The notes under the pieces are model-generated. The model ran no database searches. It was not told the DNA's origin and saw only the letters and a program-made list of their open reading frames with translations. The translations under genes were made by a program, and so were the position numbers. Positions 1 to 64,000 of a DNA stretch of 64,000 nt are shown here, piece after piece. The stretch is from NCBI GenBank assembly GCA_902782125.1, contig CACZMA010000002.1, forward strand, positions 62,001 through 126,000, written 5' to 3'. Source of the DNA: Oscillospiraceae bacterium. Lineage in GTDB: Bacteria; Bacillota; Clostridia; Saccharofermentanales; Saccharofermentanaceae. Numbering within the stretch: position 1 is the first letter of the stretch; every line of letters begins with the position of its first letter.

Positions 1-636
1 GAACCCGTACCGGTCAAAGACACAGGCATTAAGGTTCATGAGAACGAGAATGCCCGGCAGCAACAGGAAGTATTCGGCAAGGTAATGAGATCGAGGAAGA
101 AGCATCAGCCTACCGAGAGAGAGCTTGCCATGCAGAAATACGGTGAGCACATGGTAGTTAACGGCTATCTGCAGAAGTCCAATACTGCCCCGATCAGACC
201 CGTATATTCCAATACTGCAAGTGCACGCCAGCAGCAGAAGAGCGAACTTAATTCCGACGAGGTCGGTGAAGAGGCTACGACTCCCGCCATCGTTACGGAT
301 TCCGCTGCACCTGCAAAAGTAAAGCCCACGGAGCTCAAGCCCCCTACGGCATCACGTGCTAACGAGCCTCAGGAGCATTCCGATGAATCCTATGTTAAGG
401 ATGCGATAAGGCCCGTAATCGGTTCCAGCGTTGCAAATTCCGTTCCGGAGAGACCTGCCGAGGTCCCCACGGAGACACCTAAGATCCTTCAGGATGAAGA
501 ACCTCTTCCGGCAGCGACAGAGCCTGCCAAGGGTTTTGCCCCTGCAAAGAACAAGGGACCGGTCAAGCGCCCGAAGAGTGATGTTCAGCGTAAGAACGAA
601 CAGTCCAGGGAAGAGCGCGAGAATCTCAGCGAATGA
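1..636 (+). CDS. C-terminal part of a low-complexity hypothetical protein (5' partial)
   Basis: The reading frame is open from base 1 to the TGA at 634-636, so the true start lies before the window; the ATG at 85 is only an internal candidate. The visible 211 residues are hydrophilic, rich in Pro, Ala, Glu and Lys, with no membrane segment and no recognisable fold, which suggests a disordered tail. The composition resembles the cytoplasmic tail of the protein at 4146-6425. A strong terminator follows 26 bases later, so this is the last gene of a rightward unit. Function unknown. Confidence 0.6.
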   Translation, partial: EPVPVKDTGIKVHENENARQQQEVFGKVMRSRKKHQPTERELAMQKYGEHMVVNGYLQKSNTAPIRPVYSNTASARQQQKSELNSDEVGEEATTPAIVTDSAAPAKVKPTELKPPTASRANEPQEHSDESYVKDAIRPVIGSSVANSVPERPAEVPTETPKILQDEEPLPAATEPAKGFAPAKNKGPVKRPKSDVQRKNEQSREERENLSE

Positions 637-662
637 TAATCTGAACAACTTAACAAATAACA

Positions 663-698
663 AGGCGGTCTCACTTCACAGAGACCGCCTCATTTTTT
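663..698. terminator. Intrinsic terminator between the first gene and tRNA-Thr
   Basis: A perfect 10-bp stem (663-672 with 681-690) with an 8-base loop is followed on the plus strand by a run of T. On the minus strand the stem is followed by a moderately T-rich stretch, so it may also end the tRNA-Thr transcript. Confidence 0.85.
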
Positions 699-700
699 CC

Positions 701-776
701 TGGAGCCCCCATCCAGATTTGAACTGGAGACCTCATCCTTACCATGGATGCGCTCTACCTACTGAGCTATAGGGGC
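701..776 (-). tRNA. tRNA-Thr, anticodon GGT
   Basis: On the minus strand the sequence folds as a complete cloverleaf: a 7-bp acceptor stem with one G-T pair, a D arm, an anticodon stem CATCC/GGATG with the 7-base loop ATGGTAA giving anticodon GGT (threonine, ACC codon), and a TPsiC arm containing GTTCAAATC. The 3' CCA is encoded at 701-703. Confidence 0.95.
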
Positions 777-792
777 AAAAAACAACTGTTGA

Positions 793-821
793 AGTATATC
801 ACAGACATTTCCCGTTGACAA
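793..821 (-). promoter_or_regulatory. Promoter of tRNA-Thr
   Basis: On the minus strand TTGTCA (816-821) is 17 bases from TATACT (793-798), about 17 bases before the tRNA 5' end. It sits just past the stop codon of the CBS gene, so the tRNA is transcribed independently. Confidence 0.7.
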
Positions 822-823
822 CA

Positions 824-1267
824 TTATTCGATGCCGGTGCTGTCGGGGAAGATGTGCTTGTCGTAGAAATGCTTTATGATCGAACGGCGGGTTACGATGC
901 CGATGAACTTGTCGCGGTCATCGACGATCGGAACGAAGTTTGTCTCCATCGCGCGGAGAATGAGATCGTCTATGGAAGAACCGATCTGGCAGGGAGGATT
1001 CTTCGTAGCAAGAGGGAACACGTCCGTGAGGATGAAGTCCTCAAGATTCTCGATCGCCATAGTGTGAGGTTCGCCGCCCTCGCCTTTTACTATGAACCAG
1101 AGAAGGTCACCCTCGCTGACCGTGCCGACATAGGTGCCGTCATGTTCGAGCACGGGGATGGCCGTGAACTTGCTCTGGTGCATCTTCTCGAGAACCTGAC
1201 GGACGGTATAGTTGCTGTATACAAAAGTGACATCCTGCTTGGGACGCATAAAAAAAGCTATATTCAT
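824..1267 (-). CDS. CBS-domain pair protein
   Basis: A 147-residue soluble protein made of two CBS modules, about residues 8-60 and 85-142. The first has the pattern FTAIPVLEHDGTYVGTVSEGD and the second NFVPIVDDRDKFIGIVTRRS, both ending in the typical hydrophobic-Gly-hydrophobic strand and S/T-x-x-D/S turn. CBS pairs bind adenine nucleotides and often act as energy-state sensors. No effector domain is fused, so the partner is unknown. The ATG is 4 bases after the upstream esterase-like gene, so the two are probably co-transcribed. Confidence 0.85.
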   Translation of the reverse strand: MNIAFFMRPKQDVTFVYSNYTVRQVLEKMHQSKFTAIPVLEHDGTYVGTVSEGDLLWFIVKGEGGEPHTMAIENLEDFILTDVFPLATKNPPCQIGSSIDDLILRAMETNFVPIVDDRDKFIGIVTRRSIIKHFYDKHIFPDSTGIE

Positions 1268-1271
1268 AAGA

Positions 1272-2852
1272 TCATTCCATTCCTAAGTCTTTATCCAGTG
1301 ATACCTGGAAAGGTGTTGCCGTAAGGCCGTTCTGGGCATGAAGCGGTGTCGGCCCGTATGAGAAATAAGCATAGCGTACCTTTGCCGGGAACTCGACTTC
1401 GGGACAGGTCAGAAGTACCGTCTTACCGTCAAAATCCACAGCCGCATCGGCAGGGTAGAATTCTCCGTCCTCGCCGGCAACCTCGAAGCCCGATTCATTA
1501 CCGCCGTAATCGGTGGCTATGTTCAGGAGCATGTAGTCGCCGCCGAAGGTGATCTCCACGCCTTCGCCTCTTCTGGCATCTACGATATAAGGAGCTACGG
1601 CATCGACATTCTCGAAGCCGTATACGAATTTCTGTGCAAGGAGCGCGAGCCTGTCGCCGGGTGTCTTCTTGTCTGCAGGGTGAAGGTTATTGAATTCACC
1701 GCAGTCGGCGATGACGGCCATATAGACATCGGGAAGGTCTATCGCGACTATCTGCTGCTGCTCTCTCATTACCGGCCATGACATATCGTCGTAGCCCATG
1801 TATTTACGTTCCTTGGATATGAACATTGGAAGCTGACAGAACAGGAAGGGCAGTTCGTCATCGAAGAAGACCTCTCTCCATTCGCGAATGAGAGTCTTGA
1901 AGACGGGACCGTATTCATTCTGATAGCCGTCTGCGGCATCAGCTTCGCCCTGATAGAAGATAACGCCTCTCAGAGTGTAAGGGGCGATCCTCAGGATCAT
2001 GCATTCGAAGAATGAGCCCGGATGTCTGACTGCACGCAGACCGACCGGCGGGGGCCAGGGTTCTGGGCCGAACTTCATGTCGGCTTCGAGATAAGTCATG
2101 TACGGGTCATACTTGAGGGCCTCTCTGATCATATTGTCATATACGGTCTTATTCACTTCGTATTCCCGCTGATACTGATCATATTCACTGTCAGTAAGAG
2201 ATGCTGCGGCTTCATCAAATCCCTTTATGTAGAGGCGGCCTTCCTTTGTCTCCTTGAGGCTGTCAACACTCTGCCAGCAGTCAATGGTGGAAGCACCGAA
2301 GCAGCATGTAATTATGCCTATCTTGGAATCGAGCCTTACCTCGAGTGAGTGTGCAAAATAATATGCGATGCCGCTCATCTTACCGGCATTCTCCGAAGTT
2401 ATCTCCACCCACTGTGATTCTTCCTCAGCCTTGGCCTGATCATCGTCAAGGAAGCCTGCCTTGGGGACATCATAAAGCCTTATCTCGGTCTTGCCGATCT
2501 TGGGAATGATATACTTGGCAAACTCGGTCCTGGCAAGGGGATACTCCATATTACGCTGTCCTGCAGCGAGCCAGACCTCACCGGCATAGCAGTTCTTCAA
2601 ACGGATCTGCTCCTGATCATCCTCATACACTGCGAGTTCATAGGGACCGCCCGGTTCATCGGTAGGATCCACACAAACGAGGAAACTTCCGTCATCCTCG
2701 GTACCGGCTACACCTGTAAGGACAGTCTTACCGTCTTTGATAAGGTCGCATCTGATCGTACGGACACTATCGCATGTACCGAAAATGCGGAACTCAGCTC
2801 CCCACTGGAACACGAGGTTGTCCTTAAAAATGCCGTTCAGTCTTATAGCCAT
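1272..2852 (-). CDS. Sialate O-acetylesterase-like SGNH protein, nucleophile serine replaced
   Basis: A 526-residue protein with the layout of the sialate O-acetylesterase/SASA family: an N-terminal beta region starting RLNGIFKDNLVFQWG, then GEVWLAAGQRNMEYPL, a YQGEAD block, and a C-terminal NNLHPADKKTPGDRLA block that would carry the catalytic His. Family members usually have GQSNM with the nucleophile Ser; here the residue is Arg (codon CGT), so esterase activity is doubtful. No signal peptide is seen. An in-frame TTG at 2882 could add 10 residues, but the ATG at 2852 matches the family start. Likely role, if active: de-O-acetylation of glycans; alternatively a carbohydrate-binding pseudoenzyme. 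Confidence 0.75.
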   Translation of the reverse strand: MAIRLNGIFKDNLVFQWGAEFRIFGTCDSVRTIRCDLIKDGKTVLTGVAGTEDDGSFLVCVDPTDEPGGPYELAVYEDDQEQIRLKNCYAGEVWLAAGQRNMEYPLARTEFAKYIIPKIGKTEIRLYDVPKAGFLDDDQAKAEEESQWVEITSENAGKMSGIAYYFAHSLEVRLDSKIGIITCCFGASTIDCWQSVDSLKETKEGRLYIKGFDEAAASLTDSEYDQYQREYEVNKTVYDNMIREALKYDPYMTYLEADMKFGPEPWPPPVGLRAVRHPGSFFECMILRIAPYTLRGVIFYQGEADAADGYQNEYGPVFKTLIREWREVFFDDELPFLFCQLPMFISKERKYMGYDDMSWPVMREQQQIVAIDLPDVYMAVIADCGEFNNLHPADKKTPGDRLALLAQKFVYGFENVDAVAPYIVDARRGEGVEITFGGDYMLLNIATDYGGNESGFEVAGEDGEFYPADAAVDFDGKTVLLTCPEVEFPAKVRYAYFSYGPTPLHAQNGLTATPFQVSLDKDLGME

Positions 2853-2916
2853 AGTCGTATTATATACCCTCAGACAAGTCAAAAGGGTACATTCGTGTTA
2901 AATTTGTCGTTTTAAT

Positions 2917-3246
2917 CTAACCGAAAAACGCCTTGGCGAACAACAGAGCGGCATCCGTATTGCCGTTAACAGTAATGCTTCCTTCCGCGATGCCGGCATA
3001 AAAATCCTTGTTACCGGACAGGACCGCAGCGAAAACCTCCGCATCTGCATCGATATAGAAGGTGGCATCGTAATACTCGTAGGGAGCGACCTCAACACGT
3101 CCATCCTCGGACTTGATATAGATCGGGAGGTTATCGAGATTACCCTTGAGAGTGATCTGCGTAGCCATATCACCCCAAAAATCTATCTTGGAAGCCTTTG
3201 CGTTTACAGCCTTGAAGATGCTTCCGAATTCAGCTTCTACTCTCAT
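2917..3246 (-). CDS. SCP2-type lipid-binding domain protein
   Basis: A 109-residue single-domain protein resembling the sterol carrier protein 2 fold: a DATFYIDADAEVFAAVLSG strand-helix segment followed by FYAGIAEGSITVNGN and a hydrophobic C-terminal helix. In bacteria these small domains bind acyl or other hydrophobic ligands and are often found next to oxidoreductases. Its ATG overlaps the stop of the upstream SDR gene (ATGA), so the two products are translationally coupled and probably act on the same hydrophobic substrate (inference). Confidence 0.7.
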   Translation of the reverse strand: MRVEAEFGSIFKAVNAKASKIDFWGDMATQITLKGNLDNLPIYIKSEDGRVEVAPYEYYDATFYIDADAEVFAAVLSGNKDFYAGIAEGSITVNGNTDAALLFAKAFFG

Positions 3247-4133
3247 GTCTCTTCCTCTTTGGTCTTTTCAGAAACGGTGGTAACGACAGGAGCAGGTTCA
3301 GCCTGCGTGTGCTCAACGGGCATAAGCCTGCTCTCGATATAAAGGATAAGATCGGTAGGGACGATCTTGGATGCGAGATGAAGCGCCTTCTGCGAGAATC
3401 CGTAAACGAGCATCCTGCGGCCTCTGATGGAAGCCCTGAGCGAAGCTTCTGCGAGCTTATCCGCATCTGCTACCACGTACTGCCTGAAGCCGGTGAACTC
3501 TGCTGAAGCGCCGCCGGTTGCCTTGCTCTGGAACTCTGTATTGACGGGTCCCGGGCAGACTGTAGTGACGCAGATGCCGTAATCGGCGAGTTCAAAAGCA
3601 AGTGCTCTGGAGAAATTGATAACATAGGATTTGCTGGCAGCATAAGCTGCAAATCCGGGCTGGGGCAGGAAGCCTGCCGAAGAAGCGATATTGATGATCC
3701 TCGGTCCGTTAGCCTTGGAGTAGAACATGTCCTTCTCGATCATGTAGGGAAGGCATATCCTTGTAAGCTTGGACAGAGCTGTGCAGTTGATATCCAGGGT
3801 ATCCTCGATCGCCTTGGCAGGCTGATCCTCAACGGCACCCTTAATGCCCATTCCGGCACAGTTGACGAGAAGTCCGACCTGCGGCTTCTCGGAAGCGAGC
3901 TGCTCTTCCAGTTCAGCGAGATTGTCCGGATCAGAGAGATCACAGATCACAGGCAGTACGCGTTCATCTTCCAATGAATTGATCACTGAATTGAGCTTGT
4001 CCGCATTCCTTGCTATAGCCCATATCTCATCAAAAGGAACGCCGCCGAAAATGCCGCGCTCCTTGATGATAAGCTTGAGGAATGATCTGCCGATTCCGGA
4101 AGATGCACCGGTAACGATAGCAATGTTCTTCAA
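3243..4133 (-). CDS. Short-chain dehydrogenase/reductase
   Basis: A 296-residue classical SDR. The cofactor motif TGASSGIG is near the N terminus, NCAG lies mid-protein, and the catalytic set is Ser in NIASSAGF plus YAASK. The C-terminal part PVNTEF and a hydrophobic tail suggest a membrane-associated, DltE/3-oxoacyl-reductase-like enzyme using NAD(P)H; the substrate is unknown. The start is TTG with AGGAGG 7 bases upstream. It lies 12 bases after the repeat-protein gene and overlaps the SCP2 gene by 4 bases. Confidence 0.88.
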   Translation of the reverse strand: MKNIAIVTGASSGIGRSFLKLIIKERGIFGGVPFDEIWAIARNADKLNSVINSLEDERVLPVICDLSDPDNLAELEEQLASEKPQVGLLVNCAGMGIKGAVEDQPAKAIEDTLDINCTALSKLTRICLPYMIEKDMFYSKANGPRIINIASSAGFLPQPGFAAYAASKSYVINFSRALAFELADYGICVTTVCPGPVNTEFQSKATGGASAEFTGFRQYVVADADKLAEASLRASIRGRRMLVYGFSQKALHLASKIVPTDLILYIESRLMPVEHTQAEPAPVVTTVSEKTKEEET

Positions 4134-4145
4134 GAGCAGACCTCC

Positions 4146-6425
4146 TTACTTGTTCGGGTCGATAGGCTTAAAGCCCGGTAAAGGTTCTGTGGCGGTAGGC
4201 GCCGTTCCGTTATTAAGAATGGAGGAATCTTTGCCTTCAAGTGACATTCCTACAGTGGGTGCATGGGGCGCCTTGCCTTTGACTGAAGGTCTTGTCAGAT
4301 CACCGACCCTGGTATCCCTTTCTTCTTTTGCAGGTGTAAAGGTTCTTGCCTTCTCTGCTCTGTCGAAGAATGCGGATCTGTGGGTTGTCTGGTCGGCTAT
4401 GCTTGCATGCTCAGAAGTCTTAGCCGGCTGTGCTGCGGATGGCTGAGGATTTGCTTCAGGCGCGGATTCAGTCTCTGCACTTGCAGAAGGTTTGAAGGGG
4501 TTGATCCTTCCTGTGCCTGGAGCTGCCCACATCGGAGCTTTTCCTCCTCTGGCATATGGAGCTTCAGGCTTTTGAGCACTTACTGCCTTGCCGAGCTGGT
4601 TTGCACCGGAAGCCATCTTCTGATGGTCTTCAGCCGATTTGCGCGGTCTTAATCCCGGTGTGGAATATATCTCTCGTTCTGCTGATCTGTCTAATGGTTT
4701 GAATGGTGAATTTGTCGGCTCCACGTCGGCATCACTCCTTGCTGTGTTTTCTTTTGCAGTCGCTGCGGCCGCTGCAGCTGCAACATGATTTACGGAGAGG
4801 GAAGCAGATCTCTTGATCGGAGGGCGCTGCTGCAACTCTTCTCTTTTAACTTCTTCTATTTTACTCTTTCTTGCTTCTGCTCGCATCCTTAATTGCTCTT
4901 TTGCCGCTTCAGCCCTCTCTCTGGCTGCTCTTGCAGCTTCGTTTCCGAACGAAGAACCTGATGTGGCAGTGGCTGAAGGGCGTGCCGTATTAGTCTTGGG
5001 TGTATCCTGAGCAGTCTTTGCTGCTGCAACGGCTGCTGCGTGGTTAACGGATAATTCTTTCGGCCTCTTGTGAGGTACGGAAGGTGTAGAAGGTGTGGAT
5101 GCCTTAGTCTTGGGTGCATCCTGTGCAGCCTTGGCAGATGCAACTGCAGCCGCATGATTAACGGATAACTCTTTGGGTCTCTTATGAGGAACGGAAGGAG
5201 TCTTCGTCGCTGATGCCTTAATGTCGGTTGATTCCATCTTTTTGAGTTCCTTCATGGCAGATGCTGTGTTGAAGGAAGCATGCGAAGGAGAAGCTTCTGC
5301 GGGTGCAGCATCTTTGCTCTTGCCGGGAAGATTGAAGTGATAGCCGATGGCATAGATGAGATCTGAAGTTCCGGGTATAAAGTTAATTGCAATCTCCGAA
5401 CCTTTATATCCCTTCTTCTTGAGATATCTGTATCTTGCATAAGAAGCGCCTGCAAGGAGGACGACCAGTACGATCCAGAATGAAGCGGTCATCAGCTGCT
5501 TCTTTGCTTTCTCAACACTCAGTTCTTCCTGTGTCTTGCTGTTAAGACCCATTACTACGGGAGAACCGTCTTCGTGTGTCTCATCGAGAACTACAGTCTG
5601 ATCGTATGTCTCTCCTTCCTGTACTTCTCCGACCACGGCCATGACAGTCTCCTGAGTCTCGCCGGCCGTCAGTGTATTGTCAGTTTCAGAAGTCTCAGAG
5701 GAATCTGAAGTCTCGGTCGTCTCGGAAGCTGCAGTAGTTGCAGTAGTCTCAGTTGCTGCGGTGGTCGTCTCTGCAGGAGGTATTGGCGCGTCTCCGCCTG
5801 CTGCAGGAGCTGCAGCACTGCCGTTATCGGATGCCGGAGCCGCCGATGTCTGAGTCGGATTTGTAGAATTACCGGAGCTTGAATTGTTATTTGCCGGTGT
5901 GGGTGTAGCTGTCGGTTTTGGCTCAGGTGTTGCTGTTGGCTTTGGTGTGGTTGTAGCCGTCGGCTTTGGGGTGGATGTAGGAGTAGGAGCAGGAGTCGTC
6001 TCTGTGGGAGCAGGCTCGTTAGAAGATACATTAGTCACAGATGCAGAAAAGTCGGACCAAGTACCACTAACTCCAATATAATAAGAACCGTTAGGACTAC
6101 CGTCCCAGCCGGTTATTGTGACAGCTAGAGTTTGCTCAGTAGTGTTACTGCAGGTGCCAGCCCCATTCCCAAAATTATAGGAAAATCCATCTATAGAGTG
6201 GTTCCCTTCGATAGAAAACGATACTGTTGAACCGGCACTGTAGCCTGAAACTGTGATATTAATGTTGGCTCCATCTCCCCAAGATTCTACCGATATCGAT
6301 ACACTTCCGTCTGCATTAACAGTTCGCTCCTGTTGTGAGAGCGAGACACCAATAGTCAGGATAAAACAAAGGAATAAAGACAGAATTTTAACCGCAAACT
6401 TCCCAGCACTTCTGCTAACCGTCAT
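4146..6425 (-). CDS. Membrane-anchored surface protein with Thr/Pro linker and repeated cytoplasmic tail
   Basis: 759 residues. A signal segment (about 8-30) is followed by a beta-rich, Gly/Ser/Asn-rich ectodomain (about 36-130), a Pro/Thr linker built from TPKPTAT-like units (about 135-190), an acidic Ser/Thr region, one membrane helix (about 310-332, FWIVLVVLLAGASYARYRYL) and a long basic tail. The tail has two near-identical units of about 37 residues (roughly 404-475) carrying SVPHKRPKELSVNHAAAVA, plus a weaker third copy (about 533-560). Family not recognised; the ectodomain may bind carbohydrate (inference only). The gene has a consensus promoter with a dyad at the start site, and SDR and SCP2 genes follow closely. 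Confidence 0.75.
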   Translation of the reverse strand: MTVSRSAGKFAVKILSLFLCFILTIGVSLSQQERTVNADGSVSISVESWGDGANINITVSGYSAGSTVSFSIEGNHSIDGFSYNFGNGAGTCSNTTEQTLAVTITGWDGSPNGSYYIGVSGTWSDFSASVTNVSSNEPAPTETTPAPTPTSTPKPTATTTPKPTATPEPKPTATPTPANNNSSSGNSTNPTQTSAAPASDNGSAAAPAAGGDAPIPPAETTTAATETTATTAASETTETSDSSETSETDNTLTAGETQETVMAVVGEVQEGETYDQTVVLDETHEDGSPVVMGLNSKTQEELSVEKAKKQLMTASFWIVLVVLLAGASYARYRYLKKKGYKGSEIAINFIPGTSDLIYAIGYHFNLPGKSKDAAPAEASPSHASFNTASAMKELKKMESTDIKASATKTPSVPHKRPKELSVNHAAAVASAKAAQDAPKTKASTPSTPSVPHKRPKELSVNHAAAVAAAKTAQDTPKTNTARPSATATSGSSFGNEAARAARERAEAAKEQLRMRAEARKSKIEEVKREELQQRPPIKRSASLSVNHVAAAAAAATAKENTARSDADVEPTNSPFKPLDRSAEREIYSTPGLRPRKSAEDHQKMASGANQLGKAVSAQKPEAPYARGGKAPMWAAPGTGRINPFKPSASAETESAPEANPQPSAAQPAKTSEHASIADQTTHRSAFFDRAEKARTFTPAKEERDTRVGDLTRPSVKGKAPHAPTVGMSLEGKDSSILNNGTAPTATEPLPGFKPIDPNK
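5001..5203 (-). repeat. Two tandem coding repeats of about 112 bp period
   Basis: Two similar DNA blocks (about 5001-5091 and 5113-5203) encode the repeated SVPHKRPKELSVNH segment of the tail protein. A more diverged third copy lies near 4765-4815. The differences are mostly third-position changes, so the repeat appears to be kept at protein level. Confidence 0.7.
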
Positions 6426-6463
6426 TCTCCGAGCCCCCCTCGAGAAAAAAAGTTAAGACACGC

Positions 6464-6480
6464 GTTAACATTTTGTTAAC
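6464..6480 (-). promoter_or_regulatory. Candidate operator: perfect GTTAACA-AAA-TGTTAAC dyad
   Basis: A perfect 7-3-7 inverted repeat lies where transcription from the promoter at 6487-6515 should begin (about +1 to +17). This is a typical repressor site position. The cognate regulator is not identified in the window. Confidence 0.5.
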
Positions 6481-6486
6481 AACTCA

Positions 6487-6515
6487 ATTATAGGAGCTGA
6501 AGCCTTGATTTTCAA
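6487..6515 (-). promoter_or_regulatory. Promoter of the surface-protein operon
   Basis: On the minus strand TTGAAA (6510-6515) is 17 bases from TATAAT (6487-6492). It would drive the gene starting at 6425 and probably the SDR and SCP2 genes behind it. Confidence 0.75.
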
Positions 6516-6701
6516 GGGTTTGAGGGCATTTTTTACCGCCTTATTTCCGTCACAATTCTTGAAACGCAATACTTTTAAGGCTTGCACCCGATTGCGCAAA
6601 TAATAAAAAATAACAAGGATTACGACAAGGCCGGGAATAATCCGTAAAACGCGAACATATTTATTTCTGTGAATGTAAATACCTAAAGCAAATTTGGTGG
6701 C
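6516..6701. other. AT-rich intergenic stretch without recognised genes
   Basis: This stretch lies between the surface-protein promoter and the end of the azlCD gene. I see no open frame with a ribosome site, no tRNA and no strong terminator. Confidence 0.5.
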
Positions 6702-7856
6702 TCAGATATACATTAACAGAACACTTACAGTCAGAGAACCGATACAAGTCCCGATCGCAACGACCAAAAGCGACTTTTCCATAAAACTCAGCGCAAGCGC
6801 GACCGCAAGTCCTGCCACTGCTGCCGGGACGGAACCGGTCGAATAGAGTATCGCAGGAAAGGTCATCGCCGACAGGACCGTATAGGGGATGTAATCGAAG
6901 AAGGCCTTTACTTTCGGGTTGGTGAGCTTACGCCTGAACAGTACAAAAGGCACCATCCTCATAAGGTATGTTGTGACCGTCATGGTGATGAACAGGGGAA
7001 TGAACGTTCCGACGGATACTGTCTCTCTGCTTTCAGACGAGACTGCCGCAGCGGAAGATGACACGTATCCGGGAGCAAAGAAGAACAGGATCGCGATAAT
7101 GGCGGCAAGCAGAACGGCAAGAACGGCAAACGACACACGCCTGCTCATATGCCTTCCCGTAACGGCAACTCCGCAAAGTGCAGCGGTCACAGCTGCGATT
7201 ATTATCGCAAAGCCTCCGGTGATGTGTGAGGAGAGGAAAGGAACATAGTACATCAGTGCCGAGAGTACGCAGGCCAGGACCGCGCTGTTCATTATGACGG
7301 GATCCTTCTTGGTCTGAGGGATGACGATCGAGACAAACATGCCGTAGATGCCTATCGAGAGTGCGTTGGTAAGAAAGTCAGGGAACACGCCTCCCAGAAG
7401 GGCGCCGATAACGGTGCCTCCTGTCCAGCCTATTACCGGCAGGATGGTGAGTCCAAAGAAGTATCTGGCACTTATAGGGTGTTTCCTCGTGATGGCAACG
7501 CCGAAGATCTCATCCGTTATACCGTAGGCGAGAAGTATCCTCATAAGGGGTGTCATGGACGCATCGGTCTTTTGGGAGAGCGCGATACCCATCAGGGAAT
7601 ACCTGAGGTTGATTACGATCTGCGCGATGATCATGGCCACGATCCCGCCAGCACCTGCTATGATGCCGACGCCTGCGACCTGACCTGCGGATGTGACATT
7701 GGTAAGAGAGATAATGCTGGCCTGGATCCAGTTAAGACCTGAAGTGATGGCAAGTATACCGAAGGTAAAGGATACCGACAGATAACCGAGACCAACAGCA
7801 AGACCGTCCCTGAATCCGTCAGAGAAAGAGCCCGACTTCTGCGTATTATCAGCCAT
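6702..7856 (-). CDS. AzlC-AzlD fusion, branched-chain amino acid exporter
   Basis: 384 residues carrying both exporter subunits in one chain. Residues about 1-240 match AzlC (FSDGFRDGLAVGLGYLSVSF at the start, then a string of membrane helices), and about 283-384 match AzlD (MTVTTYLMRMVPF, then FFDYIPYTVLSAMTFPAI). AzlC and AzlD are normally separate proteins that together export branched-chain amino acids or analogues across the cytoplasmic membrane. A helix-containing segment (about 200-280) joins the halves. The ATG lies inside the end of the upstream lipoprotein gene (8-base overlap), so translation is probably coupled. Confidence 0.88.
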   Translation of the reverse strand: MADNTQKSGSFSDGFRDGLAVGLGYLSVSFTFGILAITSGLNWIQASIISLTNVTSAGQVAGVGIIAGAGGIVAMIIAQIVINLRYSLMGIALSQKTDASMTPLMRILLAYGITDEIFGVAITRKHPISARYFFGLTILPVIGWTGGTVIGALLGGVFPDFLTNALSIGIYGMFVSIVIPQTKKDPVIMNSAVLACVLSALMYYVPFLSSHITGGFAIIIAAVTAALCGVAVTGRHMSRRVSFAVLAVLLAAIIAILFFFAPGYVSSSAAAVSSESRETVSVGTFIPLFITMTVTTYLMRMVPFVLFRRKLTNPKVKAFFDYIPYTVLSAMTFPAILYSTGSVPAAVAGLAVALALSFMEKSLLVVAIGTCIGSLTVSVLLMYI

Positions 7857-8460
7857 AGATTGCGACTATCTCATCAAAGGTGAAGTACATATCAAGGTCG
7901 GTCTGCATCTGAGCAGCTGAATCAGAATCGATATCGATGACAGAGATGAGGGTCTTCGTCTCGGGATCGAGTTTATAGACGGTGCCGCCGGTAATATAGT
8001 ACTTCTCGACAGGGTCGTAATCTCCGTTGTTGTATAAGGTAGTACGTGCAAAGATCATGGCATCACCCGTATCGAAATACTCATCTACAACCGTACGGTC
8101 TGCTAAGACCTTCTCCATCTGGAGTGCCCTGTACTTTCCGTCTGCAGATACAGTATATACGGTATAAGCAGGAGTGCCTGCGTAACTAGTTCCGTCTCCT
8201 TCTTTTACTGTAGCTTCATCATGGTGATCGAGCATGTACAGGCTGAGTTCTTCATCGAACTGCTTCATATAAGCGCTGACGGAGTCATATGTAAGTTCCA
8301 CAGAAGTGGCTTCAGGCTGTGAAGCATTCTGCGATGCGGTCATCTCAGGATTGGAATAGAGCTTGTCGTTGTTGCAAGCGGTAAAAGCTGTGAGCATGGC
8401 AGCGGCCACTGCAGCAACTGCTGCTTTCTTAACAAAAAGATCTGTATGAACTGTTCTCAT
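7849..8460 (-). CDS. Putative lipoprotein
   Basis: 203 residues with an Ala-rich signal peptide ending in a lipobox-like FTAC (Cys29), so probably lipid-anchored on the outer face of the membrane. The mature part has alternating charged and beta-strand segments, and no family is recognised. GGAGG lies 6 bases before the ATG. It overlaps the azlCD fusion gene by 8 bases, which suggests a functional link with export. Confidence 0.7.
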   Translation of the reverse strand: MRTVHTDLFVKKAAVAAVAAAMLTAFTACNNDKLYSNPEMTASQNASQPEATSVELTYDSVSAYMKQFDEELSLYMLDHHDEATVKEGDGTSYAGTPAYTVYTVSADGKYRALQMEKVLADRTVVDEYFDTGDAMIFARTTLYNNGDYDPVEKYYITGGTVYKLDPETKTLISVIDIDSDSAAQMQTDLDMYFTFDEIVAIYG

Positions 8461-8489
8461 ATAATGCCTCCACGCCTATTAACCGCCCG

Positions 8490-8498
8490 ATTATAGCA
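8490..8498 (-). promoter_or_regulatory. Extended -10 promoter of the lipoprotein-azlCD unit
   Basis: On the minus strand TGCTATAAT (TGn plus a consensus -10) lies about 30 bases before the start at 8460. No clear -35 is visible, as usual for extended -10 promoters. Confidence 0.55.
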
Positions 8499-8528
8499 CA
8501 TATATAAGATAAAGGCTTAATTCGCAAG

Positions 8529-8557
8529 TTGACAACGGCACCCAAAGATTATAAAAT
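8529..8557 (+). promoter_or_regulatory. Promoter of tRNA-Ser
   Basis: TTGACA (8529-8534), a 17-base spacer and TAAAAT (8552-8557). The predicted start is about 16 bases before the tRNA. Confidence 0.75.
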
Positions 8558-8580
8558 CATTGAGCATTTTATTAGCACAC

Positions 8581-8673
8581 GGAGAAGTCGCCTAGCCTGG
8601 TCGAGGGCGCACGACTGGAAATCGTGTAAACCCCAAAAGGGTTTCGAGAGTTCGAATCTCTCCTTCTCCGCCA
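8581..8673 (+). tRNA. tRNA-Ser, anticodon GGA
   Basis: A type II tRNA with a 7-bp acceptor stem GGAGAAG/CTTCTCC, discriminator G, encoded CCA at 8671-8673, anticodon stem CACGA/TCGTG with loop CTGGAAA (anticodon GGA, serine UCC), and a long variable arm ACCCCAAAAGGGTT, as expected for serine. Confidence 0.95.
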
Positions 8674-8744
8674 TTTAAGAATTGGGCGTCGCAAAGAGTC
8701 AATAGACACAAGGTGTGTAGGGATTCAGGTGGTTCAAAAGAACG

Positions 8745-8766
8745 CAACTTACCACCAATTTACCAC
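8745..8766. repeat. 11-bp tandem repeat downstream of tRNA-Ser
   Basis: CAACTTACCAC (8745-8755) is followed directly by CAATTTACCAC (8756-8766), with one difference. Short arm-like repeats just outside a tRNA 3' end resemble leftover tyrosine-recombinase attachment DNA. No integrase gene is present. Confidence 0.4.
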
Positions 8767-8802
8767 TAAATGCGACAAGCGCTGAAGATGTGCCCAAAGT
8801 AT

Positions 8803-8836
8803 AAAGACCGGACATCTGTCCGGTCTTTGTTATTTC
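8803..8836 (+). terminator. Strong intrinsic terminator
   Basis: A perfect 12-bp stem, AAAGACCGGACA with TGTCCGGTCTTT (8803-8828, 2-base loop), is followed by GTTATTT. It ends the tRNA-Ser transcript. Confidence 0.8.
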
Positions 8837-8962
8837 GAGTGAATTCTGATTTGAAGTCTAATCATTCAGTTTTCAAAATCAACGAAAACACACTCATTAC
8901 CCATGTTTCTCAATGTAGTAGTGTTTTAATAGCTAAAATAGCGAGAAAAACAAATATACTGA
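8837..8962. other. Non-coding remainder of the tRNA-Ser/ChW gap
   Basis: The 403-base stretch 8674-9076 contains the tandem repeat, two terminators and otherwise AT-rich DNA. The open frame at 8770-9027 runs through a terminator hairpin, has no ribosome site and is not believable as a gene. Confidence 0.5.
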
Positions 8963-9008
8963 AAGGACTGACTCCCTGCAAACCAAGAAATCAGTCCTTA
9001 TCTCTTTT
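8963..9008. terminator. Probable bidirectional terminator after the ChW gene
   Basis: AAGGACTGA (8963-8971) pairs with TCAGTCCTT (8991-8999) across a 19-base loop. CTCTTTTTA follows on the plus strand and a T-rich stretch on the minus strand. It most likely ends the leftward ChW-repeat gene. Confidence 0.55.
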
Positions 9009-9076
9009 TAGCCATCCGGCTTTATGAATTCACTTCATTTGAAGCCATTCTTCTAAATTTTCCTATGCTAGATTAA

Positions 9077-10534
9077 TCACAGGACATAACACGTTCCTTC
9101 AGTATAATTACCTACATTATCGGTAACTATAAACTTATAGTAGCCACTAGGCAAAGGCTCATAGCCGCCATTTATGGTACTAGAAAGATATGGTTCACCA
9201 TCGAAACCGTAATAAAATGACCAATTAACTGAAGGATTATTCCAATTTATAGTGCGTGTTGCAGTTGCTAAAGGAGAAGCTAATTCTGACTCTGAGAATG
9301 TTGAATCTGAACTATAGTATACTTTGCATTCTTCAGTAATTGGATCGTAGCTCAGCTTAGTCGAAGTAACAATATTAATATAATCTGTTGCGATAAATGC
9401 ATTATCATTTATGCTCCAACCACTTAACCAAGAAGAATTCCAATATGCGTTATCATAAGTTGACGTTATTCCCAGAGCACTAAAATCTATATCATTACAC
9501 TTAAAAGATCCCTCTGTGCTTCCTGGCGCAGCCCCACCTTTGGAAACAAGCTTAATCTCAATAGCTTCAAGTCTGAGACCCTTGCCTGCAGTTCCAGCCG
9601 GATCGCCATTTTTAGCCCATCCAAGCCAGCCATAATCCTGTGAATGAACTCTGTAATAGATATCATAGAACTCTGCAAGATCACCGTCTAACTTTATCTG
9701 AATTGCTTCAAGACGTTTTGATTCGCCTTGAGTTCCACTCATTTGACCGCTCCAACACCAGTCTTGCCAACCATAATCCTGAACATGGGTACGGTACATA
9801 ATACCATCATAACCACTCAACGCTCCCGTAAGGCGAATTTCGATACCTTCAAGTCTCTTTGATTCGCCAGTAGTTCCAGAAGTAGCGCCATCTTTTGCAT
9901 ACGATGATTCCCAACCATAATCCTGGCGATGTACTCGATAGTTTACTGAAATATCACTATAAGAATAGTCGATCTTTACCAGCTTAATCTGAACCTCTTC
10001 AAGTCTCTTTGATTCGCCAGTAGTTCCGGCAATAGAACCTTCACTTACAAATCCCTGTGCATCACCATAATCTTGGATGTGAACTTGATACTGGACTGTA
10101 TAGTACTCGGCCAATTCACCATAAAGGTAAATCTGTATGCCCTCCAATCTCTTTGACTGACCAGAGGTTCCAGCCACTTCCCCATCATAGAAGAAATCGC
10201 CAGCATAATAATCACCCTCGCCCATTATCCAACCTAAATCTTGAACATGAACAGTGTATGCTATACCACCTTCCAAACCTTCTGGAGTTTCATCGATTTG
10301 TATAGAGACGGCTTCAACTCTTCTGCTCATTCCTCTGGTTCCTAAAGTAAGGATTCCTGTAGAGGAATCAAACGTTCCAGGCGTGTCACCTTGATCTTGG
10401 ACGTGTGCCATACCTGACAACTTATAACCGCAGTCACCATCGGCATTACTATTCATTGACAGGAAACCTGTGAATGACAATGCGACAGCGGAAGCAATTG
10501 CAGTGGACAGGATTTTCTTTGTGATTTTGTTCAT
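9077..10534 (-). CDS. Secreted ChW-repeat surface protein
   Basis: 485 residues from the ATG at 10534, which has GGAGG 11 bases upstream; the in-frame TTG at 10552 overlaps that site and is rejected. A signal peptide (about 1-31) is followed by one diverged and five clear clostridial hydrophobic-W repeats of about 48 residues, each with a core like YRVHVQDYGW, then GTxGxSKRLE and I-x-I-x-L. A unique domain of about 130 aromatic-rich residues ends the protein. ChW repeats are found in secreted clostridial proteins and are thought to bind polysaccharide or other surface ligands. Its base composition is more AT-rich than the neighbours. It is divergently arranged with an XRE regulator. Confidence 0.88.
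   Translation of the reverse strand: MNKITKKILSTAIASAVALSFTGFLSMNSNADGDCGYKLSGMAHVQDQGDTPGTFDSSTGILTLGTRGMSRRVEAVSIQIDETPEGLEGGIAYTVHVQDLGWIMGEGDYYAGDFFYDGEVAGTSGQSKRLEGIQIYLYGELAEYYTVQYQVHIQDYGDAQGFVSEGSIAGTTGESKRLEEVQIKLVKIDYSYSDISVNYRVHRQDYGWESSYAKDGATSGTTGESKRLEGIEIRLTGALSGYDGIMYRTHVQDYGWQDWCWSGQMSGTQGESKRLEAIQIKLDGDLAEFYDIYYRVHSQDYGWLGWAKNGDPAGTAGKGLRLEAIEIKLVSKGGAAPGSTEGSFKCNDIDFSALGITSTYDNAYWNSSWLSGWSINDNAFIATDYINIVTSTKLSYDPITEECKVYYSSDSTFSESELASPLATATRTINWNNPSVNWSFYYGFDGEPYLSSTINGGYEPLPSGYYKFIVTDNVGNYTEGTCYVL
9847..10027 (-). repeat. Identical 31-bp coding repeats in the ChW gene, 150 bp apart
   Basis: The same 31 bases occur at 9847-9877 and 9997-10027, exactly 50 codons apart, and encode the GTTGESKRLE part of two adjacent ChW repeats. 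Identity at DNA level suggests recent duplication or gene conversion between repeats. Confidence 0.8.
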
Positions 10535-10607
10535 ACTGCTTGTCACCTCCAAATATGTTTTCTAGTTTTGCAAAATGAAATGAATCACCTCACATTACTA
10601 GTATAAG

Positions 10608-10625
10608 TCGTAAAAATAAATACGA
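10608..10625. promoter_or_regulatory. Operator-like dyad TCGTA-N8-TACGA, copy 1
   Basis: TCGTA (10608-10612) and TACGA (10621-10625) are separated by 8 bases. The site lies next to a TATACT -10-like hexamer (10600-10605, minus strand) that would serve the ChW gene, so binding here could repress that gene. Confidence 0.55.
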
Positions 10626-10658
10626 TGTTAGCAATCATTGAACTTATTATTGCTTCGT

Positions 10659-10684
10659 ATAATCGTAGTAATCGATACGATTAT
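10659..10684. promoter_or_regulatory. Operator-like dyad with TCGTA-N8-TACGA core, copy 2
   Basis: ATAATCGTA (10659-10667) and TACGATTAT (10676-10684) form a perfect 9-8-9 dyad whose core repeats copy 1 with the same 8-base spacing, 55 bp away. It ends just before the ribosome site of the XRE gene, so it suits autoregulation. Confidence 0.6.
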
Positions 10685-10698
10685 TCAAGGGGTCAATA

Positions 10699-11163
10699 AT
10701 GAAGAACGAAAAAGCCTCTTTCGATGTTTTGAGTAAAATACAAAACGAAAGACTGAAAAGAGGGTGGACAGAATATACTCTTGCGAAGAACTCGGATTTA
10801 TCACAGTCGACTGTTTCATCTTGGTACAGGAAAGGTCTCGAACCATCTTTAGCATCGCTTGAGAGGATCTGCAATGGATTCGGAATTACACTTTCTCAGT
10901 TTTTTGCTACAGATGAATATACAACTGGTCTATCGAATGATCAGACTCTTTTGCTTGAAATGTGGGAAAAGCTTTCGCCTGAACAAATAAAAGCATTGCT
11001 ACTTCTATTATACAAATGCTTAATAATGGCGGATATATATATGTATTACGATATTCTCTACGCAGTTTATCTACTATCGAATTACCGAACAAATAATCAA
11101 TACGCCTATCATCTGTGCAGGAGGTGCAAACAATCAGTAATATCAGGCAGTTCTGATGCTTAA
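10699..11163 (+). CDS. XRE-family transcriptional regulator, possibly frameshifted near the C terminus
   Basis: 154 residues. Residues about 10-68 form a Cro/C1 helix-turn-helix (LKRGWTEYTLAKNSDLSQSTVSSWYRKG). AGGGG lies 6 bases before the ATG. The segment after LSPEQIKALLLLL turns into an unusual Tyr/Cys-rich tail; in another frame the same bases read IIQMLNN, which looks more like the normal end of such regulators. A one-base indel near 11005-11015 is therefore possible. It is divergent from the ChW gene and probably regulates it and itself through the two dyads at 10608-10684. Confidence 0.8.
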   Translation: MKNEKASFDVLSKIQNERLKRGWTEYTLAKNSDLSQSTVSSWYRKGLEPSLASLERICNGFGITLSQFFATDEYTTGLSNDQTLLLEMWEKLSPEQIKALLLLLYKCLIMADIYMYYDILYAVYLLSNYRTNNQYAYHLCRRCKQSVISGSSDA

Positions 11164-11245
11164 GCAACAGGGTTCAGACAAAGTGTTGCTTAACACAAAA
11201 AAGCCCTGGATTTCTCCAAGAGGAAACACGATACAAAGGAAGAAG

Positions 11246-11265
11246 AACAGCTCATTTTTGCTGTT
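11246..11265 (-). terminator. Weak terminator after the reductase operon
   Basis: AACAGC and GCTGTT form a 6-bp stem with an 8-base loop, followed on the minus strand by CTTCTTCCTTTG, about 18 bases after the stop at 11284. Confidence 0.4.
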
Positions 11266-11283
11266 ACACAGAGATGGAAGTCA

Positions 11284-12081
11284 TTATCCTATCGAAGCAG
11301 TCTCGCGTCTTTTTGCCAAAGTCTTCTCGAACATCTCATCTGCAGTGTCGGGAAAGCCGTCATATATCACGCGTGATCCCACTTCCGTTATACCACCTTT
11401 GGTCGCCACTCTGGATACTACATCTTCAAAGCTCATATCCTTTTGGAGCATTAATTCACCTGTTGAACAAAGCGTGTTAAGGACCATACTGATTATCTGC
11501 TCTTCAGGTATCGATGTGTGCGGCTTGGCTGATTTGCAGATAACATCGAACATTGATGCAATGAATCCCGGCATGCAGCTTACGAGTTCGGAGCCCATAC
11601 CCATCTCATTCTCAGGCAATTCGATGACATTACCGATACAAGTAAGAAGTGTCTTTAACGTCTCTTTATCCTGATCGTCTGCAAGCCTGTTGTAAGTGAC
11701 CAGTGTCTGCGATCTGTTGATCTCGGCAGTTACACTGGGGATCACCTTCGCATACTTTAGGACCTTTACCTTCTCCAATGAATCGAAAGTGATACTTCCG
11801 TTAAGGGAGATGATAAGAGTATCTTCTCTTACTACATCGGAGATCTCCTGCAGCACGGAGAGAATATCCCGTGGACGGGTACATATAAAGATGATATCTG
11901 ATGCCCTTGCAAGCTCGGCATTCGAACTGTATACGGTATACCTGCCGGGTGCTTCTTCTATCTTCGATATTGTTCTGTTGGATATGAACAATCCATCGTT
12001 TTCTACTTTGCCTGATTCACTGATTTTTGTAAGCAGCATCTTACCCATGCTGCCGTAACCTATGATCCCTATTCTGTTCAT
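11284..12081 (-). CDS. Pyrroline-5-carboxylate reductase-family protein (ComER-like)
   Basis: 265 residues with an N-terminal Rossmann motif GIIGYGSMG, a mid-domain IIFICTRPRDI and the C-terminal all-helical dimer domain typical of ProC relatives, ending TKGGITEVG (ProC usually has TPGGxT). The divergence in the P-x-G-F/TKGG region and the overall pattern look closer to ComER than to true proline biosynthetic ProC, so the reaction is uncertain. The start overlaps the HD gene stop by 4 bases. It is last in a five-gene leftward operon. Confidence 0.8.
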   Translation of the reverse strand: MNRIGIIGYGSMGKMLLTKISESGKVENDGLFISNRTISKIEEAPGRYTVYSSNAELARASDIIFICTRPRDILSVLQEISDVVREDTLIISLNGSITFDSLEKVKVLKYAKVIPSVTAEINRSQTLVTYNRLADDQDKETLKTLLTCIGNVIELPENEMGMGSELVSCMPGFIASMFDVICKSAKPHTSIPEEQIISMVLNTLCSTGELMLQKDMSFEDVVSRVATKGGITEVGSRVIYDGFPDTADEMFEKTLAKRRETASIG

Positions 12082-12647
12082 TTGAGTTGCTCCTTCTCTA
12101 TTTTTGCAACGGTATCTTCGAGGATAGCTTTGCGAAGCTCTGTCAGCCAGTCTGAGAACGAGACTGTATCGAAAGCATAAGTCTTATTCAGCTCGTACTC
12201 ATTTTCAGACCATGTGCTTAAAGGAGACTCGTTGTGCTGGATCAAAGCCTCGAGTTTATCCAAGGCCTTGTACACCTTGGCTTCGGCCGTCTCCTGTGCA
12301 TTCATCTCGTCGTATAGAGCAGCAATGTCGGCGGACAGTTCATCAGGGAGAGACTTTACCCACTGATCTAACAGTGCATCTTCCGTAGCTCTGTCCGCAT
12401 CTGTCTTAACAAAGGTAGGAATGTCTCCGGTAAAGCACTCGCCGAGATCGTGTATAAGGCACATATTTACGACCTTATCCATGTCGAGATCAGGGAACTC
12501 GTGTCTAAGAAGTGAAGCCATAAGCGACATTCTCCAGCTGTGTTCTGCGACGCTCTCCGTTCTTCCCTTGGTGGTCGTACAATGCCTGGGAGTATCTTTG
12601 AGCCTCTCGGCTACATGTAATATCTCAAGGTATTCTCTCGCGTTCAT
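12078..12647 (-). CDS. HD-domain phosphohydrolase, YfbR/HDDC2-like
   Basis: 189 residues. The metal-binding residues are seen as His in SVAEHSWR, the HD pair in MCLIHDLGE, and a later Asp in KALDKLEALIQH. This layout is typical of YfbR/HDDC2 nucleotidases that dephosphorylate deoxynucleoside monophosphates. GAGGAG precedes the ATG. Cytoplasmic; co-transcribed with the lyase gene upstream and the reductase gene downstream. Confidence 0.85.
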   Translation of the reverse strand: MNAREYLEILHVAERLKDTPRHCTTTKGRTESVAEHSWRMSLMASLLRHEFPDLDMDKVVNMCLIHDLGECFTGDIPTFVKTDADRATEDALLDQWVKSLPDELSADIAALYDEMNAQETAEAKVYKALDKLEALIQHNESPLSTWSENEYELNKTYAFDTVSFSDWLTELRKAILEDTVAKIEKEQLK

Positions 12648-12689
12648 AGTCTTACGCTCCTCATTCTTCTCTTGTAACTTTGCGTTCCA

Positions 12690-13817
12690 TTACAAGACCT
12701 CCTTGATCCTTCGGAGAGCTTCCTTGAGTACACTTCTCGGACAGGCGATGTTGAGTCTTATGAAGTTACCGCAGTCTGCTCCGAAGAAGGTCCCTTCGGA
12801 TACGCGGACATGCGCCTGGGTGAGGAGCTTACGGGAGAGCTCGCCGTATGAAGAACAGTCGATCCAGACCAGGTATGTCCCTTCCGGTACCATCATCTTA
12901 AGTCCGGTGTCCTTTAATTCCTCGCGGAGAAGATCGATGTTGCTTTCGAGATATGAGATCAGCTCGTTAAGCCAGGGCTCGCCGTATGTGTAGGCGGCAC
13001 GCGTGGCACTGATCCCCATCTTGCCCAGGCCGTAAGCGCCGGTCGTAACGGCTTCCCTGTCTATCCTTCGGAGGATGTCGCGGTTCGATGAGATGATATT
13101 GGCAGCCTGGATTCCTGCGATATTGAATGTCTTGGTCGGGGCAGTCAGGACAACACAGCCGTCGCCTGCGATCTTTGCCATAGGTATGTGTTTGTGACCA
13201 TACAGGGTAAGGTCTGCGTGTATCTCATCACTGACTATGAAGACACCGTGTCGCTTGCAGATATCTGCGACAGTCCTGAGTTCATCTTCGGTCCAGACCC
13301 TGCCGCCGGGATTGTGCGGTGAACACCACACCAGGAGCTTGACGTCGTCTTCGATGATCCTTGATTCCATCTCGTCAAAGTCTATCTCGTAATGACCGCC
13401 GTTGTTCTTCAGCTGTACTGCCGTGAGGAGCCTGCCGCTTCCTTTGACGCAGCGCCTGAAGGGACCGTAGACAGGCTCGAAGATCATGACGTGGTCATTA
13501 TTCTCTGTTAGAACGCGGATGGCATAGGAGATAGCCAGAACGACTCCGGGGAGCTTCAGGATCTGATCGCTCGTCACTTCCCAGTCGTGGCGCCTGCGCA
13601 TCCAGCCAATGACGGCATCATCGTATGTCTTGTCTGCTTCCGAATAACCGTAGATGCCTTCTGATGCCGTGCGGATCAGTGCGTCTGTCACCTCGGGCGG
13701 ACTTCTGAAATCCATGTCGGCCACCCACATCGGGATGAGGTCGTCGATGCCTTCTACCTTCTCGTACTTGATATCGTCAGGAGTATTCCTGTTTACTATG
13801 CTGTCAAAGTCGTACAT
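12690..13817 (-). CDS. MalY/PatB-type PLP-dependent lyase (cystathionine beta-lyase)
   Basis: 375 residues, fold-type I aminotransferase family. The start at 13817 gives the family-typical MYDFDSIVNR and avoids a 44-base overlap with the upstream gene that the longer frame would need. PLP Lys is in APTKTFNIAG; CSPHNPGGRVW and SDEIHADL carry the usual cofactor contacts. MalY/PatB enzymes cleave C-S bonds of cystathionine or cysteine conjugates, supplying homocysteine and pyruvate. 4 bases separate it from the membrane protein gene upstream. Confidence 0.88.
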   Translation of the reverse strand: MYDFDSIVNRNTPDDIKYEKVEGIDDLIPMWVADMDFRSPPEVTDALIRTASEGIYGYSEADKTYDDAVIGWMRRRHDWEVTSDQILKLPGVVLAISYAIRVLTENNDHVMIFEPVYGPFRRCVKGSGRLLTAVQLKNNGGHYEIDFDEMESRIIEDDVKLLVWCSPHNPGGRVWTEDELRTVADICKRHGVFIVSDEIHADLTLYGHKHIPMAKIAGDGCVVLTAPTKTFNIAGIQAANIISSNRDILRRIDREAVTTGAYGLGKMGISATRAAYTYGEPWLNELISYLESNIDLLREELKDTGLKMMVPEGTYLVWIDCSSYGELSRKLLTQAHVRVSEGTFFGADCGNFIRLNIACPRSVLKEALRRIKEVL

Positions 13818-13821
13818 AAGA

Positions 13822-14553
13822 TCACTTCTCTCTTCTGAAGACCGTGTGGCGGCCTTTCCTGACAATGACCGGTATGGCGGCTATGACCGCTCCGAGAGAT
13901 TCGATCATAAGGTCATGCATCGTGTCGATAAGACCGATATCCAGATAACCGCCTACTCCGAGTGAACGTCCGCCGACGATCACATCATTGATGTTTGTGA
14001 CAGGCTCCGCTATTCCGGCATCGCGGCCCAGCGTAGCGGATACTATCGTATGTATTACAGTGTCGGTCTGAGTGTCCAGTCCGAGCCACAAGTCCAGTCC
14101 GTATTCCACAAATTCCCAGGCGACCGACAGCGCCATCGAACAGCACAGTCCGAAGATCGCCAGGAGCATATAACTGGAATCGATGTCTCTGCCGCGGAAG
14201 AGCTTTCTTGCAAGTTCGATCCCCAACAGGGCGAAAATAACACCCGCCGACATGTGCAGCATCTTATCCCACCAGGGCAGGATCGTGTAGAGGTTATATG
14301 CGTGCCCGAGCATGGGTCCTATGGAATAAGCAACGCCTATCCCGAAAGACAGTAAAGTCAGTTTCTTCCTGAACAGATACTCAACGCAGAGGGGGAGGGG
14401 TACAAACAGCAGCGTGACCGCCGTAAGCGCGATGCGTGTCCACTCACCGTCCATTATGACTGCGACAAGAGATGCAGCGGTAAAGAGTTCTGCCATCACA
14501 AGCAGAATAATCTTGGGTGTGTCGATCCTGTCAGTTTTCAATCCCTTACCCAT
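13822..14553 (-). CDS. DUF2238/YjdF-like membrane protein
   Basis: 243 residues with about six membrane helices. The segment GPMLGHAYNLYTILPWWDKM, followed by LHMSAG, and the later DTMHDLMIESLG match the conserved histidine-rich blocks of the DUF2238/YjdF membrane family, of unknown function. The conserved His and Asp residues suggest metal binding or lipid chemistry (inference). It sits between the FAD protein and the lyase with gaps of 4-6 bases, so it is part of the same operon. Confidence 0.78.
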   Translation of the reverse strand: MGKGLKTDRIDTPKIILLVMAELFTAASLVAVIMDGEWTRIALTAVTLLFVPLPLCVEYLFRKKLTLLSFGIGVAYSIGPMLGHAYNLYTILPWWDKMLHMSAGVIFALLGIELARKLFRGRDIDSSYMLLAIFGLCCSMALSVAWEFVEYGLDLWLGLDTQTDTVIHTIVSATLGRDAGIAEPVTNINDVIVGGRSLGVGGYLDIGLIDTMHDLMIESLGAVIAAIPVIVRKGRHTVFRREK

Positions 14554-14559
14554 AATGCC

Positions 14560-15798
14560 TCATCTGTCCAGTATGCTCTTTGCCGCGAGATATGCTTCGC
14601 TCATGCAGGCCTGAAGGTTATACCCGCCGCTTATGCCGTCGATATCAAGAGCTTCTCCGATTATATACATTCCGGGCACGATCTTGGACTCCATCGTCTT
14701 GCGGTCAACTTCACGAAGAGATACTCCGCCTCTAGTAACGTATGCCCTGTCGATATCGGGCGCTCTGTCTATGCCGATCTTAAGATGCTTCATCTCCCGG
14801 CAGATCTTCCTGCGGTTTTCTCTGGTGAACCCCTGCGCATACAGATCTTCCGTGCCTGTTCTCGATGTGATCCCGGCTGCAACGGAAGATGGAATGAACC
14901 TTGACAGAAGATTTGCCATCTTGGTATCCGCATGTTCGTCTATCAGTGTCTGCAAATGTCTGTCGAATTCTTCATCACTTTCGGACGGTACAAGATCGAG
15001 CTCGAGATAAGCATTAAGTATGTCTGACGGTATCTCTCTGGAGATCTCCATCACTGCAGGACCTGTCAGGCCGAACTCTGCAAAAAGAACCTCGCCTTCA
15101 TATGATGCCGTCTTCCTGCCTTCGTGCCAGACTGATACTCCCGCGCTCACCGATACGCCGCTTAATTCCCTGCACAGAACGGCTGAAGAACTTTCAGCTC
15201 TTACGGGTGCGAGTGCCGCCTTCACGGGTTCAATCGTGTGTCCGAGACTTCCTGCCAGGGTATAGGAGTCTCCCGTCGAACCGGTCTTTGCGAAAGAACT
15301 CCCTCCGCAGGATAAGATGATGCGGTCGAAGCCATAACGGCCTTTGTCGGTCAGGACCTCGAAGCCTGATGCGCTGCCAATGGCAGAGACCTTTGTATCG
15401 GTGATGATTCTCGCTCTGTCTGAGATATAGGATAAGAGAGTATCCCTGACAGTAACAGCACTGTCGCAGACAGGGAAGATCCTGTTGTTGTCTTCTTCCT
15501 TGAGAGGAAGCCCAAGCTCATTTTCGAAGAAACGTATCGTGTCTTCAGGGCCGAACTGCCTTAGTGCAGGATAAATAAAATTCCCGGCTTCGTGGTAACC
15601 GTTCTTAAGTTCGGAGGCTTCTTTTAAATTAGTGATATTACACCTGCCGTGGCCCGTGAGAGTGAGCTTCATGCCGGGGACGGTGTTCTTCTCGATGACG
15701 GTAACGTCGATATCTCTGCCTCTTGCAAGGCGCTTGAACTGGCAGGTCGCAAATAGACCTGCTGCACCGCCTCCGATTATTCCGATCCTGATGCCCAT
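14560..15798 (-). CDS. HI0933-family NAD(P)/FAD-dependent oxidoreductase
   Basis: 412 residues. The dinucleotide motif GIIGGGAAGLFA opens the protein, followed by the family signature MKLTLTGHGRCNITN and a C-terminal IIGEALDIDGISGGYNLQ that contacts FAD. HI0933-like flavoproteins (BaiN/YtfP group) are common in anaerobes; the substrate is usually unknown. It is first in the operon running to 11284. A TATAAT (15816-15821, minus strand) about 18 bases upstream of the start may be the -10. Confidence 0.88.
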   Translation of the reverse strand: MGIRIGIIGGGAAGLFATCQFKRLARGRDIDVTVIEKNTVPGMKLTLTGHGRCNITNLKEASELKNGYHEAGNFIYPALRQFGPEDTIRFFENELGLPLKEEDNNRIFPVCDSAVTVRDTLLSYISDRARIITDTKVSAIGSASGFEVLTDKGRYGFDRIILSCGGSSFAKTGSTGDSYTLAGSLGHTIEPVKAALAPVRAESSSAVLCRELSGVSVSAGVSVWHEGRKTASYEGEVLFAEFGLTGPAVMEISREIPSDILNAYLELDLVPSESDEEFDRHLQTLIDEHADTKMANLLSRFIPSSVAAGITSRTGTEDLYAQGFTRENRRKICREMKHLKIGIDRAPDIDRAYVTRGGVSLREVDRKTMESKIVPGMYIIGEALDIDGISGGYNLQACMSEAYLAAKSILDR

Positions 15799-15870
15799 AA
15801 TACCTACCTGGTCCGATTATAACATTGATAGGGAGGACCTTCTTTAAGGATCCTTATGAACGTTTCAGGC

Positions 15871-18570
15871 TCAGGTCGAACTGTCCCTTAACTTAGAATA
15901 CTGCCGGATCTCGTCTGCGATCTGGGAGTTAATGGACTGGATCATTTCTTTGGCAGGCATTGCCACATAATAACCCTGCAGGAGATCGACTCCGAGCATG
16001 ACGACCGTCTTCAGTTCCTCGGCCGTCTCGACTCCTTCCGCAAGTGCGACTATGCCGTTACTGTGCGCGAACTCGATAACATCCTTCACGAAATGCTGTT
16101 TCTGGGGACTGTCCTGAATACCCGACAGAAGGGCACGGTCGATCTTCACATAATCCGGAGTATATCTTAAGAGGTTGGATACATTTGAATAGCCGGTACC
16201 GTAATCGTCGACGGCGGTCTCGATGCCCATTCTGTTATATGTCTCCTTCATGTGTTCAAGCTCGCCGTCAGATATCTCTGACTGCTCCGTGAGCTCGACT
16301 ACGACAGAGTCGGGCATTGAAGCGATCAGGTCTTCGAGCATGCTGATATCCTTGTCCGAGAGCATGTGGCCGGGGATGGAATTGATGAAGATCTTCTTGC
16401 CGTCAGACAGGATGGCTCTATGCCTCTTCATCTCATCGATGACATTGGAGAAGGTCAGTCTCTCGACATCGTCCAGCTTGTCATAGAAATCAGAATACCT
16501 GAGGATTACCGGAGGCGGAAGATACGGATCGGAATCAGCTCTCATGAGCGCTTCGTATGAATAGATCTTCGCGGTCCTGGCATCGACGATCGGCTGGAAA
16601 TGATACGATATCCTGTTCTCGGTGATGATCTGCAATACCTCGCGGGCTTCCTTCTGCTCTTCTTCCGTAAGATTCTCACGGGAGAGCCTGAGACGTTCGA
16701 TCTTGCTCGCGTTCTTGCGGCCGATCGCCACGTTGACCAGTTTCTCCACATCTTCAGTCGTCTCGGGACTTCCGAAGTCGGTGCCATAATATAGCTCGAC
16801 ATTGTATTCGTGCGCTTCGTTGGAATTCGATATCATGTCAAGGAGCTTGTCTCTTTCCTCTAGAAGTTCGCGGTCATCGGGATCTCTGGTTATGCGCAGA
16901 GCTACGAGTTCGTCATTGGCAGGTCTGAAGCACAGGCAGTTACGTGAAGAGAAGACATTCTCCAGTACGCTTGCGACGTTTACTATAACATTGTCGCCTT
17001 CCTGACGACCGAAAGCATTGTTGATGGCAGACAGGTTCTTGACGTCTATCGCAAGCGCTCCCATGTATCCGCCGTTGTTGTGCATCATGTGCAGGAATGT
17101 CTCGGCCTGCTCCAGGAAGCCCTTGTAAGTCAGCAATCCGGTCAGGTTATCGGTGGTGATGCCTCTTCTGGCGATCTTGGAACTGCTTATGATGTTGTCG
17201 CTTCGTCTGAAACACTCGAATCCTCTGCAGATAGCTCTGAGCCATGCGCGGTATTCCGCCGATATAACGACGGGCCTGTTGTCGAATCTGACTGATGCAT
17301 ATCCGAAGACGCTGGAGTCGAAGAAGATCGGCATGAAGTAATATACCGAAGGCTTCCCGCGTGCTTCGAAGAGTTCCGGAAGCATGACCGCGCTGTTGAT
17401 CATAGTATCCGTCATGATCTTGTCATTATTCTCATGTTCGGCACCGCATTTGATGACGTGCATCATTCTGTTCTCGAATGTATCGTCCGAATCTCCTAAT
17501 GACGGATTAACGCAGAGGTTGAAGCTGTCGAAGCCCCTGATCAGATGAATGGAACTGAAGATCGTTCCGATGAGACCTGAGAAAGAGGTCTGTCCCATCA
17601 GGTCTTCATCCAGGTGATTGAATGGAGAGAACAAAGATGACAGGGACAATTCCGTATCCCAGGAATCTCTCTTGTAGTAAGTCGGCCTGGCGCTGTCGCA
17701 GTCACATCCGCATGTGCCGCCGATGAACATCTCGGGAGGGACCTTGGCTGTCTCTGCTTCGGTACCGGTTATAAACGCGTGTGCCATAAGAGCCGTGTTG
17801 ATGCCGAGTTCGGTCGATGATAACGGGATCGAGGTCAGAGGTACGGGCGCATGTCTTCCGTCCTCGTTGGAATCGAAGCCCACCACAACGATATCTTCCG
17901 GTATCGAATAACCGTTGGCGGTCATGACTTTCGCGAAGCCCAGAGCCATGCAGTCATTAGCGCAGGCAAGTGCCTCGGGAAGCTTCTCTCCGCTCTTGAG
18001 CCAGCTGTCGGCCAGACTCTCGCCGCTCGTGTACCAGAAGTCGCCGTAGAATACCCGGTTCTCGTTGAACTCTATGCCGTGCTCTGACAGAGAATCCTTA
18101 TAAGCATTGAGCCTTATTATCGAATGCGGATGCCAGGACTTGCCCGTAAGGAACGCGATGTCCTTTAATCCGTGCTTCTCTATAAGGTGGTCTATGACCA
18201 TCTTCTCCGGCGTGTAGTTGTCTATGTGAATGGAAGGGAAGTATTTGCTGTCCTTGTCGACAAAGATGACCTTGCCTTTGTATCTGCCGTGAAGGTCTTC
18301 TTCGATCTGCTCGGACAGGCCCTTGGTCTGAATGGTATCTGCAAGGACCACGATGCAGTCAAAATGCTCGTAGTTGATAAGCTTGTAGATGGAGGAATCA
18401 CCGAGTGCGCGTCCCTGTGTATTCTGGTATTTGATGTACATGGCGAAGACGGCCACATCGTAATCGCGCCTGAACGCTTCCTCAAGAAAACCCTTAAGGA
18501 ACAGAGACTGAGTGAACTCCTCAGGCTGCGCGATAAGTACTGCTATCTTCTTACGGCCATTCTCCATCAT
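15871..18570 (-). CDS. Signalling protein: LacI-type sugar-sensor domain, degenerate GGDEF, intact EAL
   Basis: 899 residues with no membrane helix. Residues about 8-290 form a periplasmic-binding-protein/LacI-type ligand domain (IPEDIVVVGFDSNEDGRHAP, SIPLSSTELG) without the HTH. A GAF-like region (about 310-460) follows, then GGDEF (about 475-620) whose active-site motif reads RPANDEL, so cyclase activity is unlikely. EAL (about 645-890) keeps EALMRAD, FINS, ELTE, DDYGTGYSN, KIDR, AEGVE and QGYY, so c-di-GMP phosphodiesterase activity is likely. A cytoplasmic ligand, perhaps a sugar, may control the enzyme (inference). The start could be either of two adjacent ATGs. Confidence 0.88.
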   Translation of the reverse strand: MMENGRKKIAVLIAQPEEFTQSLFLKGFLEEAFRRDYDVAVFAMYIKYQNTQGRALGDSSIYKLINYEHFDCIVVLADTIQTKGLSEQIEEDLHGRYKGKVIFVDKDSKYFPSIHIDNYTPEKMVIDHLIEKHGLKDIAFLTGKSWHPHSIIRLNAYKDSLSEHGIEFNENRVFYGDFWYTSGESLADSWLKSGEKLPEALACANDCMALGFAKVMTANGYSIPEDIVVVGFDSNEDGRHAPVPLTSIPLSSTELGINTALMAHAFITGTEAETAKVPPEMFIGGTCGCDCDSARPTYYKRDSWDTELSLSSLFSPFNHLDEDLMGQTSFSGLIGTIFSSIHLIRGFDSFNLCVNPSLGDSDDTFENRMMHVIKCGAEHENNDKIMTDTMINSAVMLPELFEARGKPSVYYFMPIFFDSSVFGYASVRFDNRPVVISAEYRAWLRAICRGFECFRRSDNIISSSKIARRGITTDNLTGLLTYKGFLEQAETFLHMMHNNGGYMGALAIDVKNLSAINNAFGRQEGDNVIVNVASVLENVFSSRNCLCFRPANDELVALRITRDPDDRELLEERDKLLDMISNSNEAHEYNVELYYGTDFGSPETTEDVEKLVNVAIGRKNASKIERLRLSRENLTEEEQKEAREVLQIITENRISYHFQPIVDARTAKIYSYEALMRADSDPYLPPPVILRYSDFYDKLDDVERLTFSNVIDEMKRHRAILSDGKKIFINSIPGHMLSDKDISMLEDLIASMPDSVVVELTEQSEISDGELEHMKETYNRMGIETAVDDYGTGYSNVSNLLRYTPDYVKIDRALLSGIQDSPQKQHFVKDVIEFAHSNGIVALAEGVETAEELKTVVMLGVDLLQGYYVAMPAKEMIQSINSQIADEIRQYSKLRDSST

Positions 18571-18664
18571 ACTTACATATTATGCACGGAGATTTTAATT
18601 CGCAATTAGAATTGAGCAAAGACATTGTAAATTGTGTCAGGTTTAAGAGTTATATATCAGCAAT

Positions 18665-19030
18665 TCAATCCTTAATTCCGACAGCCTTGGTAGCGATCAC
18701 ATCAGTTCCGGTTCCGCCCGCATTCCGGACGATGACATCGCCGATCTTTACCGGGGCCGTTACCGATGCTGACCTGATGTCTCTCATCACGTCGAAAATG
18801 CTGTCTTTGGGAACGTCTCCCGCCGTCTTAACTGACACGACCGGGATCTGACCGCCGGTTACGGGGACCGTGGATGTGACGGTCCTTACGGGAGCCGTCA
18901 CTTCCTGTCTTCCGTAGTCAGCACCGCGCGGACATGTATTGCCTGTGACGGTGACTTCATCTCCTGCGACAGAGACACGGAGTGCGCATCCCATGGGGCA
19001 TCTTATGCATGTTAGGTTATATTCTTCCAT
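18665..19030 (-). CDS. DUF1667 cysteine-motif protein
   Basis: 121 residues. The N-terminal CIRCPMGC and the later NTCPRG give a four-Cys metal or Fe-S site, and the remainder has the DUF1667 pattern PVRTVTSTV and KTAGDVPKDSIFDVM. Proteins of this type accompany GlpA/GlpB-like oxidoreductases in anaerobes and may be an electron-transfer subunit (inference from context). It lies 4 bases downstream of the FAD oxidoreductase gene and is last in the operon. Confidence 0.85.
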   Translation of the reverse strand: MEEYNLTCIRCPMGCALRVSVAGDEVTVTGNTCPRGADYGRQEVTAPVRTVTSTVPVTGGQIPVVSVKTAGDVPKDSIFDVMRDIRSASVTAPVKIGDVIVRNAGGTGTDVIATKAVGIKD

Positions 19031-19034
19031 TGCT

Positions 19035-20294
19035 TCAGTCCTCCAGGCAGATCCTGATCGTATCTGTCCCGGATGCCGATCCGAGATCCTTCTTAAGCAG
19101 TACGACCTGTTCCATCTCGCCGGGCTTGACGATGTTCTTACGCTGTTCTCTCAGCTTGGTCGTCCCGAGGTACACGCAAAGCTTCCTGTCACGGTAGACC
19201 TTGTCGACCCTGAACCTGACCGTAATGCTGTCTTCCATCTCCTTGGGGGAGATATACTGCGGGACGGAATAACGTATTCCGCCTGATGTCTCCACCTTAA
19301 GATATGACAGATGATCGCGCTTCCTGCCTGATACGAACTCTGATGCCATTTGCCCGGCACGCGATGCCTCCTGCGATACATAATCCACAAGGTCATGCAC
19401 ATGAAGCACATTGCCGCATGCAAAGATGCCTTCCGCCGACGTCTCGAGATCATCTCTTACATCAGGACCGCCGGTAACGCGGTCTATGCTGATGCCTGCC
19501 TGTCTCGTCAGTTCGTTCTCAGGCAGCAGACCGCAGGAGAGCAGCAGGGTATCGCAGTCATAGTGGATCTCAGTACCGGGGATCACGTTCCTGTTCTCAT
19601 CCACTTCGGATATGTCTATTCCGGTGACGCGTTCCTTGCCGTATATCCGGGAGACCGTATGACTGAGGAGCAGCGGTATTCCGAAGTCATCAAGGCACTG
19701 TGTGATGTTGCGCTGAAGCCCTCCGGAATAAGGCATGAGTTCAGCCACGCAGAGGACCTTCGCACCTTCAAGAGTCATCCTCCTGGCCATGATGAGTCCT
19801 ATGTCTCCCGACCCCAGTATCACGACTCGTTTGCCGATGCATTTGCCTTCTATGTTGACCAGTCTTTGAGCCGTGCCTGCAGTATAGACACCGGCAGGGC
19901 GGAAGCCGGGTATGCCGAGTGCTCCGCGCGGACGCTCACGGCATCCCATGGCAAGTATGACGGCGCCGGCTTCAATGGTGACAACGCCTTCGCTGCCGTT
20001 CATGTAAGTTACACATCTTGTATCGGATACATCAGTCACGATTGTATCGAGCTTATATTCTATCCCGCGGTCTGTCAGCTGTGAGATGAACCTGTCCGCA
20101 TATTCGGGACCTGTCAGTTCTTCCTTGAATGTGTGAAGACCGAACCCGTTATGTATGCACTGGTTAAGTATGCCGCCGAGCCTGTCGTCACGCTCGATGA
20201 CGAGGATGTCTCTTGACCCTGCATCGTAAGCTGCAACTGCTGCGGCAAGACCGGCAGGACCTCCGCCGATTATGACGATATCACGCCTGATCAT
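19035..20294 (-). CDS. NAD(P)/FAD-dependent oxidoreductase of the GlpA/DUF1667 operon
   Basis: 419 residues from the ATG at 20294, which has AGGAGG 9 bases upstream and begins MIRRDIVIIGGGPAGLAAA; the longer frame to 20369 lies inside the upstream gene. It has two dinucleotide-binding motifs, GGGPAGLAAA for FAD and GSGDIGLIMARR for NAD(P)H. It resembles the class II pyridine nucleotide-disulphide oxidoreductases found next to anaerobic GlpA homologues. It probably passes electrons between NAD(P)H and the GlpA-like subunit. It overlaps that gene by 14 bases. Confidence 0.85.
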   Translation of the reverse strand: MIRRDIVIIGGGPAGLAAAVAAYDAGSRDILVIERDDRLGGILNQCIHNGFGLHTFKEELTGPEYADRFISQLTDRGIEYKLDTIVTDVSDTRCVTYMNGSEGVVTIEAGAVILAMGCRERPRGALGIPGFRPAGVYTAGTAQRLVNIEGKCIGKRVVILGSGDIGLIMARRMTLEGAKVLCVAELMPYSGGLQRNITQCLDDFGIPLLLSHTVSRIYGKERVTGIDISEVDENRNVIPGTEIHYDCDTLLLSCGLLPENELTRQAGISIDRVTGGPDVRDDLETSAEGIFACGNVLHVHDLVDYVSQEASRAGQMASEFVSGRKRDHLSYLKVETSGGIRYSVPQYISPKEMEDSITVRFRVDKVYRDRKLCVYLGTTKLREQRKNIVKPGEMEQVVLLKKDLGSASGTDTIRICLED

Positions 20295-21735
20295 CAGAAC
20301 GGTCCTCCTTGCTGCACAGGATCTCGGACCCCGGGATATTCTTACAGATGTCTTCTTCGGGGATGCCAAGTTCTTCAGCCAGGATGCTTATGGTGCGCGG
20401 GGTACAGAAGCCGGCCTGGCATCTTCCCATCCCCTGACGGACGCGCCTCTTGATGCCGTCCAGCGATCTTGCTCCGGGCGTCCTTCTTATCGCATCTCTT
20501 ATCTCGCCTTCGGTGACGTTCTCACAACGGCAGACGATCCTGCCGTATGCGGGGTCTTCACGTATGAGTCCGGCACGCTCTTCGCTGCTGAGTTCCATGG
20601 GCTTCACGAATCCTTTGCGCGTGGATATGTGATCCTGCCTCGGCGATGCACCGAATTTGTCAGCTATCAGCTCCGCGAGCATCTCGCCTATCGCGGGCGC
20701 GGAAGACAGACCGGGCGAATCAATTCCTGCGGCATCGAAGAAACCGTCTGCGGATTCTCCCACGATGAAGTCCTTACCGTCCTCGGTCGCACGAAGTCCC
20801 GAGAATGAAGTTATAGTCTTGGAATAGGGGATGTTCGGAACAGATTCCAGCGCCTTAGACCTGATGTAGTTCATTCCGTCAAGCGTGGTGGATGTATCTT
20901 CTTTGTCTTCGAGATCTTCGGCATTGGGACCGACCAGTATGTTTCCGTGCACGGTGGGTGTGACGAGCACGCCCTTGCCTTTCGCCGTGGGAAGGCGGAA
21001 GATGGTGTGGCCTGTTATGTCGCCTGCATCGTGATCGAGCAGCACATATTCGCCCCTTCTCGGAGTAATGTGTATGGGACGGTCGGGGCATATCATGTTG
21101 TGGAATATATCGGCATAGACTCCCGCGCAGTTGACAACGGCTCTTGTGCTGATATCGCCGGCACCGGTCGACAGCAGATAGCCTTCAGCATTACGGGTAA
21201 TACCCGTGACACTTGTAAGGAATCTGAATTCTGTTCCGTTGCTCGCGGCATTCTCTGCGAAAGCCACAGTCATCAGAAAGGGGCAGACTATGCCTCCGTG
21301 CGGAACGAGAAGAGCCAGCTTGATGTCTTCCGAGAGATTGGGTTCATAAGCCCTTGCCTCATCGCCGGTGATGATCCTGAGATCTTCCACACCGTTCCTG
21401 ATCCCGCGTTCGAGGAGCTCTTCCAGACCATGTCTTGAAGCATCGTCATCGTCAGTCGCGACTACCATAGAACCATTCTCTCTGAACGGGAAGTCCAGAC
21501 GATCGGAGAGTTCTCTGATCATGGCAGAGCCCCTGACATTAAGCCGGGCCTTGAGCGTTCCGGGGAGCGCATCGTGACCGGCGTGTACTATTCCGCTGTT
21601 TGCCTTGGAAGTGCCCGAGCATACGTCCTCGTCCTTATCGATCACACAGGTCTTGAGGTCATACCGCGCGAGTTCCATCGCGACCGCACAACCCGTAACT
21701 CCTGCTCCGATAATGACGACATCGTAGTCAGGCAT
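20281..21735 (-). CDS. GlpA-type FAD-dependent dehydrogenase with BFD-like Fe-S domain
   Basis: 484 residues. An N-terminal DAO/glycerol-3-phosphate dehydrogenase domain (GAGVTGCAVAMEL) is joined to a C-terminal BFD-like [2Fe-2S] domain with CRCENVTEGEI and GRCQAGFC (four Cys). This matches anaerobic GlpA-like proteins oxidising glycerol-3-phosphate or a related hydroxy acid. Two smaller redox genes follow in the standard order. No glycerol kinase or facilitator gene lies in the window, so the substrate is not proven. Confidence 0.88.
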   Translation of the reverse strand: MPDYDVVIIGAGVTGCAVAMELARYDLKTCVIDKDEDVCSGTSKANSGIVHAGHDALPGTLKARLNVRGSAMIRELSDRLDFPFRENGSMVVATDDDDASRHGLEELLERGIRNGVEDLRIITGDEARAYEPNLSEDIKLALLVPHGGIVCPFLMTVAFAENAASNGTEFRFLTSVTGITRNAEGYLLSTGAGDISTRAVVNCAGVYADIFHNMICPDRPIHITPRRGEYVLLDHDAGDITGHTIFRLPTAKGKGVLVTPTVHGNILVGPNAEDLEDKEDTSTTLDGMNYIRSKALESVPNIPYSKTITSFSGLRATEDGKDFIVGESADGFFDAAGIDSPGLSSAPAIGEMLAELIADKFGASPRQDHISTRKGFVKPMELSSEERAGLIREDPAYGRIVCRCENVTEGEIRDAIRRTPGARSLDGIKRRVRQGMGRCQAGFCTPRTISILAEELGIPEEDICKNIPGSEILCSKEDRSDDQA

Positions 21736-21753
21736 GAGTCTGATCCTCCGTCT

Positions 21754-22338
21754 TTAAGGCTTGGGATAACCGATCGCATCCAGGAAGGAATCTATCTCCT
21801 TCTTTGCGGTGCTAACTTCAGATTCGCTGTTGATATTAGACAGGTAGGCCATAATGACAACGTTGTCTTTCCATATGAGGACATCGTAGTAAGGAGAGTA
21901 GCTGTCCTCGTCTTCGAAGTCTCCGTTAAGGACGATATAGCCGGAATCCTCATCGGAATCGTAGCCCTTGGTACCGCTGAACTTACCGCCGTTGTTGCTC
22001 AGTACGTCAGAGTAGAGTTCCTCGTAGTATTCGAAGAGCTCGCCGGCCTGCTCGGTATCGGAGAACTTCGAGTAATAGTAAGTGCATAACTGTGAGTCTG
22101 CATCGATCTCATAATCCACTTTGAAAGTGCTACCGTCAGAAAATGAGAAAGAATCATTGGCATACGCATAGTATTCGTTCTCATCTAAGCCGATCTCCTC
22201 GAGAGCATCGACCCATTCATCTTCGGATATCTCGTCGAGTTTGTCGACGTCTATCTTCCTGTTCAGAAGATCACATCCCGCAAAGGAGAGGAGCATGACT
22301 GCAGACATCGAAGCTGCAAGGATATTTCTTACTTTCAT
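21754..22338 (-). CDS. Putative lipoprotein
   Basis: 194 residues from the ATG at 22338, with GGAGG 5 bases upstream. The signal peptide ends in a lipobox FAGC (Cys22). The mature part is acidic and Tyr-rich with no recognised family. The stop is 18 bases before the GlpA-type gene, so readthrough into that operon is possible. A TATAAT-like -10 lies at 22383-22388 (minus strand). Confidence 0.7.
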   Translation of the reverse strand: MKVRNILAASMSAVMLLSFAGCDLLNRKIDVDKLDEISEDEWVDALEEIGLDENEYYAYANDSFSFSDGSTFKVDYEIDADSQLCTYYYSKFSDTEQAGELFEYYEELYSDVLSNNGGKFSGTKGYDSDEDSGYIVLNGDFEDEDSYSPYYDVLIWKDNVVIMAYLSNINSESEVSTAKKEIDSFLDAIGYPKP

Positions 22339-22421
22339 AGTTACCTCCGGGTAAGCATAAAACTGTATTTTCTGATGCAAACATTATACATGCATAATAC
22401 CTCAAAAACACGGGATGATCA

Positions 22422-23462
22422 TCAGAAATAATGAGGCGGGAATGCCATGCAGACATCCTTGAGGAACCTGCTGAACGATGCGAGGTCGAACAGTATTCCG
22501 CCAAAGAGGAAGCACAGTATCAGATATACCGGAAGGACGGCAGAGAGGACTTTCGCAGGGGATACCTTGATGGGCAGCATGATGATGACAACACCGATGG
22601 CAAGAGCCAGGGCGATGACTGCAAGCGTATACAAGACGACTCTGGCAAAAGAGAATTCTATTCCTGCTGCCAGGAAACACACCGTTGACAGCGCGGATAT
22701 CGGAAGGGCGTAGATGGCGATCTGTATCAATGCCATGTATATTCTCTGGACCTTCCCGAATCTCAGATAGATCCTGTTGTCGACGTCGGTCAGGAATGAC
22801 AGCAGACCGAGCAGGCACGCGGCATAGATGAAGAGCCCTGCGAACTTATACAGAGGGATCTCTATCTTTTCCGATTTGGTCATCTCATCGTACTGCTCAC
22901 CCTTAAGTCCGGTCAGAACATATATGCCGTCGCCTTCGATGAATCCGTTGTAGATGTCTTCGATCCCGGCATTGTCAACGCCGCCTTCGTTGTAGCCGTA
23001 ATCTTCAAGTGTATTCTCCAATATGAGAAGAGCGTTGTATCTGAAGAATCTCTCGAAGACTTCTTCCGTCGCAAGTGATGTGAGACCTGAAGTAGGTGTA
23101 GTGATAACAGCGATCTCATGGGGCTTCTTTGTGCCGGTGCTCCGCTCGAGGAAATCTTCGGGTATGACAAAACCGGTGTTCGCTTTGCCCTGTGCCAGAT
23201 CATCGAGCATCTCTTCTTCGCTGCTGACCTCATAGAACTCAAATACGGATCTCATGTCGCAGAGTTCTTCGACTATCTCTTCTGTCTTCTCGTTGTCATC
23301 GTTGTTAAGGATGGCGACCGGCAGATATACTGACTTCTCCGATTCAGGGATAAGTATGCAGAACACTGCCAATGTTATGAGCACGGCAGCCATGACATAC
23401 ATGAAGGGACTCAGCATGCATCTCTTTATATTGACTATCAGCCTGTTCATAAAGAGTCTCAT
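22422..23462 (-). CDS. ABC-2 type permease subunit
   Basis: 346 residues with the ABC-2 layout: an N-terminal membrane helix, a large extracytoplasmic domain (about 45-215) and a cluster of about six C-terminal helices. The family exports lipids, polysaccharides, peptides or drugs. It overlaps the second permease gene by 4 bases, so the two permeases probably form a heterodimer with the ATPase at 24540-25169. Confidence 0.8.
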   Translation of the reverse strand: MRLFMNRLIVNIKRCMLSPFMYVMAAVLITLAVFCILIPESEKSVYLPVAILNNDDNEKTEEIVEELCDMRSVFEFYEVSSEEEMLDDLAQGKANTGFVIPEDFLERSTGTKKPHEIAVITTPTSGLTSLATEEVFERFFRYNALLILENTLEDYGYNEGGVDNAGIEDIYNGFIEGDGIYVLTGLKGEQYDEMTKSEKIEIPLYKFAGLFIYAACLLGLLSFLTDVDNRIYLRFGKVQRIYMALIQIAIYALPISALSTVCFLAAGIEFSFARVVLYTLAVIALALAIGVVIIMLPIKVSPAKVLSAVLPVYLILCFLFGGILFDLASFSRFLKDVCMAFPPHYF

Positions 23463-24547
23463 GTGAACATTGCCCCCAGAACATATTGGATAAGATGGTA
23501 TACGGGACTGTACAGTGCCGCCGTCTGGAAGAACTTGGGCATATATTCGACAGGCATCAGACCGCCGGACAGATACATTATCACCAGACCTGCGCCAAAC
23601 GTTATGAATGATACCGTGGAAGCTTTCCTGATGCTGTAGGTGAGGGCGGAAGCAATGAGCGCGACCAAGAGGATAACAGGTATCATCAGCAGCAAAGACT
23701 TGGCTTCAACGCCGAGCCTGAGGATATTGAGTACCACAAAGACTATCAGATACAGGATGTACATCATGACCGCAACGGCGCCCGTCTCCATAAGGAAGAA
23801 TACTGCAGGCTTCTTGCCGCTGAGCTTCATCCTTGTCATGACTGCGTCGTTCGATCCTTTGTAGAAATATGCGAAGACAAACACCGACATGACCATCAGG
23901 AAGACCGTATACGAAGCGGTCATCTTCTGCTTGAGCGAGAATGTCGACAGGAAATCTATGCTCTCGGTATCGAACAGGTCGGACCTTGCAAGAACGTATG
24001 CGATGCTCCTGTTCTGGGCATCTGTCCCTATTGCATACATCTCGGAAGAGGATATGTCCTTGTCACTGAGATAGGAGTATGCGGTGATCGTTACACACTG
24101 CCCGGTACCGAGCATGTTGGCGAGGGTCATGAGCAGATCGTTGACGACCTTGCCAATGAAGGAATCGTCATCCTTAAAATATATCTGCGCCTGCATGTTC
24201 TCTCCGGTTGAAAGGCTGTTCACGAAGCCTTCGGGTATGATGATGCCGGCAACGCAGTCGCCCTTCGATACGGCCGCCATTACTTCTTCTTCGGAATCCA
24301 TCTTGTTCAGCTCGACGGTCTCGCCGACACTGTCCAACTGGCTTACCATGTTAAGACCGATCTCATTGTATTCGGAATCATCTGCTATGCAGACCGCGAT
24401 CTCTGCCTGGGAATATGAGTACTGGTCACCGAAGATAAAAGACTCGCCATATGTGATTATGCATATGGATGCAAAACCGAACGCCAGCAGATAGCACAGC
24501 GCATACGGCAGGAAATGAATGATCCTCTTGAGATATACCCTAATCAT
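23459..24547 (-). CDS. ABC-2 type permease subunit
   Basis: 362 residues with the same layout as the downstream permease: one N-terminal helix, an extracytoplasmic domain, and C-terminal helices ending in a family-like GGLMPVEYMPKFFQ and LYSPVYHL segment. It is the partner of the permease at 22422-23462. The start overlaps the ATPase gene stop by 8 bases. Confidence 0.8.
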   Translation of the reverse strand: MIRVYLKRIIHFLPYALCYLLAFGFASICIITYGESFIFGDQYSYSQAEIAVCIADDSEYNEIGLNMVSQLDSVGETVELNKMDSEEEVMAAVSKGDCVAGIIIPEGFVNSLSTGENMQAQIYFKDDDSFIGKVVNDLLMTLANMLGTGQCVTITAYSYLSDKDISSSEMYAIGTDAQNRSIAYVLARSDLFDTESIDFLSTFSLKQKMTASYTVFLMVMSVFVFAYFYKGSNDAVMTRMKLSGKKPAVFFLMETGAVAVMMYILYLIVFVVLNILRLGVEAKSLLLMIPVILLVALIASALTYSIRKASTVSFITFGAGLVIMYLSGGLMPVEYMPKFFQTAALYSPVYHLIQYVLGAMFT

Positions 24548-25169
24548 TTATCGCCTGTACCACGGACACTCCGTCTGGGAGGGGAGAGCACTTGCCGTCC
24601 TTGAGGACGAATATCTTATCGCAGTGCGCGAAAACCTCTTCCGCGTGACTCGCCACGAAGACGATACCGCCGCCGTTCCTGTAGGAATCGATAACGTTCA
24701 GGATATCTGTCTTGGCCGGGATATCGAGACCTGCCAGAGGCTCATCGAGAAGAAGTATATCAGGCTTCTCCATCAGGACCGATGTAAGCGCCAGTCTCTT
24801 CTTCATACCGCCGGACATCCTCTTGACCTTGACATCAACGAATTCGGACACCTTGAGAGCGGAGACATCGGATGATGTCAGTTCCTTCTTGATCTCTTCC
24901 TTGGAAAGCGGCGTCCACATGCGCAGATTATCAAGAGCGGAGAGCTCGTCGATAAGGGCATTCTCCTGTGTTACGAACCCGATCTTGCCTTCGCAGGTTA
25001 TGATGCCCGAAGCGGGCTTTTTGATGCCTGCGATGGCGGAGAGCAAAGTGGATTTACCGGAACCGTTAAGGCCCAGAAGGCCTACGCACTCGCCGTTCTC
25101 GGCATGGATATTAACATCCGTAAGGACTGTCTTCTTGTAATTAAGCGCAACGTTTGTAATGTCAACCAT
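24540..25169 (-). CDS. ABC transporter ATP-binding protein
   Basis: 209 residues. Walker A GLNGSGKST, signature RMSGGMKKR, Walker B ILLLDEPLAGL and the switch His in VASHAEE are all intact. It is probably the ATPase for the two ABC-2 permeases downstream. The ATG at 25169 has no clear ribosome site and lies only about 5 bases after the T-tail of the preceding terminator, so expression may depend on readthrough. Confidence 0.85.
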   Translation of the reverse strand: MVDITNVALNYKKTVLTDVNIHAENGECVGLLGLNGSGKSTLLSAIAGIKKPASGIITCEGKIGFVTQENALIDELSALDNLRMWTPLSKEEIKKELTSSDVSALKVSEFVDVKVKRMSGGMKKRLALTSVLMEKPDILLLDEPLAGLDIPAKTDILNVIDSYRNGGGIVFVASHAEEVFAHCDKIFVLKDGKCSPLPDGVSVVQAIND

Positions 25170-25173
25170 ATCT

Positions 25174-25208
25174 TTATAAAAATGCCGGAAGCCATACCGG
25201 CTCCCGGC
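25174..25208 (-). terminator. Terminator between lipoprotein and ABC operon
   Basis: A 10-bp stem with one G-U pair (25184-25193 with 25199-25208, 5-base loop) is followed by ATTTTTATA on the minus strand. It ends the lipoprotein gene at 25239 and sits directly upstream of the ABC operon start. Confidence 0.75.
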
Positions 25209-25238
25209 GTGGATAAGCGTTATTTGTGTTATTCCGGA

Positions 25239-26147
25239 TCAGAACCCGTTGTACTCAGCTTCTGCAGCATATGCGTATGACATATATTTAGCAGCATATG
25301 ACATGAGCGAGTCGATAATGCTCTCGGCAAATGCTTCATTTGTCTTAAGCTTTGAAGGGTTATCGATGCCGAGCTTGCTGCACATATCATTCAGGGAATC
25401 GCCCTTGGAATTGAATGCAGCTCCGATAACCACGATCAGGTTGTTGCCGCTGATCTGATAGGAGACACAGATGTTGCCGGAGATGCTGTCGAAAAGATCC
25501 TCGAACTGGTCTTCCATGTCGGCCTCTTCAAGAAGATCCATCAGATCGTCATTCTCCTGTGCGATCTCCCACAGATCCTGGATATCGATGTTGAACTTGA
25601 GGTAACCCTCAGTCTTGGAACGATAGTATTCCTGTGCTGTAAGATCATCTACATCAAGATCGTATTCATCGAGCATATCCTCGAGATAATCCATGATGTC
25701 TTCGACCTTATCGTCATCCTTAAGTGTAGCCTGCATGCCGATGATCAGATCGAACTCGGCATCTCCAAGATTCTCAATATCCTGAAGTCCGTCTACGTCG
25801 TCCTGGAAATCTTCCAGACCAGTGCTCTTCATGAAGAGTGCAGCTGATTCGACATCATCTGCTTCAATGACTTCATCGAGTCCTATGGAAGAGAGGCTCG
25901 ATTCGTTCTCATCTGCCATGTCTTCGATGGCATCTTCGTCTATGATGACATAAAAACCATCATCAACGTCTCCGCCTTCAAGCTTGGCGTCCTGGAGATC
26001 GTCGACATCATATTCTTCATAGTCAAGTGCTTCGCATGCTTTCTCAACACTCTCGGTGGTAACCTTCTTTGTCTTGCTGCATCCTGCCGCAAGGCCCAAG
26101 ACCATGGCAGCTGTGACTATGCAGGAGATTATCTTAATTCTTTTCAT
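25239..26147 (-). CDS. Acidic lipoprotein
   Basis: 302 residues. The signal peptide ends in AAGC (Cys23). The mature protein is very rich in Asp and Glu and has no recognised family. A strong ribosome site, AGGGAGGGG, lies 7 bases before the ATG but is enclosed in a 12-bp stem (26153-26203), so translation may be regulated. A terminator follows the gene. Confidence 0.72.
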   Translation of the reverse strand: MKRIKIISCIVTAAMVLGLAAGCSKTKKVTTESVEKACEALDYEEYDVDDLQDAKLEGGDVDDGFYVIIDEDAIEDMADENESSLSSIGLDEVIEADDVESAALFMKSTGLEDFQDDVDGLQDIENLGDAEFDLIIGMQATLKDDDKVEDIMDYLEDMLDEYDLDVDDLTAQEYYRSKTEGYLKFNIDIQDLWEIAQENDDLMDLLEEADMEDQFEDLFDSISGNICVSYQISGNNLIVVIGAAFNSKGDSLNDMCSKLGIDNPSKLKTNEAFAESIIDSLMSYAAKYMSYAYAAEAEYNGF

Positions 26148-26152
26148 AACAA

Positions 26153-26203
26153 AACCCCTCCCTAATTTGATGCAGATATTTTACCACATTATAGGGAGGG
26201 GTT
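26153..26203 (-). promoter_or_regulatory. Hairpin enclosing the ribosome site of the acidic lipoprotein
   Basis: AACCCCTCCCTA and TAGGGAGGGGTT form a perfect 12-bp stem (26153-26164 with 26192-26203) around a 27-base loop. On the transcript the 3' arm AGGGAGGGG is the ribosome site for the ATG at 26145-26147, and TTTTG follows. It could act as a terminator of the LCP gene, an attenuator or a translational switch. A TATAAT is present inside the left part (26187-26192). Confidence 0.55.
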
Positions 26204-26225
26204 GAATTACCATTCGTCAGGGGTC

Positions 26226-27797
26226 TTAAGCGACGTCTTCGTCTGTGAGGATGCCGCCTTCGATGACCTTGTCGATGAGCTGCTGTGCCTTGGCGACGGA
26301 GTCTTCGTCAGGATACATGACATAGAGCTTGGTGCCCTTCATCGAATATGTGATCTCTGATCCGCCCGTACCTGTTACGGCATAGGACTTGGTATTCCAG
26401 TCAGCCATGTCGCCGAGCTGCATCTTTACGAGTTCTTCGATCTCGTCTGAATCCATTGACGTCACGAACATGCCGGACATGTCATCCATGATGGATGCGT
26501 AGTTGGTGAGGAAGCTCGAGCTGTGAGTCAGCTTGTTGATGACTCCGGTGATGATCCTCATCTGGTTCTGACCTCTCATGTTATCGCCAGAAGCGAATGC
26601 GTATCTCTCTCTTGCATACGCGAGTGCCTCGTCGCCCATCAGCGTTATCTCGCCCTGCGAGTAGCTGTATCCGGGTACATTCTTGGAGCTGAATGCCACG
26701 GGGTTATCGATGGTTACACCGCCCAGGTCGTTGATGAGCGTCTCGAATCCGGTGAAGTTCAGCTGGCCGTAGTAGTTGATCTGGCAGTCATAGAGGTTCT
26801 CGAGACCCTTGATCGAGCATTCCACACCATAGATACCGAGGTGCGTAAGCTTGTCCTTGGCACCGCTCGAAGACTCGGGGTTCGGAATGAAGTAGTCACG
26901 CGGGGTGTTGATGAGCAGGATCTGCTTTGTCTGAGGGTTGACTACCATCAGGATGTTAACGTCGGAACGTGAGACGTTAAGGATCTTGGAACGGGTATCG
27001 GAACCGCTGATGTAGAGGATGAAGGGCTCAGCCGTAATATCGCCTACCGCAGCAGCATCCATATCGCCCTTGGGTGAGAATCCGTTGGCGATGAGCACAT
27101 CGTCGGTGATAACGCATTCGTAGATGAGACGCGTCCTTGTGGCAAAGTCGATATAAGCCTCGTTGTCCTCTACGATGGTCGCATAGGACTCGTTCATGAT
27201 GATCGCCTGAAGCGTGCCTGAATAAAGGGCGCCGGCAAGATCATCGGGAGTATCGAAGCCGGTGGGGACCACGGGAGTCTTAAGGACGCCGGAGATCTCG
27301 TTGACGGCACACGTCGTATATTCGAAGTCGCTCTCGGTATTCATGGCACCGAAAGAGTAACCTGCGCAGTCGTTAATGGTCTGAGCCGGATCATCGGCAA
27401 GCACGTAGACACCTATGACCGCACGGACATCAGTCTGATTGCCTGTTACATTGGCAAGTGTCTTCCTGACCTTCATCGCGAACATACCGGCATAGAGCGA
27501 GCCGGTGCATATGGCGAGCACGAGGATGACAGAGATTATCTTACGTCCGATGCCGGGACCTTTGCCGGTCTTCTTGGACTTCCTGAAGATAACTATCGCC
27601 ATCAGGGCCATAAGTGCCGCCAGGACTATGTTGATGACAACAAGGTACTTGAACGGAAGCATGTCGAGCCAGGTGATCTCGGCAAGGGCGAATCCCTCAC
27701 AGAGGCCCTGTGCTATGAGAAGACAGATGCCGAATGTCTTCCATGTGAATTTCTTCTTCGGTTTTTGAACGGACGCATCGCCCTTCTTGTTCTTCAT
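26226..27797 (-). CDS. LytR-CpsA-Psr (LCP) family protein
   Basis: 523 residues. A basic N terminus with three membrane helices (about 20-43, 52-72, 87-108) precedes an extracytoplasmic region, and the LCP catalytic core starts near 245. Core blocks are YISGSDTRSKI, SRSDVNILMVVNPQTKQILL, NTPRDYFIP and YARERYAF, including the Arg and Asp residues that hold the polyprenyl pyrophosphate. LCP enzymes move teichoic acids or capsule glycans from lipid carriers to peptidoglycan. A GGGG-type ribosome site precedes the ATG. Confidence 0.9.
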   Translation of the reverse strand: MKNKKGDASVQKPKKKFTWKTFGICLLIAQGLCEGFALAEITWLDMLPFKYLVVINIVLAALMALMAIVIFRKSKKTGKGPGIGRKIISVILVLAICTGSLYAGMFAMKVRKTLANVTGNQTDVRAVIGVYVLADDPAQTINDCAGYSFGAMNTESDFEYTTCAVNEISGVLKTPVVPTGFDTPDDLAGALYSGTLQAIIMNESYATIVEDNEAYIDFATRTRLIYECVITDDVLIANGFSPKGDMDAAAVGDITAEPFILYISGSDTRSKILNVSRSDVNILMVVNPQTKQILLINTPRDYFIPNPESSSGAKDKLTHLGIYGVECSIKGLENLYDCQINYYGQLNFTGFETLINDLGGVTIDNPVAFSSKNVPGYSYSQGEITLMGDEALAYARERYAFASGDNMRGQNQMRIITGVINKLTHSSSFLTNYASIMDDMSGMFVTSMDSDEIEELVKMQLGDMADWNTKSYAVTGTGGSEITYSMKGTKLYVMYPDEDSVAKAQQLIDKVIEGGILTDEDVA

Positions 27798-27963
27798 ATT
27801 CGGTTTCCCCTTTGAACTAACCTCTTTAAATCTGAAAAAGTCTATCGTTTAACAAAAAACAACGCTACACGAATGTGTGTGCATTATGTGGCAAATTATG
27901 TGCGGTATTCCGCCAAAAGAGCATTTTTTCAGCCATACGGTGATTGTAGCATCCTGAAGCAGT

Positions 27964-27969
27964 TATAAT
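27964..27969 (+). promoter_or_regulatory. Candidate -10 for the rightward hypothetical gene
   Basis: TATAAT lies 21 bases before the ATG at 27990 in the divergent gap with the LCP gene. The -35 is weak (TTGTAG at short spacing). Confidence 0.4.
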
Positions 27970-27989
27970 AATTACAATTGGAGGACATT

Positions 27990-28688
27990 ATGCATCTGCC
28001 GTTGATAAGGACCGTGGAAGATCTTGTCGATCTGACGAACGAGATCGGGCTCCTGCCCTTTTTTGAGAACGCCATAGAAGGCTTCTCCGTTGAAGAGAAC
28101 ATTACTGAAGACAACTGGTGGCACGGCTCGGAAGAAGGCCGCGTCGACTGGCCTGCGTGGGAATGGAAGGGCGAGGTCCTAAGGAACAAACAGCTGGTGT
28201 ACGGCAAGTTCACAGGCGGCAGGGCATGCTTTGTCAGTCTTAAGTGGTGGCCTTATCTGTGCAATTACAGGCGCGACGGATATGATTTCGACAGCAGGTG
28301 TGACGAGCTGTCCGCACCGCAGTCGGATATAACTGCCATGGAATATCTGGATAAGAATGGTCCCTGCCTGTCCAAGACACTCAAGTACGGAGGTGCCGCT
28401 TTCGCGAAGAAGGGAAGGACCTCCTACGACCAGACCGTGACGAGACTTCAGATGCAGACGTATATCACACCGGTGGATTTTGTGTATCCGGTGAGTTCCA
28501 AGACCGGCAAGGAGTACGGCTGGGGCATCGCGCGATACGATATTGCCGACGATTACTGGGGCAGGAGATCGTGCCGCGGAAGATACAGGGAAGAGCCTGA
28601 AGAGTCCTTTGAGAAGCTGCTGGCGCAGCTTAAGAAAAAGCTCCCCGGAGTCGATGAGAAAAAGATAAGAAGGCTTCTTCAGATATGA
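27990..28688 (+). CDS. Hypothetical protein resembling AlkZ-related proteins
   Basis: 232 residues from the ATG at 27990, with GGAGG 5 bases upstream; the TTG at 27978 overlaps that site. The pattern is soluble, rich in Trp, Tyr and Arg: an N-terminal NEIGLLPF segment, then WWHG, WPAWEWKGEVL, VYGKF and CFVSLKWWP. This resembles small AlkZ-related proteins of Firmicutes (winged-helix DNA-glycosylase relatives), but the match is by eye and weak. The stop TGA abuts the stop of the next, opposing gene with no spacer. Confidence 0.6.
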   Translation: MHLPLIRTVEDLVDLTNEIGLLPFFENAIEGFSVEENITEDNWWHGSEEGRVDWPAWEWKGEVLRNKQLVYGKFTGGRACFVSLKWWPYLCNYRRDGYDFDSRCDELSAPQSDITAMEYLDKNGPCLSKTLKYGGAAFAKKGRTSYDQTVTRLQMQTYITPVDFVYPVSSKTGKEYGWGIARYDIADDYWGRRSCRGRYREEPEESFEKLLAQLKKKLPGVDEKKIRRLLQI

Positions 28689-30068
28689 TCAGACGGATTC
28701 CGGAGCAGGATTGCCGCGGCGGAACTTGTTCCTGATCTTCGTCGTTACCTTGTTCTCCTCTGCAATGGGTGTGTAGTCTTCCAAGCCGAGAAGCTCGGAC
28801 AGCATGGGAATCTCAGGCTTATATTTGACGGACATGATCAGCTCGAGATACTTGTCTTCCGTGCGGACCCTGAGGAAACGCAGGCAGCTCTCCATATAGA
28901 TCTTCTTGCCTTCATAATTCTTCTGAACATCAGACCAGGGCATGACGACAGGCTTCCTGATCAGGCGGTTCCTGACGATATACACGCCGTCCTTGTCCTT
29001 GATGAGCCAGAGCTTGGTGCGCTTGGGCATCTTTGCAAGACCGGTGAACTTATAGACAGCCATCGCGATCTCCATGTCAGGATACAGCTTCCTTAACTTG
29101 AGAGGGACATGCTTCTCTACTCTCGGAACAGGATCATTGCGCTTGAAGATCTTGGCGAGGACCGTGGAGATGTAGACATCCTTGTAGTACGCTGCGACTC
29201 TCGAGAGCACCCTGAACAGTATAACGCCGGCGACTGCCAGGATTATGCTTACGACAAGGCTTACGACAGGTGCGAAGATCTGGAGCAGGACGAGGACAAT
29301 GTGCAGACCGCCCTTGATGAGCTGCCATATGAAGCTCGTACCTTTTACCGGGATCGCAGCTATTATGACTTCGAGATTGTTGACGCAGGTGTAGACGCAG
29401 TAGTAGATGACGGAGATCACGACTACCGTTATTGCCGCAAGAAGATATGTGTGCCACTCGGGACCGGAACTGCCTGACGGCTTTCCGAGTATTCCGGCTG
29501 AACGTGCCACGGCTGCGCCTGCCTTTATTCCCGGAGGATCTTTCTCGAGAGCATCGTTCGTGACGAACGGCAGGAGAGATATGGCAACGGTGGAGATATA
29601 GCCGATGAGCTTATCGAGCTTGTCGATGGAGATCTCCGATACGATCTTGGATTCCGCGAATGAGTGGATGATGATCATCGCAGCCGCAACGAGTGTAAGG
29701 AATACCGCAGCATAGGGATTGGCGATCTGAAGTTTGCCGACTTCCCTGACGATCGGCACTCCGTTGAGAAAATCCGCGATCGTGGTAAAGAATACAGAGT
29801 CGGGAGAGTAGATGGCAGCATTCTCGATGGCGCCGAGGATCGACAGCACTGCCATGGTCGCAGTCGGGTTGACCGAAGCGGTAACTGCAGTTGAGAATGC
29901 GCCGGCATAGAATGCCAGATCGGTTACAAAGTGTGCGTCATCAGCCTTGTAAGACGGATCTAATCCGGCCGCCAGACTGACCGTTGGTATGAGCAGAAGG
30001 CACAAAAGGGTCACGAAGACACCTGTGGTCCTTCTCAGATAAGTCCTGTTGGTTTCCATATGTCGCAT
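28689..30068 (-). CDS. Multi-pass membrane protein (DUF4126-like N-terminal part)
   Basis: 459 residues from the ATG at 30068, with GGAGG 6 bases upstream. A signal-like helix is followed by several membrane segments containing VNPTATMAVLSILGAIE, which recalls DUF4126-type membrane proteins, then further helices and a basic cytoplasmic tail (about 300-459). The function is unknown. It is divergent from the HD-GYP gene across 211 bases. Confidence 0.68.
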   Translation of the reverse strand: MRHMETNRTYLRRTTGVFVTLLCLLLIPTVSLAAGLDPSYKADDAHFVTDLAFYAGAFSTAVTASVNPTATMAVLSILGAIENAAIYSPDSVFFTTIADFLNGVPIVREVGKLQIANPYAAVFLTLVAAAMIIIHSFAESKIVSEISIDKLDKLIGYISTVAISLLPFVTNDALEKDPPGIKAGAAVARSAGILGKPSGSSGPEWHTYLLAAITVVVISVIYYCVYTCVNNLEVIIAAIPVKGTSFIWQLIKGGLHIVLVLLQIFAPVVSLVVSIILAVAGVILFRVLSRVAAYYKDVYISTVLAKIFKRNDPVPRVEKHVPLKLRKLYPDMEIAMAVYKFTGLAKMPKRTKLWLIKDKDGVYIVRNRLIRKPVVMPWSDVQKNYEGKKIYMESCLRFLRVRTEDKYLELIMSVKYKPEIPMLSELLGLEDYTPIAEENKVTTKIRNKFRRGNPAPESV

Positions 30069-30211
30069 AAATCCCCTCCGAATGCGCAACGTAGAATAGC
30101 ATACATTTTACACGAACAGGAATCAGATGCCATTTGTTATGAAAACGGAATGTGTTTTGGGGCAGAATGATACTTGCGTATAAACTATTTAATAACTATC
30201 TTTGAATTGCC

Positions 30212-30240
30212 TTGCAAACCGAGATTCTTGAACATAGAAT
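30212..30240 (+). promoter_or_regulatory. Promoter of the HD-GYP gene
   Basis: TTGCAA (30212-30217), a 17-base spacer and TAGAAT (30235-30240), about 40 bases before the ATG at 30280. Confidence 0.65.
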
Positions 30241-30279
30241 CGATTTGTAAGTTATTACGATATCGGAAGCGGTGTTTTG

Positions 30280-31644
30280 ATGGGTCAAAGACGAAGGAAG
30301 GTCTATACAGTAATTTCCGCTGCTCTGTTAGTCCTTATAATGTCTGTTTTTGGACTCAGCGTACTCAGGACCGAACAGTTCAACCGGGACAGTCATAAAT
30401 CTGTATTTGCCGGAGACTCCCTGTTCAGGGTGGATGAAACCGAGGATGAGGGCATGTGCGTTAGGGCAGAAGCCCGCTCCAGCACATGGTCAAAGATAAT
30501 CGATCTCTACGATGAAGGCATTACCGATAATAACTATCAGGCATTTACTTACGATTTTTATATCACGAACAATACGGATGATGAGGTCTCTGACTATTAC
30601 TTTAAGCTGACTTTTGACAGGGAGACATTCCTTATGTCGGCGTGGAACGGTGCTGTGGAGATCCACCAGTTTACTGATGGCGTGGAGAGTGTGGATACCG
30701 TTCCGGATCTCAGGGAATTCAAGCCGGAAGAGCATAATATCAACTATGTTGTGATCGACGGTGATTCGCTTATACATATGTATGCAGGTGACTATATCAT
30801 CTATTATCCGAGCAGCGGCGAGAATGCGATGGAAGTCCCTCTTCAGCCTCACGAAGGAACAGTACCGGGCATTATCCTGTATGTTCCGATCGGGAAAGAC
30901 ATCTCCCGCTCTTCTCTTGAGATCTATTACAAATATCACAGGCTTATAACCAGCGAGCCGCTGTTCTGGGTATCTGTTGCGGCATTGGGTGTATGGATCA
31001 TCGCGCTGCTGATCTTCTGCGTTACTGAGGCTCAGTACATGAAGTATAAGAAGCTCCACGATCATGATAATGAGATCATCAAGGAGTCGATAGAGACGTT
31101 CACGGGCTTCATCGATGCCAAGGACCCTTATACAAACGGTCATTCCAACCGTGTTGCACAGTATACGAGGCTCATTGCAGAAGAGATGGGTTATGAAGGT
31201 GAGGAACTAAATCGTATCTACTACGTTGCACTGCTCCATGACTGCGGTAAGATCGGCGTTCCCGATAATATTCTCGGCAAACCCGGACGCCTCACTGCTG
31301 ATGAGTTCGAGATAATCAAGTCACATACAACCCGCGGAGACGAGATCCTAAGCCGCTTCAAGAGCCTTCCGAACGTTACGGAAGGTGCCAGATATCATCA
31401 CGAGAGATACGATGGCAAGGGTTACCCGGAAGGCAAGAAAGGCGAGGAGATCCCCCTTATCGCACGCATGATCTGCGTGGCGGATTCTTTCGACGCGATG
31501 AATTCCAACAGAGTTTACCGTAAGAAGCTGACGAGGGAAGCTATCATAGAAGAGATCGAGAAGAACAAGGGTACGCAGTTCGATCCGGAGATAGCTGACA
31601 TACTCCTGAACCTTATCAAGAACGGCGATATAGAGGGCATCTGA
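30280..31644 (+). CDS. Membrane receptor with HD-GYP c-di-GMP phosphodiesterase domain
   Basis: 454 residues. TM1 (about 8-28), a beta-rich ectodomain (about 40-225) with FYITNNTDDEVSDYYFKL and SAWNGAVEI features that recall CBM2-like folds, TM2 (about 228-250), then HD-GYP (about 265-450). The metal and signature residues are intact: HDCGKIGVPD, HTTRGDEI, HHERYDGKGYP, ARMICVADSFDAM. The domain hydrolyses c-di-GMP. The ectodomain may sense an external ligand such as carbohydrate (inference). The ATG is used rather than the adjacent TTG. Confidence 0.88.
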   Translation: MGQRRRKVYTVISAALLVLIMSVFGLSVLRTEQFNRDSHKSVFAGDSLFRVDETEDEGMCVRAEARSSTWSKIIDLYDEGITDNNYQAFTYDFYITNNTDDEVSDYYFKLTFDRETFLMSAWNGAVEIHQFTDGVESVDTVPDLREFKPEEHNINYVVIDGDSLIHMYAGDYIIYYPSSGENAMEVPLQPHEGTVPGIILYVPIGKDISRSSLEIYYKYHRLITSEPLFWVSVAALGVWIIALLIFCVTEAQYMKYKKLHDHDNEIIKESIETFTGFIDAKDPYTNGHSNRVAQYTRLIAEEMGYEGEELNRIYYVALLHDCGKIGVPDNILGKPGRLTADEFEIIKSHTTRGDEILSRFKSLPNVTEGARYHHERYDGKGYPEGKKGEEIPLIARMICVADSFDAMNSNRVYRKKLTREAIIEEIEKNKGTQFDPEIADILLNLIKNGDIEGI

Positions 31645-31700
31645 GTATACACACCCTGTTGACTCTGCTACAATCAAACTGACCTCCCAATTATTCCGTA

Positions 31701-32609
31701 TCAAAAGCCGCAGGGGTTCAGAAGACCCATCTCGTCGCAGAAATCTTCAATCATCCCAAAACCGGCTTCCTCTTCAGTGAAATCGGATACCGTGATAAGC
31801 AGTCCGCTCATACCGTTAACATAGAATGCGGTATAAGCTCCGGAACCTGCGACCTCCCCGTATTTCTCAGCACCTTGGTCGTTAAGAACGAGTTTTGAGA
31901 GCAATGCTTTAGATTCTCCGCTGTCATAAAGGCTCACACCTGAATCGTAGTAATCTGTTGCCGGGGTCACACTGTCCACATTTTCAACATATTCGGAAGA
32001 AGCCTTGGCATACCAATCTTCAATGATCGCCGGATCGTCAACTTCGTAATACATGACGATCACCTGATAATCCATGTTGTCGGCTTCAGCAGATGTGAAC
32101 AGACACAGTTTGGTCAGATGTTCGATGAATTCATCGTCCTTCGAAGCTGTTGTCGAGGCGAAAGTGTCGATCATATCGCTGATGCTGTCCCCGCTGCTGA
32201 TGACTGCTATTCCGTCATGATACTTATCCAGGGCATCGCTGTCGGCAGCACTGATATTGTTGCAAACGTTCATGAAATCATCAGCATCATAATACACGGT
32301 ACCGCCGATCTCATTCACAGCCGAGACAAAAGTATCCTCGCTTATATCAAAAGGATATTCTTCGGGATCGAACATCTCGCCTTCGGGCGCAGTAACCTTT
32401 GAAGATTCTTCGGATTCTTCTGACGTCTCTTCAGAAGTCTCGGTCGAATTCTCTTCTGTCGTAGTTTCCGATGTGGTGGTCTCTTCCGATGTTGTCACGG
32501 AAGCTTCAGTGGCTGCTTCGGTCGGTTCCGGCGCCATCCCGCAAGAGGCGACGGCGAGCATCATTGCTGCTGCGAGTGCGGACGTGGCGATCTTTGTAAA
32601 ATTCTTCAT
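31701..32609 (-). CDS. Putative lipoprotein with Ser/Thr/Glu-rich spacer
   Basis: 302 residues from the ATG at 32609. The signal peptide ends in VASC (Cys23). A Thr/Ser/Glu spacer (about 30-70) is followed by a soluble domain with no recognised family. The spacer suggests the domain stands clear of the wall. It converges with the HD-GYP gene with 56 bases between the stops and no obvious terminator. Confidence 0.7.
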   Translation of the reverse strand: MKNFTKIATSALAAAMMLAVASCGMAPEPTEAATEASVTTSEETTTSETTTEENSTETSEETSEESEESSKVTAPEGEMFDPEEYPFDISEDTFVSAVNEIGGTVYYDADDFMNVCNNISAADSDALDKYHDGIAVISSGDSISDMIDTFASTTASKDDEFIEHLTKLCLFTSAEADNMDYQVIVMYYEVDDPAIIEDWYAKASSEYVENVDSVTPATDYYDSGVSLYDSGESKALLSKLVLNDQGAEKYGEVAGSGAYTAFYVNGMSGLLITVSDFTEEEAGFGMIEDFCDEMGLLNPCGF

Positions 32610-32670
32610 GTCAAATCTACCCCCATGTTTTTCCAATAATGTGATTATACCATCCCGGTATAGAATTCCT

Positions 32671-32701
32671 GATATGAAAGAGCCCCTGTTTTCCAGGGGC
32701 T
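32671..32701 (-). terminator. Terminator of the GMP synthase gene
   Basis: AGCCCCTG and CAGGGGCT form an 8-bp stem with a 5-base loop (32681-32701), followed on the minus strand by CTTTCATATC, 16 bases after the stop. Confidence 0.65.
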
Positions 32702-32716
32702 TCTTAACACTTAATC

Positions 32717-33697
32717 TTACTCGTACTCGACCGTAGCGGTAGGCTTCGGCGTGTAGTCATAAAGAACTCGGTTGATGCCGGGAACTTCGTGTGTGATACG
32801 GTCAGTGATGCGGCACATGAGGTCGTAATCGATGGGCTCGACCGTGACCTGAACAACGTCTGTCGTGTTGATCGCACGGACGATGCAGAGCCATTCGAAA
32901 GCTCTCTTGCCGTCCTTGATGCCTGTTGACTTGAAGTCGGGAACAACAGTGAAGTACTGCCATACCTTGCCTGCAAGGCCTGCCTTCTCGAATTCTTCTC
33001 TCAGGATCGCATCAGACTCTCTAACAGCTTCGAGCCTGTCTCTCGTGATCGCACCGGGGCATCTTACGCCGAGACCGGGACCCGGGAACGGCTGACGGTA
33101 TACCATGTTGTCGGGCAGACCGAGAGCGGAACCTACTACGCGGACCTCATCCTTATAGAGGTACTTAACGGGTTCTACCAGCTCGAAATCGAGTTCCGGG
33201 GGAAGACCGCCTACATTGTGGTGAGCCTTGATGCCCTGCTCGCTCTCGAGGATGTCGGGATAGATTGTACCCTGAGCGAGGAAAGAGATCCCGTCGAGCT
33301 TGGCTGCTTCTTCCGCGAAGACCTTGATGAACTCTTCGCCGATGATATGACGCTTCTGCTCAGGATCCGTAACGCCTGCAAGAAGATCCAGGAATCTGTC
33401 TGTAGCATCGATATATATGAGGTTAGCCTTAAGTTCGTCTCTGAAGACCTTGCATACCATCTCGGGCTCGCCCTTACGGAGAAGTCCGTGATTAACATGT
33501 ACGCATACGAGGTTGTCGCCGATAGCCTTGATAAGGAGTGCTGCGACTACAGAAGAGTCAACTCCGCCTGAGAGGGCAAGGAGAACCTTCTTATCTCCGA
33601 CCTGCTCCTTGATCTGTTTGATCTGGTCTGCGATGAACTCATCTGCCTGAGCTTTGGTTGTGATCCTTTTGAGGGATTCCGGTCTTACATCTGCCAT
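32717..33697 (-). CDS. guaA: GMP synthase ATP-pyrophosphatase subunit, without a glutaminase domain
   Basis: 326 residues covering only the ATP-PPase and C-terminal dimerisation parts of GuaA. The PP-loop is SGGVDSSV; VNHGLLRKGE, LAQGTIYPD, RQPFPGPGLGVR and the C-terminal EPIDYDL are typical. It adenylates XMP so ammonia can replace the oxygen, giving GMP. Most bacteria fuse this to an N-terminal class I amidotransferase (about 525 residues in all). Here translation starts with a good GGAGG at the ATPase part, as in two-subunit archaeal enzymes. A separate glutaminase is not in the window. Confidence 0.92.
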   Translation of the reverse strand: MADVRPESLKRITTKAQADEFIADQIKQIKEQVGDKKVLLALSGGVDSSVVAALLIKAIGDNLVCVHVNHGLLRKGEPEMVCKVFRDELKANLIYIDATDRFLDLLAGVTDPEQKRHIIGEEFIKVFAEEAAKLDGISFLAQGTIYPDILESEQGIKAHHNVGGLPPELDFELVEPVKYLYKDEVRVVGSALGLPDNMVYRQPFPGPGLGVRCPGAITRDRLEAVRESDAILREEFEKAGLAGKVWQYFTVVPDFKSTGIKDGKRAFEWLCIVRAINTTDVVQVTVEPIDYDLMCRITDRITHEVPGINRVLYDYTPKPTATVEYE

Positions 33698-33770
33698 GTT
33701 ATATCCTCCGGTTGTTAAAAATATTGACCTATTTATCTTACAATATTGTGCAGAAGTTTAGGGTTACAAA

Positions 33771-33779
33771 TGATACAAT
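33771..33779 (+). promoter_or_regulatory. Extended -10 promoter of pyruvate kinase
   Basis: TGATACAAT (TGn plus TACAAT) lies 40 bases before the pyk start in the 122-base divergent gap with guaA. A 7-bp inverted repeat, AATATTG/CAATATT (33720-33747), lies upstream and could be a regulator site. Confidence 0.5.
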
Positions 33780-33819
33780 CAGACAAAAGTTTTATATACA
33801 ACGGGGAGTAATTATATAT

Positions 33820-35235
33820 ATGCGTAAAACGAAGATAATCTGCACCATCGGTCCTTCATCAGACAACTACGAGACACTGTCTCAGATGTTCGAAGCCGGA
33901 ATGAACGTGGCAAGACTTAACTTCTCTCACGGCACTCACGAAGAGCATCAGAAGAAGATCGACCTCATCAAGAAGGTCAGGGAGGACATGCACCTTCCCA
34001 TCGCGATCATGCTCGATACGAAGGGTCCCGAATACAGGATCAAGACATTCAAGGATCATAAGATAACACTTAACGACGGCGACAAGTTCACTCTTACAAC
34101 AGACGATATCGAAGGTGATGAGACAAAGGTTGCAGTCACTTACAAGGATCTGCCCAAGCAGCTTAAGAAGGGCGACAGAGTCCTCATCAACAACGGTCTC
34201 GTTATCCTCGAAGTCGAGAAGACATCCGGCAGTAATGTTGAATGCAACGTCATTACCGGCGGCGTCCTGTCTGACAGGAAGAGCATGAACTTCCCGAACA
34301 AGGTCATGACAGGCGATTACCTGAGCGAGCAGGACAAGGCGGATCTTCTTTTCGGCATCAAGAATGATGTGGACTTCGTTGCGGCTTCGTTCGTATCCAC
34401 CAAGAAGGATATGGAAGAGATAAGGACCTTCCTCGACAATAACGGCGGCGCAGGCATCGAGGTCATCGCGAAGATCGAGAACCGTGCAGGCGTCGACAAC
34501 ATCGATGAGATCTGCGAGATCGCTTCCGGCATCATGATCGCGAGAGGCGATCTTGGCGTTGAGATCCCCTTCGTGGAAGTACCGAGCATTCAGAAGAGGC
34601 TCATCAAGCGCTGCAGACTTCTAGGCCGCCGTGTCATCACCGCTACCGAGATGCTCGAATCCATGATCACGAATCCCAGGCCGACAAGAGCCGAGATATC
34701 CGACGTTGCGAATGCGGTCTATGACGGTTCTTCAGCCATCATGCTCTCAGGAGAATCCGCTGCGGGCAAGTACCCCGTAGAGGCAGTAAAGGCAATGGCA
34801 AACGTTGCGGAATACACCGAGGCAAACATCAACTACAAGGAGAGATTCAGGAAGCAGGAGTTCAAGATCAGGAGCAACCTCGACGCGATCTCTCACGCTA
34901 CATGTGCGATGGCAGTCGACGTCAACGCGAAATGTATCGTCGTACATTCCAAGTCCGGCATTACCGCGAGGATGGTATCAAGATTCAGATGCCCGATCGA
35001 CATCATCGGCATGACAACATCAGAGCACATCTGGAGAAGGTTAAGCCTGAGCTGGGGCGTCATCCCGATCCTCAACGAAGAGTTCAATTCGACAGACGTA
35101 ATGTTCTATCACGGCTTCCAGGTCGCCAAGGATATGATGAACCTTCAGGAAGGTGACAATGTAGTCATCACCGGAGGTCTTATCAACGGAACAAACGGCA
35201 ACACGAACACTATCAAGGTTGAAACGGTTCAGTAA
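33820..35235 (+). CDS. pyk: Pyruvate kinase
   Basis: 471 residues from the ATG at 33820, which follows a GGGGAG site and begins MRKTKIICTIGPSS as the family does; the longer frame is not used. Conserved blocks: NVARLNFSHG, LDTKGPEYR, AKIENRAGVDNIDEI, MIARGDLGVEIP, TATEMLESM and SGESAAGKYP. It converts phosphoenolpyruvate and ADP to pyruvate and ATP. The length is that of the short form, without the extra C-terminal PEP-utiliser domain seen in many Bacillota. Confidence 0.97.
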   Translation: MRKTKIICTIGPSSDNYETLSQMFEAGMNVARLNFSHGTHEEHQKKIDLIKKVREDMHLPIAIMLDTKGPEYRIKTFKDHKITLNDGDKFTLTTDDIEGDETKVAVTYKDLPKQLKKGDRVLINNGLVILEVEKTSGSNVECNVITGGVLSDRKSMNFPNKVMTGDYLSEQDKADLLFGIKNDVDFVAASFVSTKKDMEEIRTFLDNNGGAGIEVIAKIENRAGVDNIDEICEIASGIMIARGDLGVEIPFVEVPSIQKRLIKRCRLLGRRVITATEMLESMITNPRPTRAEISDVANAVYDGSSAIMLSGESAAGKYPVEAVKAMANVAEYTEANINYKERFRKQEFKIRSNLDAISHATCAMAVDVNAKCIVVHSKSGITARMVSRFRCPIDIIGMTTSEHIWRRLSLSWGVIPILNEEFNSTDVMFYHGFQVAKDMMNLQEGDNVVITGGLINGTNGNTNTIKVETVQ

Positions 35236-35273
35236 TCTTTTTGTTTTCTGATTACTAGTATTCTAATTCAAAA

Positions 35274-35302
35274 TTGACACACGATTGCCACATCAATAGT
35301 GT
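35274..35302 (+). promoter_or_regulatory. Promoter of the sugar-permease operon
   Basis: Consensus TTGACA (35274-35279) is 17 bases from a weak TAGTGT -10 (35297-35302). A weak -10 behind a perfect -35 suggests activation or tight control. Confidence 0.45.
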
Positions 35303-35309
35303 TAAATTA

Positions 35310-35335
35310 AAGGGGTTATCATAGTATAATCCCTT
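35310..35335 (+). promoter_or_regulatory. Dyad upstream of the sugar-permease operon
   Basis: AAGGGGTTAT and ATAATCCCTT form a 10-bp dyad with one G-T pair and a 6-base centre, followed by TTGTGCTTT. It could be the pyruvate kinase terminator or an operator for the operon starting at 35377. Confidence 0.45.
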
Positions 35336-35376
35336 TGTGCTTTATGGCACATGAGGATAAATAGGGTGAAATAAAT

Positions 35377-36555
35377 ATGGGTCTTTCTGAAAAAGAGAAC
35401 AGTTCTTTTCCAAAGGAGACTGAGACGAGGGTGCGCCCCGGTTCTCAGCTTGCTCCGGAAAACAAAACGACTGAGTCTGCGGCTTCCAGGCACGCGGCAG
35501 TTAAGACCACACCCAAAAAGACAAGATCCAAAAAGAGAGCAGACAAAGCAGCCGACGATCATACCGGCAATTATGCTGCCAGGATAACCCCCAAGGCATA
35601 TGAGACATTGGTGCCCGGCGATATCCCCGAGTTCGAAGACACTCCGGAGAGACGCGCTCTTGTAGAGAAGCGCAAGAAGGGCCGCTTCATGAGAAGGTTA
35701 AGGGACTGGGGTATCTTTACGGGATATCTGACGCCGAGCTTCCTCGGAGTTCTGGTGTTCTTCTTCCTGCCTCTTATCATGCTGCTCTTTACTTCATTCC
35801 AGAAGTCTCCTACGAATACTGATTTTGTCGGTTTCCGTAACTATGAGAGAGTCCTGACGAATGATGCTTTCATAGCGGCTTCGAAGAATACACTTACATT
35901 CGCGCTCATATCGGTTCCGCTTGCCGTAGTGCTCGCGCTGTTCCTCGCCATGCTCCTTAACTCGGGTCTGCCGGGTAAGTCAGTATTCAGGAGCATCCTG
36001 CTCAACCCCATGATGGTTCCGGTCGCATCCGTCGTTCTCATCTGGCAGGTATTCTTCTCATACAACGGCGTCATCAACGGATGGACTGCACAGTTCTTCC
36101 AGCTCGATAAGATAGACTGGCTCAAATCCCAGTATGCTCAGGTCGTAATAATGCTCTTGTTCCTGTGGAAGAACCTGGGCTATAACATGGTGCTCTTCCT
36201 GGCGGCATTGAATGCGATCCCGGGCGAGATACTCGAATCCGCTTCGCTGGACGGCGCAGGCCCGGTCAAGCGTTTCTTTGCGATCAAGCTCCACTACCTC
36301 AGCCCGACGATCTTCTTCGTCGGCATCATGTCGCTTATTAATTCATTTAAGATATTCAGAGAGGTATATCTTCTCACGGGTGATTATCCGTTCGATAACC
36401 TGTACATGCTGCAGCACTTCATGAATAACAAGTTCACGCAGCTCGACTACAGCCTGCTCTCTTCTGGCGCCATCGTAATGTGCATCGTGATGATCATCAT
36501 CGTCGGTGTACTGTTCTATGCCGAATCCAGATTCGATTCGGATGTGGAGGAATAA
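35377..36555 (+). CDS. MalF-type sugar ABC permease with long N-terminal extension
   Basis: 392 residues. The first ~110 residues are charged and disordered, unusual for this family. Six membrane helices follow, with TPSFLGVLVFFFLPL at the first and the EAA loop EILESASLDGAGPVKRFFAIKL, which would contact an MsmK-type ATPase. With the next gene it forms a heterodimeric permease of a carbohydrate ABC importer. No solute-binding protein or ATPase gene is in the operon; the downstream partners are HlyD- and MacB-like. Confidence 0.88.
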   Translation: MGLSEKENSSFPKETETRVRPGSQLAPENKTTESAASRHAAVKTTPKKTRSKKRADKAADDHTGNYAARITPKAYETLVPGDIPEFEDTPERRALVEKRKKGRFMRRLRDWGIFTGYLTPSFLGVLVFFFLPLIMLLFTSFQKSPTNTDFVGFRNYERVLTNDAFIAASKNTLTFALISVPLAVVLALFLAMLLNSGLPGKSVFRSILLNPMMVPVASVVLIWQVFFSYNGVINGWTAQFFQLDKIDWLKSQYAQVVIMLLFLWKNLGYNMVLFLAALNAIPGEILESASLDGAGPVKRFFAIKLHYLSPTIFFVGIMSLINSFKIFREVYLLTGDYPFDNLYMLQHFMNNKFTQLDYSLLSSGAIVMCIVMIIIVGVLFYAESRFDSDVEE

Positions 36556-36558
36556 ACT

Positions 36559-37614
36559 ATGGACGCTGAACTGAGGAAACAACGCAGACTGGCCGCTACC
36601 AAAGCGAGACGTAACGTATTTACCGAGACGGTACATCCGAAGTCGTATTTCGAGCTGATGACGGATGAAGAGCGCGAGGCGTTCTTCGCAAGAGAGAGGA
36701 AGAGAAGCACTACTGCCCTGAAGCAGAGGAAGATCAGGAAGACCATCCTGACTGCGATCGGACTTGTCATTGCATGTTCGATATCGCTCCTTGCCTTAGT
36801 GCCGATATTCTTTACTTTCCTTAACTCGTTCATGTCATCGGATGAGATCATATCCAACTACTCCGTTATCTTCCAGAGTATGTCAGGACACAACTCATCG
36901 GGCGCGACATACCTGTCACGCACACCGGTGCTCAAACTCATCCCTGAAGAAGTAACCATCAAGCAGTACACAACGCTGCTGTTCATGAACCCGGCATATC
37001 TGTTCAAGTTCTGGAATTCGATCATCCTTACTCTGCCCATCGTCGGAGGACAGATGGCGGTTGCGTGCCTTGCATCTTATAGTTTTGCCAGATACAGGAA
37101 GAAGAGGAGAGAGGTATTATTCTTCTCATATATCATCCTCATGCTCATGCCTTTCCAGGTAACGCTCGTCCCGAACTACATGATCGCGGACACATTGGGG
37201 ATCCTGAACACATATTGGGCAATCATACTCCCGGGCGTGTTCTCGACATTTGCCATCTTCCTTCTTACCAAATACATGAGGCAGATACCTTCGGGTTATA
37301 TCGAGGCCGCAACGATAGACGGTGCGACCGAATGGCAGATATTCACCAAGATAGCCATACCGCTTTGTAAGAACGCCATATTCGCGTTGACGATACTTTT
37401 GTTTATAGACTACTGGAACATGGTCGAGCAGCCGCTCGTCCTGCTCACCGATACGGAGCTTCAGCCTCTTTCGGTGTTCCTTGCGCAGATCAATGAGCCG
37501 GAGATAGGCATTGCCTTCGCGGCGTCGGCAGTATATATGATCCCGCCTCTGCTGATATTCCTCTGGGGTGAGGAGTACCTGGTAGAAGGTATCTCGAGAT
37601 CGGGAATCAAGTAA
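36559..37614 (+). CDS. MalG-type sugar ABC permease
   Basis: 351 residues, six membrane helices, and the EAA loop YIEAATIDGATEWQIFTKIAIP near the C terminus. The N-terminal ~60 residues are highly basic and unusually long. GGAGG is 8 bases before the ATG, and 3 bases separate it from the MalF-type gene. An insertion of about 35 residues between the first two helices (about 100-135) is longer than is typical. Confidence 0.88.
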   Translation: MDAELRKQRRLAATKARRNVFTETVHPKSYFELMTDEEREAFFARERKRSTTALKQRKIRKTILTAIGLVIACSISLLALVPIFFTFLNSFMSSDEIISNYSVIFQSMSGHNSSGATYLSRTPVLKLIPEEVTIKQYTTLLFMNPAYLFKFWNSIILTLPIVGGQMAVACLASYSFARYRKKRREVLFFSYIILMLMPFQVTLVPNYMIADTLGILNTYWAIILPGVFSTFAIFLLTKYMRQIPSGYIEAATIDGATEWQIFTKIAIPLCKNAIFALTILLFIDYWNMVEQPLVLLTDTELQPLSVFLAQINEPEIGIAFAASAVYMIPPLLIFLWGEEYLVEGISRSGIK

Positions 37615-37627
37615 CGGAGGATTAAGT

Positions 37628-39352
37628 ATGAAGAACAGACGTAAGACTATTATCAGGATCATGGTGGCATTCGTCGCCGGTCTCGCACTTCTGACGTTTT
37701 TCTCGAACACGATCATGAATCTTACCATCCCTAAGGTTATGGGTGAGTATGCGACAAGAGGCAATCTGGCGTATACGAATACCGCGACAGGTACCATCAA
37801 GGTCGAGAACGAGACCAAGATTACGGGCGTCGAGGGAAGGACGATCGATAAGATACTGGTGTCCAGCTACGATACTGTTAATGAAGGCGACGTTATTGCT
37901 ACCCTCAAGCCTGTAGAGAATTCCGATGATCTCAAGGAGCTCCAGGCACAGCTGCTTACTCTCCAGCGTGAGAAGGAATATGCAGAGAGAGCACCGAGTT
38001 CGAACACTCTTACAACATATGAGCAGGCCGTGGATACAGCACAGGATACGCTCTCTGAAGCTCAGGAAGCGCTTACTGCCGCGCAGAACAAGCAGGCAAC
38101 CATAGATTCTGCAGATGCTACGATCCTTGATCAGTCCGCTCAGCTCGCAGAATATCAGTCAGCACTTGATTATGCGACAGCAGAGAAGGCAGGTTACGAA
38201 GACCAGATCAAAGCCATCGATGACAGCATCAAGCCTCTGGCTGACCAGATAACGATATACCAGTCATACGGATATCAGATCACCATTGAGGAAGATACCG
38301 GTTACTACAGATTTACGGATCCCGATACGGGACTGACAGAGTCCGATCCCGTCGGCACAACTCCCGTTACGGACGGAGAGAAGATCAGAGAACTTTGTTA
38401 TCAGATCAATCAGTATATCGATGCAAAGGCACCCATCCAGTCCGACCTCGATGCGGCACAGGCAGTGATCGATTCCAACAGTGCTTCGATCGCAGCCTGC
38501 GAGCTCGCCATCACCAATGCAGAGACTGCAAAGGAAGCAGCCGAGGCTCTTCCTTCCGTATCAGATGCACAGAAGTTGGTCGATACGGCCCAGACAGGTC
38601 TGTCAACGGCGCAGCAGTCACTGTCTGACGCACAGGTCAATGCAGGTATCGAAGCAGATAAGGCTCAGGATGCCGCAGACGACAGAGACAAGTCGATCGA
38701 AGAGCTCGAGACCAAGATCGCAGAGCTTGAGGCCAAGATCGAGCAGACTGAGATCAAGGCACCTGCTTCCGGTTATGTCTATAACATCTCCATCGAAGAA
38801 GGTTCCGTAATGGAGAAGAACCAGACGATCGCATATGTGATTCCTGTTGATGACAGACAGTGTACGGCTACATTCACTTTCCCTTCGGAAGTGGCATCAA
38901 GGCTTTCCATTGGCGACGATATGGACGTAACGATGGGTTATGTTGATTCCTGCACTATCATCAACATCAAGCCTGATCCGGATAATCCGAGAGAATACAA
39001 GCAGGTTAAGTGTGCGATCAACGATGCATATGCTTTCCCGGGCGAATCGATCACGGTACGTGCCGATAAGTCAAACAAGGATTACGAATGCGTTATCCCG
39101 TCCAGTGCGGTCAATAAGGATAATTCAGGTTACTTTGTATATCAGATCATCGGATCTTCATCTCCGCTCGGTGATAAGTACACCGTTAAGCGTGTAGATG
39201 TAACTGTTGAGGACGATGACGGTACATATGCAGCTATCTCCGGCGAGAAGCTCGACAAGGATGCAATGATCGTTGTCAGGAGCGAGAAGCCTCTCGAAGA
39301 CGGCGAGCGAGTCAGACTTGAAGACTTTGATTCTGACAAGAAGAAAACCTGA
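37628..39352 (+). CDS. HlyD/RND-type adaptor (membrane fusion) protein
   Basis: 574 residues. One N-terminal TM (about 10-30) anchors an extracytoplasmic protein with two lipoyl halves: GTIKVENETKITGVEGRTI, then VSSYDTVNEGDVIATL, and after the coiled coil IKAPASGYVYNISIEEG. These flank a long coiled-coil hairpin (about 100-375) interrupted by a small insertion. C-terminal beta-barrel segments follow. Such adaptors couple exporters to outer components. Here it sits 13 bases after a MalG-type importer subunit, which is unusual. Its specific role is unknown. Confidence 0.85.
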   Translation: MKNRRKTIIRIMVAFVAGLALLTFFSNTIMNLTIPKVMGEYATRGNLAYTNTATGTIKVENETKITGVEGRTIDKILVSSYDTVNEGDVIATLKPVENSDDLKELQAQLLTLQREKEYAERAPSSNTLTTYEQAVDTAQDTLSEAQEALTAAQNKQATIDSADATILDQSAQLAEYQSALDYATAEKAGYEDQIKAIDDSIKPLADQITIYQSYGYQITIEEDTGYYRFTDPDTGLTESDPVGTTPVTDGEKIRELCYQINQYIDAKAPIQSDLDAAQAVIDSNSASIAACELAITNAETAKEAAEALPSVSDAQKLVDTAQTGLSTAQQSLSDAQVNAGIEADKAQDAADDRDKSIEELETKIAELEAKIEQTEIKAPASGYVYNISIEEGSVMEKNQTIAYVIPVDDRQCTATFTFPSEVASRLSIGDDMDVTMGYVDSCTIINIKPDPDNPREYKQVKCAINDAYAFPGESITVRADKSNKDYECVIPSSAVNKDNSGYFVYQIIGSSSPLGDKYTVKRVDVTVEDDDGTYAAISGEKLDKDAMIVVRSEKPLEDGERVRLEDFDSDKKKT

Positions 39353-39363
39353 CGGGGGACAAA

Positions 39364-40674
39364 ATGGCTTTTAAAGACACCATCAAAGAATACTTCCTCG
39401 AGACGGGAACCCTGAACAAGAAGAGGATCAAGAAGATAGTCCTTGCCGTTCCGTTCTGGGTAATACTTGCTGCGGTCATCCTGATCGCTGCAGGATTCAT
39501 AAGGATATCAGTCCTGACCAGGGCAAGACAGGAACAGTATATGGCAACATACTGGGGTCAGGGTGCTGATGTCGATTACAGGCAGATGAGCGTTTTCGCG
39601 AGGGGCGCGAGACCGGTCGATGACACGACGCCTCTGATGTACGTAAGCTCGGACATCTCCCTGCGCAAGGCGGATATTCCGGTCATCAGAGCGGCTATCC
39701 AGGGTACGGTGGATGCTTCCAATCAGAACCTGCCGGATAAAGCCAAGGGCCTCGATACCGACGGTTCGCCTAAGGGATGGGAAGATGCATTCTCTTCAAC
39801 AGTTATGGCGAATGTCACTCTGGTATATGAGGAACCGGGCAACACAGACAAGATAATCCCCAACACCGATGCAGAGATCGTCGGCGTCGGCGGCAATTAC
39901 AAAGCTTTTCATCCTTTCAGGTTCCTCTGCGGCGGCTTCCTTCCGGAAGAACAGATCGACAGGAATCAGATAGTCATAAATGACATCATGGCATGGTATT
40001 TCTTCAAGTCATATGATGTCTCCGGACGTAAGCTCACACTTGGTAACGAGACTTTCACCATCATCGGTGTAGTCGAGGAACTGAACACTTCCATCGACGA
40101 CCTTGCAGGTGCAGACAAGCCGAGGGCATATATCTACTTTGACAGACTCATGCTGCTCGTTCCCGCTGATGCGGCTTCTGCGGCAGGTGCAGGTGATGCT
40201 GCCACTTATGATGCGATGGATCCCGCTGCTTCTGCAGCTCCCGCATCAACATCCGATGTACTGGCCATCCAGTGCTATGAGGCGATGATGCCGGAACTCG
40301 TCAGCGGAGTGGCCATAACAGACATCAAGAGCGCGCTCCCGACCTATGCCCTCACTGATCCTAAGATCTTCGTACTCAGCAATACCGACAGATATACTTT
40401 ATTGAGTGTTTGGGACTGGGTATTCCCTCTCGGCGAGACACAGAGCCAGCTCACCGGTTATGAGCTTCCCTATTGGGAGAGAGCTGCCCAGATCACGGTC
40501 ACGAGAGTGTTCTATGACATGGTGATGATCTTTGCCGGCTTCATCCTTCTCATCATCGGCGGCATCATGGTCTTCCTCAGATTCCGTAAGCCGAAGCCTG
40601 CAGAAGCTTCTGCTGAAGAGGCAAAGGATAAGTCCGAAGAAGAGATCAAACTCCTCGAGGAACAGACCAAATAA
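39364..40674 (+). CDS. MacB periplasmic-core-like membrane protein with only two TM helices
   Basis: 436 residues. TM1 (about 25-47), a large extracytoplasmic domain (about 48-375) with MacB-PCD-like features (NQIVINDIMAWYFFKSYDVSGRK, ETFTIIGVVEEL), and TM2 (about 385-408), followed by an acidic tail. True MacB/FtsX permeases have four TM helices and a cognate ATPase; here the C-terminal TM bundle is missing. It probably pairs with the HlyD-type protein (spacing 11 bases). It may be a scaffold rather than a transporter (inference). Confidence 0.78.
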   Translation: MAFKDTIKEYFLETGTLNKKRIKKIVLAVPFWVILAAVILIAAGFIRISVLTRARQEQYMATYWGQGADVDYRQMSVFARGARPVDDTTPLMYVSSDISLRKADIPVIRAAIQGTVDASNQNLPDKAKGLDTDGSPKGWEDAFSSTVMANVTLVYEEPGNTDKIIPNTDAEIVGVGGNYKAFHPFRFLCGGFLPEEQIDRNQIVINDIMAWYFFKSYDVSGRKLTLGNETFTIIGVVEELNTSIDDLAGADKPRAYIYFDRLMLLVPADAASAAGAGDAATYDAMDPAASAAPASTSDVLAIQCYEAMMPELVSGVAITDIKSALPTYALTDPKIFVLSNTDRYTLLSVWDWVFPLGETQSQLTGYELPYWERAAQITVTRVFYDMVMIFAGFILLIIGGIMVFLRFRKPKPAEASAEEAKDKSEEEIKLLEEQTK

Positions 40675-40703
40675 TACCGATACAAAATAGGAATATCCAA
40701 ATA

Positions 40704-40732
40704 AGCGGGCGGTGCAAAATAGCACGCCCGCT
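40704..40732 (+). terminator. Terminator of the permease/adaptor operon
   Basis: A GC-rich stem AGCGGGCGgTGC / GCACGCCCGCT with one bulged base and a 6-base loop, 29 bases after the stop at 40674. The T-tail is weak. Confidence 0.5.
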
Positions 40733-40807
40733 GTTAATTCTGCCGTTATGTATTTGTATCCGCACCTTCGGTAATATATTTGCCAAAAGATAAAGGAGGG
40801 CAAAGAA

Positions 40808-42409
40808 ATGCCGACAGAATTCATTATTCCGGTAGCTATAGGTTTGGGTGCTGTCCTCGTGATAGCAATTATACTTTCAGGTTATGTAAAGGCACCGCCG
40901 GATGTAGCTTACATCATCTCAGGTCCGAGGAGAAAGAAGAAGATACTTATCGGACAGGCAGGCGTAAAGATCCCGTTCATCGAGAGAAAGGACACGCTGC
41001 TCCTTAAGCAGATCAGCATCGACATCAAGACGAGCGGATATGTACCCACAAACGACTTCATCGGCGTTGACATCGACGCAGTCGCAAAGGTAAGGGTAAA
41101 GACAGATCCGGAAGGCATCGAACTTGCCATGAAGAACTTCCTCAACATGGACGAGGACAGGATAATCCAGGCACTCACCGATTCCCTTCAGGGTAACATG
41201 CGTGAGATCATCGGTACCGTAGGTCTCCGTGAACTCAACACAGACCGCAAGAAGTTCGGTGATGAGATGCAGACCAAGGCGCAGACAGACATGAATGCAC
41301 TCGGTATCGAGATCATCTCCTGCAATATCCAGAGGATCGAAGACGAGAAAGGTCTCATCATCGCTCTGGGCCAGGACAACATGTCACAGATCCAGAAGGA
41401 TGCTTCCATCGCTAAGGCACAGGCTGAAAGAGATGTGGCAATTGCCGAGGCAGATGCTAAGCAGAAAGCAAATGAGGCATCAGTTGCTTCTCAGATCATA
41501 ATCGCAGAGCGTCAGAATGCACTTGCCATCAAGCAGGCTAATCTGCAGGTAGAAGCTGATACAAAGAAGGCTGAAGCTGATGCTGCATATGAGATCCAGA
41601 AGCAGGAACAGCAGAAAGTCATCGGCGTAAAGGCAACAGATGCAACCATCGCTAAGACCGAGCAGGAAGCTATCCTGAGACAGAAGCAGGTCGAGGTCAG
41701 ACAGCAGGAACTCGAGGCTGAGATCAACCGTAAGGCTGACGCTGACAAGTACCAGAAGCAGAAGGCTGCAGAGGCTGCTCTCATCGAGAAGCAGAAGGCC
41801 GCAGAAGCTGCACTCTACAATCAGCAGAAGCAGAGCGAAGCTGAGCGCGTGATCGCCGAGACTGAGAAGTACAAGGCTATCCAGGATGCGGAAGCAAAGA
41901 AGGCACTCGCTGAAGCTCAGCGTTATGCCGCAGAGCAGGAAGCAGCCGGCATCAAAGCAAAGTACGATGCTGAAGCTGCAGGTATCCAGGCGAGAGGTCT
42001 CGCAGAGGCTGAAGCAATGGAGAAGAAGGCCGAGGCAATGAAGAAGTACGGCCAGGCAGCGATCCTCGAGATGATCGTATCCGTGCTTCCCGATGTCGCA
42101 AAGGCAGTCGCAGAGCCTCTGTCTTCCATAGACAAGGTAACGGTCTTCGCAGGCGGCACAGACGGCGGAAACGGTGTGTCGGGAATATCCGCAAACGTTC
42201 CGACGGTCATGGCACAGACATTTGAGACGGTAAAGGCTGCAACGGGTGTTGATCTTGTGGACATAGTTAAGGCTTCGGGCTACGATGCCAAGGTAACAAG
42301 GAACATCAATGTCTCGGGCCTTGAAGGCAGCGACGGCACGGCAGCAAATGCTGTAACTGCAGCAGCCGTAACTGATGCCGTAACAGGCAATACCGACACC
42401 GAAGAGTAA
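40808..42409 (+). CDS. floT: Flotillin (SPFH/band 7 protein)
   Basis: 533 residues. An N-terminal membrane helix (about 5-26) is followed by an SPFH domain (about 35-210; FIGVDIDAVAKVRVKTDPEG, GLRELNTDRKKFGDEM) and a long Ala/Glu/Lys/Gln coiled coil (about 200-430), then a Gly/Ala-rich tail. Flotillins organise membrane microdomains and have been tied to wall synthesis and secretion machinery in Bacillota. GGAGGG precedes the ATG. It has its own terminator and lies between the adaptor operon and the cellulase gene. Confidence 0.93.
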   Translation: MPTEFIIPVAIGLGAVLVIAIILSGYVKAPPDVAYIISGPRRKKKILIGQAGVKIPFIERKDTLLLKQISIDIKTSGYVPTNDFIGVDIDAVAKVRVKTDPEGIELAMKNFLNMDEDRIIQALTDSLQGNMREIIGTVGLRELNTDRKKFGDEMQTKAQTDMNALGIEIISCNIQRIEDEKGLIIALGQDNMSQIQKDASIAKAQAERDVAIAEADAKQKANEASVASQIIIAERQNALAIKQANLQVEADTKKAEADAAYEIQKQEQQKVIGVKATDATIAKTEQEAILRQKQVEVRQQELEAEINRKADADKYQKQKAAEAALIEKQKAAEAALYNQQKQSEAERVIAETEKYKAIQDAEAKKALAEAQRYAAEQEAAGIKAKYDAEAAGIQARGLAEAEAMEKKAEAMKKYGQAAILEMIVSVLPDVAKAVAEPLSSIDKVTVFAGGTDGGNGVSGISANVPTVMAQTFETVKAATGVDLVDIVKASGYDAKVTRNINVSGLEGSDGTAANAVTAAAVTDAVTGNTDTEE

Positions 42410-42432
42410 ACCGGCACCGTAAAACGGCGAAT

Positions 42433-42466
42433 GGGGATCGCAGAAAACTGCGGTCCCCTTTTTATT
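42433..42466 (+). terminator. Terminator of flotillin
   Basis: An 11-bp stem with one G-T pair (42433-42443 with 42448-42458, loop AAAA) is followed by TTTTTATTT. Confidence 0.85.
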
Positions 42467-42477
42467 TGCCTGAGTTG

Positions 42478-42499
42478 TATAATGTTTCAGTCAAACTGA
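42478..42499 (+). promoter_or_regulatory. Candidate -10 and small dyad before the cellulase gene
   Basis: TATAAT at 42478-42483 has no good -35 because the flotillin terminator lies there. A TCAGT-CAA-ACTGA dyad (42487-42499) follows just after the expected start point and may be an operator. Confidence 0.4.
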
Positions 42500-42515
42500 C
42501 ATACACGAGGTATAT

Positions 42516-45140
42516 ATGGGAAAAAGACTTACAGTAACGGCGCTCGTTTGCGCTTTATTGCTCCAGGCAGGTTGTGCCGCTAACACTCAGCCGGAAGAAC
42601 CGATGGCTTCCGCTCCTTCTGCAGAGAGCGCAGCCGGATCTCCGGCTTCATCTTCTGCCGCAACAGAGCCTTCAACATCAGAAACTGCTGAGGGACTGTA
42701 TCCGTCATCGTATCTCGATACGGGCAATCTCACCGAGTTCGGAACAGGTTATGAGGGAATCGAAGGTACCGGTGATTTTAACTACGGCGAAGCACTTCAG
42801 AAGTCAATACTGTTCTATGAACTACAGAGGTCCGGAGATCTGCCGACAAAGGTCAGATGCAACTGGCGCGGAGACTCGGGTCTTGATGACGGCGCAGATA
42901 ACGGACTGGATCTTACCGGCGGATGGTACGATGCGGGAGATAACGTAAAGTTCAATCTTCCCATGGCTTATTCGGCTGCAATGCTCGCATGGTCCGTATA
43001 TGAGTACGGTGATGCGTACGAAGAAGCAGGCCAGACCGAGTACATCCTGGGTGATATCAAGTGGGTGTGCGATTACCTTATCAAATGTCATCCGGAAGAC
43101 GAGGTCTATTACTATCAGGTAGGAGATCCCAACGCGGATCACTCCTGGTGGGGTCCTGCGGAAGTCATGGCAATGAGCAGACCCAGCTACAAGGTAACAT
43201 CCGATAATCCGGGTTCCTGTGTTACCGGCGAGGCTGCGGCAGCACTGGCGGCAGCGGCGATCGTTTTCGAAGAGTCTGATCCGGCGTACAGCAGCGAGTG
43301 CCTCGAACATGCGAAGAGCCTGTTCGAGTTTGCGAATAAGTACAGGAGTGATTCGGGATATACCGCTGCGAACGGTTTCTACGATTCGTGGAGCGGATTC
43401 TACGATGAGCTTGCCTGGGCGGGCGCGTGGCTGTATCTCGCTACGGGCGAGCAGGAATACCTGGACACCGCGGAGGAGTGCTATCCTCAGGCATCACAGG
43501 ATTACAACTGGTCTATGTGCTGGGACGATGTTCATATAGGTGCAGCAGTCCTCCTCGCGCAGATAACGGGCAAGGATACATATACCAATGCCGTCGAGAA
43601 GCACCTTGACTGGTGGACCACGGGAACATCTGACGGAGATAAGATAACGTACACACCCGCGGGTCTTGCATGGCTCGATTCGTGGGGTTCTCTCAGGTAT
43701 GCGACGACGACGGCTTACATAGCAACGGTATACAGCGGATCCGACTGCTGCGATCCGGCCAGGGTTGATGATTATATCTCTTTCGCGGAAGCGCAGTGCA
43801 ACTATGCGCTAGGATCTTCCGGAAGATCCTATATGGTCGGCTTCGGTGAGAATCCTCCCGAACATCCGCACCACAGGACGGCGCAGGGTTCATACTGCGA
43901 CAACATGAACGAACCTTCCGCTCACAGGCACACGCTGTACGGCGCGCTCGTCGGAGGACCTGACAGCAGCGACGGTTATTCGGATGATGTTTCCAACTAT
44001 ACGAACAACGAGGTCGCATGCGATTACAATGCCGGCTTTACCGGGCTTCTCGCATATATGTACTCGCAATACCACGGCCAGACGCTGAAGGATTTCGGTG
44101 CGGTCGAGGCGATAGATGAATATGAGTACTCGGTCGAGGCAGCGGTCAATGCTTCCGGTGATGACTTCACGGAGATCAAGGCGATCGTTTATAACATGAC
44201 CGCATGGCCGGCAAGGAACGCGACTGATGTGGAGATGAGGTATTTCTTAGACCTCTCGGAGATCGTTGAGGCAGGCGGAGATCCGTCTTCGATAGAGATC
44301 ACGGCAAACTACATGCAGTCAGGTACGGTGGACGGGCTCAAGGTATGGGATGAGGAGAATAACATCTACTATCTGTCCGTGCTGTTCAATGACGGTCAGC
44401 TCTATCCGGGCGGCCAGTCGCAGTATAAGTCGGAGGTTCAGGTAAGGCTTACTTATTCAGGCGGCCCCTGGGATCCTTCCAACGACCCTTCGTACGAAGG
44501 CCTGGCCACCGGAACGGCTTCTCTTGATACGAACATTGCTCTGTATGAGGGCGGAAATCTTGTGTTTGGCACGGAGCCTCCGGCAGGCGATAATGCAGGC
44601 CAGAGCGTGGTAATAAGCGGAGCTTCGGCATCTTCAGGTTCTTCGTCCTCAGGCAGTACCGGCTCGTCTTCATCTTCTGCGGGCGGAAGCGGTGAGTCCG
44701 GAGATCTGTCACTGTCCGTCAAATACGACAGCAGCGGCGGCAACAGCATATCAGGATCCATGGAGATCAAGAATCTCAGCGATTCAGCCATAAGCTTCTC
44801 AGGACTTGAACTCAAGTACTATCTGACCAACGATTCGGGTTCAGCCATGACATTCGACTGCTACTATGCAGGAATGAACGGAGCTGACGGCGCGTATTCC
44901 GAGGTGAAGGGCATCAGCGGTACATTCGAAGATGCTTCCGGAACTGATGCCGATACCTGCCTTGTCATGTCCTTCCCTTCGTCGGGAACCATAGACAGCG
45001 GCGCCACGGTTACGGTGAACTTCTCGATCCATTATTCCGACTGGTCGAACATGACCACATCGAACGACTATTCGATGGCGGATGTCGGCAACATCGTTAT
45101 CGTATCCGGAGGAAGTGTCATCTACGGCACGGAGCCGTAA
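42516..45140 (+). CDS. Lipid-anchored GH9 cellulase with two CBM3 modules
   Basis: 874 residues. A lipoprotein signal ends in LLQAGC (Cys20), then a Ser/Ala/Pro spacer. The GH9 catalytic domain (about 85-535) contains GGWYDAGDNVKF (the DAGD Asp pair), PEHPHHRTAQGS and NYTNNEVACDYNAGFTG with the acid Glu. A CBM3c-like module (about 545-690) is joined by a Ser/Gly linker to a second CBM3-like module (about 733-874). GH9-CBM3c enzymes are processive endoglucanases. There is no dockerin or SLH domain; the enzyme is held on the membrane by lipid rather than in a cellulosome. A GAGG site precedes the ATG. Confidence 0.95.
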   Translation: MGKRLTVTALVCALLLQAGCAANTQPEEPMASAPSAESAAGSPASSSAATEPSTSETAEGLYPSSYLDTGNLTEFGTGYEGIEGTGDFNYGEALQKSILFYELQRSGDLPTKVRCNWRGDSGLDDGADNGLDLTGGWYDAGDNVKFNLPMAYSAAMLAWSVYEYGDAYEEAGQTEYILGDIKWVCDYLIKCHPEDEVYYYQVGDPNADHSWWGPAEVMAMSRPSYKVTSDNPGSCVTGEAAAALAAAAIVFEESDPAYSSECLEHAKSLFEFANKYRSDSGYTAANGFYDSWSGFYDELAWAGAWLYLATGEQEYLDTAEECYPQASQDYNWSMCWDDVHIGAAVLLAQITGKDTYTNAVEKHLDWWTTGTSDGDKITYTPAGLAWLDSWGSLRYATTTAYIATVYSGSDCCDPARVDDYISFAEAQCNYALGSSGRSYMVGFGENPPEHPHHRTAQGSYCDNMNEPSAHRHTLYGALVGGPDSSDGYSDDVSNYTNNEVACDYNAGFTGLLAYMYSQYHGQTLKDFGAVEAIDEYEYSVEAAVNASGDDFTEIKAIVYNMTAWPARNATDVEMRYFLDLSEIVEAGGDPSSIEITANYMQSGTVDGLKVWDEENNIYYLSVLFNDGQLYPGGQSQYKSEVQVRLTYSGGPWDPSNDPSYEGLATGTASLDTNIALYEGGNLVFGTEPPAGDNAGQSVVISGASASSGSSSSGSTGSSSSSAGGSGESGDLSLSVKYDSSGGNSISGSMEIKNLSDSAISFSGLELKYYLTNDSGSAMTFDCYYAGMNGADGAYSEVKGISGTFEDASGTDADTCLVMSFPSSGTIDSGATVTVNFSIHYSDWSNMTTSNDYSMADVGNIVIVSGGSVIYGTEP

Positions 45141-45165
45141 TGCTACAATAATCCGGGGCAGATAT

Positions 45166-47979
45166 ATGACGGACATCGCAAGGCAGAGAACAGGGTTATT
45201 CAAGACACACAGGAGAAGGGACTTCCTTATCCTGTATACCCTGATATTCGCTTTGCTGTCGGTGCTGACACATATTTACATCTACATCAGCGGCAGGACG
45301 CTCGTGTGGAACCTCGACGGATCGGGTCAGCACATAAAGGTTCTTGCTTTCTACGGTGAGTGGCTCAGGGGCGTCCTGAGGCACATATTCGCAGACCATG
45401 AACTGTCGATCCCTTCCTGGTCATTCTCGATAGGGTACGGTGCTGATGTTCCCGTTACGCTCAGCTACTATGTCACGGGAGATCCGTTCGCTATTCTGTC
45501 AGTCTTTGTACCGGTGAAGTATACCTACTTCCTGTATGAAGCGCTCATATATCTCCGCGTATGGTGCATGGGACTTACTTTCGCGACATTCTGCTTCGGC
45601 AGGAACAGGGACGCTGCGCCTTATGCGGTGCTTGCTTCTTCATTCGTATATTCGTTCTGCGGCTTTGCGATGCACAACACAATAAGGCATCCGTTCTTCC
45701 TGACACCGATGGTATTCCTGCCTCTGGTCCTTCTCGGAGCGCAGTATGTCATTGACAGGAGAAAGCCGTGGCTTCTCATAGTATCGGTATTCCTCGCGGC
45801 CGTGTCGAACTTCTATTTCTTCTACATGATAGCTCTGGTGACGGTGCTGTATGTGGGACTCATGCTCTTTGTACCGTTTGCAAAAGATAAGTTCAAGGAC
45901 AGTCTGGCAGCCATAGGAAGAGTGGCGCTCTTTGCGGCTACGGGAGTCCTGCTCAGCGGATTCATGCTCTATCCGGCATTCCTTCTCATATTGGGTAATT
46001 CCAGGACCGGTGCGGACCATGCGCTGAGCCTTCTGTATCCGCTCAAGTATTACGAATCGTTCCTGTCCTCGTTCCTTACTTTCTATGAGGCAGAGGGAGG
46101 AGAGTGGACTACTCTCGGATACAGCGCGCCTGCTCTCGTGGCGGTGGCACTGCTGTACTTCGGAAGGCGTGCTGACAAAGTTAAGCTCAGGCTCCGCGTG
46201 GCATTCGCGGTCCTGACGGTATTCCTACTCATCCCCGCGGTGCAGCTGGTGTTCAACGGGTTTACGTATCCTTCTGCGAGATGGCATTTCGCGTACGGCT
46301 TCCTTGTGGCATACATCCTTGTGTGCATGTGGCCGGAGCTCATCAGGGCAGAGAAGCGAAAACTCATATACCTGGCAGCGTTCCTCGGAATATACGCAGT
46401 GCTGTGCATGGTATTGCCGCACGGCAGGAACATGAGCGTTATCGTGTCGCTCGTGCTTGCTCTGGCGCTTGCACTGGGACTCAATCTCACCTCTTCCGGC
46501 ACGAAAATGTCCGGCATCAGGGAGAAGGCAGTGCTTCTTACGGTATCGCTGTCGGTGGTGATCAACAGCGCATTTATGTTCATTCCGTCTGACAGCACCT
46601 TCATGAAGGAACTGGCAGAGAGTGCAAACATTGATGAGCTCATATACCCGCCGGAGACAGAAGAACTTAAGGCAGTCGCCGCAGGTGACGGCTTCTGGAG
46701 ATTCTCATACTTCTCACATCACGATGCAAATGCCTGCAATGATGCGATGTTGTCGGGCATGGGAAGCACGGGGACATATCTCAGTTTTGTTCCTGATTCC
46801 GTGACGGATTACATGAAGCTTAACGAAGTCGACCGCAAGTCTGACTTCAGGTTCTCCGATCCCGACAGAAGGACATTCCTGCTGGCTCTGGCCGGCGTCA
46901 AGTACGCTGTTCTCGCCAACCCCGCGGAAGGCGCGCCGTACGGCTATGAACAGGTCTCGGACAATATCTGTGTCAATAACTATGCTCTGCCTCTCGGAAT
47001 AACATATTCTGCGGTGATACCCGAAGATAATTATCTGTCCATGACACCTGCCGAGCGCCAGGAGGCGATGCTTCAGGGAGTATGCCTTGAAGGATACGAA
47101 GGCAGCCTGTTATCAGAAGGGCAGGTCACGCTGACATCCTCTGAAGTACCCTGTGAGATCACACCCGGAAGCGGAGTATATCTGTCCGGGAATTCTTTCT
47201 TTGTTACCAAGCCCTATGCGACGGCAACGATCACGTTCGCGGGCAAGCCTTCCTGTGAGACTTATCTGGATATCAAGGGCTTTGCCTTCACGGGAACGAC
47301 GATGTACAGGATATATAAGAACAATCCGGACATGTTCGACTGGAATGCGCTTACGGCAGATGAACAGAAGGCCATGGCAGAAGAGGACAGATACTATACC
47401 GAGCCCGAGTTCGTCATGGTGACGCTCAATGCCTTAAGCCCTTATACGCATGAACTCTACCTTGAATCCAAGAGCTACAGCAGATACTCCGGAAGAGACA
47501 GATTCTTCATCAACATGGGTTATTCTGATGCGGCCAGGAGCATGATGACGATGACGTTCCCCGAAGTCGGCATCTATTCCTTCGAAGAGATAAGTGCCGT
47601 GCTGCAGCCGATGGACGGATATGCTGCGGAGGTAACGGCGCTTAAGGAAGAGACGGCAGAAGGTCTTGACCTTCACACTTCCGGCAATGCGACCTGCCTT
47701 ATAACCGGCAGCATTACCGTATCGGAAGATAAGATACTTGTCTTCCAGATCCCTTATTCCGAAGGCTGGAGCGCTTATCTGGACGGCGAGAAGGTATCTC
47801 TCTACCGTGCGAACACCATGTATATGGGATTAGAAGTTCCGGCCGGCACACATACATTCGAACTCAGATATGTTACCCCGGGAGCAGGTGCCGGAGCATT
47901 GATGACGGCCGCCGGATTGCTGCTCTGCGCGGCATATGCCGCATACGGCAGGACATCCCGAAAATCATCTAAGAAATAA
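45166..47979 (+). CDS. YfhO-family membrane protein
   Basis: 937 residues from the ATG at 45166, 25 bases after the cellulase stop. About 12 membrane helices (about 20-510) are followed by an extracytoplasmic beta-rich C-terminal region that ends in the YfhO signature GWSAYLDGEKVSLYRANTMY with PAGTHTFELRY, and a last membrane helix. YfhO proteins are GT-C-type membrane proteins linked to lipoteichoic acid or wall glycan glycosylation in Bacillota. Proximity to the cellulase gene may only reflect co-transcription. Confidence 0.88.
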   Translation: MTDIARQRTGLFKTHRRRDFLILYTLIFALLSVLTHIYIYISGRTLVWNLDGSGQHIKVLAFYGEWLRGVLRHIFADHELSIPSWSFSIGYGADVPVTLSYYVTGDPFAILSVFVPVKYTYFLYEALIYLRVWCMGLTFATFCFGRNRDAAPYAVLASSFVYSFCGFAMHNTIRHPFFLTPMVFLPLVLLGAQYVIDRRKPWLLIVSVFLAAVSNFYFFYMIALVTVLYVGLMLFVPFAKDKFKDSLAAIGRVALFAATGVLLSGFMLYPAFLLILGNSRTGADHALSLLYPLKYYESFLSSFLTFYEAEGGEWTTLGYSAPALVAVALLYFGRRADKVKLRLRVAFAVLTVFLLIPAVQLVFNGFTYPSARWHFAYGFLVAYILVCMWPELIRAEKRKLIYLAAFLGIYAVLCMVLPHGRNMSVIVSLVLALALALGLNLTSSGTKMSGIREKAVLLTVSLSVVINSAFMFIPSDSTFMKELAESANIDELIYPPETEELKAVAAGDGFWRFSYFSHHDANACNDAMLSGMGSTGTYLSFVPDSVTDYMKLNEVDRKSDFRFSDPDRRTFLLALAGVKYAVLANPAEGAPYGYEQVSDNICVNNYALPLGITYSAVIPEDNYLSMTPAERQEAMLQGVCLEGYEGSLLSEGQVTLTSSEVPCEITPGSGVYLSGNSFFVTKPYATATITFAGKPSCETYLDIKGFAFTGTTMYRIYKNNPDMFDWNALTADEQKAMAEEDRYYTEPEFVMVTLNALSPYTHELYLESKSYSRYSGRDRFFINMGYSDAARSMMTMTFPEVGIYSFEEISAVLQPMDGYAAEVTALKEETAEGLDLHTSGNATCLITGSITVSEDKILVFQIPYSEGWSAYLDGEKVSLYRANTMYMGLEVPAGTHTFELRYVTPGAGAGALMTAAGLLLCAAYAAYGRTSRKSSKK

Positions 47980-48011
47980 TATATATATTTTTATTATTCT
48001 AAAACTCGAGA

Positions 48012-48040
48012 TTGACTATTAAATTTGTTCTCCCTAAAAT
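48012..48040 (+). promoter_or_regulatory. Promoter of the heterodimeric ABC exporter
   Basis: TTGACT (48012-48017), a 17-base spacer and TAAAAT (48035-48040), 24 bases before the ATG at 48065. Confidence 0.75.
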
Positions 48041-48048
48041 TGTTAGGG
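48032..48048 (+). promoter_or_regulatory. Operator-like palindrome over the -10 of the ABC exporter
   Basis: CCCTAA-AATTG-TTAGGG is a perfect 6-5-6 inverted repeat that covers the -10 element, so a repressor bound here would block transcription. No regulator gene is adjacent. Confidence 0.55.
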
Positions 48049-48064
48049 TAATTGGAGGATAGAG

Positions 48065-49810
48065 ATGATAGGCAAGATCTTAAGATCACTTCGTCAGTAT
48101 AAACTTCAGACGTTACTGACTCTTATATTCATCATAGGTGAGGTCATACTTGAGGTCCTCATCCCTTACATCACGTCGGACATGGTCAACGGGATCAAGA
48201 ATTCCGTTCCTTTGGAAGAGACGATGAGAACAGGCGGGATAATGGCGCTTGCCGCCATCATATCGCTTCTGTGCGGAGCTTTCGCAGGTAATTTCTCGGC
48301 TAAGGCCTCTGCAGGTCTTGCAGGCAATCTGAGGCATGACATGTTCAGGAAGGTGCAGAGCTTCTCGTTCGGCAACATCGATAAGTTCTCCACATCATCT
48401 CTGGTAACCAGGATGACAACGGACATCACCAATGTTCAGAACGCATACATGATGGTCATAAGGACTGCCGTAAGAGCTCCCCTGATGCTGGCTTTCGCGA
48501 TATTCATGGCATTCAGGATGAACGCCACCCTTGCCGTTACCTTCGTTATCGTCGTGCCCGTCATGGCTTTCGGCCTTATCATGATCGGTAAGTTCGCGAT
48601 GCCTGCCTTCCGTGCGGTATTCAAGAAGTATGACCGCATGAACGAGTCCATCGAGGAAGACGTCCGCGGCATGCGCGTGGTTAAGGGTTTTGCCAGGGAA
48701 GAGTATGAGACAAAGAAGTTCAACAAGGCTTCTGAAGATATCAGGATAGATTTTACCAAGGCCGAGAAGATCGTAAGCCTTAACGGACCCCTGATCGAAC
48801 TGTGTATGTTCTTCGACACGGTCTTCATCCTCTATATTGGTTCCAAGCTCGTCATCGGCAGCAAGGGAATGGATGTTGACGTAGGACAGATATCGGCGAT
48901 GCTCACATACGGCGCGATGATACTGATGTCCCTGATGATGATCTCCATGATCTACGTCATGCTGACGATGTCACTGGAGTCCGTAAAGCGTATCGTCGAA
49001 GTGCTCGACGAAGAACCTTCGATCCATAATCCTTCCGTTAATCCTGTCATGGAAGTTCCGGACGGAACCATCGATTTTACGGATGTCGCATTCAAGTATT
49101 CGGAGAATGCTCCGCGTGATGCGCTCTTCGACATAGATCTTCACATCAACAGCGGAATGACCGTGGGAATACTCGGAGGCACGGGTTCTTCCAAGACCAC
49201 TCTCATCCAGCTCATTCCGAGGCTCTACGATGTTACCGGCGGTGAGCTCAAAGTAGGAGGCATCCCCGTAAAGGAATACGATGTCCAGACACTGAGAGAT
49301 GCGGTATCTGTAGTCCTCCAGAAGAACGAACTGTTCTCGGGCTCCATTAAGGAGAATCTCAGATGGGGCAACGAGAGTGCTACCGACGAAGAGATCGTCA
49401 CTGCCTGCAAGATCGCCCAGGCTGATGAATTCATATCCCAGATGCCTGACGGTTACGATACATATATTGAACAGGGCGGAACGAATGTATCCGGCGGACA
49501 GAAGCAGAGGCTCTGCATTGCACGTGCGCTCCTTAAGAAGCCGAAGATCCTTATCCTGGATGATTCGACTTCCGCAGTGGACACAAGGACCGATGCTCTT
49601 ATCCGCAAGGGCTTCCGCGAGTTCATACCGGAGACTACAAAGATCATCATCGCCCAGAGGATCGCCTCTGTCATGGATTGCGACATGATCGTCATCATGG
49701 ACGGCGGTAAGATCGCTGATAAGGGTACTCACACCGAGCTCATGGCAAGGAGTGAGATCTATCGTGAGATATACGAAGAACAGACAAGGGGGGACGGAGA
49801 AAATGACTGA
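48065..49810 (+). CDS. ABC exporter half-transporter with degenerate ATPase site
   Basis: 581 residues: six-helix exporter TM domain (about 15-310), then an ATPase domain (about 335-575). Walker A GGTGSSKTT, signature NVSGGQKQR, but Walker B ends ILILDDSTS, with Asp instead of the catalytic Glu, and the switch position reads AQRIAS instead of AHRLS. This is the degenerate-site half of heterodimeric multidrug or peptide exporters such as TM287/288 type. GGAGG precedes the ATG. It overlaps its partner gene by 8 bases. Confidence 0.92.
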   Translation: MIGKILRSLRQYKLQTLLTLIFIIGEVILEVLIPYITSDMVNGIKNSVPLEETMRTGGIMALAAIISLLCGAFAGNFSAKASAGLAGNLRHDMFRKVQSFSFGNIDKFSTSSLVTRMTTDITNVQNAYMMVIRTAVRAPLMLAFAIFMAFRMNATLAVTFVIVVPVMAFGLIMIGKFAMPAFRAVFKKYDRMNESIEEDVRGMRVVKGFAREEYETKKFNKASEDIRIDFTKAEKIVSLNGPLIELCMFFDTVFILYIGSKLVIGSKGMDVDVGQISAMLTYGAMILMSLMMISMIYVMLTMSLESVKRIVEVLDEEPSIHNPSVNPVMEVPDGTIDFTDVAFKYSENAPRDALFDIDLHINSGMTVGILGGTGSSKTTLIQLIPRLYDVTGGELKVGGIPVKEYDVQTLRDAVSVVLQKNELFSGSIKENLRWGNESATDEEIVTACKIAQADEFISQMPDGYDTYIEQGGTNVSGGQKQRLCIARALLKKPKILILDDSTSAVDTRTDALIRKGFREFIPETTKIIIAQRIASVMDCDMIVIMDGGKIADKGTHTELMARSEIYREIYEEQTRGDGEND

Positions 49811-51779
49811 GAATAAGTCCAAAGCCGGCCAGGCTCCCGAAGCAGCTCCCGCTCCCGGCGGAAGACGCAGAGGTGCTGCCTCCATGTCACAGGTAATGGC
49901 TTCAACGGGCAGCCTCAAGCGTGCCATGAAGCTTTACTTCAAGTTCTTCCCGAAGCTTGCGCCCCTCGTAGGCGTCTGCATACTTGTAAATGCCCTTGCC
50001 GCTGCCGCTCCGGCGCTCTTCCAGAGGAACATCCTCAAGATCATTGAGGATACCTTTGCATCGGGCGACTGGGAAGCTGCAAGGCCTTTGATCCTGCAGA
50101 ACATAATCCCGCTGGTAAGCCTCTATGCCGTCGCTCTTATCCTGAGCGTCGTACAGACGCAGATACTTGCATATATGACACAGAAATATCTGTCCAATCT
50201 CAGGGAAGAGATGTTCGCAAAGATGCAGACTCTCCCTCTGAGTTATTTTGACAGCCATAAACACGGCGACATTATGAGCCACTATACGAACGATATCGAT
50301 ACCCTGAGACAGTTCGTTTCCATGGCATTCCCCACGCTGCTGCGAGCAGGTCTGCTCGTCACGGCAGTGTTCTGCATCATGCTCTCATACAGCATCTGGC
50401 TTACGCTCATCCTCTGTCTCGGAATTGTCCTGATGGTCTTCATCACGGGCAGGGTCGGAGCAGGCTCAGCCAAATACTTCGTACGCCAGCAGAAGGCAGT
50501 AGCTTCCACGGAAGGATTCATCCAGGAGATAATGAACGGCCAGAAGGTCGTAAAGGTCTTCAATCACGAGCAGAAGGCCATAGAACAGTTCGACAAGCTC
50601 AATGACGGTCTTGCTTCCGACAGCGGCAAGGCTAATACATATGCGAACATCCTGGCGCCGATCATCAACAACATCGGCAATATCGTATATGTGCTCATCG
50701 CTTCCGTCGGCGGCGCGCTGATCTACTTCAATGTTCCCAGTCTTTCCCTGACGGGAGTGGTACTTGATATCAGCATTGTCGTTACGTTCCTCAACATGAG
50801 CAAGCAGTTCATGGCTAACCTGAACCAGCTCACGATGCAGATGAATGCGGTAGTAATGGCAGGTGCGGGTGCGCAGCGTATTTTCGCGCTGCTCGATATG
50901 GAGCCCGAGACGGACGACGGTTATGTTACCCTGGTCAACTGCAATGTAGCAGAAGACGGCACCATCACCGAAGCTGACAGTGTTACAGGTCACTGGGCGT
51001 GGAAACATCCCCACCAGGCTGACGGTACGATCACCTATACCGAGCTTAAGGGCGACGTAAGGCTTACGGATGTTGATTTCGGGTACAATCCTGACAAGCA
51101 GGTCCTCTATGACGTATCCGTATTTGCCGAGCCCGGACAGAAGGTGGCTTTCGTAGGCGCCACGGGTGCCGGCAAGACTACCATCACGAACCTTATCAAC
51201 CGTTTCTATGACATTGCAGACGGTAAGATCAGATATGACGGCATCAACGTAAACAAGATCAAGAAGAGAGACCTCCGCAAGTCGCTGGGCCTTGTTCTTC
51301 AGGAGACGAACCTGTTTACCGGTACCGTCATGGATAACATCAGATACGGAAGGCTCAGCGCCACTGACGAGGAATGCCGCGAGGCAGCAAGACTTGCCGG
51401 TGCTGCAGACTTTATCGAGAGACTCCCGAAAGGTTACGATACCGAGCTTACGAACAACGGTTCGAACCTGTCACAGGGCCAGAGACAGCTCATCGCGATA
51501 GCAAGAGCAGCCGTTGCCAACCCGCCGGTCATGATCCTCGACGAGGCAACGTCTTCCATCGATACCCGTACCGAGGCCATCGTACAGCGCGGCATGGACA
51601 AGCTCATGGAAGGACGCACGGTATTCGTCATCGCCCACAGGCTCTCTACAGTAATGAATTCTGATGTCATCATGGTCTTAGATCACGGCAGGATCATCGA
51701 GCGCGGTTCTCACGATCAGCTCATCGCCGAGAAGGGAACATACTATCAGTTATACACCGGAGCATTCGAGCTCGATTAA
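49803..51779 (+). CDS. ABC exporter half-transporter with consensus ATPase site
   Basis: 658 residues from the ATG at 49803. A Pro/Ala-rich N-terminal tail, exporter TM domain (about 45-345) and ATPase domain (about 420-655): GATGAGKTT, NLSQGQRQ, VMILDEATS with catalytic Glu, and AHRLST with the switch His. An insertion of about 40 residues lies between TM and ATPase (about 375-415). It pairs with the upstream half. No C39 peptidase is fused, so a leader-cleaving peptide exporter role is not indicated. Confidence 0.92.
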   Translation: MTENKSKAGQAPEAAPAPGGRRRGAASMSQVMASTGSLKRAMKLYFKFFPKLAPLVGVCILVNALAAAAPALFQRNILKIIEDTFASGDWEAARPLILQNIIPLVSLYAVALILSVVQTQILAYMTQKYLSNLREEMFAKMQTLPLSYFDSHKHGDIMSHYTNDIDTLRQFVSMAFPTLLRAGLLVTAVFCIMLSYSIWLTLILCLGIVLMVFITGRVGAGSAKYFVRQQKAVASTEGFIQEIMNGQKVVKVFNHEQKAIEQFDKLNDGLASDSGKANTYANILAPIINNIGNIVYVLIASVGGALIYFNVPSLSLTGVVLDISIVVTFLNMSKQFMANLNQLTMQMNAVVMAGAGAQRIFALLDMEPETDDGYVTLVNCNVAEDGTITEADSVTGHWAWKHPHQADGTITYTELKGDVRLTDVDFGYNPDKQVLYDVSVFAEPGQKVAFVGATGAGKTTITNLINRFYDIADGKIRYDGINVNKIKKRDLRKSLGLVLQETNLFTGTVMDNIRYGRLSATDEECREAARLAGAADFIERLPKGYDTELTNNGSNLSQGQRQLIAIARAAVANPPVMILDEATSSIDTRTEAIVQRGMDKLMEGRTVFVIAHRLSTVMNSDVIMVLDHGRIIERGSHDQLIAEKGTYYQLYTGAFELD

Positions 51780-51867
51780 GGCTGATTATTGTCTTTAAAA
51801 TTTGATTTTCGGTGTTACAATATTAAAATAAATATAATTGTGCATATAATTCGGGGAGGTCGTTTGA

Positions 51868-52392
51868 ATGAGGAGCAGGGTTAAGTTTGCGTCAGTGCTT
51901 TTGGTCATGATGCTCTCGCTGGTGCTTCTTGCGGGATGCGGCAAGAATACGGTTACGCTCAGAAGGATTACATATGAACTCCCGGGCAATTACAAATTGA
52001 ACAGCAAACTGGCATCTGACATGGCGACTTATACTGCTGCCAATGGTTTTGAGCAGGGGGCTGTCTTAAGGTTCAATTCCAACCTTGCCAGTCTTACGGA
52101 TTCTTCGGCATTTGAGAAAGAATGCTTAAGATATGCCGATGCTTGTCTCAAGTCCATACCGGAAGTTTTAGAGTATTCAGTAGTTGCCAATTCCAAGACG
52201 GAGTGGCTCGGTATGCCTGCCGTTAAATTCACGGCAAATGCTACTTCAAATTCCGGAACATCGCTTGTTGTTGAAGGCATCTACGCTTATGATAAGGACA
52301 ATAATGCTATCTACAATATTTCTCTGACACGTCCTACCGGAAGCTTTGACAATGATTTTAGTTCTATCCTGAGCAAAGCAAGCATTAACTGA
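51868..52392 (+). CDS. Putative lipoprotein
   Basis: 174 residues with a lipobox LLAGC (Cys24) after a hydrophobic signal. The mature part has a pattern recalling PsbP/DUF1795-like one-domain folds (ITYELPGNYKL; then a ligand-facing beta sheet), but the assignment is weak. GGGGAGG is 8 bases before the ATG. A promoter, TTGATT-N16-TAAAAT, is visible at about 51801-51828. It converges on the YfhO gene with only 4 bases between the stops. Confidence 0.7.
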   Translation: MRSRVKFASVLLVMMLSLVLLAGCGKNTVTLRRITYELPGNYKLNSKLASDMATYTAANGFEQGAVLRFNSNLASLTDSSAFEKECLRYADACLKSIPEVLEYSVVANSKTEWLGMPAVKFTANATSNSGTSLVVEGIYAYDKDNNAIYNISLTRPTGSFDNDFSSILSKASIN

Positions 52393-52396
52393 ATTC

Positions 52397-54430
52397 TCAC
52401 GCTCTCTTCTTCTTTACGATATATATAGTTATGGGTATCGCACACAGTGCGAGTCCTATGGTTGATATTGTAATTCCGGTATAGAAGCTTTTCTCGACAT
52501 ACTTTACATTAATGTGATGTGTTCCGGGAGGACATTCGACTTCCATTTTCCAACCATTGCCGACAGGCTTGATATCGGCGGGACTGCCATCGATGTATGC
52601 GTAAAAATATTCGTCAAACGAATAATTCATAGTAATCTTACCACCGCCAAAATCGGACGGAGTCGTTAGTTCAAGACTGTTTATCTTCTGCTCGAGTGGT
52701 ATCTCTCTGTTTGATTCATCATATGCAAGCGGCTTTGCATATACATCTTCAAAGATGATCCTTTTGTCATCTGCCGCCGCCTTTGTAATCCCATATTGAG
52801 CAAAGTAATCTGTAAAGTAATCTTCATAGTAGATTTCAGTCACATACCATCTGACCGACTGACTTCTCATATCTTCTATGAATCCCGGATATGGTTCAGT
52901 CAGATCACCGGGGACATAACGCATATGTGAGTAGAAATCTGAATAAGCATAAATATCATTCTTCATTAAAAAACCACAGTAACCGCTGGCATTGTTAAAC
53001 CCATAGTAGGAGGCAAGGTCAAAGGCTAAGGTAGAAGTAGTATCCATCATCACGAGTCCGCTCTCGGGATCAATATCGACCACATTAAACTGGACAGGCA
53101 CATATCTTCCGACAGAGAGGCTTTCTGTGAATTCCTCTTTGAACGGGACCTCGCTGGTGCGGATTATGGCATTAGTCTTCAATGGAGTCAGAATGAATAT
53201 GCCGAGAAGACTTATTACTTGGAGAACCAAAAGTGACAAACGGACAACGGTAAGGTCGTTTTTGAATCTTTGCTTAAAAAAGCGTTCCAGCACCGTCATT
53301 GCCAGTGAGGATATGATGATCACTGCCGATACTGTTATTATCGTTAGTTTATGAGCCCATCTGAATCTGTTAAGAATAGGAATGAGATATATTATCCTGT
53401 TGAAAGAAGTACTGAACATCCAAAGGAGTGTTAATAATACGACGGGAAGGGCGGCAATGATCCCGATTAGCTCTTCCCTGTATGTATCGAAATATCTTCT
53501 GCGGGCAATGGCAGCAATTACCAATGCTATTCCTATAAAAGTAAACAGTACGGATATCAAACCGCAGAATCCTACATCTGTCTTAAAACTGGTCTCTATG
53601 AAATCTTCAAAAGAAAGTTTGTCGGAGCGTTCGCTTATCGACATCAGATCAAGCATCGGAAGCATTAGCGGCAAGCTTGCCAGAGCCACAATTATATAAG
53701 TAATCAAATACTCTCCTATGAGATGGAAAGCAGGTTTAATGCTATTTGTATTCTTATCCCTTGAGAGGAGGGTATAGGTAAGCACGAATATAAAGTCAAA
53801 GATGGCAGAATAGACAAAGAACTGCGGATGTCCACAATAAAAAAGTGCGATCCTGGGGATAACAGCCAAAAGAAGATTAAATACCGAATGCTTTTGATGG
53901 AGTTTTAAGAGTCCATAGTAGATCCAAGGCAAAGCGGCTGTTGTCATCAAAACGATAATCCATGAATCTCCGATATAGATATTGTAAGTATTAAGATTCC
54001 AACCTATTGCTCCGATGATTGCGGGCATTCTCGTGCATCCCAGCAATCTGAGCAAAATGTAAGCCCCCAGAGAACCGATGATAATGAGAATAATAGCCAT
54101 AATATCGATTACGGCATCAAAATGTCCGAAGATGATCTGACTGACCAATGCTGCCAAATACACCAACAGATTCAATGAACCCGTCTGCCCGGTACCTATG
54201 AACCGCTTGCCGCAGAACTCATGGAAATTGTAAAACGGGAACTCGCCATTGAGTACAGATCTGACAGAATACTTGTACATACAGAGGTATGCATCAGCGT
54301 TATCGTCTTGCAGGAAGAAGTAAGGATAACGGAGCTCAAGAAACGCAAAGAATACCAGACATATCAGTAAGATTACTGCAATGTCGATGTAATACTGCTT
54401 TTTGTCAGGTATACTTGCCTTATTATTCAT
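52397..54430 (-). CDS. YfhO-family membrane protein, coupled to the SCIFF maturase gene
   Basis: 677 residues with about 12 membrane helices (about 15-440), an extracytoplasmic domain (about 440-645) and a final helix. The C-terminal FDEYFYAYIDGSP and CPPGTHHINVKYVEK segments match the YfhO end pattern. It is shorter than the homologue at 45166-47979. The start overlaps the SCIFF maturase stop by 8 bases, so it is co-translated with that gene. A role in SCIFF handling is possible but unproven. Confidence 0.82.
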   Translation of the reverse strand: MNNKASIPDKKQYYIDIAVILLICLVFFAFLELRYPYFFLQDDNADAYLCMYKYSVRSVLNGEFPFYNFHEFCGKRFIGTGQTGSLNLLVYLAALVSQIIFGHFDAVIDIMAIILIIIGSLGAYILLRLLGCTRMPAIIGAIGWNLNTYNIYIGDSWIIVLMTTAALPWIYYGLLKLHQKHSVFNLLLAVIPRIALFYCGHPQFFVYSAIFDFIFVLTYTLLSRDKNTNSIKPAFHLIGEYLITYIIVALASLPLMLPMLDLMSISERSDKLSFEDFIETSFKTDVGFCGLISVLFTFIGIALVIAAIARRRYFDTYREELIGIIAALPVVLLTLLWMFSTSFNRIIYLIPILNRFRWAHKLTIITVSAVIIISSLAMTVLERFFKQRFKNDLTVVRLSLLVLQVISLLGIFILTPLKTNAIIRTSEVPFKEEFTESLSVGRYVPVQFNVVDIDPESGLVMMDTTSTLAFDLASYYGFNNASGYCGFLMKNDIYAYSDFYSHMRYVPGDLTEPYPGFIEDMRSQSVRWYVTEIYYEDYFTDYFAQYGITKAAADDKRIIFEDVYAKPLAYDESNREIPLEQKINSLELTTPSDFGGGKITMNYSFDEYFYAYIDGSPADIKPVGNGWKMEVECPPGTHHINVKYVEKSFYTGITISTIGLALCAIPITIYIVKKKRA

Positions 54431-55802
54431 CTCCCGGTTTCCTGATATCTGAAGTTAACAGCTTCACTGCGATCGCACACTCTATTCGCTTGCAGAACAG
54501 CTTACAACCGTAGTCGTATACGCCCAGGATGTCCCCTGTCGCATGGTATGCGTTTGCCGCACAACCTCCGGAGCAGTACAGCTTTGCCCAGCACTCCTTG
54601 CACTCGGGCCTGCTGTAAGCATTGCACGAAGCGAAATGCGTTCTCATATCAGTATTGGTGACACCCTGGTAGATATCGCCCATCTTGTATTTCTCGTCGC
54701 CTACGAACTGGTGGCAGGGGTAGAGGTCTCCCCACGGCGTTACCGCGAGATACTCAGTTCCGGAACCGCACCCTGCGACCCTCTTGTAGATGCAGGGACC
54801 GCATGTAAGATCCAGCATGTAGTGGTAGAACGTGAAGGGGCGGCCTTCCTTGTGTCTCTGCACCATCAGCCTGGCAAGCTCGTCATACTGCTCGAAAATA
54901 ACGGGCAGATCCTCTTCTGTCAGGGCAGAAGGAGAAGACGGGTCGGTTACGACAGGCTCCATGGACAGCTCGTTGAATCCGAGGTCCAGATAGTGCTTGA
55001 TGTCGTTAAGGAAATCCGGATTGTAATGCGTATAAGTTCCGCGGATGTAGTAGCTCTTGTTTCCTCGCTTGGATACGAACCTCTGGAAGTTGGGAACGAT
55101 CTTGTCGTAAGAACCGTTGCCGGCATAATCCACTCTGAATCTGTCGTTGATTTCTTTACGTCCGTCGAGTGATAGAACGACATTGTGGAATTCCCTGTTG
55201 GCAAATTCCGTGACCTCATCGTCCAGGAGCACGCCGTTGGTCGTGAGGGTGAACCTGATGTTCTTGTTGTGGATCTTCTCCTGCTCTCTGCCGTATTCGG
55301 TGAGGCGCTTGACCACATCCCAGTTCATCAGCGGCTCGCCGCCGAAGAAATCTATATCAAGGTTCTTATGGTAGCCCGAATTCTCGATGAGGAAATCTAT
55401 CGCGCGCTTACCGACCTCATAGCTCATGATCGCACGCTCGCCGTGGTATTTGCCCTGGCTTGCAAAGCAATAGGAGCAGTTGAGGTTACAGGTGTGGGCC
55501 ACATGCAGGCACAGTGCCTTGATGGTGAAGTTCCTCTTCCTGAAGTCTCTGGCAAGTCCCTCGAACTTGTCGGGCGCATACAGTTTGCCGGCTTCCTTAA
55601 GGGAATCGATGTCCGCCAGGCATTCCTCAGCTTCTTCGCGGGTAATGCCGTGTTCGGAGACCGCCTTGGAGATAACATCTTCCGCAGGCTCGGTCTCATA
55701 CCACCTGATCATGTCATAAGCAACGGGATCGACCATGTGGATCGAACCCGAATGACAATCGAGCACTATGTTAAGTCCGTCAAACTGATAGCAGTGAATC
55801 AT
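54423..55802 (-). CDS. scfB: SCIFF radical SAM maturase with SPASM domain
   Basis: 459 residues. An N-terminal peptide-binding (RRE-like) region (about 1-85), the radical SAM core with CNLNCSYC (Cys for the 4Fe-4S cluster), FFGGEP and a C-terminal SPASM domain holding many Cys (CGPCIYKRVAGCGSG, CNAYSRPECKECWAKLYCSGGC). The family installs thioether bonds from Cys to nearby residues in SCIFF peptides (ranthipeptides). The substrate gene lies immediately upstream, beyond a terminator. The ribosome site is weak (GGTTGG). Confidence 0.96.
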   Translation of the reverse strand: MIHCYQFDGLNIVLDCHSGSIHMVDPVAYDMIRWYETEPAEDVISKAVSEHGITREEAEECLADIDSLKEAGKLYAPDKFEGLARDFRKRNFTIKALCLHVAHTCNLNCSYCFASQGKYHGERAIMSYEVGKRAIDFLIENSGYHKNLDIDFFGGEPLMNWDVVKRLTEYGREQEKIHNKNIRFTLTTNGVLLDDEVTEFANREFHNVVLSLDGRKEINDRFRVDYAGNGSYDKIVPNFQRFVSKRGNKSYYIRGTYTHYNPDFLNDIKHYLDLGFNELSMEPVVTDPSSPSALTEEDLPVIFEQYDELARLMVQRHKEGRPFTFYHYMLDLTCGPCIYKRVAGCGSGTEYLAVTPWGDLYPCHQFVGDEKYKMGDIYQGVTNTDMRTHFASCNAYSRPECKECWAKLYCSGGCAANAYHATGDILGVYDYGCKLFCKRIECAIAVKLLTSDIRKPGDE

Positions 55803-55823
55803 ATAATTACCAACCGTATTACA

Positions 55824-55852
55824 TAAAAAAAGGTCTCACACTTGATGAGACC
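55824..55852 (-). terminator. Terminator between SCIFF peptide and maturase genes
   Basis: GGTCTCA and TGAGACC form a perfect 7-bp stem with a 7-base loop (55832-55852), followed by seven T on the minus strand, about 27 bases after the peptide stop. It should make the peptide transcript more abundant than the maturase transcript. Confidence 0.85.
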
Positions 55853-55878
55853 CTTAATCTCCGCAAATTACCCTAAGC

Positions 55879-56025
55879 TTATTTTGAAAGCTTCTCGCAA
55901 GCCTGATTTGCAACTCCGCAGGATGTCTTGCAAGCTGACTGGCAAGATGTCTGGCACTCGCCGCAGCCGCCTTCCTTAGCGGACTTATCAAGGTCGCGGG
56001 TCTCGATAGTAACGATTCTCGTCAT
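55879..56025 (-). CDS. scfA: SCIFF ranthipeptide precursor
   Basis: 48 residues from the ATG at 56025; the longer frame upstream is not used. The N-terminal leader MTRIVTIETRDLDKSA is the conserved SCIFF start, followed by six Cys within 23 residues (21, 24, 28, 32, 36, 43), alternating with Thr/Ser acceptors in the pattern CxxCxxxCxxxCxxxC. In the family each Cys forms a thioether with a downstream or upstream residue. A strong promoter lies 31 bases upstream, and the maturase gene follows after a terminator. Confidence 0.96.
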   Translation of the reverse strand: MTRIVTIETRDLDKSAKEGGCGECQTSCQSACKTSCGVANQACEKLSK

Positions 56026-56055
56026 TTTGAGGTTCCCCCTTTTTTTGATAGAGAA

Positions 56056-56084
56056 ATTATACTTTGTGCCCGCCATACAGTCAA
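56056..56084 (-). promoter_or_regulatory. Near-consensus promoter of the SCIFF gene
   Basis: TTGACT (56079-56084), 17 bases and TATAAT (56056-56061) on the minus strand. The -35 overlaps the stop of the decarboxylase gene. It is one of the best promoters in the window. Confidence 0.85.
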
Positions 56085-57457
56085 GGCAACACTTTGACAT
56101 TGCCGGTGAAGCCGGCAGCGGGTCTTCTGATCTCCGCAGTGCCGGAGTGAACATAATCGATGGTATCCTGCGTGATGAGCTCGCCAGGAACCAGCAGAGG
56201 CACTCCCGGCGGATAGCAGAACAGATACTCGCCGGATATCATGCCGGAACTCTGTTCAAGAGGTCTCTCCTCAGCCGTAAGCCCCTTGATCGAAGCTTCA
56301 CGCACATCCATCGCGAGCACGGGCTTCGGGCGGGGAAGGGGGCTGACGATATCCTGTGGAGCAGACAGTTCATCTATCTTAAGCACCGCATCACAGAACC
56401 GGCCGATCGATTCAGGCGTATCCCCTATGCCGGTCATGGCGATGAGGTGGGTCGTAAAAGCAGCCTCACACTCTATATTGAAATCTCCTCTCAGGCGCTC
56501 TGCGAGCGTTATTCCGTCTCCCAATATGACGAGCTTGGAGCGTTCCTTGACCGGGGCCTGCCAGAACCTGTAGTTTTTGAGTCCTGCCAGCCTCTCTTCC
56601 GCCAGGCGGATACCGTCTTCCCAAGGCTTGAGGATATCCTTGCGCGCGTTGAGTGTGGCAAAACACCTGGATATTCCCCTGAGAAGTACATATGAGGGGC
56701 TGCTCGTCTCGAAGATGTCTATGTAATGCCTGATGGTGCTGTCAGAGATCCTGCATCCGGGGTAGGTAAGCATGACGGATGTCTGCGTAGGCGAATTGAG
56801 AGTCTTATGCAGGCTCTTGATAACAATGTCTCCGCAGCAGGGACTGCCGAAGTAATCATCACCGAGTCCGAGGTGCGCTCCGTGCGCGCAGTCCGTTATG
56901 AGCGTTGCATCGTAGCGCCTTGTGATCTCCATTATCGAAGCCGTATCCGATATGACTCCCTCGTAAGTGGGCGAAGTTATTATGACTGTCCTTATGGAGG
57001 GATCCCTTACCAGGATCTTCTCTATATCGTATGCCGACACGGGCCCTGCGAAAGGCAGGTTGCCGTCGGTAACAGGCATGAGCGGCACGGGCGTGTTGCC
57101 GGTAAGTTCCAGCGCATGCCATACTGCCAGGTGGCTGTTCATAGCGACAAGGACCTTAGAGCCGGGCATCTCGGCATTGCAGGCGGAGATGGCGGTAAGG
57201 AGCATCGTGGTGGATCCCCCTACAGAGACATAAGCCCTCTCAGCTCCCCAGAGCATTGCTCCGGCAGTCTCCATATCCTTAATCAGTCCTGAAGGGGAGT
57301 GGAGATTGTCGAAGCCCTGGATCTCGGTTATGTCGCGTGCAAATTCGGATGAGATCAGATCGGGGTTCCTCTTATGGCCGGGCATATGCATCGGCAGAGG
57401 GTCACTGCCGAGATACAGTTTGAGCGCTGCGCCGAGCTTGTCATTGTCGTATGCCAT
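56081..57457 (-). CDS. Orn/Lys/Arg decarboxylase-fold PLP enzyme
   Basis: 458 residues. Family blocks PMHMPGHKRN at the N terminus, SVGGSTTMLLTAISAC, SPTYEGVISD, TDCAHGAHLG, and the PLP Lys in KSLHKTLN. This is the short Bacillota form without the N-terminal wing domain of the large inducible enzymes (YaaO-like). It probably decarboxylates lysine, ornithine or arginine for polyamine synthesis; the substrate cannot be read from the sequence. Confidence 0.9.
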   Translation of the reverse strand: MAYDNDKLGAALKLYLGSDPLPMHMPGHKRNPDLISSEFARDITEIQGFDNLHSPSGLIKDMETAGAMLWGAERAYVSVGGSTTMLLTAISACNAEMPGSKVLVAMNSHLAVWHALELTGNTPVPLMPVTDGNLPFAGPVSAYDIEKILVRDPSIRTVIITSPTYEGVISDTASIMEITRRYDATLITDCAHGAHLGLGDDYFGSPCCGDIVIKSLHKTLNSPTQTSVMLTYPGCRISDSTIRHYIDIFETSSPSYVLLRGISRCFATLNARKDILKPWEDGIRLAEERLAGLKNYRFWQAPVKERSKLVILGDGITLAERLRGDFNIECEAAFTTHLIAMTGIGDTPESIGRFCDAVLKIDELSAPQDIVSPLPRPKPVLAMDVREASIKGLTAEERPLEQSSGMISGEYLFCYPPGVPLLVPGELITQDTIDYVHSGTAEIRRPAAGFTGNVKVLP

Positions 57458-57470
57458 GTAAGTCCTCCCT

Positions 57471-57508
57471 TAATAAGAAACCCTGCCTCTTCATTAGAGG
57501 AGGCAGGG
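57471..57508 (-). terminator. Terminator of the zinc-ribbon protein gene
   Basis: CCCTGCCTC and GAGGCAGGG (57481-57489 with 57500-57508) form a 9-bp stem followed on the minus strand by TTTCTTATT, 26 bases after the stop at 57535. Confidence 0.75.
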
Positions 57509-57534
57509 AAAGAAATGGAGTAAAAAATGAAAAA

Positions 57535-58380
57535 TTAATCCTTAGGTGTGTAAGTTGTGAAGCTGTAACCGTTGATCATGTCAGGCTTCTCGTAGATCGT
57601 CTCCTGCATCTTGAGAGCTGTGGAGAGGATCAGTGTGTAAGGGCTGAGGCAACCGTCGATGCCGTCGCACTCAGCTGCATAGCTGATAGCCTGTGCTTCA
57701 TCATCGGAAAGCAGCATGTACTGCGATACGAGGAACAGGGATCTTACGCCGACGCTCATGTAAACGAGCTTGTTGTTGATGGAGTAAGAAGTGGATGAAG
57801 CAGAGGATGTTGACAGTCTGCTGCTGAAGGAGAGACCGAGAGCAGAGCTTGCAGAACTCAGAGAAGAACTTTCTTCCTGGATGAAGAGAGGCTTGCCTTC
57901 GATACCGACCTTACCTACTTCGTGGAACAGACCGATGATGATGGCGGACTCTTCGTCGAGCTGCGGCATGATCGTATCCTTGATCCTGAGGAGCTGCTTT
58001 GTAACAGCTACGCTCCTGATGAGGAGACCCTTCTCGCAAGCGAGCTCACCCTTGATGTCAGCGGGTGCCGTGAGCCAGGATGTTCTGTTCTCGAGGAAGT
58101 CGATAAAGTGGTCGAACTCTGTCTTCCTCTTTACGACTGCAGCCTTGAGCTGCTCGTAATATGTGTCGACATTATCCTTGTTAACTTCGATCATAGGCAT
58201 GATGCCTGCAACCTTGTCGGACTTGCCTGTAGCTGCCGCTGATACTGCTGCAGCCTGGGGGGTTACTACTGCTTCTGCACCTGCATCACCCTCATCAGCT
58301 GAAGTAAATGTATATTTACACTTAGGGCATCTGATAGCCTGATTAGCAATTACCATTCCGCAATCGGGACACTTTTTCAT
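57535..58380 (-). CDS. Zinc-ribbon and HD-like domain protein with H-E variant
   Basis: 281 residues from the ATG at 58380, with AGGAGG 7 bases upstream. The N terminus is a zinc ribbon (CPDCG, CPKC), followed by an Ala-rich linker and an HD-type hydrolase fold (about 85-260): the usual HD motif position reads GLFHEVGKVG, with Glu for Asp. The mid-part resembles the HD phosphohydrolases with the SVGVRSLFLVSQYM helix. Metal binding and catalysis may be altered. Function unknown. Confidence 0.68.
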   Translation of the reverse strand: MKKCPDCGMVIANQAIRCPKCKYTFTSADEGDAGAEAVVTPQAAAVSAAATGKSDKVAGIMPMIEVNKDNVDTYYEQLKAAVVKRKTEFDHFIDFLENRTSWLTAPADIKGELACEKGLLIRSVAVTKQLLRIKDTIMPQLDEESAIIIGLFHEVGKVGIEGKPLFIQEESSSLSSASSALGLSFSSRLSTSSASSTSYSINNKLVYMSVGVRSLFLVSQYMLLSDDEAQAISYAAECDGIDGCLSPYTLILSTALKMQETIYEKPDMINGYSFTTYTPKD

Positions 58381-58443
58381 AGTTGGACCTCCTGAATTCA
58401 CAGCGTCAAACAAGTCTACCGCTATGAGTTAATTTATTTTGCT

Positions 58444-58472
58444 ATTTTACAACTTAAGAAAGTAAGTATCAA
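58444..58472 (-). promoter_or_regulatory. Promoter of the zinc-ribbon protein gene
   Basis: TTGATA (58467-58472), 17 bases and TAAAAT (58444-58449) on the minus strand, 63 bases before the start at 58380. Confidence 0.7.
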
Positions 58473-58548
58473 CAAAACAAAGCCTTGTATTTGTATATTT
58501 TCAAAAGATTTACAAGAAATTTGTTTGATTTTTTGTGCAATAAGAAAA

Positions 58549-58578
58549 AAGACACTGACGAGGGGTTGTCAGTGTCTT
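58549..58578 (-). terminator. Hairpin that reads as a terminator on the minus strand
   Basis: AAGACACTGAC and GTCAGTGTCTT form a perfect 11-bp stem with an 8-base loop. On the minus strand it is followed by TTTTCTTATT, a typical terminator. No leftward gene is known to end here. On the plus strand it lies directly before a ribosome site and a two-codon frame. Confidence 0.6.
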
Positions 58579-58590
58579 AAGGAGGGTGTT

Positions 58591-58599
58591 ATGAAGTAA
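58591..58599 (+). CDS. Minimal leader frame Met-Lys-stop
   Basis: AAGGAGGG (58579-58586) is followed 4-5 bases later by ATG AAG TAA. A very good ribosome site ahead of a two-codon frame is unusual and may be a regulatory minigene or a chance match. It lies 126 bases before the small hypothetical gene. Confidence 0.25.
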   Translation: MK

Positions 58600-58724
58600 G
58601 GAACAATTACTTAGAACAATTGTATGATACCACGCACGGGATTTACTTTAAGATTCAAAAAAGGCAAAATAGTGGCAAACATTCATCTGAAATGAGGCAG
58701 AGCCTCTCAAAAAGGGAGAAAAAC

Positions 58725-58985
58725 ATGAAATTGGAAGGACGACTCTTTGTCGGAAGCCGCCTTACGGAGATAAAGGAAGTTGTAACGGAAGACACGGATG
58801 AAGCCTTCTCAAAGCAGCTGGAGACCGCACTCGTGCTGCTGTGCAAGGAGATGGACATCCCCGTACCGATGTGGATGAAGAAGAACACCAAGGAGTTCGC
58901 GGCATTCCATCAGACGATCTTCTTCAGCGAACAGTATACCGAGAAGGTCCGATTCGACAGATTCCAGATAAAGATGACAGATTAA
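58725..58985 (+). CDS. Small conserved-looking hypothetical protein
   Basis: 86 residues from the ATG at 58725, with GGGAG upstream; the longer frame lacks a ribosome site. It is soluble, slightly basic, with a Met/Trp/Phe-rich middle (MDIPVPMWMKKN) and basic C terminus. No family is recognised. It is flanked by two terminators, so it is a monocistronic unit. Confidence 0.6.
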   Translation: MKLEGRLFVGSRLTEIKEVVTEDTDEAFSKQLETALVLLCKEMDIPVPMWMKKNTKEFAAFHQTIFFSEQYTEKVRFDRFQIKMTD

Positions 58986-58989
58986 AGAA

Positions 58990-59013
58990 GGCTGCCTCGA
59001 TAACGGGGCAGCC
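58990..59013. terminator. Bidirectional terminator
   Basis: GGCTGCC and GGCAGCC form a 7-bp stem with a 10-base loop; ATTCTTTG follows on plus and TTCTTTAAT on minus. It separates the convergent small gene and divIC. Confidence 0.65.
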
Positions 59014-59057
59014 ATTCTTTGTCTAACAGCAAATCAGGTCGGGAGGACCATTTATTA

Positions 59058-59363
59058 TCAATTCTCTCCGTTTATACGGAAGATGACTTCGCCCGGATAT
59101 ACCATGTCGAGCTGGCTTCTGGCTACACTCTCTATGTAGGCGTCGTCTTCGCCGAACTTCTCCTGTGCTTTGATCTGTCCGAGCTTCTCACTCAGAGATT
59201 CGGACTGTGCGATAAGGGAACTGTTCTCTGCCTTGAGACGCGCGCGCTGCTCCATGATGTTGGAGAAACGTGTGATGCAGAGTATCGCAATGACAACAAC
59301 GCCTATGTAGAGCAATGCCCTTACAAATGATATGCCGTGTGTCTTGTGATGAACCTTACGCAC
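59058..59363 (-). CDS. divIC: DivIC/FtsB-type septum formation initiator
   Basis: 101 residues: a short cytoplasmic N terminus, one TM (about 15-34), then a coiled coil (about 38-70) rich in Leu/Glu/Lys, and an extracytoplasmic end with ESVARSQLDMVYPGE. It is part of the divisome subcomplex with FtsL and DivIB. The start is GTG; a six-codon frame MKGWIS ends with TAA immediately before this GTG (59364-59384), which may couple translation. In many Bacillota divIC lies close to the RqcP gene, as here. Confidence 0.85.
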   Translation of the reverse strand: MRKVHHKTHGISFVRALLYIGVVVIAILCITRFSNIMEQRARLKAENSSLIAQSESLSEKLGQIKAQEKFGEDDAYIESVARSQLDMVYPGEVIFRINGEN

Positions 59364-59420
59364 TTACGAGATCCAGCCTTTCATAAAACTTCTGATTAGA
59401 CTATCTCATACGCAAAACGG

Positions 59421-59456
59421 CAAAACAACAAAGCATCCCCAAACTTAAAGGGGATG
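59421..59456 (-). terminator. Terminator of the dnaX-ybaB-recR-rqcP operon
   Basis: CATCCCC and GGGGATG (59434-59456) form a 7-bp stem with a 9-base loop, followed on the minus strand by CTTTGTTGTTTTG. Confidence 0.75.
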
Positions 59457-59488
59457 TAACAATAAGTAAGACAATTGTAATCTTAGGA

Positions 59489-59755
59489 TTATTCCTCGGA
59501 ATTCTCGTCGGTATCTTCGATGAGTTCGTACATCTCGCGGGCCTCATCGCGGCGTACCGTCTCGGGCAGGCTGAGCACTTTGAAGCTGACAACTCCGTTG
59601 CCGAACATGATGGAGACGATATCTCCGATCTTGAGTTTTGTACCGGGTTTGGCGACCTTGCCGTTCACCGTAACGCGGCCGGTGGAACACACCTCGTTGG
59701 CAACGGTGCGGCGCTTGATAACGCGTGAGAGCTTAAGGAACTTATCAAGTCTCAT
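59489..59755 (-). CDS. rqcP: S4-domain RNA-binding protein RqcP
   Basis: 88 residues. MRLDKFLKLSRVIKRRTVAN, then GRVTVNGKVAKPGTKLKIGD, is an S4 domain, of the RqcP/YabO size class. RqcP helps ribosome-associated quality control by aiding tail addition on stalled nascent chains. It overlaps recR by 11 bases, so it is translationally coupled to the DNA repair gene. Confidence 0.9.
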   Translation of the reverse strand: MRLDKFLKLSRVIKRRTVANEVCSTGRVTVNGKVAKPGTKLKIGDIVSIMFGNGVVSFKVLSLPETVRRDEAREMYELIEDTDENSEE

Positions 59756-60371
59756 TACCTGCTCCTTCGCTGAGCGATATGCGTCCCTTCAGGGCATTCG
59801 CGAGCGTGAGGTCGTCTACGAATTCGATGTCGGAACCCATGGGAAGACCTGATGCAAGGCGGGAGACCCTTATACCGGAAGGCGATAGTATCCTCGACAG
59901 ATAAAGAGCCGTGGCATTGCCTTCCGCATTCTGGTTGGTTGCGATGATGACTTCCGTTATCTCGCTGTGCTCAGACAGCCGCTTGATAAGATCGGGAATG
60001 GTCGTATCGTTGATGCTCTTGTTGTTGAGCGGGTCGAACACTCCGTGGAGCACATGGTAGAGACCCTTGTACTCATGCATCCTCTCAAAAGACTCGACTT
60101 CTCTGGGCGTCTCCACAACGAGCACTGTGCTTCTGTCGCGCGTGGTGTCAGAACAGATGCGGCACGGATCGCCGTCGGTAAAGTTCTGGCATACCGAACA
60201 TCTGCGGGTAGACCTTCTTGCAGTCGTGATCGAATCGGACAGAGCCTTGGCCTTGTCTTCGTCCATCGCAAGTATGTGGAAAGCCAGACGCTGTGCCGAC
60301 TTCCCGCCTATACCGGGAAGACTCGACAACTGCGCTATGAGATTCTGGATGGAAGGGGAGTATCCTGACAT
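59745..60371 (-). CDS. recR: Recombination mediator RecR
   Basis: 208 residues. N-terminal helix-hairpin-helix LPGIGGKSAQRLAFHIL, a zinc finger with four Cys (CSVCQNFTDGDPCRIC), a Toprim domain with VVETPREVESFE and NQNAEGNATALYL, and the C-terminal RLASGLPMGSDIEFVDD Walker-like end. RecR works with RecO to load RecA on SSB-coated DNA. It is 1 base after ybaB. Confidence 0.96.
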   Translation of the reverse strand: MSGYSPSIQNLIAQLSSLPGIGGKSAQRLAFHILAMDEDKAKALSDSITTARRSTRRCSVCQNFTDGDPCRICSDTTRDRSTVLVVETPREVESFERMHEYKGLYHVLHGVFDPLNNKSINDTTIPDLIKRLSEHSEITEVIIATNQNAEGNATALYLSRILSPSGIRVSRLASGLPMGSDIEFVDDLTLANALKGRISLSEGAGNET

Positions 60372-60372
60372 A

Positions 60373-60708
60373 TCAGAAAGGAAGCTTAACTCCGCCTGTG
60401 ATCGTGTTCAGACGCTTCTGGGACTCAGCCTCGAGTTCGTCTGCAGCCTGGTTGAATGCTGCCATTACGAGATCGGACAGACCCTCTGCATCTTCGGGAT
60501 CTATAACGGAAGGATCGATCTCAACGCCGTATATCTTGTGATCACCGCCGAGGATGACCTTGACCTTCTCACCGCCTGCCGTACCGGTGATACGCATTGC
60601 GGCAACTTCAGCCTGAGCCACCTCGAGCTGTCTCTGCATCCTCTGTGCCTGAGCCATCAGGTTATTTGCATTGCCTCCGGGCATTCCACGGAAACCGCCT
60701 CTTGCCAT
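60373..60708 (-). CDS. ybaB: YbaB/EbfC nucleoid-associated protein
   Basis: 111 residues from the ATG at 60708, with AGGAGG 9 bases upstream. After a Gly/Met-rich start (GGFRGMPGG) it has the YbaB helix, MQRQLEVAQAEVAAM, and beta segment KVKVILGGDHKIYGVEIDPS. It binds DNA as a dimer. The order dnaX-ybaB-recR is widespread in bacteria. Confidence 0.93.
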   Translation of the reverse strand: MARGGFRGMPGGNANNLMAQAQRMQRQLEVAQAEVAAMRITGTAGGEKVKVILGGDHKIYGVEIDPSVIDPEDAEGLSDLVMAAFNQAADELEAESQKRLNTITGGVKLPF

Positions 60709-60742
60709 AGTTTTATTCCTCCTGAAATTATTATTCCTATTC

Positions 60743-62866
60743 TCAATCGTCGTCACCGAAGTGGACGTTAGTATCTATGCCTTTCTCCTGCGCAAGCCTC
60801 TGGAGTTCTTCCGCGCGGCGCTGTGCCTCGTCCTCTTCTCTTGCTCTCAGCATATTCCTGTACTGATCTTCAGTGCAGAGGAAGAGACGGTCTGAAGAGA
60901 ATTCCTTCTTGATGCCGGGCGCGATCGTCCTCAGCGCGGGCGTCTTCTTGAGGTTCGTCATGAGCTTCGCATCCTCGTTCGCGAAAACGATATACGCGCT
61001 GTCCCCTTCGAGTCTCATGGAAGACCTCTCGAGGGTTGCAGCCGCATTGGAGCTCTCCTCGGGAAGACCTGCTATGAACCTCTTCCACCTTACCGTAATA
61101 TCGGCGCTGTCAGCATTGAACTCAGGCACTCTGATATCGCTCTTGGGAGTGTCTACGATGAGACCGACACGGTCCATCTGCTCCGCGAGCTGCGTAGTGT
61201 GTACAGGTGCGGGCTCCGGTACGGGAGCAGGCTCCGGTTCAGGTTCCGGTGCGGATATGTCTTCCGTGCCGAGCTTCAGATCATCAAGGAACGATGAATG
61301 CAGGCCTGCAAGGAAATGATTGGGAGCATCCTCCTTCTCGGGTGCAGGTGCGGGCTCATCAGGTTCATCAGATCCTTCGGGTTCGTCCTCATCTTCCGCA
61401 TAATCTGATCCGGAGCCTTGGGAAGAAGTATTGAAAGGTGACGATGACAGGAAGCTGAACAGTGAACTCTGTCCGGGCAGTTCCTCGCTCTGAGATTCGC
61501 TTTCTGCCGGTTCCTCCGGTTCGGGTGCATCAGGAGTGTCTTCTGCTTCTGTGGCAGGTTCTTCTTCCTTTACCTTCATAGCTTCTTTTTGCTTCGCGAA
61601 GATGCTGACAGGAACGGCAGAAGGCTCGGGATCTTCCTCTTTTGCAGGTTCTTCCGGCTCCGGTTCTTCTTCGGCCGCAGGCGTCTCGGGAGCTGCGAAA
61701 GATATCTTTCTCGCTGCTTCTGCCTGTCTGGCGGCAAAATCAGGAATGACAAGAGGTTCCACGGGCAGGCGCGACTTCTTGCCGCACAGCCTGAGCATCA
61801 TTATCTCGAAGCTGGTGGTGATATCAGGTGACCACTTGAACTCGGATGCTTCCTTTGACAGGTAAGTGATATAACCCGAGAGCGTATCCGCGCTGACCTT
61901 GTTTGCCGTAACGTACATGGCCTTCACGGTATCAGCGGTATAAGGAAGGAGCTTCGACGGATCCGGCATGACGCGGATCACGAGAAGATCCCTGAAATAA
62001 TGAGCGAGTTCGAGCGTAAACTTAACATAATCACGGCCACTCTCATGGAGCTCGGTCATAAGATCCATAAGTTCATCGAATCTGGCATCGATAAGGGCAT
62101 TTGCCGTCTTGAACAGGAAGGTGTTATCAACGGTTCCTGTTGCTTCTTCGACATCGTTGCCGGTGATCTTTCTGCCGCCTGTAACGGCTCTCATCTGATC
62201 GAGCAGAGTGAGGGCATCTCTCATGGCTCCGTCTGACTGCGCAGCGATAAGGCTGAGCGCTTCGTCTTCGACGGGAATGTTCTCTTTGTCTGCGACATAA
62301 CGGAGCCTGCCTATGATCTTGTCGCGTGAGATGCGCTTGAAGTCATATCTCTGGCATCTCGACAGGATCGTCGACGGGATCTTGTGGACTTCGGTAGTCG
62401 CGAAGAGGAAGATGACATGCTTCGGAGGTTCTTCAAGTGTCTTGAGCAGGGCATTGAACGCGCCCTGGGAGAGCATATGGACCTCGTCTATTATGTACAC
62501 CTTATATTTTGCGGCAGAAGGGGCAAAGTTGACCTGCTCCGTTATCTGCCTGATGTTATCAACGCTGTTGTTGGAAGCGGCATCCATCTCGATGACGTCG
62601 AGGATGCTGCCGTTAAGGATACCTTTGCAGGTAGGGCACTCGTTGCACGGGTTGCCGCCCACGGGGTGCTCGCAGTTCACGGCTCTCGCGAAGACCTTGG
62701 CTATCGTGGTCTTACCCGTTCCATGCTGTCCGCAGAAGAGATACGCATGACCGATCCTGCCATCAGTGATCGACTGACGAAGCGCAGTAACGGCTTCCTT
62801 TTGTTCAACAATATCGTCGAACGTCTGAGGTCTGAACCGTCTGTACAACGCCAAGTGTTCTTCCAT
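60743..62866 (-). CDS. dnaX: DNA polymerase III subunit gamma/tau
   Basis: 707 residues. AAA+ clamp-loader domain: Walker A GQHGTGKTT, a zinc-binding insertion with four Cys (CEHPVGGNPCNECPTC), Walker B/sensor IIDEVHMLSQGAFNALLKT, LEEPP and the sensor ATTEVHKIPSTILSRC. A long acidic, Pro/Glu-rich linker (about 375-565) precedes the C-terminal tau region. I saw no A6G slippery run, so a separate gamma form by frameshift is not indicated. GGGGG precedes the ATG. Confidence 0.96.
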   Translation of the reverse strand: MEEHLALYRRFRPQTFDDIVEQKEAVTALRQSITDGRIGHAYLFCGQHGTGKTTIAKVFARAVNCEHPVGGNPCNECPTCKGILNGSILDVIEMDAASNNSVDNIRQITEQVNFAPSAAKYKVYIIDEVHMLSQGAFNALLKTLEEPPKHVIFLFATTEVHKIPSTILSRCQRYDFKRISRDKIIGRLRYVADKENIPVEDEALSLIAAQSDGAMRDALTLLDQMRAVTGGRKITGNDVEEATGTVDNTFLFKTANALIDARFDELMDLMTELHESGRDYVKFTLELAHYFRDLLVIRVMPDPSKLLPYTADTVKAMYVTANKVSADTLSGYITYLSKEASEFKWSPDITTSFEIMMLRLCGKKSRLPVEPLVIPDFAARQAEAARKISFAAPETPAAEEEPEPEEPAKEEDPEPSAVPVSIFAKQKEAMKVKEEEPATEAEDTPDAPEPEEPAESESQSEELPGQSSLFSFLSSSPFNTSSQGSGSDYAEDEDEPEGSDEPDEPAPAPEKEDAPNHFLAGLHSSFLDDLKLGTEDISAPEPEPEPAPVPEPAPVHTTQLAEQMDRVGLIVDTPKSDIRVPEFNADSADITVRWKRFIAGLPEESSNAAATLERSSMRLEGDSAYIVFANEDAKLMTNLKKTPALRTIAPGIKKEFSSDRLFLCTEDQYRNMLRAREEDEAQRRAEELQRLAQEKGIDTNVHFGDDD

Positions 62867-62888
62867 GGATATTCCCCCTTAAATAGAA

Positions 62889-63036
62889 AAAGTCCATCCC
62901 GCCCAAAATGCAAACAGATCAGGCTTCCCCGCGGCACACGCGGAAATCCGCTTACTGCTGCTTCCTTCCGGACCTGACAGGGTTCACGGCACCGAGTTGC
63001 ACGGGACCCGAACCTGCTCGCAGATCAGACGGGATG
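62889..63036 (-). ncRNA. ffs: Signal recognition particle RNA (4.5S type)
   Basis: On the minus strand the S-domain hallmark GTCAGGTCCGGAAGGAAGCA sits between complementary arms GGTTCGGGTCCCGT... and ...CCGCGGGG, and the ends close by ATCCCG/GGGAT pairing. About 145 bases are spanned, so it lacks the Alu domain of the long Bacillus form. A T-run (ACTTTTTCTATTT) at the 3' end terminates it. It lies directly upstream of dnaX, a common arrangement. Confidence 0.9.
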
Positions 63037-63046
63037 AACATTAGAG

Positions 63047-63055
63047 ATTATAGCA
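63047..63055 (-). promoter_or_regulatory. Extended -10 promoter of the SRP RNA
   Basis: TGCTATAAT on the minus strand lies about 11 bases before the RNA 5' end. No clear -35 was seen. Confidence 0.65.
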
Positions 63056-63067
63056 TAAAAGGATTAC

Positions 63068-64000
63068 TTATTCCGCATAGCATGCCGATATGAAATCGTA
63101 TGCATAGGAAGCCATTGTATACAGGGCTTCATCGGCCGTTGATGAGTTCTTCGCCTCTGCATAAACGATGAGTATGACAGGCTCGTCACCGTCGATTATC
63201 GCGCAGTCCATATATGCGCCGAGCTCGGAATTGTTGCCCGATACATGGTAGACATCGGCAGAATCTCCGAACGCATTCTTGATGGGCGAATCCATCTCGC
63301 TCACAGCCATGTCGTTGATGAGTCTCTGATAGCAGTCAGGATCATTGATATAGCCTTCGTACAGGTATTCCAGATAGTTTGCCATGTCATAGCAGGTCGT
63401 TCTCCTGGCACCTCTGATCTCATATCCGCGGTAGTCGGTGTACAGGATCTCGTCCTCATATGAGATGTATGAGCTGATGTTATTGATCTCGCCGCTTACG
63501 GCTTCGGATCCGCCGAGTGCGTTTACCAGCATGTAGAGTGCCACATCGTCATTCAGGGTGACGCTGTATCTCAGGAGCGTCCTTAAGTAGAACTGCTTGC
63601 CCGGGGAATAGGTGGATGATATGTAGGAGATGTTGCTCGTTTTCGAGCCGTCATATGTGTAGACGGAAGAGAAATTCGCGAGGTTCTCTTCCACCTTGTC
63701 GCAGAGCACGATGCCTGCAGGGAGGCTCCAGGCGCCTGACGGAACGACGGGGTCGAGCTGGCCGTACCCGAGCTCCTCTCCGGTGGCAAGTGACTTGATG
63801 AGGAAGCAGATGCGGATGCCCGAGTTATCGTTGTCGTATTTGGTGATCTTCTCCTTGAGGCTGTCGAGCAATACCGCGCGCTCCTGGTAGGATACGGTCC
63901 TGGTGGGATATTCATCCCTGAAGTGTATTCCCTGAGGTTCGGAGAACGGATCCGGCTTGTTGTCCTGTACGGTGCTCTCCGTGGGCTCGGTACTCTCGGG
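63068..64000 (-). CDS. Beta-lactamase-fold serine hydrolase-like protein with degenerate motifs (5' partial)
   Basis: The frame stays open to the end of the window, so the N terminus lies outside; upstream of the domain a Pro/Glu/Thr-rich spacer suggests a secreted or lipid-anchored protein. The domain recalls the beta-lactamase2 family: AWSLPAGIVLCDKV at the SxxK position, TLNDDVALYMLVNALGG at the SDN position, and YHVSGNNSELGAYMD where KTG is expected. All three catalytic motifs are altered (no Lys after Ser, LND, VSG), so penicillin-type catalysis is unlikely. Confidence 0.68.
   Translation of the reverse strand, partial: PESTEPTESTVQDNKPDPFSEPQGIHFRDEYPTRTVSYQERAVLLDSLKEKITKYDNDNSGIRICFLIKSLATGEELGYGQLDPVVPSGAWSLPAGIVLCDKVEENLANFSSVYTYDGSKTSNISYISSTYSPGKQFYLRTLLRYSVTLNDDVALYMLVNALGGSEAVSGEINNISSYISYEDEILYTDYRGYEIRGARRTTCYDMANYLEYLYEGYINDPDCYQRLINDMAVSEMDSPIKNAFGDSADVYHVSGNNSELGAYMDCAIIDGDEPVILIVYAEAKNSSTADEALYTMASYAYDFISACYAE

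Follow-up and report, generated by a model that had tools for sequence, protein, structure and literature searches.

Here we describe four consecutive genes of a rumen-type Clostridia genome, which seem to represent a so far undescribed type of ABC sugar importer and not a chance gene cluster. They join two importer permeases to a HlyD/MacA-type adaptor and a MacB-core protein, and we consider it probable, on balance, that the operon supplies the membrane and wall-side components of a distinct type I (CUT1-like) importer subtype with a shared MsmK, many binding lipoproteins and a motorless MacA/MacB-like collar. The observations on which this importer reading is based concern gene order, homology, phylogeny, co-occurrence, the linkage of ATPases and binding proteins, and transmembrane (TM) counts. 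Below, P1, P2, P3 and P4 are the operon genes in order; numbers preceded by f, L and G label families, loci and genomes; and the window is the whole stretch of 64,000 nucleotides that was analysed. The features of the operon are as follows.

35377-36555, + strand: P1, MalF-type permease of 392 aa (BPD_transp_1, 2.9e-11), the conserved first gene of the unit
36235-36324, + strand: EAA loop of P1 (ESASLDGAGPVKRFFAIKLHYLSP), located by motif, with ESASLDGA at residue 287
36559-37614, + strand: P2, MalG-type permease of 351 aa (BPD_transp_1, 1.4e-17), of a distinct clade
37303-37392, + strand: EAA loop of P2 (EAATIDGATEWQIFTKIAIPLCKN), located by motif, with EAATIDGA at residue 249
37628-39352, + strand: P3, HlyD/MacA-type adaptor of 574 aa with one N-terminal TM helix (TIGR01730, HlyD_3, HlyD_D23)
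37922-38749, + strand: predicted coiled-coil hairpin of P3, residues 99-213 and 249-374 (AlphaFold2 model m491d9dc8a26f)
39364-40674, + strand: P4, MacB-core protein of 436 aa with two TM helices and no ATPase domain (MacB_PCD)
39823-40143, + strand: MacB_PCD-matching segment of P4, residues 154-260, with a conserved core around FHPFRFLCGGFLPE...IVINDIMAWYFFKSYDVSG

The sequence-only reading had placed four genes on one strand with gaps of 3, 13 and 11 bases, and the positions of the open reading frames agree exactly. Its identification of the first two as importer permeases holds: both exceed the BPD_transp_1 cut-off and an EAA loop was located in each, giving the pair of permeases expected of a type I (CUT1-like) importer. 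In such importers the EAA loop is the expected contact for a MalK-type ATPase. The best NCBIfam model for P1 is of the UgpA type, with a score under its equivalog cut-off. The basic N-terminal extensions that had been noticed also exist, with 26 K/R within residues 1-110 of P1; this extension of about 110 residues is limited to the source genus, and TM1 is predicted to start at residue 121 here versus residues 17-47 in the unit P1 proteins of other listed families. Neither a solute-binding protein nor an ATPase or regulator lies within the four-gene unit, as had been stated.

Efflux-type adaptors are familiar from exporters, and the recognition of P3 as a membrane-fusion adaptor with a long coiled coil was borne out. 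P3 matches the NCBIfam RND_mfp model TIGR01730 at 98.3 bits (cut-off 94.9), its relatives in the PDB by profile are an RND membrane fusion protein, EmrA, HlyD and MacA, and its single predicted TM helix is N-terminal, so that it qualifies as the MacA-type adaptor of a MacAB-type (type VII) system. The hairpin was modelled confidently by AlphaFold2, with most pLDDT values in its long helices exceeding 80, the rest of the model being unreliable. Its tip is predicted to be a short beta-hairpin (residues 217-230) in a region that is variable and Thr/Pro-rich among relatives. Each arm has about 115-125 residues, so that with a rise of 0.15 nm per residue the modelled hairpin would be about 17 nm long; the stem of the Escherichia coli MacA hexamer measures 7 nm (PMC5985334). 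A tendency for P3 length to track binding-protein length (Spearman 0.41, p 0.04, kinship ignored) was weak and was set aside.

P4 had been read as a MacB-like core with only two TM helices, and this too proved accurate. The protein matches MacB_PCD (PF12704) at 33.8 bits (cut-off 27), MacB was the sole match in a PDB profile search, and TM helices are predicted at residues 25-43 and 387-405; an AlphaFold2 model built from only the window, L031 and L032 sequences had a pLDDT of 33. P4 therefore carries the MacB periplasmic core domain of MacAB-type (type VII) systems, with two TM helices here in place of the four of the permease in those systems. For canonical MacB permeases the same predictor gives four TM helices, and their neighbours are an adaptor and a MacB-type ATPase (L064, L065, L159-L162). 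A MacB-type ATPase, either fused to P4 or as a further operon gene, was found beside it in none of the loci inspected, and P4 itself has two TM helices in f1, f29, f42 and f110, three to four in f3 and five to six elsewhere. These counts, together with the absence of a MacB-type ATPase alongside, make it unlikely that P4 works as a MacB motor here; the partners that it always has are parts of an importer. All 34 P4 proteins in a tree formed one clade, whose separation from genuine MacB permeases had full support.

Searching other genomes for the four-gene order, as the sequence-only reading had proposed, revealed the same order in more than 50 loci, which indicates that the arrangement is not due to chance. 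P4 was present in 32 of 59 relatives, and in the P4-bearing relatives that were inspected the order P1-P2-P3-P4 was unchanged with differing flanking genes. Within the source genus the order recurs in about 30 genomes, and elsewhere in the phylum it was seen in no fewer than 12 further families. A class-wide profile search gave strong P4 matches in f29, f42, f72, f24 and f28, and every strong match inspected was a P1-P2-P3-P4 arrangement, a few being interrupted by contig ends; extending the search to the phylum brought in f110, f158 and f90, using CbpC as the query brought in f55, f218 and f219, and the order is also kept in f3. A divergent unit (MalG 36.5% identical; P4 match of 1e-9) occurs in the human-gut bacterium Subdoligranulum variabile (record OY725868). 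Phylogeny points the same way. In eight genomes the unit MalG shares 47-57% identity with the window P2 across about 280-300 residues, the value being 100% for P2's own genome, and the other MalGs of those genomes, up to 19 per genome, reach at most 34%. In a tree of 58 sequences 34 unit-associated MalGs grouped together with a support of 84/95; L057_1 is left out of these 34, as it belongs to a neighbouring conventional transporter. Judged by sequence, the unit MalG is thus a distinct clade or family. The clades of P2 and P4 coincide, and pairwise distances of P1, P2, P3 and P4 correlated at 0.91-0.95 across 30 loci, a mirroring that can also come from vertical inheritance alone. Order, phylogeny and recurrence across families support the combination of importer, adaptor and MacB-core genes as a genuine conserved unit, and the association of its importer and adaptor/MacB-core genes is ancient.

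The sequence-only reading went further in supposing that the adaptor and MacB-core take the place of a binding protein, and this did not survive the comparison. A binding protein adjoins the unit in f3, f29, f42, f24, f28, f55, f72, f90, f110, f158, f218 and f219 and in many genomes of the same genus. Simple CbpC-like neighbours of 440-500 aa were seen in f28, f55, f90, f158, f219 and parts of f24 and f218. Others are large lipoproteins of about 700-900 aa, with the solute-binding domain in the C-terminal half and an extra N-terminal domain. By profile, the best PDB relative of the solute-binding half is clearly CbpC (7x0o; 2.5e-20, the next match being at 1e-6). The N-terminal half could be guessed from repeats seen by eye (GD.IY.....G...VYSF..DGS) to be a beta-propeller, for which Pfam, PDB profiles and self-comparison gave nothing significant. 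The source genome encodes seven large binding proteins, none adjoining the operon, and relatives up to 19; the extracytoplasmic solute-binding protein of a type I importer is therefore available both at the loci of relatives and in the source genome. Five of the own-genome copies were inspected: they are solitary, without permeases and with no obvious glycosidases alongside, share 27-36% identity with one another and have lipoboxes. A large binding protein was found in all 29 same-genus genomes with P4. Of the six same-genus genomes without P4, four had no strong match, the other two being genomes with a completeness of 80 and 84%; the co-occurrence is significant by Fisher's test when kinship is ignored (p 2.9e-4). 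Substitution for the binding protein, which rests on its absence from the operon in the source genome, is therefore highly implausible given the binding proteins beside the unit in most relatives and the seven copies elsewhere.

A similar picture emerged for the ATPase. At eight loci (L137, L138, L153-L158) from four families (f24, f110, f158, f90) a MalK-type ATPase lies immediately 3' of P4, and Pfam confirmed that of L137 (ABC_tran plus OB_MalK). The sole strong MalK/MsmK match in the source genome (G000:C2:134732-135832) is about 33 kb from the operon and is an MsmK-type protein 55% identical to the L137 ATPase, so that this component of a type I importer is also present. Multitask ATPases are encoded apart from their transporters in known systems (PMC7658222). 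A conserved binding protein and ATPase just outside the operon in relatives had been named as the outcome that would speak against the earlier model, and this is largely what was found, in twelve families for the binding protein and four for the ATPase.

The genes around the unit are variable. Upstream lie pykA/guaA in one subclade and large lipoproteins in another; downstream lie GH9, or genes for a transglutaminase-like protein and ferredoxin oxidoreductase, or another transporter accompanied by GH94 enzymes. The occurrence of the transglutaminase-like protein, ferredoxin-oxidoreductase subunits and trans-2-enoyl-CoA reductase as neighbours is clade-dependent. A surface-glycan theme had been drawn from a nearby flotillin and cellulase. 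These are indeed neighbours in the nearest relatives, but flotillin was found only in L031 and L032 and the GH9 cellulase only in the five closest relatives, so that neither is informative on the system as a whole; flotillin was rejected as a general functional partner. GH9 is immediately 3' of P4 in the near relatives L033-L035, and GH94 phosphorylases occur in clusters near the unit, and upstream of it in Subdoligranulum. These GH9 and GH94 neighbours point to plant beta-glucans as the substrate, but the experiments on CbpC, from the nearest characterised relative, disagree among themselves.

CbpC belongs to the nearest described case, 'transporter C' of Clostridium thermocellum (the CbpC operon, Cthe_2125-2128 / clo1313_2783-2786; PMC9601137, PMC8303734, PMC11212667). 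Genome G399 encodes a binding protein with 100% identity to the CbpC of known structure, and there CbpC, MalF, MalG, HlyD and MacB-core genes follow one another in this order. A CbpC-like binding protein and the four unit genes are likewise all present in the source genome, with the binding protein unlinked. The C. thermocellum system differs in that CbpC, at 460 aa, lacks the additional N-terminal domain, about six TM helices are predicted in P4, and P3 of G399 is in two frames (L198:8085-8987 and 7634-8092), owing to which this locus may be degenerate or its sequence faulty. An 'acra' gene is defined in the Fig. 1 legend for the C. thermocellum transporter clusters drawn there, and HlyD and MacB are absent from the main text of that paper (PMC9601137). 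Inactivation of transporter C left growth on glucose, cellobiose and Avicel unimpaired, and CbpC bound no sugar tested, a loop blocking its pocket (PMC9601137); one study reports binding of glucose and cellodextrins and a later one none (PMC9601137, PMC11212667). The non-binding, the blocked pocket and the lack of a growth defect argue against a simple cellodextrin role. We found no paper in the open-access literature that describes HlyD, MacB-core and a sugar importer as one system. The gene association itself is visible at the CbpC locus, with 'acra' in a published legend.

Two better-known groups each account for part of the unit. As in type I (CUT1) importers such as MalFGK2 and those served by Bacillus subtilis MsmX (PMC7658222), there are two BPD_transp_1 permeases with EAA loops, a lipoprotein binding protein and an unlinked MsmK/MsmX-type ATPase; unlike them, the unit always includes a HlyD adaptor and a MacB-core and has many binding proteins per channel. 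With the type VII systems MacAB, YknXYZ and Spr0693-0695 of Streptococcus pneumoniae (PMC5985334) it shares a MacA-type adaptor with an N-terminal TM helix and a MacB-core neighbour, but it lacks a MacB-type ATPase, P4 has two TM helices and not four, and it is linked to an importer. The MacB periplasmic domains of MacAB-TolC carry the MacA ring (PMC5985334).

In the model that we propose, P1 and P2 would build the translocation channel and the MsmK-type multitask ATPase encoded elsewhere (G000:C2:134732-135832) would supply the energy. Lipoprotein binding proteins, mostly large and with a CbpC-like C-terminal half, would deliver substrate, seven of them to one channel. P3 and P4 would derive from a MacA/MacB pair, without an ATPase of their own in the operon, and would most likely serve as a collar next to or on top of the channel, with P4 as an extracytoplasmic platform and P3 as a tube or tower, hexameric by analogy, whose hairpin may reach towards the wall. 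There it could guide or dock binding proteins as well as oligosaccharides, the latter probably being fragments of plant beta-glucan. The physical complex, its oligomeric state, the direction of transport, the docking or guide role and the substrate are what we infer from the comparisons above. A MacA/MacB-like collar on an importer is the most economical model, and guiding of glycans, docking of binding proteins or mere anchoring are all compatible with it.

The parentage of P3 and P4 allows other readings. As homologues of the exporter parts MacA and MacB they could act apart from the importer, as an exporter or a stress-response pair that only shares its transcript and borrows an ATPase from elsewhere. 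We think this improbable, because the order is the same across more than 12 families, at the loci inspected the operon ATPase, where present, is of the MalK type and not of the MacB type, P4 here lacks two of the four TM helices of MacB, and the P2 and P4 clades coincide. Alternatively, P3 and P4 may be a scaffold only, anchoring the importer to peptidoglycan or localizing it with no guiding role. YknX, a MacA-like adaptor of Gram-positive bacteria, binds peptidoglycan when purified, the MacA channel of S. pneumoniae has a height that matches the membrane-to-wall zone (PMC5985334), and the long P3 hairpin with its variable, Thr/Pro-rich tip in relatives would suit this role. A scaffold alone leaves unexplained the tight co-occurrence with the family of large binding proteins and the constant retention of the MacB-core, and we judge it rather unlikely. 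The importer with a collar remains the reading that we prefer. In its strongest form, which is put forward only tentatively, a sugar channel would carry a motorless MacA/MacB-like complex as a tower through the wall, and this tower would receive oligosaccharides or dock many different binding lipoproteins far from the membrane, as an import counterpart of tripartite efflux pumps.

The system would be categorically new only if the collar proves to be a working part of import. If so, a conserved adaptor-bearing importer in many families of Clostridia, with gut, rumen and cellulolytic species among them, would revise the view of how oligosaccharides pass through the Gram-positive wall. It would also provide a context for the unexplained 'acrA' among the sugar-transporter genes of C. 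thermocellum and would explain the orphan families of large binding lipoproteins.

The genome of the window (G000) holds seven copies, divergent from one another, of a binding lipoprotein of ~800 aa (at C2:142560, C8:13457, C10:233, C11:20129 and C13:49828, with two more elsewhere), and relatives carry up to 19 copies per genome. No adjoining permease genes were found at the five G000 copies inspected. The N-terminal ~400 residues matched no known domain and look propeller-like.

Two binding domains resembling CbpC, the solved Clostridium thermocellum binding protein, also occur in tandem within single proteins of 866-915 aa in other genomes (G082:C1:461814-464183; G840:C40:46425-48863; G827:C13; G830:C31), and in family f28 the operon is surrounded by several binding-protein genes. 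At L198, the locus whose binding protein is identical to CbpC, the HlyD adaptor gene (7634-8987) consists of two overlapping frames of 300 and 152 aa. Some relatives encode MalF-type permeases of 808-915 aa (L042:3328-5949; homologues in L037, L041, L047, L054, L056 and L057), in which several hundred additional residues precede a permease domain confined to the C-terminal end; these are part of a conventional, neighbouring transporter that comes with a binding protein and GH94.

At loci L033-L035 a GH9 cellulase gene directly follows that of the MacB-core protein P4; in the window it follows the flotillin gene after 106 bases. This and other window genes are:

42516-45140, GH9 cellulase, a lipoprotein in which two stretches match CBM3
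52397-55802 (-), radical SAM protein (459 aa) and adjoining 677-aa protein
32717-33697 (-), GMP synthase (326 aa), ATP-pyrophosphatase and C-terminal domains only
15871-18570 (-), fusion of LacI-like sugar-binding, GGDEF and EAL domains (899 aa)

The 677-aa protein had no Pfam match. The GMP synthase, which lacks the glutaminase domain, is of similar length in many relatives of the same genus. The 899-aa fusion is possibly a sugar-responsive c-di-GMP switch.
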